From IMG/VR virus record IMGVR_UViG_3300028840_003551, positions 1-29,171 of that record: a stretch of 29,171 nucleotides of DNA. One strand, written 5' to 3'. Below, in pieces: positions 1-29,171 of the stretch; within the stretch, counting starts at the first letter, position 1, and each line of letters opens with the position of its first letter. The position numbers were made by a program, and so were the translations under genes. The stretch comes from a virus. The notes beneath the pieces are model-generated. The model saw only the letters and a list, made by a program, of their open reading frames with translations, was not told the origin of the DNA and ran no database searches.

Positions 1-362
1 GCCAGCTTCGAGATGCCGATGATCTTCTTGGCGGGCACGTACGCGATGGCCGCCTTGCCGTGGAACGGCAGGAAGTGATGGCTGCAGACGGACACGTACT
101 CGATGTCCTTCAACAGGACCATCTCCTCGACACCTTCGTCGTTGGTGAACGTCGTGATCTCCGGTGGCCCTTCGTGGGTCCAAACATCCGGCAGGCCACG
201 GAAGAATGTGGCGTACATGTCAGTGATCCGGCGAGGGGTCTCTCTGAGATCCTCGCAATCGATGTCCAGGCCCAGGGCCTGAAGGAACATCGTGATCGCC
301 CCCATCGCCCTGTCCCGGCGCAGGTTGTCGTCAAACCTGATGTCTTCATCCCGCAGTGCCAT
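1..362 (-). CDS. folE: GTP cyclohydrolase I, 3' end cut by window edge
   Basis: GTP cyclohydrolase I turns GTP into 7,8-dihydroneopterin triphosphate, the first step toward folate and 7-deazaguanines. About 120 N-terminal residues are visible; the C-terminus lies beyond the left edge. Seen: TPRRITDMY near residue 43, then SVCSHHFLPFHGKAAIAY at 91-108 and IIGISKL at 114-120. This is the zinc-binding core, with Cys93 and His96 as likely ligands. The usual motif is Cys-Glu-His-His; here Ser replaces the Glu. The ATG at 362 lies 17 bases inside the preceding phosphoribosyltransferase gene, suggesting translational coupling. With queD and queE just upstream, a role in DNA 7-deazaguanine synthesis is more likely than folate synthesis (inference). 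Confidence 0.93.
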   Translation of the reverse strand, partial: MALRDEDIRFDDNLRRDRAMGAITMFLQALGLDIDCEDLRETPRRITDMYATFFRGLPDVWTHEGPPEITTFTNDEGVEEMVLLKDIEYVSVCSHHFLPFHGKAAIAYVPAKKIIGISKL

Positions 363-801
363 TGTAGCCATCCTCCGTTTCTGCGATCTCGTAGGGGAAC
401 ACAATCCAGTCCTCGGTCGCTGCGGCCATGCCGAAGAACGTGCGCAGCTCCCACAGACCTTCTTCCAGGTACCGGTAGCCCTTCGGTTTGCAGACCACCA
501 CACCGATCGCCAACGGTCGGTACTGCACTTCGGTCCCGTCCTGCGGCCCGAGGATGCTGGACAGTGTGTGACCGGTGTCGCAGATGTCGTCCACCAGCAG
601 CAAGTCGGAGGTGATCCGATCCTTCCGGAACGGCACGAACGGTACGTCCAACTGGTGGCTGAGCATCACTGCAGCGATCAACCCGCCACGCGGAACACCC
701 ATCACGCCCCCGGGCGTTACACCCGCCAGGCGGATCCGCTCCGCCAGCTGCTCCACCGCTGTGTCGTACGAGCCCCAGTCCACTATCAGCTTCGGCTTCA
801 T
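346..801 (-). CDS. Gpt-like purine phosphoribosyltransferase
   Basis: A 151-residue type I phosphoribosyltransferase. The PRPP-binding motif LVDDICDTGHT is at residues 69-79, and PRGGLIAAVML at 37-47 matches the N-terminal part of the fold. The ending WIVFPYE resembles that of xanthine-guanine phosphoribosyltransferases (Gpt family, about 150 residues), so transfer of phosphoribose to guanine, xanthine or hypoxanthine is likely; the exact base cannot be read. It begins one base after the queE stop and overlaps folE by 17 bases, so it is part of the que operon. By context it may salvage guanine toward GTP, the substrate of FolE (inference). The ribosome binding site is weak, consistent with coupling. 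Confidence 0.85.
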   Translation of the reverse strand: MKPKLIVDWGSYDTAVEQLAERIRLAGVTPGGVMGVPRGGLIAAVMLSHQLDVPFVPFRKDRITSDLLLVDDICDTGHTLSSILGPQDGTEVQYRPLAIGVVVCKPKGYRYLEEGLWELRTFFGMAAATEDWIVFPYEIAETEDGYNGTAG

Positions 802-802
802 C

Positions 803-1522
803 TCACACCATCCCTACCAGCTTGTGGCACTGCGGTATGATCTGTGGCCTCAGCTTCACCAGCCAAGGCACGCCCATCACGATCTTGGCCAAATCAGCCC
901 ACGCCTTCAGGATCGCCTTCACACCGTCGTTGGGTCGTGTCATCGGCTGAAGGATCAGATGCTCCACACACTCCAGCCCACCGTCGCCGATCAGCTCGCC
1001 GATGTCCTTGATCTCGTCGTGAGCGCAGCGGACGTCCACTACGAACTTCAGCTGGACGTTCCCTCGGCCGTATGTCATCCTGCCGATCAGCTCGTCATTG
1101 AACTGGGAGCCGACCATCGGGCTCATGCCTCTCAGCTTGGGGGAGATCGACCAGAGATCCACCCAATGCAGCATGTCCTCGATCTGGTCGAACCACGGCA
1201 CCATCCCAGACGTCTCGATTGTGACCGGATGCTCGGCCACCAACAACGCCTTGCAGAGTGCAGCCACGCCTTCGACATGCATCGGGTCCAGCGGCTCCCC
1301 ACCAGTGATGACCACATCGATCCGAGGGTTGGCCTTCAGTACCGCCAAGATCGCCTCGATGCTGAAGGTGGTGCCCTCGTCCTGGTCCCAGCTCTTCTTG
1401 GTGTCGCAGCGTCCGCATCGGATGCTGCAGCCTTGGACTCGGACGAAGACGCTCGGCCGGCCCATCCAGGCACCTTCGCCTTGGATGGTTGGCACGGTGA
1501 TCTCGTTCAGGTTCAGTCGCAT
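803..1522 (-). CDS. queE: 7-carboxy-7-deazaguanine (CDG) synthase, radical SAM
   Basis: QueE rearranges 6-carboxytetrahydropterin into 7-carboxy-7-deazaguanine with a [4Fe-4S] cluster and S-adenosylmethionine. The 239-residue protein shows IQGEGAWMGRPSVFVRVQGC (13-32), the radical SAM cluster C32-x3-C36-x2-C39 followed by DTKKSW, and the GGEPL motif near 75, all typical of QueE. I chose ATG 1522 rather than the longer ATG 1573 because AAGGGAT lies about 8 bases upstream and homology begins at once; the extension would be a poor 17-residue leader inside queD. It overlaps queD by 10 bases and is followed after one base by the phosphoribosyltransferase. Confidence 0.93.
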   Translation of the reverse strand: MRLNLNEITVPTIQGEGAWMGRPSVFVRVQGCSIRCGRCDTKKSWDQDEGTTFSIEAILAVLKANPRIDVVITGGEPLDPMHVEGVAALCKALLVAEHPVTIETSGMVPWFDQIEDMLHWVDLWSISPKLRGMSPMVGSQFNDELIGRMTYGRGNVQLKFVVDVRCAHDEIKDIGELIGDGGLECVEHLILQPMTRPNDGVKAILKAWADLAKIVMGVPWLVKLRPQIIPQCHKLVGMV

Positions 1523-1962
1523 CGCCAATGATCCCTTCTGCTGAATGCGGCGTAGGACATCTCCGTTTCCCACACCTTGACTTCGTCCAGCACCGTGTCC
1601 TGGTACTCCTCAACGATCGGTGCGAAGACGTGGAACAACATGTGAGCGATGTTCTCTGCAGTGGTGTTGTCGTACTTGTCCGGCATCATGTGGAACTTGG
1701 ACCCCAATGCGGCCAGCATATCCATCAGTTCCTGATCGTCCCAGACCAACAGCACTCCATGATCCAGGTTACTGTTGACCCAGCCAGCCAGCGATGACTT
1801 GATCACCCCGAAGTCGATCACCATTCCGTACTCATTCGGGGTGCTGGACTCGATCGTCACCTCGCAATGGTACGTGTGGCCGTGGATGTTCTTGCAGGCC
1901 TTCGGGTAGCCCTGGCCCAGTCGGTGGGCCATTGCCCAACTGAATCGTTTGGTGACTCGCAT
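1513..1962 (-). CDS. queD: 6-carboxytetrahydropterin synthase
   Basis: QueD converts dihydroneopterin triphosphate (the FolE product) to 6-carboxy-5,6,7,8-tetrahydropterin, the substrate of QueE. The 149-residue protein carries the zinc ligands His13, His27 and His29 (AHRLG and HGHTYHCEV) and the catalytic Cys23 in CKNIHGH. LDHG at 66-69 and TAEN at 101-104 complete the PTPS-family signature. ATG 1962 is preceded by GGAGGGT with 5 bases spacing, better than the TTG at 1974. The start overlaps the end of the primase gene by a few bases, which ties DNA modification genes to replication in one transcript. Confidence 0.93.
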   Translation of the reverse strand: MRVTKRFSWAMAHRLGQGYPKACKNIHGHTYHCEVTIESSTPNEYGMVIDFGVIKSSLAGWVNSNLDHGVLLVWDDQELMDMLAALGSKFHMMPDKYDNTTAENIAHMLFHVFAPIVEEYQDTVLDEVKVWETEMSYAAFSRRDHWRCD

Positions 1963-1963
1963 C

Positions 1964-4840
1964 TCACCCTCCAAACGTGTTCTTGGGTGTGCCGTGCTTC
2001 AGGTAGTAGGCACGCCGCTTCTTCAGGTAGTTGATGAACGCCGGCTTCTTGCGATAGGCCCCGTGTTCCTTCATCAGGGCCCTTTGCCGGACCAGGGCGC
2101 TGACGATCGCCCTCGCTCGATCCTTGTCCACACCTGCGTAGTCGGTGATGTCGGTCAAGGTGATTTGATTCTGTTCCAGACAGCCCTCGACGAAGTCCAG
2201 GGCGTGGCCTTCCAGGTTGTCGATCATCCGATCCACTTCCTTGGTGCTCTTCAAGGTGGTCCGATCCAGCACTGTCCGGCTGAACTGGTCATAGGCCATC
2301 GACGGCCTGGTGTACAGCTTGTTGAGGAACGCCACAGCCGCGTGGACGTGTTCCTCAGTCACCACGAGCTTCTCGCCGGTCTTATCATGGCTGAACAGCC
2401 GGCCGGCGATCGCTGCAGCCACCTTGGCCAGCTTGATGCGGACGTTCTCGACTTGGATCAGAGGCACTACGGAGGTGTAGGCCTTGCCCAGCTCCTGGGC
2501 GGATCGCAGGATCGCCTTTGACGCTTTCCGGTCGAACTGGATCTGGGACGGCTTCCGGCTCCAGACCCACAGGACCAGCTGGCGACAGAGCTCTTGTGTG
2601 TACGGACTCTTGATCTTCGCCGCAAAGGACCTGTTGATCACGGCACTGGGCACCTCGTTGGAAGCAACGCTGATCGCATAGTCGAAGCGAGCGACGTCTT
2701 CCGTCTTGCCCACCAACTCCATGACTGCCTCGACGCCGGTGGAGTAGGTGTTCATTGGTGCACCCGATCGCGGGTTGGCCAGCCAGACCAGTCGGGTCCT
2801 TGCCGTCGTGGTCTCCGTCTGGATCTTGATGATCTCAGCCACACCTTCGGATCGGACTCGGCTCAGTCGCTCCCAGTCCAGAACGTTCAGTGCACTGGCC
2901 TCGTCCACCACAACCAGTCGGCCGTCGTTCAGTGGTATCTTGCCCCAGGTGACCACCCATCGATTCCGGACCTGCTGCATGCCACCCACCAGGCCAGCGA
3001 AGCTGCAGTTCTCAGCGGACACGATTTCTCCCAGCTGGTAGTACCTGATCAGTCCTTCTGCCACATAGCCTTTGCCCGTTCTGGTGTCCCCAAGGACCAG
3101 AACGTCCAGCCAGCCCTTCCGTACCTGCTCCCCGTTGAAGCGGAACGTTAGTGGGCTGTGGAATACCAGGTCGATTGCTTCGTGCAGCAACGGTCGCTCG
3201 AAGATCCTGGTGGCGTTGATCGCCAGATGTCGGTAGATGTGTTCCAGCTTCTCCTCGATCCCTTGATCGTCTTCTGGTTGGAACACGTCCAGCTGGTCCT
3301 GCAGTGCCGGTGTCATCTGGAACGTGGCGATGCTGGACTGCGCTGGCCGACTCTTGATCAACACGTGTGTGGCGTACTGCTTGAACGGCTCCGGCACAGT
3401 GAAGCCCTCGAACTCATAGCCACGGTTGGGCGTCAGACCGTGACCCACGAAGTAGGCGTCCCGCAGTACGTACGGATTGCCGTTGTCCGAGTAGTCGATC
3501 TCAGGGATCAGCTGAATGTGTTCGATGTTGAACGTCTCTGTGGTCTCGATGCTGACCTTGCACTTGTTCGGTATCCCCAGTCGCGTCTTGATCTGCGACT
3601 TCAGTACGTGCTCCGGTCGATCGATCAGCTGCAGGGCCCGTTTCGGATCCTCGGCTATTTCGAACTCGTGGTCGAAGTCGTACGTAGACATGATGCACTC
3701 CGCACACTCCGACAGACTGTCGCTGGCACCCGGGCAGCGGACCTGTACCTTCTTCGGTGGCAGGTAGGGCGCCAAGTCTTTGCCTGCCACAATGCAGCGG
3801 GTCCTGATCTGCCTGTTGAAGTATCGTGCCGCCGATGCTTGGCCCAACGTGACCTCGAAGACGGTCTCGTCGGTCTCCTCGTCGTACGTCTCGCCTTCCA
3901 CTGGATGGATCACCGGAGCCTTCTTGACCAAGTTCAGGAAGTCGGCCTTGCTGTGGCCGTGCTTCACGAAGTAGTCCGTCAGATCGCCGCCCTTCTCCTT
4001 CAGCGGCAGCTCCACCACCTTCACCCAGTCTGCTACTCGGCTCAGCATCTGAGCCCGTTTCAGGGCCGCCTCTTGCCCTTTGTTCTTCCCGTCGTTCACA
4101 TCGAAGCAGATGATCACACGTCTGTTCTTGAACAGGTTGGTCCACTCCTTGTCCCAAGAGCCGACGCCCCCTGTGGACGTCATGGCCGGCAGGCCCTTGT
4201 GAGTGGTGACCAGCGCATCGAATTCGCCCTCACAGAGGACGATTGTCTTGGACTTCAGGTTGCCCATCGGGAACAGCCGCTTCCCGCCGTACCCGGGTCC
4301 GTAGGAAATGATCTTGTGTTCTTCTTTGCCTGTGTGGTCATACCGTCGAAGGTTGACCAGCATTCCGAATTCGTCGTAGACCGGTATGGTGACTCGACGA
4401 TTGTCGAATCCGAGACCGAACGTCTTTACCGCAGTGCGATCCAGACCACGCTTGGTCCTCAGCCACCGCATCACTGCAGGTGTGTTCAGTAAGTTGGCTT
4501 GGCAGCCATCCAGGGTTGATTCCGGCACCAGCTTCGCGACGTACGTCCCGTACAGATCCCGCAGGGCCGCGACGAAGCTCAGCTCATGGGCCTTCTCATG
4601 CCATTGGACTATGTTCGCACCGTACACACCACATGAGGGTGAATGGCAGTAGAACTTACCGCTCTTGTGAAGCGACATGCTTTTGTGCTTCCCAGTGCGG
4701 TCTTCGTGGAACGGACACCACACCTGCACTTCGTCCTTGGCACCGAAGTGAGCCTCGGAACCAATCTCGGCCTCGAAGTACGTGGTTGGATCGACTTCGC
4801 GTAGAACGGCCTCGCGCAGTCGTTTGGTGTCTGGCTTCAT
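1964..4840 (-). CDS. DnaG-type primase fused to MCM-like AAA+ helicase
   Basis: A 958-residue replication protein. N-terminus: a CHC2-type zinc finger with C42, H45, C65 and C70 (WCPFH ... CHSPSC). Residues about 200-290 form a Toprim domain with VLCEGEFDAL, ICFDVNDGKNKG and GGDLTDYF; the second acidic residue of the usual DxD is Asn. A Cys-rich segment (RCPGASDSLSECAEC, about 368-382) looks like the zinc ribbon of an MCM N-terminal domain. The C-terminal half is AAA+: Walker A GDTRTGKG at 584-591, Walker B LVVVDE at 642-647, ARTRLVWLANPRSG (sensor 1 Asn about 689) and ARFDYAISV (arginine finger about 718). These last motifs and SFAGLVGG follow the order and spacing of MCM helicases, not DnaB. 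ATG 4840 has GGGAG six bases upstream. Confidence 0.88.
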   Translation of the reverse strand: MKPDTKRLREAVLREVDPTTYFEAEIGSEAHFGAKDEVQVWCPFHEDRTGKHKSMSLHKSGKFYCHSPSCGVYGANIVQWHEKAHELSFVAALRDLYGTYVAKLVPESTLDGCQANLLNTPAVMRWLRTKRGLDRTAVKTFGLGFDNRRVTIPVYDEFGMLVNLRRYDHTGKEEHKIISYGPGYGGKRLFPMGNLKSKTIVLCEGEFDALVTTHKGLPAMTSTGGVGSWDKEWTNLFKNRRVIICFDVNDGKNKGQEAALKRAQMLSRVADWVKVVELPLKEKGGDLTDYFVKHGHSKADFLNLVKKAPVIHPVEGETYDEETDETVFEVTLGQASAARYFNRQIRTRCIVAGKDLAPYLPPKKVQVRCPGASDSLSECAECIMSTYDFDHEFEIAEDPKRALQLIDRPEHVLKSQIKTRLGIPNKCKVSIETTETFNIEHIQLIPEIDYSDNGNPYVLRDAYFVGHGLTPNRGYEFEGFTVPEPFKQYATHVLIKSRPAQSSIATFQMTPALQDQLDVFQPEDDQGIEEKLEHIYRHLAINATRIFERPLLHEAIDLVFHSPLTFRFNGEQVRKGWLDVLVLGDTRTGKGYVAEGLIRYYQLGEIVSAENCSFAGLVGGMQQVRNRWVVTWGKIPLNDGRLVVVDEASALNVLDWERLSRVRSEGVAEIIKIQTETTTARTRLVWLANPRSGAPMNTYSTGVEAVMELVGKTEDVARFDYAISVASNEVPSAVINRSFAAKIKSPYTQELCRQLVLWVWSRKPSQIQFDRKASKAILRSAQELGKAYTSVVPLIQVENVRIKLAKVAAAIAGRLFSHDKTGEKLVVTEEHVHAAVAFLNKLYTRPSMAYDQFSRTVLDRTTLKSTKEVDRMIDNLEGHALDFVEGCLEQNQITLTDITDYAGVDKDRARAIVSALVRQRALMKEHGAYRKKPAFINYLKKRRAYYLKHGTPKNTFGG

Positions 4841-4916
4841 GGGCCACTCCCGCTCCAAGAAAACAGGCACCGGGTGACGTCAGCTTCAACGCCACCCGGG
4901 TCCCTGTGCCGAACGT

Positions 4917-6218
4917 CTACACGCGGCGCGTCTTCTTCTTGGCCTTCTTCTTGGCCTTCGCGCCGGTCTTCTTGGTGGTCTTGGCCCTGCCGGAGGACGC
5001 CGTCTTCTTCTTCTTGGCGGTCTTCTTGGCCGTCTTCTTCTTGGCCATCTTCTTCTTGCCCGCCTTCGGCTTCTCTTCGACTTCCTCTTCCTCGGTGCCC
5101 TCTTCGGCTTCCTCGGCGTCGCCGGTGACCGTGACGTCGCCGTACTCCATCGTCCATTCCTCACCGGCGTCGTCGATCACGGTGATGTTGCCGTCGTTGT
5201 CGTCGGCGACCACCTTGCCGGTGTGCTTCTTCCCGTCCGCCTTGAAGCTGACGGCCTTGCCGATGTACTCGACGTCTTCCTCGGCCTCGCCCTCGGTCTC
5301 CTCGGCCTCTTCCTCTTCGGCCTCTTCCTCTTCTTCCTCTTCCTCGTCAGCGACGAGCTCGAGGTCCTCGAGGGAGACCTTCCGGAGCTTGCCGGTGTCG
5401 TCCCGCTTGACCTTGGCGACGTCGTCCTCGATGGACCGGACCTCGCCCGTCACGGTCTCTTCGTCCACCTCGAACTGGACCTGGCTGCCGACTTCGATCT
5501 CGGCCGCCTCCTCCTCCTCTTCGGTCTCCTCCTCCTCTTCTTCTTCCTCGGTCTCCTCTTCCTCGGTCTCCTCGTCTTCGACCAAGGTGACCTCGTCGTA
5601 GGCGACCGTGTAGACCTCGCCGTCACCGTCCTCGACCGTCAGCTCCTCTTCGGTCTGCTCGGTCACCTCGGCGACGACTTCTTCGCCCTTGTACTCGAAG
5701 CTGACGTTCTGTCCGACCAGCTCGAGTTCGCTGAGGTCCTGAGTCTCTTCTTCTTCGGTCTCCGTGGTCTCGCCGTCCTCGTCGGTGACGAGCTTGTTCA
5801 CGTAGACGTTCTGGTAGGACTTGCCGGTGGTCTTGGACTTCTTGCCGTGGCGCAGGTTGATCTCCGCAACGGTGCCCTTCATCTCCTCGATCAGCTCACC
5901 GATCTTGTCCACCTTCTTCGGGAGCGTCTGGCCGAGGACTGAGAAGGTGCCCTTGGCGATCTCGGCGCCCTTCTTGGTGTCCAGGCCGATGTTCTGGAAG
6001 GCGCGCCGGCCCTCGTGTGTCGGGCCCACGATCTTCCACTGCAGGGAGACCTGGAGGTGCTTCTCGTCGTTCCACTCCCTCGACTCCATGCCGCCGTCGA
6101 CCAGCTCGGCTCGATACTTCCCGTCTGGGATGTCATCGAACTCTTGCTGCTCCGGAACCTCTGCCTCGTCCCACAACGACTGTGCGTCCTTCAACTGCTG
6201 CTTTGTAATGCCTGCCAC
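4917..6218 (-). CDS. DUF669-type ssDNA-binding protein with acidic linkers and histone-like tail
   Basis: Residues about 22-142 of this 433-residue protein resemble DUF669 phage proteins, found beside Sak4-type annealing ATPases and thought to bind single-stranded DNA (IPDGKYRAELVDGGMESREW, WKIVGPTHEGRRAFQNIGLD). After this come three related segments of about 50 residues (about 167-213, 242-290, 317-367) with the pattern VGxxVxFxxxxxxxxGxVxxx, suggesting small Tudor/KOW-like beta barrels. They are separated by nearly pure Glu stretches. The last 50 residues are Lys/Ala-rich (KKKMAKKKTAKKTAKKKK) like a histone H1 tail. GTG 6218 is chosen because AAAGGAG lies 7 bases upstream; a longer TTG start at 6239 lacks this. 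The extensions are not part of ordinary DUF669 proteins. Confidence 0.8.
   Translation of the reverse strand: MAGITKQQLKDAQSLWDEAEVPEQQEFDDIPDGKYRAELVDGGMESREWNDEKHLQVSLQWKIVGPTHEGRRAFQNIGLDTKKGAEIAKGTFSVLGQTLPKKVDKIGELIEEMKGTVAEINLRHGKKSKTTGKSYQNVYVNKLVTDEDGETTETEEEETQDLSELELVGQNVSFEYKGEEVVAEVTEQTEEELTVEDGDGEVYTVAYDEVTLVEDEETEEEETEEEEEEEETEEEEEAAEIEVGSQVQFEVDEETVTGEVRSIEDDVAKVKRDDTGKLRKVSLEDLELVADEEEEEEEEAEEEEAEETEGEAEEDVEYIGKAVSFKADGKKHTGKVVADDNDGNITVIDDAGEEWTMEYGDVTVTGDAEEAEEGTEEEEVEEKPKAGKKKMAKKKTAKKTAKKKKTASSGRAKTTKKTGAKAKKKAKKKTRRV
4920..5580. repeat. Low-complexity trinucleotide tracts coding poly-Glu and Lys/Ala
   Basis: Runs of TCC/TCT triplets on the + strand (about 5295-5345 and 5505-5575) encode the Glu-rich linkers of the DUF669-type protein, and TTCTTGG-type runs (about 4925-5060) encode its Lys/Ala tail. 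They stand out from the mixed sequence around them and are candidates for replication slippage and length variation among relatives. Confidence 0.75.
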
Positions 6219-6257
6219 TGTGAATCTCCTTTCGATCAAGTGGCTGCCGGTTCACGT

Positions 6258-7061
6258 CTACGACTTCCGCTTCGGCCCTTTGCGTGTCGGTCCAGTGCCC
6301 CCTTTCCGAACGACACCTTTGCGGACGGCACGCTTCGGGCCGCCCAGTGCTTTGCCTGGTGTCCGCGGTCCAGGGCCCGTGCCCCAGGCTTCGGACATTG
6401 CCTTGTAGTCCAGTGCCAGCAGCTTCCCTTCAGGGAAGACACCGCCACGGTCCTTCGCTTCGATCTCGATCTCCGGTGTGTAGCGGAAGATCCGGAAGTC
6501 CGGTCGCTTCGGATCGAAGTCGCAGAGTGCGATCACATCCGACTCGCGTGAGACGATCTTCCAACAGCCGCCAGGAAGACTGGGCACAGTCTTCTTGTAC
6601 GTGACGCCACGGACCTTGTCCTCGCGCTCGGTGTAGTGGGCGATGAAGATGACTGCCTTGCCCAAGTGCTTCAGCATCAGCACACCGCGGTAGAACTCGC
6701 TGTTCACCTTGTCGTAGCCCTTGCCGTAGCCCTCGTCGCTGGGGTGGTCGAAGCCGAACTTGGCGCAGCAGTACTCCTGGCACATCTTGTACAGCAGGTC
6801 GGTGGTGTCCACGACAACCGTGTGGAAACGATCGCCGTTGTCCTGCAGCTCCTTGGCCACCTTCAGGAACTTCTCCCAGCTGTCGATCGGCACCAAGTGG
6901 AGACTGAGATGCTTCTGGGTGAGCTCGGTGGCCAGGAACAACGGATCTGGGAAGCCGGCGGCGAAGGTACTCTTGCCGATGCCCGGCGCCCCGTATACGG
7001 TCCAAGTGGCAGTCTCGATCGTGAGCTTGCCTTTGGTCTTCAGTGTGGGCAGCAGTCCCAT
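6258..7061 (-). CDS. Sak4-like RecA-fold ATPase (phage annealing/recombination)
   Basis: A 267-residue P-loop ATPase: Walker A GAPGIGKST at 24-32, Walker B TVVVDTTD at 81-88, and FIAHYTEREDK in the position of the sensor segment. The size and motifs fit the AAA_24/Sak4 group, phage RecA-core proteins that promote single-strand annealing with a partner binding protein. The DUF669-type gene follows and a Cas4-like nuclease precedes, the common trio. The last 40 residues are rich in Gly, Pro, Lys and Arg (from about 228) and probably disordered and DNA-binding. ATG 7061 has AGGAG five bases upstream. The start is two bases after the nuclease stop. Confidence 0.83.
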   Translation of the reverse strand: MGLLPTLKTKGKLTIETATWTVYGAPGIGKSTFAAGFPDPLFLATELTQKHLSLHLVPIDSWEKFLKVAKELQDNGDRFHTVVVDTTDLLYKMCQEYCCAKFGFDHPSDEGYGKGYDKVNSEFYRGVLMLKHLGKAVIFIAHYTEREDKVRGVTYKKTVPSLPGGCWKIVSRESDVIALCDFDPKRPDFRIFRYTPEIEIEAKDRGGVFPEGKLLALDYKAMSEAWGTGPGPRTPGKALGGPKRAVRKGVVRKGGTGPTRKGPKRKS

Positions 7062-7063
7062 GT

Positions 7064-7993
7064 CTACTCCTCCTCTTCCAGTTCAGGGTGCATCACATCG
7101 CGCTTGGTGAACAGGCCGAGGGTCAGCTTACTCTCCCCACGCGAGCACAATGGCAGATACGGACAGGTGCCGAAGCCGACGCACTCTCGGTCATTGACCG
7201 GCCAGTAGTCGATCTCTTTGCAGTGCTCCACTTCCTTGACGAACTCGGCGAGGACCATCGGCCAGCGCTCGATGTCCTCTTCGCGTCGTTCCAAGGCGGT
7301 GGAGTACAGGTACTGGGTAGCGTTGGTCTTGAACTCGTTCATCAGACGAGTGGTGAACTGGGCCGGCGTCTCCGGATTCTTCTTGGTCCGTTGTCGGATG
7401 CCCGGCTTGCCTAGGACGTTGTAGATGCAGCCGGCGCACTTCTTGCCCAGCAGCTTGTCCAGGGCCCACTCGTAGCCCACCACCTGGCAATCGACGGTGA
7501 GACGATCCACGTAGCCGGTGCCCACCATCTGAGCGGTCTTATGCTCCCCGAGCCAGATGCGCTTCTTCATCACATGGACGGAGTCCATCTTGCCGGCGTA
7601 CACGCAGGTGGGCAGTTCCAGCTCGAACGGTACCTCGACGGCCGGTTCGCCGTCCCACTGGTACACCTTGGCCTTGCCCATCAGGCCACGATGCTTGTCC
7701 CAGGCGAGGATCATCCCTTCGAGGATGGTGGCGTCCTTCTCGAACTTGTCCAGCTCGGGTCCGATCAGCTCGGCCCGCTTCTCTTTGATGAACGCGCGCA
7801 TCTTCTTCAGGAGGGTGGCCAGCTTCTCCTTCTGTAGGAGCATCGCCAGGCCTTCGTGCACCACGTTCCCGACTGCGAGTGTCGCTGTCGGCGGAGAGCT
7901 CAGCATACGAACGTACCTCCAGTAGTACTTCATCGGGCATTCACGGTATGTGGCCCGGGAGGAGTTCGTCACGACCAGTTTGTCCGATGGCAT
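7064..7993 (-). CDS. PD-(D/E)XK nuclease, Cas4/RecB-like, with Fe-S cysteines
   Basis: A 309-residue nuclease of the RecB/Cas4 type. Seen: YRECPMKYYWRY at 16-27, GNVVHEGL at 42-49 (His46), YAGKMDSV with Asp137, WLGEHKTA with Glu150 and Lys152, and DCQVVGYEWAL with Gln170 and Tyr174, giving the full H/D/ExK/QxxxY set. One cysteine (C19) near the N-terminus and three near the C-terminus (C271, C277, C283) match the [4Fe-4S] pattern of Cas4/AddB nucleases. It probably resects DNA ends for the annealing ATPase next to it. ATG 7993 shares a TGATG overlap with the small gene upstream. Confidence 0.87.
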   Translation of the reverse strand: MPSDKLVVTNSSRATYRECPMKYYWRYVRMLSSPPTATLAVGNVVHEGLAMLLQKEKLATLLKKMRAFIKEKRAELIGPELDKFEKDATILEGMILAWDKHRGLMGKAKVYQWDGEPAVEVPFELELPTCVYAGKMDSVHVMKKRIWLGEHKTAQMVGTGYVDRLTVDCQVVGYEWALDKLLGKKCAGCIYNVLGKPGIRQRTKKNPETPAQFTTRLMNEFKTNATQYLYSTALERREEDIERWPMVLAEFVKEVEHCKEIDYWPVNDRECVGFGTCPYLPLCSRGESKLTLGLFTKRDVMHPELEEEE

Positions 7994-8190
7994 CAGATCC
8001 TCACCTTCACCTTCAGTTCCACTTCGCGGCTGTGAGGTGTCTGCTCCTCGAGTGTCGGCAGCGAAGCGTCCACGATGCTGCTGACAATTGAAGAGACGGA
8101 CACACCGATGGCCTGGGACAGCTTCCTCAGACGCTCGACGGTGTCCTCACTCTTGAAGTAGACACTGACAGCCGCCTGCTTCTCAGACAC
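7993..8190 (-). CDS. Small ribbon-helix-helix protein
   Basis: A 65-residue protein: a short strand VSVYFKS followed by two predicted helices, VERLRKLSQAIG and VSSIVSSIVDASL. This is the Arc/CopG ribbon-helix-helix pattern, usually a dimeric DNA-binding repressor. The segment xVxVYFxxxD is shared with three larger proteins in this window (10057-10551, 11161-11454, 15346-16083), but this one lacks the Lys/Ala tail. GTG 8190 has GGAGGGAGGT just upstream. It is the first gene after an 81-base gap and lies directly before the nuclease and recombination genes, so it could regulate them (inference). Confidence 0.65.
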   Translation of the reverse strand: MSEKQAAVSVYFKSEDTVERLRKLSQAIGVSVSSIVSSIVDASLPTLEEQTPHSREVELKVKVRI

Positions 8191-8271
8191 GGATACCTCC
8201 CTCCTGTGTTCATACGACCAAGTTGTTGTAAGTTAGAGCAAGGAGAATCTAGGTGCGTGTCGTTTTGCCGG

Positions 8272-9624
8272 CTAGTGACCGGCTACGATTTTGCGGATAG
8301 ATTTTCGATCGATCAGCTTTCGTCCGAGGAGCCGCTTCTCTGCGACGTCCCGCACAGTCCGCTCGTCCACGGTCCCCTTGCAGACCAGGTCCCAGTACTC
8401 GATGACGCTGTGCTTCTCAGAGCCGATCCGGTGGGTCCGATCCTCGGACTGGATCCGCCGCTCGACGGAGAAGTCACGACTGTAGTACACCGCAGCAGAA
8501 GCCTTTGTGAGGGTGAGGGCACGCGCGCCGCGGGAGAGGGTCGTGATGAAGACGCGGCAGTTCTTCTCACGTTGGAAGATGCGGACAGACTCGGCGGCGT
8601 CCTCGTTGGCGGTGAGAGCCACACCTTGGATGCCGGCCTTGCGGCACATCTTGATGATCTGCTCCAGTTCGAAGTGATACCGAACCCAGATGACCACGCC
8701 CTGGTGATGCTCCAACAGTCTGCCCAGCAGCAGGCGTAGTGCTGTGATCTTGCCGGAGGGATAGGTCTGGACCAGCTTCCCGTCCTGCAGGAGTCCGCCA
8801 CTGGTGATCTGAAGCAGCTTGGCCAACTGTGCCAACACGTACTTGGTCTCGAACCACTCACCGTTGTCCAGTTCCAACTCCATGTCGTTCCACAGCTGGT
8901 CGTATGCTCGCTGCTGTCGGACAGTTTGCTTGACCGGGAATCGCTTGTACAGCTTCGGCGGCAGGTCCAGGCAGTCCTTCTTCAGCTTCCTGTAGGCACC
9001 CATACTGATGATCGTTTGGATCCGCTCTTCGGCTCCGGCCTTCAGCTGCCAGTCGAAGCCGGCCGGATAGAAGAAGCGCTCGCGGAACTTGACAAACGAC
9101 CGACCGAAGGTCCTGCCGTGGTCAAGGAACAGGTACTGTGCCCAGATGTCGAACAGGCTGTTGGTAACCAACGTGCCGGTCATGATGCATCGCAACGGTA
9201 CATCGTGCAGGTACTTGTACGCGGCCTTGTAGCGAGCAGTGCGACTGTTCTTCAGGATCGTGGACTCGTCTGCGACGACTGCATCGAAGTGCTGTGAGCG
9301 GAGAGCAGGGCCGATTGTTCTACAGGTCTCGTAGTTGGTCACAATGATGCCGTCTGGGGCTTGTTGCAGGTCACGGAGCCGACGCTCCCTAGTTCCCTTC
9401 AGCACAGTCGTCTTGAAGCCGGACAGCTCTTCGATGTCGTCTGTCACGCCCTCGATGTACACCGGGTCCTCGAGCCACAGGACACGCTTCGCCTTGTTCA
9501 CTTCCAGCCAGTTCAGGGCCATGTAGGTCTTGCCGGTGCCTGTCTCCGACAGCAGTGGCAGGAACTGACGATCGCGTGCCCACTTGATGAACTCACGCTG
9601 ATGTTGGTATGCACGTGTCCTCAT
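8272..9624 (-). CDS. SNF2-family DEAD-like helicase/translocase
   Basis: A 450-residue superfamily 2 protein. Motif I SETGTGKT at 26-33, motif II VVADESTILKN (Asp119-Glu120), motif III MTGTLVTNSLFDIWAQ, motif V TTLSRGARALTLTKA and motif VI QSEDRTHRIGSE. The DES-x-KN and EDRTHRIG forms are SNF2-like, as in phage DNA translocases. It is compact, with little beyond the two RecA lobes, so it probably acts as an ATP-driven duplex DNA translocase in replication or recombination. ATG 9624 is preceded by GGAGGC; a strong hairpin (9642-9678) sits just upstream of this ribosome binding site and may modulate its expression. Confidence 0.9.
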   Translation of the reverse strand: MRTRAYQHQREFIKWARDRQFLPLLSETGTGKTYMALNWLEVNKAKRVLWLEDPVYIEGVTDDIEELSGFKTTVLKGTRERRLRDLQQAPDGIIVTNYETCRTIGPALRSQHFDAVVADESTILKNSRTARYKAAYKYLHDVPLRCIMTGTLVTNSLFDIWAQYLFLDHGRTFGRSFVKFRERFFYPAGFDWQLKAGAEERIQTIISMGAYRKLKKDCLDLPPKLYKRFPVKQTVRQQRAYDQLWNDMELELDNGEWFETKYVLAQLAKLLQITSGGLLQDGKLVQTYPSGKITALRLLLGRLLEHHQGVVIWVRYHFELEQIIKMCRKAGIQGVALTANEDAAESVRIFQREKNCRVFITTLSRGARALTLTKASAAVYYSRDFSVERRIQSEDRTHRIGSEKHSVIEYWDLVCKGTVDERTVRDVAEKRLLGRKLIDRKSIRKIVAGH

Positions 9625-9641
9625 GCTGCCTCCAAAAGAGC

Positions 9642-9678
9642 ACGGCCCCGCCGACCGGGTTAGGGTCGACGGGGCCGT
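9642..9678 (-). terminator. Strong hairpin before SNF2 gene, terminator or attenuator
   Basis: Arms 9642-9656 and 9664-9678 pair over 15 positions with one mismatch, loop of 7 bases. In the leftward direction it is followed by GCTCTTTTGG, a short T run that merges into the Shine-Dalgarno sequence of the SNF2 gene. It could act as a weak intrinsic terminator or as a translational or RNA-processing element. Confidence 0.6.
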
Positions 9679-9706
9679 ACGTGCGACGGGGATGGTGATA
9701 GTGAGG

Positions 9707-9952
9707 CTACGCCTCCGGCGGGAAGTAGAAGTTGATGCCGAGCTTCCCGACCCGGTCCTTGGCGGCGTCGTTGATCGCCTGGTTGCCGCCGGTGGTGGCG
9801 CACACGTCGTTCTTGCCGGAGCTTGACTTCTGCGTCGGAGCGTCGAGGTCGATCTCGACGATCAGCTTCCGGCCTTCGATCCGCGTGTACACGTTGCGAC
9901 CGATCTGATCGCCCTCACACTTCGCCTTGGACGTCTTCGTCTTCGCGGCCAT
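9707..9952 (-). CDS. Hypothetical small protein, 81 aa
   Basis: Not recognised. The start is ATG 9952, with AAGGAGGCG upstream; the longer frame to 10039 is not supported. The N-terminus is short and basic (MAAKTKTSKAK), the middle (VYTRIEGRKLIVEIDLDAP) looks like beta strands, and two cysteines (C12, C51) are present. The gene is isolated between two hairpins, so it may form its own transcript segment with moderate to high expression. No function is proposed. Confidence 0.6.
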   Translation of the reverse strand: MAAKTKTSKAKCEGDQIGRNVYTRIEGRKLIVEIDLDAPTQKSSSGKNDVCATTGGNQAINDAAKDRVGKLGINFYFPPEA

Positions 9953-9982
9953 GCTTCGCCTCCTTCTAGCTCGCCCCGTGCG

Positions 9983-10058
9983 AGCACACATGATTGCCAT
10001 CGTGGGGTCCTGGCCGGCGCCCAACCGCCAGGGCCCCACAACGGCGACGCTGTGTGCT
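9983..10058 (-). other. Nested intergenic hairpin
   Basis: Inner arms 10002-10014 and 10027-10039 pair (13 positions, one G-T wobble, loop of 12). Outer arms agcacaca (9983-9990) and tgtgtgct (10051-10058) are a perfect 8-base inverted repeat around it. It fills the gap between the genes ending at 10057 and starting at 9952. No T run follows in the leftward direction, so RNA stability or processing is at least as likely as termination. Confidence 0.5.
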
Positions 10059-10551
10059 ACTCGATCTCGAGGTAGGACTTCAGCGCCTCCATCACGACGG
10101 ACGCGAAGGACTGTTCCTGCTCCTCGGCGTAGCCCTTGGCGGCCTCGAACACCTCGAGGTTGTCCGCCGAGAAGTAGACCACCTGCCGGACGCCCTCGCC
10201 CTTCGAGGCCTTCTTCGCCTTCTTGCCCTTCTTGCCCTTCTTCGCCGTCTTCGCCTTCTTCGCCACTGCCATCTCACGCCTCCTTGTCTTCGCCGCCTCC
10301 TCAGGCGACACCCAACCGCCGTTCGATGTGCGGGTCCACCCCTCTGGTGGTCGCACAGTCCTGGAATCTGCCGTCATCCACTGGAGGCTGCCACACTCGT
10401 AGCAGAGCACCTCGTAGCGAGCCCACGGCACCGTGATGCCGAAGTAGCCTCGCTTTTGGGATCGACACTTGATGTTGGGGCACTTCGGGCCGGAGTACGG
10501 CTTCCACCAGCCGGTCAGCGAGCCTTTGATCTTGTAGGTCCGTCGTGGCAT
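10057..10551 (-). CDS. Zinc-finger protein fused to Lys-rich linker and ribbon-helix-helix domain
   Basis: A 164-residue reading frame with three parts: a zinc-binding domain (C24, C29, C50, C53), a Lys/Ala/Gly stretch (KKAKTAKKGKKGKKAKKASK, about 98-117), and a C-terminal ribbon-helix-helix domain (VRQVVYFSADNLEVFEAAKG ... SVVMEALKSYL). The domain resembles those of the proteins at 11161-11454 and 15346-16083. An internal ATG at 10272 (residue 94) has its own strong AGGAGG sequence, so a 71-residue tail-plus-RHH protein is probably also or instead made. ATG 10551 has GGAG 7 bases upstream. Likely DNA-binding; whether regulator or nucleoid protein is unknown. Confidence 0.65.
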   Translation of the reverse strand: MPRRTYKIKGSLTGWWKPYSGPKCPNIKCRSQKRGYFGITVPWARYEVLCYECGSLQWMTADSRTVRPPEGWTRTSNGGWVSPEEAAKTRRREMAVAKKAKTAKKGKKGKKAKKASKGEGVRQVVYFSADNLEVFEAAKGYAEEQEQSFASVVMEALKSYLEIE

Positions 10552-10582
10552 CGTTGTTCTCCATACGACGAGTGGATCATGG

Positions 10583-10631
10583 ACCTGACCAGGGACATGG
10601 TCAAAGGCTTTTCTCACGCCCCTGGTCAAGT
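10583..10631 (-). other. Intergenic inverted repeat
   Basis: Arms 10583-10594 and 10620-10631 pair over 12 positions with one G-T wobble, around a 25-base loop. It lies in the 90-base gap between the genes at 10057-10551 and 10642-10851. It lacks a T run on the leftward side. It may be an operator or an RNA element. Confidence 0.45.
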
Positions 10632-10641
10632 CTGTAGGACA

Positions 10642-10851
10642 CTACCCGTTCACCTCGCCGCTCACGAAGACCTTGCCGTAGTACACGGTCAGTGGCCTGG
10701 TGTGCCTGCCCTTCACGAACGCCTCGGCGTGCTGCTCCGCTTCGTCGTACGTGTTGTAGAGCCACGGCCGCTGGATGACGTAGTGACCGCCCGGCAGCTG
10801 CTCGACGATGATGACGGCGTACATCTCGATCCTCGGTTCGAAGCCGCTCAT
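10642..10851 (-). CDS. Hypothetical small protein, 69 aa
   Basis: Not recognised. Residues 9-66 read as an alternating strand/helix fold (MYAVIIVEQLPGGHYVIQRP, YDEAEQHAEAFVKGRH, TVYYGKVFVSGEV), plausible for a small alpha/beta protein. ATG 10851 overlaps the preceding stop as ATGA, so it is probably translationally coupled to the gene at 10848-11090. A second ATG nine codons in is possible. No cysteine, signal or membrane segment is seen. Confidence 0.55.
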   Translation of the reverse strand: MSGFEPRIEMYAVIIVEQLPGGHYVIQRPWLYNTYDEAEQHAEAFVKGRHTRPLTVYYGKVFVSGEVNG

Positions 10852-11090
10852 ACGACCACCGCCTTCGCGTGCTGGGAGCAGAGCCAGGACCCGGCGACGT
10901 TGCGGTCCGCCTTCCGGCTGCAGCGCTTGCCGCTCTTCGTGGTCGCCGAGCAGCGGGCGACGTCGGTGATGCCCGGCCCGGGCTTCAGTGAATCCACACG
11001 GGCCTTGGCCAGCTCGGCCCGGCGCCTGGCGGCCAGCCGCTTGCCCTGCTTTCGCTTCCGAATCCGGAGAATCCTGCGCTTATACTGCAT
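10848..11090 (-). CDS. Basic protein with C-terminal Cys/His zinc motif, 80 aa
   Basis: N-terminus very basic (RRILRIRKRKQGKRLAARRR). The C-terminus has CSATTKSGKRCSRKA followed by WLCSQHA, i.e. Cys-Cys-Cys-His spaced as in the small zinc-binding motif often found alone or at the ends of phage and bacterial proteins. DNA or RNA binding is likely; nothing more can be said. The start is uncertain: the frame is open to ATG 11168, but the added 26 residues run through a repeat-rich leader and look non-coding, so ATG 11090 is preferred although its ribosome binding site is weak. Confidence 0.55.
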   Translation of the reverse strand: MQYKRRILRIRKRKQGKRLAARRRAELAKARVDSLKPGPGITDVARCSATTKSGKRCSRKADRNVAGSWLCSQHAKAVVV

Positions 11091-11100
11091 CGTAGCCACA

Positions 11101-11165
11101 CTTTCTAGCGCGTATACACGCGCGGTTTCACAGCGGAACGTCCTCCTTAATAAGGCGGTTTCACA
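11101..11165 (-). promoter_or_regulatory. Leader with 11-bp direct repeats, hairpin and orphan ribosome binding site
   Basis: The sequence gcggtttcaca occurs at 11122-11132 and again at 11155-11165, 33 bases apart. A hairpin gcgcgt-atac-acgcgc lies at 11108-11123. Between the repeats is a strong AGGAGG (11142-11147) with only a short reading frame behind it: GTG at 11131, eight codons, TAG ending at 11105. This looks like an operator or leader-peptide region for the gene that follows. Confidence 0.4.
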
Positions 11166-11454
11166 CATCTCCCGGGCCCGGCCGTCCCTCGGCCGGGTCC
11201 TGCTGGTGGTCGATCTTCGGGTCCAGCCCTGCCCTCAACGACATCAGGGACTCGACCACGATCCGGCTGAAGCCCACGTGTCGCTTCACCGCGTAGGCCT
11301 TGGCCCACTTCAGGACCGGCTCGTCCTGTGTGGCGAAGTACACCGCCTGGCGAATGCCGTAGTTCACCTTGGCCTTGGACTTCGACTTCGGCTTCGCCTT
11401 GGATTTCGGCTTCGCCTTCGCCTTCGCCTTCGCCCTCTTCTTGGCCTTAGCCAC
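11161..11454 (-). CDS. Histone-tailed ribbon-helix-helix protein, 97 aa
   Basis: The first 30 residues are an alternating Lys/Ala/Pro/Ser tail (AKAKKRAKAKAKAKPKSK), like histone H1 or HU-tail proteins. Then follows a ribbon-helix-helix-like domain: strand GIRQAVYFATQ, helices DEPVLKWAKAYAVK and FSRIVVESLMSL. A Gly/Pro/Asp-rich end follows. GTG 11454 has AAGGAGGTG upstream and overlaps the preceding gene by 8 bases. The domain is homologous in pattern to the C-termini encoded at 10057-10551 and 15346-16083. Likely a DNA-binding architectural or regulatory protein. Confidence 0.7.
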   Translation of the reverse strand: MAKAKKRAKAKAKAKPKSKAKPKSKSKAKVNYGIRQAVYFATQDEPVLKWAKAYAVKRHVGFSRIVVESLMSLRAGLDPKIDHQQDPAEGRPGPGDV

Positions 11455-11716
11455 GGGCCACCTCCTTCTTGCGGGCGGCGTACTGTGCCTTGTGGATCCC
11501 TTCCTGCAGCCCGTTGAAGTAGATCCGGATCTCGCGAAGCGTCCTGTGGTACACGTTGTGGGGTTCGTCGTCGAGGTGATGGATGCAGCAGTGCCATCTG
11601 TACGGCTCCAACAGCCGCTTGCTGCGGTGGAGCACCACACGACCGGCCTCACCGAACACTTCTCGAGCGACCGACTCAACGAACTTGCGGATGGTCGCCT
11701 GTGTTTCCCTTGCCAT
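11447..11716 (-). CDS. Hypothetical protein, 89 aa
   Basis: Not recognised. A helical N-terminus (ATIRKFVESVAREVFGEAGR) is followed by a His/Cys-rich middle (YRWHCCIHHLDDEPHNVYHR) and a further helical part (LREIRIYFNGLQEGIHKAQY). The histidines and two adjacent cysteines could bind a metal, but no known family pattern is evident. ATG 11716 has AGGAGAG ten bases upstream. The end overlaps the start of the histone-tailed ribbon-helix-helix gene by 8 bases. Confidence 0.6.
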   Translation of the reverse strand: MARETQATIRKFVESVAREVFGEAGRVVLHRSKRLLEPYRWHCCIHHLDDEPHNVYHRTLREIRIYFNGLQEGIHKAQYAARKKEVARG

Positions 11717-11741
11717 TACTGCGGCTCTCCTCTCTTGGTCA

Positions 11742-12014
11742 TCAGTCCGTCTCCTTCCACTGGATCACGATCTCTAGTCGGGCCCGCTGCTGGACCTGCA
11801 CGTCCGGCACGAACAGTCGCACCACGCGCAGCATTCTCTGTTCCTCGAAGTAGTCCATGTCACGGGCCACATCGTTGTCGTTGCTCGCGATGGTCCACTT
11901 CCGCACGTACCCACTGCCGGTCTTACGGCCCGTGGTCTCGAGGACCACAAAGCCATAGGCCGCCAGCGACTTCGCCAGCATCTGCCGGCGCTCGTTCCAG
12001 TTAGTACCGTACAC
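11742..12014 (-). CDS. Hypothetical protein, 90 aa
   Basis: Not recognised. Pattern: helix NERRQMLAKSLAAYGF, strand VVLETTGRKTGSGYVRKWTI, helix DVARDMDYFEEQRML, strands RVVRLFV and RARLEIVIQW. This suggests a small alpha/beta fold. GTG 12014, with AGGAGG six bases upstream, is preferred over the longer frame to 12035. It overlaps the end of the von Willebrand/CobT-like gene by 14 bases, so it is probably coupled to it. Confidence 0.6.
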   Translation of the reverse strand: MYGTNWNERRQMLAKSLAAYGFVVLETTGRKTGSGYVRKWTIASNDNDVARDMDYFEEQRMLRVVRLFVPDVQVQQRARLEIVIQWKETD

Positions 12015-12894
12015 TGGTGTCCTCCTGTTCCTCACCGAAGCTGCCGCCCATCTCCCTGAGGAACTTCTCCGCCTGGCTCTGCGACCACACGCTGGAGATC
12101 ATCACGTTGGCCGCCTCGCCCGCCTGATCCTGCAACGGCCGAGGCAGCGTCTCCTTGTCCACCAGGCCGTTGCTGAAGTGCCGGCAATGGCCGTAGCCGC
12201 TGGCCAGCTGCTGTTCCGCCGAAGCCCAGGAACGCCAGATCCAGGTCCGGTAGAAGCCGGCCAGTGCCGTTGTGAGGGCCAGGTAGTTCAGGTCCAGCCT
12301 GTCGGAGTAGTCCTTCAACAGGATGCTGGTCGTGGTGTGCTGCCCACCGTGCCCGATGTACTGGCTGTCCAGATGTGTGAAGCCGATGATCCGAGCCGAA
12401 CGCCCTGCTCGCTCCAGGGCATCTGCCAACACAATGGCACAGGCGCCCCGCCAGAAGCAGGAGTCCGCGGTGGTGGAGTAGGAGGCGTTGATGTCCACGA
12501 AGATGGTGGTCGTGGTATGGCCGACGCCACGGCTGGGATGTCTCTCAGTGCTCTCCCACGCCCGTTCCAGGTCGCCCTGGTACACGCGCTGGATGTCGAG
12601 GTGATCGCCGAACGACTTGCGGACCTTCTTCCGCCGGACCGAGATCATCTCCGGCATCTCGAGGACCTGCAGGCTGGACCACACCTTCTCCAGACCGGCC
12701 GGCCACCCGTCCTTGCTGATCCGGACCACCTCTTCGACGTTGCGGACGCCCCACCAGCTCTGGCCTTTGTGGGCGTAGTGGCCAACGCTCCGCAGCTGGA
12801 TGAACGACTCGTTCCGTTCCGTCCGAGCGTTGGTGGCGCTCGGCTTCACCGCCATCAGCTCGGCCACCGACTCGTAGTGTCGATCGTTCATCAT
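12001..12894 (-). CDS. VWA/CobT-like partner protein of the AAA+ ATPase (DUF7192-like)
   Basis: A 297-residue protein. Residues about 97-115 (GDHLDIQRVYQGDLERAWES) and the segment TTTTIFVDINASYS (127-140) followed by WRGACAIVLADALERAGRSA resemble phage proteins of the DUF7192/CobT-like type. Asp134, Asn136 and Ser138 sit where a von Willebrand A domain has its metal-site DxSxS motif, here DxNxS. The AAA+ gene lies directly upstream and shares ATGA. In MoxR-VWA and CobS-CobT pairs, the ATPase and the metal-binding partner work together on a target protein or in metal insertion; the target here is unknown. ATG 12891, one codon later, is an equal start choice. Confidence 0.7.
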   Translation of the reverse strand: MMNDRHYESVAELMAVKPSATNARTERNESFIQLRSVGHYAHKGQSWWGVRNVEEVVRISKDGWPAGLEKVWSSLQVLEMPEMISVRRKKVRKSFGDHLDIQRVYQGDLERAWESTERHPSRGVGHTTTTIFVDINASYSTTADSCFWRGACAIVLADALERAGRSARIIGFTHLDSQYIGHGGQHTTTSILLKDYSDRLDLNYLALTTALAGFYRTWIWRSWASAEQQLASGYGHCRHFSNGLVDKETLPRPLQDQAGEAANVMISSVWSQSQAEKFLREMGGSFGEEQEDTSVRY

Positions 12895-14105
12895 GCCACC
12901 TCGATTTCCAGTTGGTCCTTGAGGGCCCTGCGGGCCGCTTCCTGGACCTGCCTGCGCTCGTCTGCCTTCCAGTCCGCGAAGAAGGCGTTCTCCCAGGTCT
13001 TCACGTCCTGCAGGATCGGATTGCCGCTGACGTCCTGGTCGGTGAAGTCCTTCATGTTGCGTGTGGACATGATCCGGCGAAGCCTGCGGTTCCGGATCTC
13101 GTCGCGGACCGCCTTGCACCACACGTACGCCTTCTTCGACTTCTCGGTGATCTTCTGCTCGACGGTGTCGCTGTAGTCCAGGTACACCCGCTGGCTGGCG
13201 AAGCGGTTCAACGTTGCCTCGTCCAGTCGGTTGCGGCCGACGTACAGAGCGTCCGGCCCTGTGCCGAAGGTGTTGGCCGCGGCGATGCAGATGAAGTCCG
13301 GATGCCGATCGACTCGGGCCATCCCCTTGCCCTCGATGCCCCGCTGCGGGATGTACATGTGGCCGTTGGCCAGCGCAGCGTTCATGAAGGTGAGGACGTT
13401 GGCGTCCCCGTTGTCGATCTCGTCCAGCAGGAAGATCCCGCCCTTGGTGTACCGCTCGATGAACGGTGCGGGCACGTAGCCGAACTTGCCGCCTGCGTGG
13501 ATCGGCAGGAGCCAGCCGGCCAGCTGCGCCTCGCTCATACCGACCGAGCAGGAGGCGGAGGAGAACTCGAGGCCGAGGGCCTCGGCCAGGCGCTCGGCGA
13601 TGAACGACTTGCCGGACCCGGTCGGTCCCACCATCAGGATGTTCTTGCGGATGCTGGCGTAGGCCAGAAGCAGTTCGAACTCTGCCGGCAGGGTGCAGTC
13701 CATCTTCTTGATCCGCCGCTTCACCTTGCCGTTGATCTCGGTCTTGACGATCACTTCGATCGGCCTGTGGACCTCGAGGAGCTCCTTCACCTTGTCCACC
13801 ACCATCGCCATCACGTCCTGCTGGTGGGCGTCCTTCAGTCCGTCGAACAGCTGTGTGACCAGTTCCTTCGCCCGGTCCCGGCTGCCCGTCAGGCGATCGT
13901 CCACCACCGAGTTGACCAGGGTCTCGAGGACGGCCTGGTCGATCGGCTTGATTCGCTTGGCTTCGGTCTTGCAGGTCTGGAACGTGTGCCGGCTGAGCCG
14001 CCGGCCGGGGAACTCGAGTGCGGCTGCTCGCATCGCCTGCTGCACGGTCGCGCGAGGGTTGTCTACGAAGTACTGCCTGATCCATCCGGTCAAACTCTTC
14101 GCCAT
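12891..14105 (-). CDS. MoxR/CobS-like AAA+ ATPase
   Basis: A 404-residue AAA+ protein. Walker A GPTGSGKS at 160-167, Walker B GGIFLLDEID at 222-231, sensor 1 AAANTFG with Asn278, arginine finger LDEATLNRF with Arg301. The insert KFGYVPAPFIERYTKGG before Walker B is as in CobS/MoxR proteins. The N-terminal 130 residues are helical and contain an MoxR-unlike region (IRQYFVDNPRATVQQAMRAA) typical of phage members. The adjacent gene encodes the VWA/CobT-like partner. Role: ATP-driven remodelling of an unknown target. ATG 14105 has AAGGG seven bases upstream. Confidence 0.87.
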   Translation of the reverse strand: MAKSLTGWIRQYFVDNPRATVQQAMRAAALEFPGRRLSRHTFQTCKTEAKRIKPIDQAVLETLVNSVVDDRLTGSRDRAKELVTQLFDGLKDAHQQDVMAMVVDKVKELLEVHRPIEVIVKTEINGKVKRRIKKMDCTLPAEFELLLAYASIRKNILMVGPTGSGKSFIAERLAEALGLEFSSASCSVGMSEAQLAGWLLPIHAGGKFGYVPAPFIERYTKGGIFLLDEIDNGDANVLTFMNAALANGHMYIPQRGIEGKGMARVDRHPDFICIAAANTFGTGPDALYVGRNRLDEATLNRFASQRVYLDYSDTVEQKITEKSKKAYVWCKAVRDEIRNRRLRRIMSTRNMKDFTDQDVSGNPILQDVKTWENAFFADWKADERRQVQEAARRALKDQLEIEVA

Positions 14106-14125
14106 GATCGATCCCTTTCAGATCG

Positions 14126-14151
14126 GGCGCTCGGCGGTATGCCGCAGCGCC
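14126..14151 (-). other. Intergenic hairpin upstream of AAA+ gene
   Basis: Outer stem 14126-14131 with 14146-14151 (GGCGCT/AGCGCC) and inner stem 14134-14137 with 14142-14145, a two-base bulge and loop of 4. It lies in the 55-base gap before the AAA+ gene. There is no T run behind it. Likely an RNA stability or processing element. Confidence 0.4.
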
Positions 14152-14160
14152 TTTGGTCTT

Positions 14161-14649
14161 CTACTCACCGTCGTAGCTGACGTTCTGCACTTCGCCCAGC
14201 GCCTCTTCGAGCCGGGCCTGCTTCTCCTCGTCGCTGAGGTCCTCGTCGATGTCGAAGTCGATGTCCCGCAGGGTGCTGGCCATCTCCTCGCAGGCGTCGT
14301 ACCGGCTCTCGAACAACTGGCCGGTCGGTCCCTCCTGGAAATTCTCCGGCAGGTCATCCTTCTTGGACTGCTGCTCCTCGCCCAGTTCCTCGATCTGGTC
14401 CGCCATCGACTCGGCGAACGACTGGAGCTCCTCCATCGCGGCTACCGGGTCGCTGTCGTCCACCTTGAAGTCTTCGCACTCCTCGGCGAACGAGTAGATC
14501 TGGCTGAGGAACTCGGACTGGGTCAGCTGGCTCGGCCTCGGGTACGTGGCGCTGTACCGCTTCCCGAACGTCCAGTAGTAGTACGGCTCGCCCTTCTTCA
14601 CGGCCGGGTTGTCCTTGCGAGCCTTCTTCACCATGTGGACTCGGGGCAT
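14161..14649 (-). CDS. Acidic hypothetical protein, 162 aa
   Basis: The N-terminus is basic and aromatic (KKARKDNPAVKKGEPYYYWT, SATYPRPSQLTQSEFLSQIY) and conserved-looking; the rest is strongly acidic and helical, likely coiled-coil (ESMADQIEELGEEQQ, DIDEDLSDEEKQARLEEALG). The arrangement beside the AAA+ and VWA/CobT-like pair suggests a third component or substrate of that machine (inference from position only). ATG 14649 has AGGAGA seven bases upstream. Confidence 0.65.
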   Translation of the reverse strand: MPRVHMVKKARKDNPAVKKGEPYYYWTFGKRYSATYPRPSQLTQSEFLSQIYSFAEECEDFKVDDSDPVAAMEELQSFAESMADQIEELGEEQQSKKDDLPENFQEGPTGQLFESRYDACEEMASTLRDIDFDIDEDLSDEEKQARLEEALGEVQNVSYDGE

Positions 14650-14688
14650 TGCACGTCTCCTCTCACAACTTGGCTGGGGTGGTTGGTG

Positions 14689-15288
14689 CTACTCGTCCTC
14701 GCCGCGCATCGACTCGAAGGCCTTGAGCACGGCCCTCGCCTCGTCGGCGGTCATGTTGTGCAGCTCCACGGTCCAGCCGGTGCCGTAGCGGCTGTGCTGG
14801 ATGCTACCCTTGCCCTTGGCGTAGTTGAGGGACGCACCGCCGACCCTGTGGCTGGCGGTCGAGGCCGTGACGTCGAAGCCCTTGAAGACGTCCAGCATGT
14901 GGCTCACGAAGGCCGAGTGCTTCTCCTCGCGTTCCTTGGTGGCGGCCCGTCGGCGAGCGATGGAGGCGGCGGACTTCTTCAAGCCCTTGAGCAGGCGCCA
15001 CATCCACCCGTGGTCCTCGACCTTGCTTTCCCAGACGGTCACGACGCTGCTCTTGGAGTCGTAGCGCTCGATCTCGATGGCGCACTTGCCGTCGACGTAC
15101 TCGTGGAAGCTCAGTTCGGTGTTGGCCTCACTGACCCAGATGGAGCGGCGCCGGGTCTTGGCGGACAGGCCCTCGGTCTGGTTGATCTTGTCGTAGCAGC
15201 GGACGGCCACCTCATACGAGTGGGCCTTGTCGAAGTCCTTCACCTGTGGGCGGACGGCTTCGAAGCTGGTCTTTCGGAAACGAGGCAT
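14689..15288 (-). CDS. Hypothetical protein, 199 aa
   Basis: Not recognised. Residues 50-95 read as beta strands (SIWVSEANTELSFHEYV, CAIEIERYDSKSSVVTVWES), residues about 98-140 as a basic helix (LLKGLKKSAASIARRRAATK), and the end as strand-helix (TGWTVELHNMTADEARAVLK). No cysteines in motif positions, signal or membrane segment. Start ATG 15288, with AAAGGA eight bases upstream. It precedes the AAA+/VWA cluster in the same direction and may belong to it. Confidence 0.6.
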   Translation of the reverse strand: MPRFRKTSFEAVRPQVKDFDKAHSYEVAVRCYDKINQTEGLSAKTRRRSIWVSEANTELSFHEYVDGKCAIEIERYDSKSSVVTVWESKVEDHGWMWRLLKGLKKSAASIARRRAATKEREEKHSAFVSHMLDVFKGFDVTASTASHRVGGASLNYAKGKGSIQHSRYGTGWTVELHNMTADEARAVLKAFESMRGEDE

Positions 15289-15307
15289 GTGTGAGTCCTT
15301 TCATTTT

Positions 15308-15333
15308 GATCGCTTGGCTCTGCCACTGCGATC
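15308..15333 (-). other. Intergenic hairpin
   Basis: Stem gatcgc (15308-15313) with gcgatc (15328-15333), inner tggc/gcca, loop of 3. It lies between the genes at 15346-16083 and 14689-15288. No T run follows on the leftward side. Confidence 0.4.
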
Positions 15334-15345
15334 GGGCTTGTCAGT

Positions 15346-16083
15346 CTACTTCAGGAAGGTGTACAGCGCCTGGGCGACGATCGAGTTGAGGCCGCAGCTG
15401 TCCGCCTTCGCGGCCTTCTTCGCCGCCTTCAGGATCTCGAGGTTGTCCACGGCGAAGTACACCACCACGGCCTTGCCCCGGCCGGTCGCCTTCGACTTCT
15501 TGGTGGCCTTCTTGGCCTTGGCCTTCTTCACTGCCGCCTGCCGCTTGGCCTTCCGACGGGGCTCGATCGTCTGCTTGCCCTTCTTGGTCGGCTTCGGCTC
15601 CGGCTTCTCGGTCAGGCCCGGCTGGTGCTTGGTGAAGGTGACGCTGGGCTTCTTGCCGGTCCGGACGACGGCGCAGACCACCTTCTTGGTCTTGTCGTTC
15701 GGCTTGATGAAGAACACCCGCGAGCGGTCCTTGCCGTTGAGCATCTCGATGCCGTTGATCGTGCAGCGGCCGTTGAAGCGCTGGTGCAGGACGGCCATCA
15801 CCTTGATCTCGTTCCGCTCCTCGAGCTGCTTCCTGATGTCGACCAGCTTGGCCTTCTTCGCGGCCTTGTTGTCCGCCGCCACGACCTCCCGGGCACTGCG
15901 CTTCTGAACGGCCATGTCTTCCTTCAAAAACTTCGCAGCCATCTCCTTCGTGGTCTTCGCAGCCATGTTCAATTCTCTCTTTCGCTCGTCCAGCCTCTTC
16001 CAGACCAAGGCCACCTGGCACTTGGCCGTCTTGTGATGCCGCGAGCCACAATGGCCGCAGCGCACGGCACGTCTCACTGCCAT
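15346..16083 (-). CDS. Zinc-knuckle protein with Lys-rich linker and ribbon-helix-helix domain
   Basis: A 245-residue frame. Residues 9-22 form a CX2CX4HX4C zinc knuckle (CGHCGSRHHKTAKC). About 40-150 is a helical and strand-rich middle of unknown type (LVDIRKQLEERNEI, GRCTINGIEML, SRVFFIKPNDKTKKVVCAVV). Residues about 160-205 are Lys/Ala/Pro-rich, and the end is a ribbon-helix-helix domain (AVVVYFAVDNLEILKAAKKA ... IVAQALYTFL) matching those at 10057-10551 and 11161-11454. ATG 16083 has GGAG five bases upstream. Internal ATGs (codons 40 and 57) also have plausible ribosome sites, so shorter products are possible. A nucleic-acid-binding role is likely. Confidence 0.65.
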   Translation of the reverse strand: MAVRRAVRCGHCGSRHHKTAKCQVALVWKRLDERKRELNMAAKTTKEMAAKFLKEDMAVQKRSAREVVAADNKAAKKAKLVDIRKQLEERNEIKVMAVLHQRFNGRCTINGIEMLNGKDRSRVFFIKPNDKTKKVVCAVVRTGKKPSVTFTKHQPGLTEKPEPKPTKKGKQTIEPRRKAKRQAAVKKAKAKKATKKSKATGRGKAVVVYFAVDNLEILKAAKKAAKADSCGLNSIVAQALYTFLK

Positions 16084-16095
16084 CGCATCTCCGAT

Positions 16096-16179
16096 CTAGA
16101 AGCCCTGCAGCTTCGGCAAGGCGATCATGTAGAAGCTCACGGCCAGCATCGACACGACGAACGTGATCGAGGTGATCAT
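16096..16179 (-). CDS. 27-residue single-pass membrane peptide
   Basis: ATG 16179 preceded by AAGGAG (which includes the stop of the gene upstream), then 27 codons and TAG. Apart from the first and last few residues the peptide is one hydrophobic stretch (ITFVVSMLAVSFYMIALP), long enough to cross a membrane. Short phage membrane peptides often act on host envelope or respiration, but no function is proposed. It fits exactly in the gap between its neighbours, which supports it. Confidence 0.5.
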   Translation of the reverse strand: MITSITFVVSMLAVSFYMIALPKLQGF

Positions 16180-16183
16180 TGGG

Positions 16184-16444
16184 CTACTCCTTGTCCGGGT
16201 AGACCCGCATCTCGGTCTTGTCCTCGAAGGACAGGCCGAAGCTGTCGATCTCGTTGAGCATCCCGACCACCTCGACCACCGTGTCCATGTCGGGGACGTC
16301 CACCTTGGCGATGCACGTCTCGCCCTCGGTGCCCTCGATCCAGGACAGCTCGACGCCCCAGCACTCGTCCGCTCGGTCGGTGATGTGGTCCACCATCTCC
16401 GACAACTCCTCGGCGTCCGTCGACCGCAGTTCGAATATCATCAT
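16184..16444 (-). CDS. Hypothetical protein, 86 aa
   Basis: Not recognised. Acidic, with helix AEELSEMVDHITDRADE, strands GVELSWIEG and ETCIAKVDVP, and helix DTVVEVVGMLNEID, reading like a ferredoxin-like or swapped-hairpin small fold. ATG 16444 is preceded by GGAGGAG at five bases; the next ATG one codon later is nearly as good. The frame is open to 16615, but the upstream part looks non-coding. It is the first gene after the long palindrome-rich region and may lead the leftward transcript to 9.7 kb. Confidence 0.65.
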   Translation of the reverse strand: MMIFELRSTDAEELSEMVDHITDRADECWGVELSWIEGTEGETCIAKVDVPDMDTVVEVVGMLNEIDSFGLSFEDKTEMRVYPDKE

Positions 16445-16504
16445 GGCTTCTCCTCCGTTGGGCTCTTGCCACTGGCCCCATGCCAGCTGTGCCCGTTTCC
16501 TGTT

Positions 16505-16533
16505 TGTCGAGGACTCACGCCCGCGCCTCGACA
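16505..16533 (-). other. Hairpin upstream of 86-aa gene
   Basis: Arms tgtcgagg (16505-16512) and cctcgaca (16526-16533), perfect over 8 pairs with a 13-base loop, in the untranslated stretch about 60 bases before the start of the gene at 16184-16444. Possible leader RNA structure. Confidence 0.4.
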
Positions 16534-16732
16534 CGCTGCCGCGGGAACCTATCCCCTCGGCCTTGGTGCATCGTTCGATCGACTCGTCTAGGCCCGACCC
16601 GGGAGAGCACACCAACGTTCCGGTCCTGCCATCGCGGCGGTCCGTAGTGATCCCGTTTGCTGTTCGAGTCGTTCGCCAGGCTCGATTGCCTGGATGGCCC
16701 CGCCGGGGGTCTATGCCCGCGGCCAGCCCGTT

Positions 16733-16850
16733 CCACTATTCGGTTGTCAAGAGGTCTCGGGGGTTGGTGTCCGCGTTGTTCGGCCGCGGCGCCGTTGTGT
16801 TGGGCGCCAGGCGTGGCCGTCCGACCGCCAACCCCGTATCCAGATGTCAA
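16733..16850 (-). promoter_or_regulatory. Pair of TTGACA-containing elements 100 bases apart
   Basis: On the - strand, TTGACAACCGAATAGTGG (16750-16733) and TTGACATCTGGATACGGG (16850-16833) agree at 13 of 18 positions. The first six bases equal a sigma-70 -35 box, but no -10 box stands at the right distance. They could be sites for another sigma factor or a repressor; chance similarity is possible. Confidence 0.25.
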
Positions 16851-16912
16851 ACAACAAGCACGACATAGGTAATATAAGGAAAGCGCGGCCGCCTGGCTAC
16901 AGGGCCGTATGT

Positions 16913-17146
16913 ACACGTGTGGACGTAGAACGCGTGGGATGAGCTGTTTAAATGCAGAATTCTGCGTTTCTCGACCTGCGTAGGCACGTGTGAATCGCCG
17001 GATCCGAAGGCCGGCCAGTGCGACCAACCCGCGAACTCTGCAGAATTCCGCAGTCCCGAGGCTATTCCTACGCATTCTAGGGATTCCCGGTTCAGGCCTT
17101 GAAGACCCGTGTGTATCACGGAACGGCAAATGCGTTATACACGTGT
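16913..17146. repeat. Cluster of palindromic repeats
   Basis: Palindromes acacgtgt (16913-16920, 17139-17146) lie outside gcagaattctgc (16954-16965) and gcagaattccgc (17040-17051). The direct repeat attcctac is at 17064-17071 and 17215-17222. Pairs of dyad-symmetric sites are typical of operators or origins. Confidence 0.5.
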
Positions 17147-17218
17147 GTAGACGCTATTTCTCCCGCAAACAAAATCTTCGGTGTCCCACGATTTTTGGGC
17201 GTTGACCGAGCCCGATTC

Positions 17219-17740
17219 CTACTGGCCGGGCCGCCTTCGGCCCACGATCCGGCGGAGCCAGCGAGGCAGCTGTGGCCGCTTCTCGTCCCGCACTGCCCGC
17301 TGCCGCTGCTTCGTCTTCGTCGATCGCACCTCGCGATGGCAGTGGAGGCAGAGCCACCGGACCTTCTTCTCGGCCTCGGGGCAGAACGGGTTCAGCTTCC
17401 GAGCGCTGCCACACCACTCGCAGTGGTCCGGCATCGTCTTCTTGCCGGCCAGGATCGACTGGAGCTCCTCGATGATGAACTGGTCTTCGGCGGTGGGGTG
17501 TGCCTTGTGAAGGCGGTAGTACAGGCGAGCCCGAAGTAGATGCTTCGGTCTGCTGGTGTGGTAGGCCTCGCGTGCGTACTCCAGGCGCTGGGCCCGCTCC
17601 TGGTGGTACTTCGTCTTCAGGACCTGACGTCGCTTCTTGTAGTTGTCCTTGGCGGCCCGCTTCAGGCAGGCCTTACACTTGTACTTGTTGGACGGGTAGA
17701 ACTCTGCCTTCCGCCCACAGTGCTTGCATCGCCGCTTCAT
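17219..17740 (-). CDS. Zinc-ribbon and HNH-like protein
   Basis: 173 residues with two metal-binding parts. N-terminus: C5, C8, C22, C25 (CKHC ... CKAC), followed by a basic helix (KRAAKDNYKKRRQVLKTKYH). C-terminus: CEWCG at 107-111 and WLCLHCHREV at 129-138, as in the ends of HNH nucleases, but the middle lacks the usual catalytic His pair (LNPFCPE instead of xxHHxD). It may be a degenerate HNH or recombination endonuclease VII-like protein, or simply a nucleic-acid-binding protein. ATGA overlap with the gene upstream. The tail is Arg-rich. Confidence 0.6.
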   Translation of the reverse strand: MKRRCKHCGRKAEFYPSNKYKCKACLKRAAKDNYKKRRQVLKTKYHQERAQRLEYAREAYHTSRPKHLLRARLYYRLHKAHPTAEDQFIIEELQSILAGKKTMPDHCEWCGSARKLNPFCPEAEKKVRWLCLHCHREVRSTKTKQRQRAVRDEKRPQLPRWLRRIVGRRRPGQ

Positions 17741-17946
17741 CGCCGCATGTCCCCTCTACGAATCAACGATCGGATGAACCCGAGATTGGCACGCTGGCCA
17801 CAGTACGGACAACGGACCGTCCAACGATCCGACCTGTGCTCGTGTCTCTCACCACAACGGCATTCCAGTTGGAGCATGTTGACGCCCGGGGTCCAGCGAG
17901 CACCCCTAATGACAAACGACCGAGCCTCGGCTCGTCGAGCAACCAT
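17737..17946 (-). CDS. Small zinc-ribbon protein, 69 aa
   Basis: One zinc ribbon, CRCGERHEHRSDRWTVRCPYCG (C29, C31, C45, C48 or close), flanked by Arg-rich ends. ATG 17946 has GGAGGT six bases upstream, so the N-terminal 20 basic residues are probably real. It begins inside the end of the sigma-like gene (41-base overlap) and its stop overlaps the next gene. Function unknown; DNA or RNA binding likely. Confidence 0.6.
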   Translation of the reverse strand: MVARRAEARSFVIRGARWTPGVNMLQLECRCGERHEHRSDRWTVRCPYCGQRANLGFIRSLIRRGDMRR

Positions 17947-18472
17947 CGGAGCACCTCCCTCGAAGGCGGGTCACCATTGCGGACACTAGCTGGGAGACTC
18001 GTCCTTCTGTCACCTTGCAATGGTCTGCCACCTCTCGTTGTGTCCGCAGGCCGGCCAGGCTGTCCAGGATCAGCCGGCCGCGGCTGTCCATCTGAGCGTA
18101 CAGCTGGTCGATGGTCTCTCGCTGTATCAGTAGGTCCAACGGCTCCAGCTGCTCGTCCGGTACTACGACAAAGCGATCGTCACGGCTGCCCTCGTTGTCA
18201 GTGATCCGCTTGTCCTGGAGCAGCTTCTTGTGATGTCCCTGTCGGCCGGCCATCGACCGGACCATGTCCTTGATCCGGCCTAGGATCCGATGTGAGGCGT
18301 ACTGCCGTAGGCTGACTGGGAAGCCGAATCGGTATCGCTTGGCACAGCTCCACAGAGCTAGCCGTGCCTCCTGTCGAGCCTCGTCCTGCAGAGCGGTCAT
18401 CTTGAGGGACGCCGCGATCGCTTCCCCTGTTTGTTCCGCCCACGCCCAGTCCGCTTCGTTGATGGTGTGCAT
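17906..18472 (-). CDS. Small sigma-factor-like protein, 188 aa
   Basis: Residues about 28-75 (LQDEARQEARLALWSCAKRY, FPVSLRQYASHRILGRIKDM) look like sigma-70 region 2, and about 120-172 (IDQLYAQMDSRGRLILDSLA, TQREVADHCKVTEGRVSQLV) like region 4 with its helix-turn-helix. The size suits a minimal two-domain sigma factor that would redirect host RNA polymerase to phage promoters. ATG 18472 has GGAAGG seven bases upstream. Its start lies 76 bases inside the preceding DUF5664-type gene, and its C-terminus overlaps the next gene by 41 bases. It could also be an RNA-polymerase-free DNA-binding regulator. Confidence 0.65.
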   Translation of the reverse strand: MHTINEADWAWAEQTGEAIAASLKMTALQDEARQEARLALWSCAKRYRFGFPVSLRQYASHRILGRIKDMVRSMAGRQGHHKKLLQDKRITDNEGSRDDRFVVVPDEQLEPLDLLIQRETIDQLYAQMDSRGRLILDSLAGLRTQREVADHCKVTEGRVSQLVSAMVTRLRGRCSDGCSTSRGSVVCH

Positions 18473-18798
18473 CGCTTCGCCTTCCGCCGCCGCCTGTTGT
18501 CCAGGTGGCCGTACTGTCCCTTGTCCGACTCCAGGTCCGCAATCATCGCTAGGCAGGCCAGCGCATGATCCAGGTGGCTCAGGCCGGAGTCCTTGTCCGG
18601 CTCGTTGCTGTCCCACCAGTCGGCCAGGTGGCGACGAGCTGCTCCGTACAAACGGCTGTAGGTCAGCCCGTCGCCTTCGGTGTAGTTGTAGTCCCCGTAC
18701 TTGATGGACCCGTTGGTTAGGGCCCTGGCGATCGCTCGCTCTGCCGCTGTGGGTATCAAGTCCATACGGAGCTTGCCCTGATCGTGTTTGATCGCCAT
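18397..18798 (-). CDS. DUF5664-type dATP/dGTP diphosphohydrolase
   Basis: 133 residues. The conserved pattern KHDQGKLRMDLIP (4-16), NGSIKYGDYNY (29-39), RRHLADWW (55-62) and DKDSGLSHLDHALACLAMI (68-86) matches the phage dATP/dGTP diphosphohydrolase family DUF5664; the HL-x-H and D residues are likely metal ligands. Hydrolysis of purine dNTPs would tune the pool for DNA synthesis or modification. The last 30 residues are Arg/Lys-rich and overlap the sigma-like gene by 76 bases, so this tail may be an add-on. ATG 18798 shares TGATG with the gene before. Confidence 0.75.
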   Translation of the reverse strand: MAIKHDQGKLRMDLIPTAAERAIARALTNGSIKYGDYNYTEGDGLTYSRLYGAARRHLADWWDSNEPDKDSGLSHLDHALACLAMIADLESDKGQYGHLDNRRRRKAKRCTPSTKRTGRGRNKQGKRSRRPSR

Positions 18799-19145
18799 CA
18801 GAGGAACACCTCTCCATCATCCGGATGCGGCACCGGGGTCTCGTCCCAGAGCTCCTGTGGAGTCTTCTTCCGGACCTTCGGCTTCTCCTTCAGCCGCTCC
18901 TCCAGCTTCTTCTTCAGCCGCTCCCGATCCTGGCCCCGACCTTCGTGCAGTCCCCTCGCTCGCATCGCCAGGCGTGCGAACACTCGTTCCTGCTTCGGTG
19001 TCAGGGTCTTGGTGACCGTCCAGTCGAAGATCGAGGCCAGGAAGTCACTCTCCCAGTCGTTGCATTCGATCTGATCCCTGACCTCGATGACGTCCTGGAT
19101 ATCCTTGTGCTGCTTTGCCCGCAGCTCTTCGTCAACTTCCCGCAT
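18798..19145 (-). CDS. Hypothetical helical protein, 115 aa
   Basis: Not recognised. Almost all helix: REVDEELRAKQHKDIQDVIE, WESDFLASIFDWTVTK, TPKQERVFARLAMRARG, then a charged coiled-coil-like stretch (DRERLKKKLEERLKEKPKVR). TLTPKQERVFARL resembles helical ends of phage replication proteins. Start ATG 19145 is preferred; ATG 19157 is also possible. It overlaps the gene upstream by 14 bases and the DUF5664-type gene by one. Confidence 0.6.
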   Translation of the reverse strand: MREVDEELRAKQHKDIQDVIEVRDQIECNDWESDFLASIFDWTVTKTLTPKQERVFARLAMRARGLHEGRGQDRERLKKKLEERLKEKPKVRKKTPQELWDETPVPHPDDGEVFL

Positions 19146-19449
19146 GCTCTCTCCCATCAACTCCTGTGTTCGCTGCTTGAAGCCTCTGCGTCTTCGCTGC
19201 CGGATCGACCGATGCTTCCAACGATGCGAGCTCTTCACGGATCTCTCCCTTCAGAATCGCATGGCAGTGGTCCTCGATCAGGGACACCAGGCGGACTGCC
19301 AGCTTGCCCGCATGCGGCGCACTGATGCCCACCACTTGGCAGCTTGAGGCGACGGACATCGCGATCTTCAGTTGCCGCTCGCTCGGTTCCTGGCGGCGCT
19401 CCTGTAGGTACGCCTGGAAGAATCGGTCGTTCCAGCTCTGCTTCGCCAT
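19132..19449 (-). CDS. Hypothetical helical protein, 105 aa
   Basis: Not recognised. Predicted helices NDRFFQAYLQERRQEPSERQ, LKIAMSVASSCQVVG, HAGKLAVRLVSLIEDHCH and KGEIREELASLEASV. No motif seen. ATG 19449 with GAGAGGA somewhat far upstream. The C-terminal end runs into the next gene by 14 bases. Confidence 0.55.
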   Translation of the reverse strand: MAKQSWNDRFFQAYLQERRQEPSERQLKIAMSVASSCQVVGISAPHAGKLAVRLVSLIEDHCHAILKGEIREELASLEASVDPAAKTQRLQAANTGVDGREHAGS

Positions 19450-19464
19450 CGTGGGCCATCCTCT

Positions 19465-19674
19465 CTATTGGTCAGCCCGGTCTGCGACGATCGCGCCTGC
19501 CAGTGTGGCGCGAACCAGTACGGCCTTGTTCTTGTACATCGCGTCCTTCGCATCGTAGATGCAGCTGCCCTCGTCCAGCACCTGGCCGTCCGGGGTGATC
19601 ACGATGAAACGGTTCCGCGTGTCCTTCCGTTGTTCGAGCGCTCTGGTGATCAACTCGTATTCACTCAGGGACAC
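19465..19674 (-). CDS. Hypothetical protein, 69 aa
   Basis: Not recognised. Helix LSEYELITRALEQRKDT followed by a strand-rich part (NRFIVITPDGQVLDEGSCIY) and KNKAVLVRATLAGAIVA. GTG 19674 has AAAGGAG upstream and overlaps the preceding gene by 14 bases. Hydrophobic C-terminus but too short for a confident membrane segment. Confidence 0.5.
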   Translation of the reverse strand: MSLSEYELITRALEQRKDTRNRFIVITPDGQVLDEGSCIYDAKDAMYKNKAVLVRATLAGAIVADRADQ

Positions 19675-19984
19675 CGTAGTCTCCTTTCCGCCTGTCTCGC
19701 AGCTCCGCCAACTTGGAGCGATTCCAGTTCTGCAGCTGACTGAAGTAGCCCACGATCCTGGTGACGTGTGTCATCACCCTCGGTTGTCGCTGGCCGGTCA
19801 GTACTGCCTCCAACTCGTCCCAGCCGTGATCTCTGATCGCGCTAATGCTCACGGCGAACTTGCTGGCCGTCTTGATGACGCCGATCAATGCCTGGTCCTC
19901 TGCGGGCGTGGCTCCCTCTTTCACGCCCAGCCAGACGAATCGATCGTCCTTTGCAATCTGCTCGTAGAACGCCTTACCATCCAT
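19661..19984 (-). CDS. Protein with NrdD-like glycyl-radical tail, 107 aa
   Basis: The last 33 residues (from about 75: TRIVGYFSQLQNWNRSKLAE, then LRDRRKGDY) resemble the C-terminus of anaerobic ribonucleotide reductase NrdD, where the glycine of R-x-x-G-Y carries the radical (Gly79 here). The NrdD zinc cysteines that come just before this are absent; the protein has no cysteine. The first 70 residues are helical and unlike NrdD. It could be a free-standing glycyl-radical domain for the host enzyme, as GrcA is for pyruvate formate-lyase, or merely share a motif. No other reductase gene is in the window. Confidence 0.55.
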   Translation of the reverse strand: MDGKAFYEQIAKDDRFVWLGVKEGATPAEDQALIGVIKTASKFAVSISAIRDHGWDELEAVLTGQRQPRVMTHVTRIVGYFSQLQNWNRSKLAELRDRRKGDYGVPE

Positions 19985-19998
19985 CCCCGTCTGTCCTC

Positions 19999-20304
19999 TC
20001 AGTTCGGCACCAGGGCCATCGCCTGGCGGTTGATGATCCAGGTGATCACGATGTGGTGGATATCAGCCTCCATCGCGGGCCCGTACATCAGTACGAATAC
20101 GCTCGGCATGTGGTCGAACACGATCTCGATCAACATCTCGATCACTTCCTCAACTGTCTCCGGCATCCGATGGAGCTCGATCTCCCCGGTCGTGATCTCC
20201 TTCGCGATCCGGAACGTCGTCTGCTCCAGCAGCGTCTTCGCCGTGATCGCCTGCACCACGCATTGCTTCATCGAGTCGTTGTCCTGCTGACTGTCGCCCC
20301 ACAT
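19999..20304 (-). CDS. Hypothetical protein, 101 aa
   Basis: Not recognised. Residues about 12-40 are helix and strand (KQCVVQAITAKTLLEQTTFR), 45-75 helical (ETVEEVIEMLIEIVFDHMPS), then hydrophobic VFVLMYGPAMEADIHHIVIT. ATG 20304 has GGAGGC eight bases upstream. It begins 155 bases inside the preceding gene's 3' end, an unusually long overlap. Confidence 0.55.
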   Translation of the reverse strand: MWGDSQQDNDSMKQCVVQAITAKTLLEQTTFRIAKEITTGEIELHRMPETVEEVIEMLIEIVFDHMPSVFVLMYGPAMEADIHHIVITWIINRQAMALVPN

Positions 20305-20626
20305 TGGCTTCGCCTCCGTTACCGAACTTGATGGTCCACAGGTTCGGATCCACCTGAGTCAGTTGGCCGCCCTGCGACTCCACCATCCTCTGAATTGCAC
20401 CCAGCATCGCCTGCCGCATACGACTGCGGGACTCTGCCAAGATGTTTGCTGCATCGCCATCGAGCTCACCCAACGACGGTGTCTTCGGCATACTGGGCAT
20501 CATCCCTTGACCGAAGCTGATCTTCCGAGCGCCCAACGGCACACCGGTGAACGGCTCTGGTTTCCTGCTGCCCCCGAGTGCACGCCCTTCCCTCCGTGCC
20601 TGCCTGTCCCTGCCTCCGCGACCCAT
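20150..20626 (-). CDS. Hypothetical protein, 158 aa, with long 3' overlap
   Basis: The N-terminus is Arg/Gly-rich (MGRGGRDRQARREGRALGGS). The middle is believable protein (PSLGELDGDAANILAESRSR, MRQAMLGAIQRMVESQGGQL, DPNLWTIKFGNGG). The last 50 residues, read over the next gene, are Asp/Gly/Arg/Ala-rich and look like a by-product of that overlap. ATG 20626 has AGGAG six bases upstream. Either the overlap is real or a frame change shortens the protein. No function is recognised. Confidence 0.5.
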   Translation of the reverse strand: MGRGGRDRQARREGRALGGSRKPEPFTGVPLGARKISFGQGMMPSMPKTPSLGELDGDAANILAESRSRMRQAMLGAIQRMVESQGGQLTQVDPNLWTIKFGNGGEANVGRQSAGQRLDEAMRGAGDHGEDAAGADDVPDREGDHDRGDRAPSDAGDS

Positions 20627-20638
20627 GTCCTGCTCCTC

Positions 20639-21328
20639 TCATGTGCCGATCAAGGCCTCGTCTGTGCCTCGTCTCGGCGCTCCTCGCGTATCCACGCCAT
20701 AGGTGTAGTCGTCCACCTGATGGCCGGCCTGGTATAGAGCCGCGCCCAACATGATGTCGCCTCCACCGGCGTGCCTCAGTCTTGGATCCGGCCACTTCAG
20801 TAGTCGGATCATATCCGTTCGCAACCAGGTGTAGCCACCCAACACGAATCGAGCTCCCAGGCACTGCGGCATCGATCGATGGACTCGAACGTCCTCCAAC
20901 GGCCGGCCTCGATACCACTCAGCGGTCTCCAGGAACTGACGTTGACCGGAACTGAAGCAATGCATTGCCTTGGTTCCAAAACACACAGCTTCTGGATGCT
21001 GGTCGATGAACACTTGAGCCCAGTCCCACCAAGTCATGTTGGTCATTCGTATGTCGTCGTCTAGCCACAACGTCCACTCGCCCGTGGGTGTCGAGATTCC
21101 CTCGAACAGTTCCTTCATCACATGGTACTTTGGGACGTTCTCGTCACTGAACAACACGTAGTGGTGCTCCTTGTCCTGGAACGGCACCAGGAGCTGCCTG
21201 GTCTCCGGACAGACCACATTGGCCCAGACCCAGATCCGATGGCCCTTCGGTATGGACAGCAGCATCTGGATCGTCCGCCGAGCCAGGTCAGGGAACTCAC
21301 CATAGAACAGGGCGTAGATGTCATGCAT
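20639..21328 (-). CDS. GT-A fold glycosyltransferase
   Basis: 229 residues. TLWLDDDIRM at about 86-95 is a DXD-type metal and nucleotide-sugar site following PTGEWTLW as in family 2-like enzymes. HAGGGDIMLGAALYQAG at 186-202 and a short Arg-rich end (RGAPRRGTDE) resemble the acceptor and C-terminal motifs of phage glycosyltransferases. It would transfer a sugar from a nucleotide sugar; targets may be modified DNA bases, phage proteins or host envelope. ATG 21328 has AAGGAG six bases upstream. No signal or membrane segment, so cytosolic. Confidence 0.8.
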   Translation of the reverse strand: MHDIYALFYGEFPDLARRTIQMLLSIPKGHRIWVWANVVCPETRQLLVPFQDKEHHYVLFSDENVPKYHVMKELFEGISTPTGEWTLWLDDDIRMTNMTWWDWAQVFIDQHPEAVCFGTKAMHCFSSGQRQFLETAEWYRGRPLEDVRVHRSMPQCLGARFVLGGYTWLRTDMIRLLKWPDPRLRHAGGGDIMLGAALYQAGHQVDDYTYGVDTRGAPRRGTDEALIGT

Positions 21329-21776
21329 CGCTTACTCCTTGTTCGGGTCCAGTCGGCCTATCGTCGGCCGGGTCCGCCACCGATTCTGCTCCGCGGTCTT
21401 CTTGGTCTGCCTGATCCCACGTTCCTTTGGTCGGGGCATCCTGTAGTACTCGTACACAGTGGCGTGGTCCTGGTACTTCCGTATCCGCAGCTGGCCACCA
21501 GACGTCCGGCTGGCTCATATCGATGTGGAAGTCCCAGCCAGCGCTGTCGCACCACATCTGAATGTGGCCTTCCAACGTGAAGTACTCCGACGCGTCCCTC
21601 TCGCCGCCAGGCCTCAGGACGTTGATCGCCGTCATCAGTTCCTTCTCGATGCCGGTCATCGGCTTCCAGTACACCAGCAGGGCCTCATCCACCACCTTGA
21701 ACTCGTACGGCCACTTCAGCCGCAGGCGAGTCAGGAACTCGTGGAGCTGTCGTTGTTCCATCCCACCACTAGGCAT
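21321..21776 (-). CDS. Hypothetical protein, 151 aa
   Basis: Not recognised. The first part is a helix-strand domain (MEQRQLHEFLTRLRLKWPYE, LLVYWKPMTGIEKELMTAI). The middle, EYFTLEGHIQMWCDSAGWDF, is aromatic-rich, and the final third is Asp/Pro/Gln-rich. Start ATG 21776 with GGAGGC five bases upstream. It overlaps the glycosyltransferase start by 8 bases, so the two are probably translated together. Confidence 0.55.
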   Translation of the reverse strand: MPSGGMEQRQLHEFLTRLRLKWPYEFKVVDEALLVYWKPMTGIEKELMTAINVLRPGGERDASEYFTLEGHIQMWCDSAGWDFHIDMSQPDVWWPAADTEVPGPRHCVRVLQDAPTKGTWDQADQEDRGAESVADPADDRPTGPEQGVSDA

Positions 21777-21945
21777 CACGTGCCTCCATCTCCAGGAGCA
21801 GTCGAACGATCGTGTCACGCCCCAGAAGCAACGCATTCAAGGTCGGATGTTCTCTGGTGTTGTGCTGTACGTAGACCTCGATCTCTTCGTTCATCAACTG
21901 CACCACGTCTTCTGGTGGAATCAACTTCTTCTTCTCCATCGGCAT
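21769..21945 (-). CDS. Small hypothetical protein, 58 aa
   Basis: A helical protein (EDVVQLMNEEIEVYVQHNTR, NALLLGRDTIVRLLLEMEAR) with ATG 21945 and AGGAGG five bases upstream. It overlaps the next gene by 8 bases. The frame is open further upstream, but that part lacks a start with a good ribosome site. No function recognised. Confidence 0.55.
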   Translation of the reverse strand: MPMEKKKLIPPEDVVQLMNEEIEVYVQHNTREHPTLNALLLGRDTIVRLLLEMEARDA

Positions 21946-21958
21946 CGCCGCCTCCTGT

Positions 21959-22225
21959 TCACGGGTACTCGTCGCCCCGGTACCATACGTGTAGGCACTT
22001 CGGACAGATCCGAGTGAAGCAGTCCAGCTCCTCCATCGGCAACGGACAGCCACACCAGAAATGCCACCACTTGTGCCAGTAGACCACAGTCGTCTGCTTG
22101 AGCCAGCACCACAGCGCCACGCGGCGCGAGTCGAACACCGCCTTCCACGGATAGAAGCCGAAGTGACAACGAGGGCATCCCCGATCACCGAAGTACAGGA
22201 ACTGACATCGGCCACAGACGTTCAC
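21959..22225 (-). CDS. Trp-rich double zinc-ribbon protein, 88 aa
   Basis: Two zinc motifs, CGRC ... CPRC at the N-terminus (about 4-22) and CGC ... CPKC toward the end, on either side of an unusual aromatic stretch (WCWLKQTTVVYWHKWWHFWC). GTG 22225 overlaps the preceding stop as GTGA. The aromatic stretch is not a clean membrane segment. Function unknown; nucleic-acid or protein binding is possible. Confidence 0.55.
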   Translation of the reverse strand: MNVCGRCQFLYFGDRGCPRCHFGFYPWKAVFDSRRVALWCWLKQTTVVYWHKWWHFWCGCPLPMEELDCFTRICPKCLHVWYRGDEYP

Positions 22226-22461
22226 TGCATCACCGCCACACACTTGTTGGTGCAGGCTGCCCAGACGTGTCCGTTGTACGAGGAGATGCTGTAGCGCAGC
22301 TTTCCTTTCCCACACAATGGACAGGGCATCTCGCCCTGTATGTCCTGTTCCGGCTTCTCACTGCCGTGCTTCTCCTTCACTGCCAGGATCGCCACCAGGC
22401 CCCGAGGCATATCGCTGGGTCCCTTGATCGGTCGCTTCCTGCCTGTTCGTCGAGCTACCAT
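22222..22461 (-). CDS. Small zinc-ribbon protein, 79 aa
   Basis: N-terminus basic (MVARRTGRKRPIKG), C-terminus one zinc ribbon (CPLCGKGKLRYSISSYNGHV then CTNKC), a form often seen in small phage proteins. ATG 22461 with GAAGGA six bases upstream. It overlaps the 3' end of the gene upstream by 104 bases. Function unknown; nucleic-acid binding likely. Confidence 0.6.
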   Translation of the reverse strand: MVARRTGRKRPIKGPSDMPRGLVAILAVKEKHGSEKPEQDIQGEMPCPLCGKGKLRYSISSYNGHVWAACTNKCVAVMQ

Positions 22462-22720
22462 TGCCTGTCCTTCCGTGTACGATTCTCATCGCCTCTGTGA
22501 CATCGACACCGTCTGCGAATTCTCCAGCATCGATCAACATCTCCACCGCAGTCCTGAAGTCTGCTTCCAGGTCAGCGAGTCTCTCGTCCAGGATGGTCGC
22601 GAAGCTGCTGACCAGACGGCGACGGTACTCCTCTGCACGGTACTCTGGATTGCCGCCCAGTCCGTGATGCATGAACAGGTCTGCGACCAACGCCTTGGCG
22701 ACTGCGATCGTATCCATCAT
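22358..22720 (-). CDS. Hypothetical protein, 120 aa
   Basis: Residues 1-80 are helical and believable (AKALVADLFMHHGLGGNPEY, RLADLEADFRTAVEMLIDAG). The last 30, read over the next gene, are Gly/Gln/Ser-rich and likely only an overlap extension. ATG 22720, or 22717 one codon later with GGGAG five bases upstream. It overlaps the membrane-protein gene's stop as ATGA. No function recognised. Confidence 0.5.
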   Translation of the reverse strand: MMDTIAVAKALVADLFMHHGLGGNPEYRAEEYRRRLVSSFATILDERLADLEADFRTAVEMLIDAGEFADGVDVTEAMRIVHGRTGNGSSTNRQEATDQGTQRYASGPGGDPGSEGEARQ

Positions 22721-23076
22721 CTCTCCCATTTGACGTCTACTAGTGTGAACGGCTCTCCCTCGGCTAGTCTGGCGAACCACGCCTCGAAGTCCTCTCTGAC
22801 GATCCCACCGAAGCTGTTGGTTCCGTACACCCAGCCTTGTGCTCTCAGGAACTGCTCCTTCCGCTCCCACTCGATCGGCCCGATTCTGGCAGATTCCGGA
22901 TCCTTCATCGAGCTGTGGATCGCTTCACGTAGGATCCTCTCCTGTGTTGGGTACGGCCCTCGAGCTGCCCAGATCAGCCCAACACACCAGAAGATCACCA
23001 TCAGGGCTATCAACGTCAGCGGCCACCAGCGCTTCACTCTGCGGACGCGAATCGCCCACACTGTGTCCTTCCCCAT
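22717..23076 (-). CDS. Single-pass membrane protein, 119 aa
   Basis: Basic N-terminus (RVRRVKRW), one membrane segment (WPLTLIALMVIFWCVGLIW, about 19-37), then an outside or inside domain with DPESARIG and YGTNSFGGIVREDFEAWF. That pair resembles a small domain of envelope proteins (DPxSAR ... NxFGG). The inward positive charges suggest the C-terminal domain faces out. ATG 23076 has GAGGT about five bases upstream. Function unknown; host-envelope modification or exclusion is possible. Confidence 0.6.
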   Translation of the reverse strand: MGKDTVWAIRVRRVKRWWPLTLIALMVIFWCVGLIWAARGPYPTQERILREAIHSSMKDPESARIGPIEWERKEQFLRAQGWVYGTNSFGGIVREDFEAWFARLAEGEPFTLVDVKWER

Positions 23077-23078
23077 CG

Positions 23079-23330
23079 CTACCTCAGTCCTGTCTGCACC
23101 GCAATGTGAGTAGCAATCCCCGCGCCGGTGCTCTCCCGCAGGGGACATCCCATCTTCATCACGCAAACGATCTCGTCCGGCCGGAGCGCGAACGCTCGAC
23201 GGACCCGGGCCTTCACTTGGACTCGCCACAACGGCAGCTCTCGGATGATCAGCTCCTCTACCGTCAGGCCGTAGTGGACTGTCAGATCGTGTGCGACGTA
23301 GCTGGCCAGGTTGGTCTCTTGGAGGCTCAT
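23079..23330 (-). CDS. Hypothetical protein, 83 aa
   Basis: Not recognised. Helix TNLASYVAHDLTVHYGLTVE, then VQVKARVRRAFALRPDEIVC and VMKMGCPLRES. ATG 23330 has AGAGG seven bases upstream and overlaps the preceding gene's stop. The two cysteines are isolated. It ends two bases before the membrane protein gene. Confidence 0.5.
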   Translation of the reverse strand: MSLQETNLASYVAHDLTVHYGLTVEELIIRELPLWRVQVKARVRRAFALRPDEIVCVMKMGCPLRESTGAGIATHIAVQTGLR

Positions 23331-23668
23331 CGCTTTGCCTCTGCTTCCTGTCCCGCATACCAGGCCCTGCTGAACTGGCCGTGGCATTCCCGGCACCAGT
23401 ACAGACCGCCCATCTGGTCGATCGGCACCGTCTTCCCACACTTGCTGCACTCACACTTCAGGACCTGTATCCGGCCGTTCTCTACCGTCAACATCCCTCC
23501 CCGCGCCATCTCCTCGATGCAGTCCCTGCAGCGTGTCCGAGACAGCCGCACCGCGTGAGGTTCCGGCTGGAGACGGTAGTCGTAGAAGCCCTTCACCTTG
23601 TCCTGCCGGGTCCGACACTGTTTGCACAGCTTGGTTCCTTCCAGTCGTCCTCGGCCGTTGGTTCCCAC
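23327..23668 (-). CDS. Double zinc-ribbon protein, 113 aa
   Basis: Two zinc modules: CKQC ... CRDC at about 15-50, with spacing like endonuclease VII and HNH N-terminal ribbons, and CECSKCG ... CREC toward the end. GTG 23668 is preceded by AGGAGGTGA, a near-perfect match to the 3' end of 16S rRNA, so this first gene of the leftward block is probably well translated. Likely binds DNA or RNA; the catalytic residues of HNH enzymes are not seen. Confidence 0.6.
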   Translation of the reverse strand: MGTNGRGRLEGTKLCKQCRTRQDKVKGFYDYRLQPEPHAVRLSRTRCRDCIEEMARGGMLTVENGRIQVLKCECSKCGKTVPIDQMGGLYWCRECHGQFSRAWYAGQEAEAKR

Positions 23669-24130
23669 TGAATCACCTCCTGTCTGTACTACACAAATCG
23701 CAGTCAGTGGCCAGCCTGATCTTCGGAAGGTGTTTTGACCAGTGCTCATTTTCAGTTTTGTTTTGACTGTGTAGGACAGTGCTTCACCGGTGGTGTTTCC
23801 GGCAGGTGTCTAAACACAAATCGAAGAATCGAAGCTGAGATCGGAGTACACGCCTTCCTGAATTCCCTCTACGTGGCGGTATAGTAGTAGAAAGAAAAGT
23901 AGTGAAGGTTATGTAAGTGGTTAAGAGTGTCGGAATTTAAAATCGATAGGTGGTGGCACAACGCGCGTGTATTCCGACCATCGAGTTTTCAAATCCGGGA
24001 GTGGCTTGGGTTGGCGAAACCTTCTCCTGTTCTCTTTACAAACTGCTCAGTAGCCGGGATCGCCCTCTACCGCATAGAGACCCGTAGTTCCGATCGATTC
24101 TCCGAGCAGACACAACGAGGGTTTGTGGAC
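23669..24130. promoter_or_regulatory. Divergent intergenic region (462 bp)
   Basis: It lies between the first leftward gene and terminase small subunit, so promoters for both directions should be here. Seen: direct repeat tgttttgac at 23731-23739 and 23759-23767, each followed by cagtgct (23740-23746, 23777-23783). Also the inverted repeat gtcggaat (23929-23936) with attccgac (23971-23978), the palindrome caccggtg (about 23785), and the -10-like tatagt at 23880. No clear -35/-10 pair is seen. The reading frame open from 23927 looks non-coding. Confidence 0.5.
23731..23783 (+). repeat. Direct repeat in divergent region
   Basis: tgttttgac occurs at 23731-23739 and 23759-23767 (28 bases apart), each followed by cagtgct at slightly different distance. 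Paired direct repeats next to two divergent promoters are typical of operator or activator sites. Confidence 0.45.
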
Positions 24131-24814
24131 ATGGCGAAAGCACATTTAAGCGGCAATGGCGCACCTGGTGGTACAGGCCAGCTGCAGAAGAACAACAAGC
24201 CGGCCAAACGTGCCACCAAGAGAGTGCTCACAGTCGAGGCCGGCCCTGTCGTCGCCGATGCCGAGGAGAAGAAGGAGTACGGTCAGAGCGACTCGGCGAA
24301 GAGACAGCGGAAGCACCGCAGCCGTGAGGTCCCGAAGCACCTCAGGAAGTACTCCTTCAAGCCTGGCCGCAGCGGCAATCCCAAGGGCCGGCCAAAGGGA
24401 TCGATCAGCCTCACAGCCAAGCTTCGCAAGCTGTTGGCACAACCTGCGTACAACGGCACCTCGGAGAAGACCAAGGGCGACGTAGTGGTGGAGATGGCGA
24501 TCGCCGCAGCGGCTCAGGGGGACTCCAACTTCTTCAAGGAGATTATGAACCGCATCGACGGCAAGGTCTCGGACCACGTCGTTGTGGAGACCGCCCAGAA
24601 GATGGTCAACCAAGAGATCCAGCGTGTATCCGCTGCAGTGGTCGAGATCGCGATCGAGCTGTGCGATCAGTTCATCCCGGATCCGGACAAGGCGACCGAG
24701 TTCGTAGGGGAGCTGGGAGAACGCCTGGTGGAGGTACTCGCAACACCCGTGAACACGCAGGAACAGCAGCTACTCGTCGATCTCGAGGATGGAGAAGACG
24801 ACGATGCTGAGTAG
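24131..24814 (+). CDS. Terminase small subunit-like protein (DUF5681 motif)
   Basis: A 227-residue protein in the small-subunit position. The N-terminus is basic and Gln/Lys-rich; YSFKPGRSGNPKGRPKGS at about 76-93 is the DUF5681 motif found in phage small terminase-type proteins. The C-terminus has an acidic end (VDLEDGEDDDAE). Small subunits recognise phage DNA and load the large subunit. ATG 24131 has GAGGG nine bases upstream; a frame open to 23927 lacks a ribosome binding site. The stop overlaps the large subunit start by 11 bases. Confidence 0.8.
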   Translation: MAKAHLSGNGAPGGTGQLQKNNKPAKRATKRVLTVEAGPVVADAEEKKEYGQSDSAKRQRKHRSREVPKHLRKYSFKPGRSGNPKGRPKGSISLTAKLRKLLAQPAYNGTSEKTKGDVVVEMAIAAAAQGDSNFFKEIMNRIDGKVSDHVVVETAQKMVNQEIQRVSAAVVEIAIELCDQFIPDPDKATEFVGELGERLVEVLATPVNTQEQQLLVDLEDGEDDDAE

Positions 24815-26369
24815 GAGCGCAATTCGCTCGCAGATTGCTACGTCCGTAGCAACGGCGCTGCGGACTCGCTCCACCAATCGTGGGTCCCTGCTCACCTGGG
24901 GCACTCACTTCTTCCCCGACTACTTCGTTCTGCCGTTCGGCCAGCACCATCGAGTGATGGACAGGGAAGTCAGGAAGTGGGCCAAGCAGCGGGGCATTCG
25001 AGCTGCAATCGAGGGCCCGCGCGGCAATGCCAAGTCCACGGTGTTCACGTTCCTGCTGCCCCTCTACTGTGCGTGCGAGGGCCTCGAGGACTACATCATC
25101 ATCCTGGGCGACACCTACTCCCAGGCTGAGAAGCACGTCAAGGCGATCCAGTTCGAGTTGGAGAACAACGTCGAGTTGGCCGAGGCCTACCCTCACGCAT
25201 GCGGGAAGGGCCCTACGTGGAACAGCTCGGGCATAGTCACTCGCAATGGCATACGTCTCGAGCCGTTGGGCGCTGGCCAGAAGATCCGTGGTCGTCGTGA
25301 ACGTTCCGCCAGGCCGTCGTTGATCATCATCGACGATCCTGAAGGTGACGATGCAGCGTACAGCGCTACCTCGCGGAACACCATCCGTGAGTGGGCCACT
25401 AAGGCCGTGATGAAGGCGGGCAACAAGTGGACCAACATCATCATCGTCGGCACTGTGATCCATCGTGAGTGCTTGGTGGCCCACTGTGGACGCCTTCCTG
25501 GTTGGAAGAGGATCCCGTTCAAGTCTGTAATCAAGTGGCCCAATCGCATGGACCTGTGGGACAAGTGGGAGTCCATCCTCAACGACAACAGCGTGTCCGA
25601 GTCCCTTGCCGAGTCGGCTGCGAAGGTGTTCTACGAGCTTCATGAGGTGGACATGAATGCTGGCGCAGAGGTCCTTTGGCCCGAGCTGGAGTCGCTGTAC
25701 GATCTGATGTTCCAACGAGCCTCTGAAGGGCATCAGTCGTTCGAGTCGGAGAAGCAGAACAACCCGATCGACCCGTCCAAGTGTGAGTGGGCCCCCAACA
25801 ACTTCGAAGGGGACGACATCTACTTCGACGAGTGGCCTGAGGACACCATCGTCAAGGTGATGGCTCTGGACCCGTCCAAGGGCAAGAAGGACAAGAGCGG
25901 CGACTACCAAGCCCACATTCAGCTGGCAGTGGACAGCAAGGGTATTCTGTACGTCGATGCCGACCTGAAGCATCAGCCGATCAAGGAGATGGTGGCCGCA
26001 TACGTTGAGACGGGCCGGCTGTTCCGGCCGGACGTGGCGGTCTGCGAGATGGAGCAGTTCCAAGAGCTGCTGCTGCCCGAGATCGAAGAGGCAGCCGCGT
26101 CCAACAAGCTCCTGATGCCGATTGAGGGGATCGACACCGGCAAGGTCCCCAAGGACATGCGGATCAGGCGGCTCTCGCCCTACATCACCAGACGACGGAT
26201 CAAGTACCGACGTCGGTCTACTGGGGTCCAGACCCTGCTGCGGCATATGCAGGACTTCCCCAACGGAGATCACGACGATGGTCCGGACGCGTTGGAGATG
26301 GCGGTGCGGCGAGCCACAGAGCTGCTGGCGGACAGCGATGCCGGGGGAAACACGGAGAATCCCTACTAA
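24804..26369 (+). CDS. Terminase large subunit
   Basis: A 521-residue packaging motor. ATPase part: GPRGNAKST near residue 71 as Walker A, LIIIDDPEGD near 168 as Walker B, and NIIIVGTVIH as the coupling segment. Nuclease part: ALDPSKGKKDKSGDYQ (about 352) starts the RNase H-like domain, CEMEQF and DHDDGPDALEMA hold the other acidic residues. This domain cuts genome ends. ATG 24804 is chosen over 24789 because GGAG lies nine bases upstream. Confidence 0.93.
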   Translation: MLSRSAIRSQIATSVATALRTRSTNRGSLLTWGTHFFPDYFVLPFGQHHRVMDREVRKWAKQRGIRAAIEGPRGNAKSTVFTFLLPLYCACEGLEDYIIILGDTYSQAEKHVKAIQFELENNVELAEAYPHACGKGPTWNSSGIVTRNGIRLEPLGAGQKIRGRRERSARPSLIIIDDPEGDDAAYSATSRNTIREWATKAVMKAGNKWTNIIIVGTVIHRECLVAHCGRLPGWKRIPFKSVIKWPNRMDLWDKWESILNDNSVSESLAESAAKVFYELHEVDMNAGAEVLWPELESLYDLMFQRASEGHQSFESEKQNNPIDPSKCEWAPNNFEGDDIYFDEWPEDTIVKVMALDPSKGKKDKSGDYQAHIQLAVDSKGILYVDADLKHQPIKEMVAAYVETGRLFRPDVAVCEMEQFQELLLPEIEEAAASNKLLMPIEGIDTGKVPKDMRIRRLSPYITRRRIKYRRRSTGVQTLLRHMQDFPNGDHDDGPDALEMAVRRATELLADSDAGGNTENPY

Positions 26370-26878
26370 TGAGCAAGCGAAGCGAGCGGAAGGCCAGGCA
26401 GGCGGCCGTGGAACGACAGAAGGACGTACAGCTCAGCCAGGAGCAGCTGGAAGCGGCCTCGAGGCATCTGATCCAGTGGCTCAGCGCGTGGAGCACCAAG
26501 AACTGGGGCCTGATGGCCTCGCTGACCCAGTGCCCGTTGGTCGGCAAAGCGAAGGCCCAGTACATCGCCAACCAGTTCGCCACCAACATCCTGGTGGACT
26601 GGGAGCCGGACATCATGGCTACCAAGGCGATGGGGGACGAGGTGGACGGGAAGGCGATCGGCTACATCGACTTCGCGGTCATCGTGTTGATCAGCAACGG
26701 CAAGGACATGGGGCGCTTCGGGATCTTTGTGCGGTGCATCCTGGACGGCTCCCAATGGATGGTCAACCCGCACAGCATCAACCGTCGCTTTGACCCGAAG
26801 CTGGCGGACCAGGCACTCAAGGAGATGGAGGACGACCGCGATGGCGATCGAGACGAAGACGAAGACAACGCTGGTTAA
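26369..26878 (+). CDS. Hypothetical protein between terminase and portal, 169 aa
   Basis: Not recognised. N-terminus helical and charged (MSKRSERKARQAAVERQKDV), centre QLEAASRHLIQWLSAWSTKN, ATNILVDWEPDIMATKAMGD and IGYIDFAVIVLISNGKDMGR looks like a helix plus strands, and the C-terminus is acidic (EDDRDGDRDEDEDNAG). It shares TAATG with the terminase stop and overlaps the portal start by 38 bases. Probably a packaging or head accessory protein by position. Confidence 0.65.
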   Translation: MSKRSERKARQAAVERQKDVQLSQEQLEAASRHLIQWLSAWSTKNWGLMASLTQCPLVGKAKAQYIANQFATNILVDWEPDIMATKAMGDEVDGKAIGYIDFAVIVLISNGKDMGRFGIFVRCILDGSQWMVNPHSINRRFDPKLADQALKEMEDDRDGDRDEDEDNAG

Positions 26879-28601
26879 GCAGCGGCACCCGCTCTGGGTC
26901 CAGTTCAACCAGGACTGGCTGAAGTGGCGGCTCTGTTACACCGGCGGGATGAAGTTCAAGGAGTCGTACCTCTGTCGCTACTCCAAGCGGGAGCACGACG
27001 ACGACTATCAGCTCCGCAAGAAGTTGACCTACATACCGGGCCATGCGCGGTCGGTGATCAACATCATCAGGAACGCGATGGCAGTTCGTCTTCCCGAGGT
27101 GATCCGCAAGGGCTCCGATGCGTATATGGAGACAATGGAAACCGATGTCGACACCTTCCGGAACAACATGAACTCCTACGTCGCCTTGGAGATCACGCCA
27201 ATGCTGCTCACTCAGGGCAAGCGGATTGTGGTCGTGGATGCCCCGCCGGCCAGAGAGGGCGCCACCAGGGCAGAGGACGAGGGCCGGCCGTTCTTCTTCT
27301 CGGTCAACGCGGAGGACGTGCTGTCCTGGTCCTACGACCAAGAGGGCCGCATCGATGCGATCCTGATGCAGCTGGTCGAGGACCAGGTGGACGACGAGAC
27401 CAAGCTGGTGGTCGGGTCCAACGTGGTCTACCGCTACATGCGGCTTCTGGCAGAGGGGGAGCAGAAGGACACTGGGGTGGGTCCACTCAATGGGCCCGGC
27501 GTCCTGGTCCAGACGTTCAACAAGGACGGCAAGGAGACCACCGAGGCTCGGGTCCTGCCCCTCAGTCGTGTGCCTGTGGTCGAGTTCTCCTTGGTGGACT
27601 CCATCATGGCGGAAGTCGCGGACCATCAGATCGCGATGCTGAACCTGGCCAGCACCGACATGGACTTCCTGTGGCGCGGCAACTTCCCGATCTACACAGA
27701 GCAGCAGCCCAAGTCCACCCAGATGATTCGTCCTCGAGGCACCAAGGGCAGGGCAGGCGAAGAGGTGGCAGAGGACACTGACTCGATGGGCTACGGACGG
27801 GATGCCGGCACGGGGGAGAACAAGCGCCAACGCAGGGCCGGCAACGCCAAGGGCATCGCTTATAAGGAAGGCATGGAACGGCCGGCCTTCATCAACCCGG
27901 CTACGGACAACCTGAACGCCTCGATGACCAAGCAGGAGGCGATCGCCAAGGAGATCCGTATCCTGGTAGACCTGGCTCTGGTGTCGTTGTCCGTCAAAGC
28001 GATCGAGCAGAGCGGTGCTTCCAAGATGGCGGACCGTGTCGGGGAAGAGGCCGGCTTGGCGTACATCGGTCGATCCCTGGAGACCGGCGAGCGTGAGCTT
28101 GCGGAGATCTGGCACGAGATGAACGGCGATCAGACCGAGGTGGAGATCAAGTACCCCACGGACTACTCGGTCAAGACGTTGGACGAGCGGCGTGAGGAAG
28201 CCAAGTCCTTGCGGGAGCTCCGCAGCGCTGTTCGTTCGGTCACCTTCCAGCGGGAGATCGACAAGCGAACCGCCGATGTCCTCCTGAAGACGATGGTGGA
28301 CACCGAGACGATGGACACCATCAACGGTGAAGTGGATGCCGCGGACTACTACGACGACGACACTGAACGGGCCAAGGTGGTTCAGCAGGACGTTCTCCAG
28401 GGCATCGTGTCCAAGGAGACCGCTGCCAGGCTCCGAGGCTACGACGAAGAGGAGCCCGCCAAGGCGCGTGCGGAGAAGACCCGGGACGTGGATTCAATGC
28501 TGGGCGAGGGACGTGGGGCGACCGAAGAGGATCGTGTTCCGGCGCCCGGTCAGGACACCGAAGACGTGACCGACGACACGTCCTTCGCCGAAGAGGAGTA
28601 G
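26841..28601 (+). CDS. Portal protein (DUF4055-like)
   Basis: 586 residues. The pattern SVNAEDVLSWSYDQEGRIDA, LVVGSNVVYRYMRL, VEFSLVDSIMAEVADHQIAM and LASTDMDFLWRGNFPIYTEQ matches DUF4055-type portal proteins, which form the ring at the head vertex through which DNA passes. The C-terminal 60 residues are acidic and likely flexible. ATG 26841 has GGAGG nine bases upstream; a longer frame to 26727 runs over the preceding gene and is not supported. Directly follows terminase, the usual order. Confidence 0.85.
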   Translation: MAIETKTKTTLVKQRHPLWVQFNQDWLKWRLCYTGGMKFKESYLCRYSKREHDDDYQLRKKLTYIPGHARSVINIIRNAMAVRLPEVIRKGSDAYMETMETDVDTFRNNMNSYVALEITPMLLTQGKRIVVVDAPPAREGATRAEDEGRPFFFSVNAEDVLSWSYDQEGRIDAILMQLVEDQVDDETKLVVGSNVVYRYMRLLAEGEQKDTGVGPLNGPGVLVQTFNKDGKETTEARVLPLSRVPVVEFSLVDSIMAEVADHQIAMLNLASTDMDFLWRGNFPIYTEQQPKSTQMIRPRGTKGRAGEEVAEDTDSMGYGRDAGTGENKRQRRAGNAKGIAYKEGMERPAFINPATDNLNASMTKQEAIAKEIRILVDLALVSLSVKAIEQSGASKMADRVGEEAGLAYIGRSLETGERELAEIWHEMNGDQTEVEIKYPTDYSVKTLDERREEAKSLRELRSAVRSVTFQREIDKRTADVLLKTMVDTETMDTINGEVDAADYYDDDTERAKVVQQDVLQGIVSKETAARLRGYDEEEPAKARAEKTRDVDSMLGEGRGATEEDRVPAPGQDTEDVTDDTSFAEEE

Positions 28602-28616
28602 GAAGGGAGGTGCTTC

Positions 28617-28790
28617 ATGGCTAAGAGCACCAACCCTCGGGGCCTTGGAAGGCCTCGTGATGGACGCGGCGCTGGCAAGGGCATGCCGGGCGGCAGGCGC
28701 GCAGGTCGGAATACTGGCGGCTGCAGCAAAGGTGGCCCGGGTCGCGGTCGCGGTGGTGGCCGTGGTCGAGGTGCTGGGCGCCTTGGCTAG
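28617..28790 (+). CDS. Gly/Arg-rich protein, 57 aa
   Basis: Over half of the residues are Gly or Arg (GRPRDGRGAGKGMPGGRRAG, GGPGRGRGGGRGRGAGRLG). It begins at ATG 28617 with GGGAGGTG four to five bases upstream, so it is probably expressed. Short Gly/Arg proteins next to portal genes occur in other phages; a nucleic-acid or head role is possible. Not membrane-like. Confidence 0.65.
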   Translation: MAKSTNPRGLGRPRDGRGAGKGMPGGRRAGRNTGGCSKGGPGRGRGGGRGRGAGRLG

Positions 28791-28856
28791 GCCTCGAGGT
28801 CAGACTGGGGGCTGTGCGTTGCAGCCCCTGACTGGCCTTCAACAGCAGGAGTGATC

Positions 28857-29171
28857 GTGGCCAAGAAGAAGGCACAGGCACAGGCGTTCGTTGAGATCCT
28901 CCAACAGAGGCAGTCGGACTTCGCCTTTGTGGAGGACAACGGCGCTTCCCTTATGCGGCGTCAGTTGCTGAAGACCAAGCGCCAGACGATGGACTTGATC
29001 AGGCGGCATCAACAGGCGTTCTCCCGAAGCGGCAACTACCTGAGTGGCGTGCCGTCCTTGCACGCGGCTGAACAAACGCTGTCCGACGTGAACCAGCTCC
29101 TGGGCCGTGGCTTCGGCAAGGCCACCAGTGAGCTGTGGTCGTTGAAGCAGGACGCGTTCGAGCACGCGGTG
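28857..29171 (+). CDS. Putative head morphogenesis protein, cut by window edge
   Basis: GTG 28857 with AGGAG four bases upstream opens a frame to the right edge (105 residues). Visible: KKKAQAQAFVEILQQRQSDF, SLMRRQLLKTKRQTMDLIRR, NYLSGVPSLHAAEQTLSDVN, mostly helix. Its place after the portal gene suggests a minor head or morphogenesis protein. The family cannot be named without the rest. Confidence 0.55.
   Translation, partial: MAKKKAQAQAFVEILQQRQSDFAFVEDNGASLMRRQLLKTKRQTMDLIRRHQQAFSRSGNYLSGVPSLHAAEQTLSDVNQLLGRGFGKATSELWSLKQDAFEHAV

Follow-up and report, generated by a model that had tools for sequence, protein, structure and literature searches.

A noncoding gap of 774 nt interrupts the leftward genes of an uncultivated phage, and we see about an even chance that it is a regulatory region, by which a leftward early-type gene block is split into two transcription units. 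The promoter, terminator, and operator functions assigned to it, and the proteins that would bind there, are inferred from the anatomy of the region (Table 1). Replication origin, structured RNA, and functionless leftover sequence are weighed below as other explanations.

The noncoding gap and its surroundings

The window (the whole stretch of 29,171 nt that was analyzed) is a viral contig of 29 kb filed as a virus record, in which the genes between position 1 and about 23.7 kb point leftward (minus strand) and those beyond about 24 kb point rightward. The rightward block includes a terminase-like gene (36% identity to annotated large terminases), and the leftward block encodes a primase/helicase, a Sak4-like AAA_24 ATPase, a PD-(D/E)XK nuclease, a SNF2 helicase, and an AAA_5 ATPase. 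A second IMG/VR contig, L039 (3300017963_000417, 42 kb), stops short of the gap. Because it overlaps window positions 1–11765 with two mismatches and carries on into tail-type genes farther along, the two contigs are, judged by this overlap, pieces of one phage, with a size of about 60 kb (summed lengths minus overlap, unassembled).

The gap is real and noncoding. The HNH-like gene has its stop at 17219, and on the far side of the gap a gene for 86 residues, likewise leftward, starts at 16444 behind a strong ribosome site (CAACGGAGGAGAAGCC-ATG, minus strand). With a codon-based gene finder, 774 nt is the longest gap of the window and 456 nt the second longest. When six frames were scored by a codon test that had been trained on genes of the phage itself, log-odds were −0.25 to −0.52 for the gap (all frames) vs. 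+0.03 to +0.52 for real genes. An earlier note on this DNA had given the same limits and the same rank for the gap. That note had named a coding frame conserved in relatives among the findings that would speak against its proposal; no coding frame emerged in the gap: a 204-aa frame and the others were rejected on their negative codon scores and the lack of any PHROG or tblastn match. The note's picture of a genome packed with overlapping genes was a little overdrawn, as gaps of 165–456 nt were also called (some of these contain genes overlooked by the finder), although the gap is indeed the longest. The neighbors were correctly named: the sigma-70-like gene is 0.7 kb upstream (Sigma70_r2, 1.3e-4; Sigma70_r4, 4.7e-4; both just under the Pfam cut-offs), and the AAA_5 ATPase gene 2.3 kb downstream.

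Table 1. Features of the gap and its two flanking genes (window coordinates).
Feature	Position	Strand	Basis or remark
Noncoding gap, 774 nt, inside leftward gene block	16445..17218	-	Codon log-odds negative in six frames; longest gap of window
HNH-endonuclease-like zinc protein gene, upstream of gap	17219..17740	-	phrog_2340 endonuclease, E 3.8e-6
86-aa gene, downstream of gap	16184..16444	-	No Pfam/PHROG match
AT-richer, palindrome-rich right part; upstream end for minus-strand transcription	16840..17200 (about)		GC, palindrome count
AAAATC-loop-GATTTT element after HNH-like gene	17171..17195		Only AAAA-stem-TTTT element in window
Palindromic site 1, TACACGTGTG	16912..16921		Sequence
Palindromic site 2, TACACGTGTG	17138..17147		Sequence
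Third related site, CACGTGTG	16985		Sequence
20-nt palindrome, one mismatched pair, AAATGCAGAATTCTGCGTTT	16950..16969		Sequence
Second palindrome copy, one mismatched pair, CTGCAGAATTCCGCAG	17038..17053		Sequence
Lone sigma-70-like promoter match in gap, TAGCCA-17-TATATT	16871..16899	-	Weak (9 of 12)
TTGACA copy one (TTGACATCTGGATA)	16845..16850	-	Hexamer match
TTGACA copy two (TTGACAACCGAATA)	16745..16750	-	Hexamer match
154-nt imperfect inverted repeat, long hairpin possible	16926..17079	-	z −4.24 minus, −3.72 plus

Gaps of 300–1000 nt were called in most of 60 relatives (by a crude gene finder that misses some genes, so that this is an upper bound), and annotated relatives also have gaps of such size; because relatives commonly have such gaps, length alone does not set this one apart. 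The commonness of such gaps also fits a functionless leftover, such as the remains of a gene or sequence flanking the insertion of a homing endonuclease, as do the HNH-like endonuclease gene that directly adjoins the gap and the lack of any distinctive feature in its left part (16445–16840). We regard it as unlikely: coding character or protein similarity is retained in no frame, and a palindrome enrichment like that of the right part would not be expected in debris.

Palindromes, promoter-like motifs, and candidate binding proteins

The right part of the gap is mildly unusual. Its GC content is 50–60% (at about 16840–17200) vs. 64–68% in the left part, and the gap holds 10 perfect palindromes of at least 8 bases vs. 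3.6 in dinucleotide shuffles (P = 0.002), with 7 of the 10 at 16830–17218. This enrichment is modest, as about 2% of other 774-base genome windows reach 10. The AT-richer core and the two palindrome pairs reported earlier are present at the positions claimed, with ACACGTGT at 16913 and 17139, GCAGAATTCTGC at 16954, and GCAGAATTCCGC at 17040. Both TACACGTGTG and GCAGAATTCTGC are confined to the gap, and the window contains three 20-base palindromes with one mismatch, AAATGCAGAATTCTGCGTTT among them. The repeat excess over the whole gap is ordinary (19–47% of genome windows reach it) and stands out in the right part only, a part picked after the fact. The gap palindromes are absent from the divergent promoter region at 23669–24124 (no common 11-mer at one mismatch); recurrence of an operator motif at other phage promoters, which was not seen, is not required of a single-promoter operator.

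Sigma-70-like matches in the gap number one vs. 0.2 expected, by a consensus that may not be that of the host. The window's only two minus-strand TTGACA hexamers both lie in the gap, 100 nt apart, and no −10 box was found at the usual 17-nt distance from either. The AAAATC-loop-GATTTT element possibly acts as a weak terminator on both strands; its fold (−8.6 kcal/mol on the minus strand, z −0.25) is no better than that of shuffles.

Three small proteins encoded at 15346–16083, 10057–10539, and 7993–8190 (minus strand) have a common C-terminal domain, composed of a VVYF strand and two helices. One protein with this domain matches RHH_3 weakly (E 0.08), and its structure model, of low confidence, shows two helices. 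The VVYF-domain proteins are plausibly a small family of ribbon-helix-helix-like DNA-binding proteins within one phage, and the RHH_3 match and two-helix model make proteins of this kind plausible binders of palindromes. By eye, 11161–11454 (minus strand) shows the same C-terminal pattern, and most of these small proteins have lysine-rich N-terminal parts.

For a regulatory boundary, we propose that transcription arriving from the sigma-like and HNH-like genes upstream would be attenuated or terminated at the A-stem-T element, read from 17195 to 17171, and that a new transcript would begin inside the AT-richer right part. Its start might be controlled at the ACACGTGT and GCAGAATTCTGC palindromes by binding proteins such as the ribbon-helix-helix-like proteins of the phage or its sigma-like factor. 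After a leader of some 400 nt, the transcript would cover the 86-residue gene, the genes for the AAA+ ATPase and its partner, and the replication genes.

This regulatory reading is supported because the gap is noncoding, with its enriched palindromes clustered in the AT-richer part; because it contains both of the minus-strand TTGACA hexamers and a promoter-like match; because the one AAAA-stem-TTTT element directly follows the upstream gene; and because the 86-residue gene has a strong ribosome site and the phage encodes sigma-70-like and ribbon-helix-helix-like proteins. Against it, each motif is weak taken alone, a leader of ~400 nt is long, the palindromes are not repeated at 23669–24124, and no relative found carries the region, hence no conservation stands behind any motif. 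Of the three functions that the earlier note had offered (origin, multi-operator promoter, structured RNA), the multi-operator promoter fits best, an assessment made from anatomy, namely the palindromes, the single sigma-70-like match, and the two TTGACA hexamers.

The gap resembles the internal promoter/operator regions of phage early operons in being a noncoding break in a co-directional operon, with an AT-richer palindromic part and regulator genes nearby. It differs from them in having no conserved motif, and its leader would be unusually long. A regulatory boundary here would show how these uncultivated phages part small early genes from replication genes, which is routine phage biology of an ordinary kind. 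A demonstrated origin or RNA would interest more widely, and the present evidence favors neither.

Replication origin and structured RNA as alternatives

If the gap were a replication origin, an initiator or the phage primase/helicase would open the AT-richer part beside the palindromes. The gap has some of the expected properties, being noncoding, AT-richer, and palindrome-bearing within an operon that leads to replication genes, and fourfold-site GC skew is +0.21 in genes to its right vs. −0.03 to its left. However, the change point of this skew falls at about 18.6 kb, outside the gap (permutation P 0.13), and the skew is positive again at 1–4.8 kb. Neither a DnaA box (TTWTNCACA) nor an iteron array was found in the gap, and sequence at 23.7–23.9 kb is richer in AT. 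Cumulative GC skew, proposed earlier as a check on the origin idea and computed here over the window, is lowest near 23.7 kb, at the switch in transcription direction, and not at the gap. The origin proposal therefore gained no positive support, with DnaA boxes, iterons, and a skew change all lacking at the gap, and we consider an origin here rather improbable. The positive skew (+0.21) belongs to the minus-strand genes at 17219–23668; genes at 5–17 kb have no positive skew.

Some primase relatives have a gap of 320–900 nt right before the primase gene, which also bears on an origin in this operon; this phage has no gap at that place. About 10 of 60 primase relatives show the arrangement (e.g., L043, 17063–17549; L044, 22604–23034), and their pre-primase gap is a candidate origin or promoter. 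Gaps of about 490 nt in Krampusvirus krampus and about 430 nt in Wollypogvirus wollypog are likewise noncoding and situated in a replication operon with a homologous primase/helicase. They lie directly before the primase, unlike the gap studied here.

Alternatively, the gap could be transcribed leftward with the operon as a structured noncoding RNA comparable to the large phage RNAs GOLLD and ROOL, which are of the same length class and also occur in phages. Its length is within the range of large phage RNAs, and the 154-nt hairpin has a folding z of −4.2; the minus strand folds slightly better than the plus strand, because two pairs are G-U there that are A-C on the plus strand. This hairpin was chosen as the best in the gap and was compared with 154-nt windows over the whole window, scored alike: 13 others reach its z or lower, mostly inside genes. 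The mean folding z is −0.53 for gap windows and −0.53 for the rest of the phage. The whole gap folds at z −2.3 and −2.7 (only 20 shuffles), whereas sliding windows are ordinary, and special structure in the gap was rejected on this genome-wide control. The stem-loop noticed earlier does exist, but it is not exceptional. GOLLD and ROOL are frequently found near tRNA islands (PMC12286853), whereas the window has no tRNA genes, the gap has no overall excess of structure, and Rfam returned no useful match at gathering score or E 5, beyond a microRNA model matched by chance. No homologous sequence for covariation was found in the searched collections. Because Rfam gave no match, 13 windows equal the hairpin, and the mean z is the same inside and outside the gap, the structured-RNA proposal is unsupported, and we judge it quite improbable. 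Least probable, and very much so, is a phage-specific noncoding element without relatives, either a new large phage RNA family or a new, paired-palindrome type of origin, known so far from one phage lineage.

Relatives and other genes of the phage

No DNA similarity to the gap was found in phages or plasmids. An alignment-based primase search returned 79 loci, the closest of which (L113; primase 55% identical) has the SNF2-nuclease-Sak4-primase block in common with this phage, but not the early region or gap region; a 17-base stretch of L113 that matches the gap falls within a predicted gene, and the match was taken as chance. None of the 80 loci from an AAA-based search has the gap DNA or the small genes adjoining it. 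In one AAA-gene relative (L135), a gap of 649 nt lies about 1.5 kb upstream of AAA; this gap was set aside, as it borders tail-type genes, folds at chance level, and has no sequence likeness. Searches of viral contigs with the HNH-like, 86-residue, and sigma-like proteins, which needed an exact 8-residue peptide match, gave no match, and a scan of genome contigs gave distant partial primase matches only. No relative with the gap or the adjoining small genes was thus found in these collections.

Genes for FolE, a radical SAM protein (QueE-like), and PTPS/QueD are present at window positions 1–1974 (minus strand). Together these suggest preQ0 synthesis, which perhaps serves 7-deazaguanine DNA modification. 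At 12001–14105 (minus strand), the AAA_5 ATPase gene is followed by a partner gene, for which 65 matches were found in viral contigs. The pairing is kept in many of these contigs (including L138 and L140), and the two genes are perhaps a MoxR/VWA-like pair in phages.
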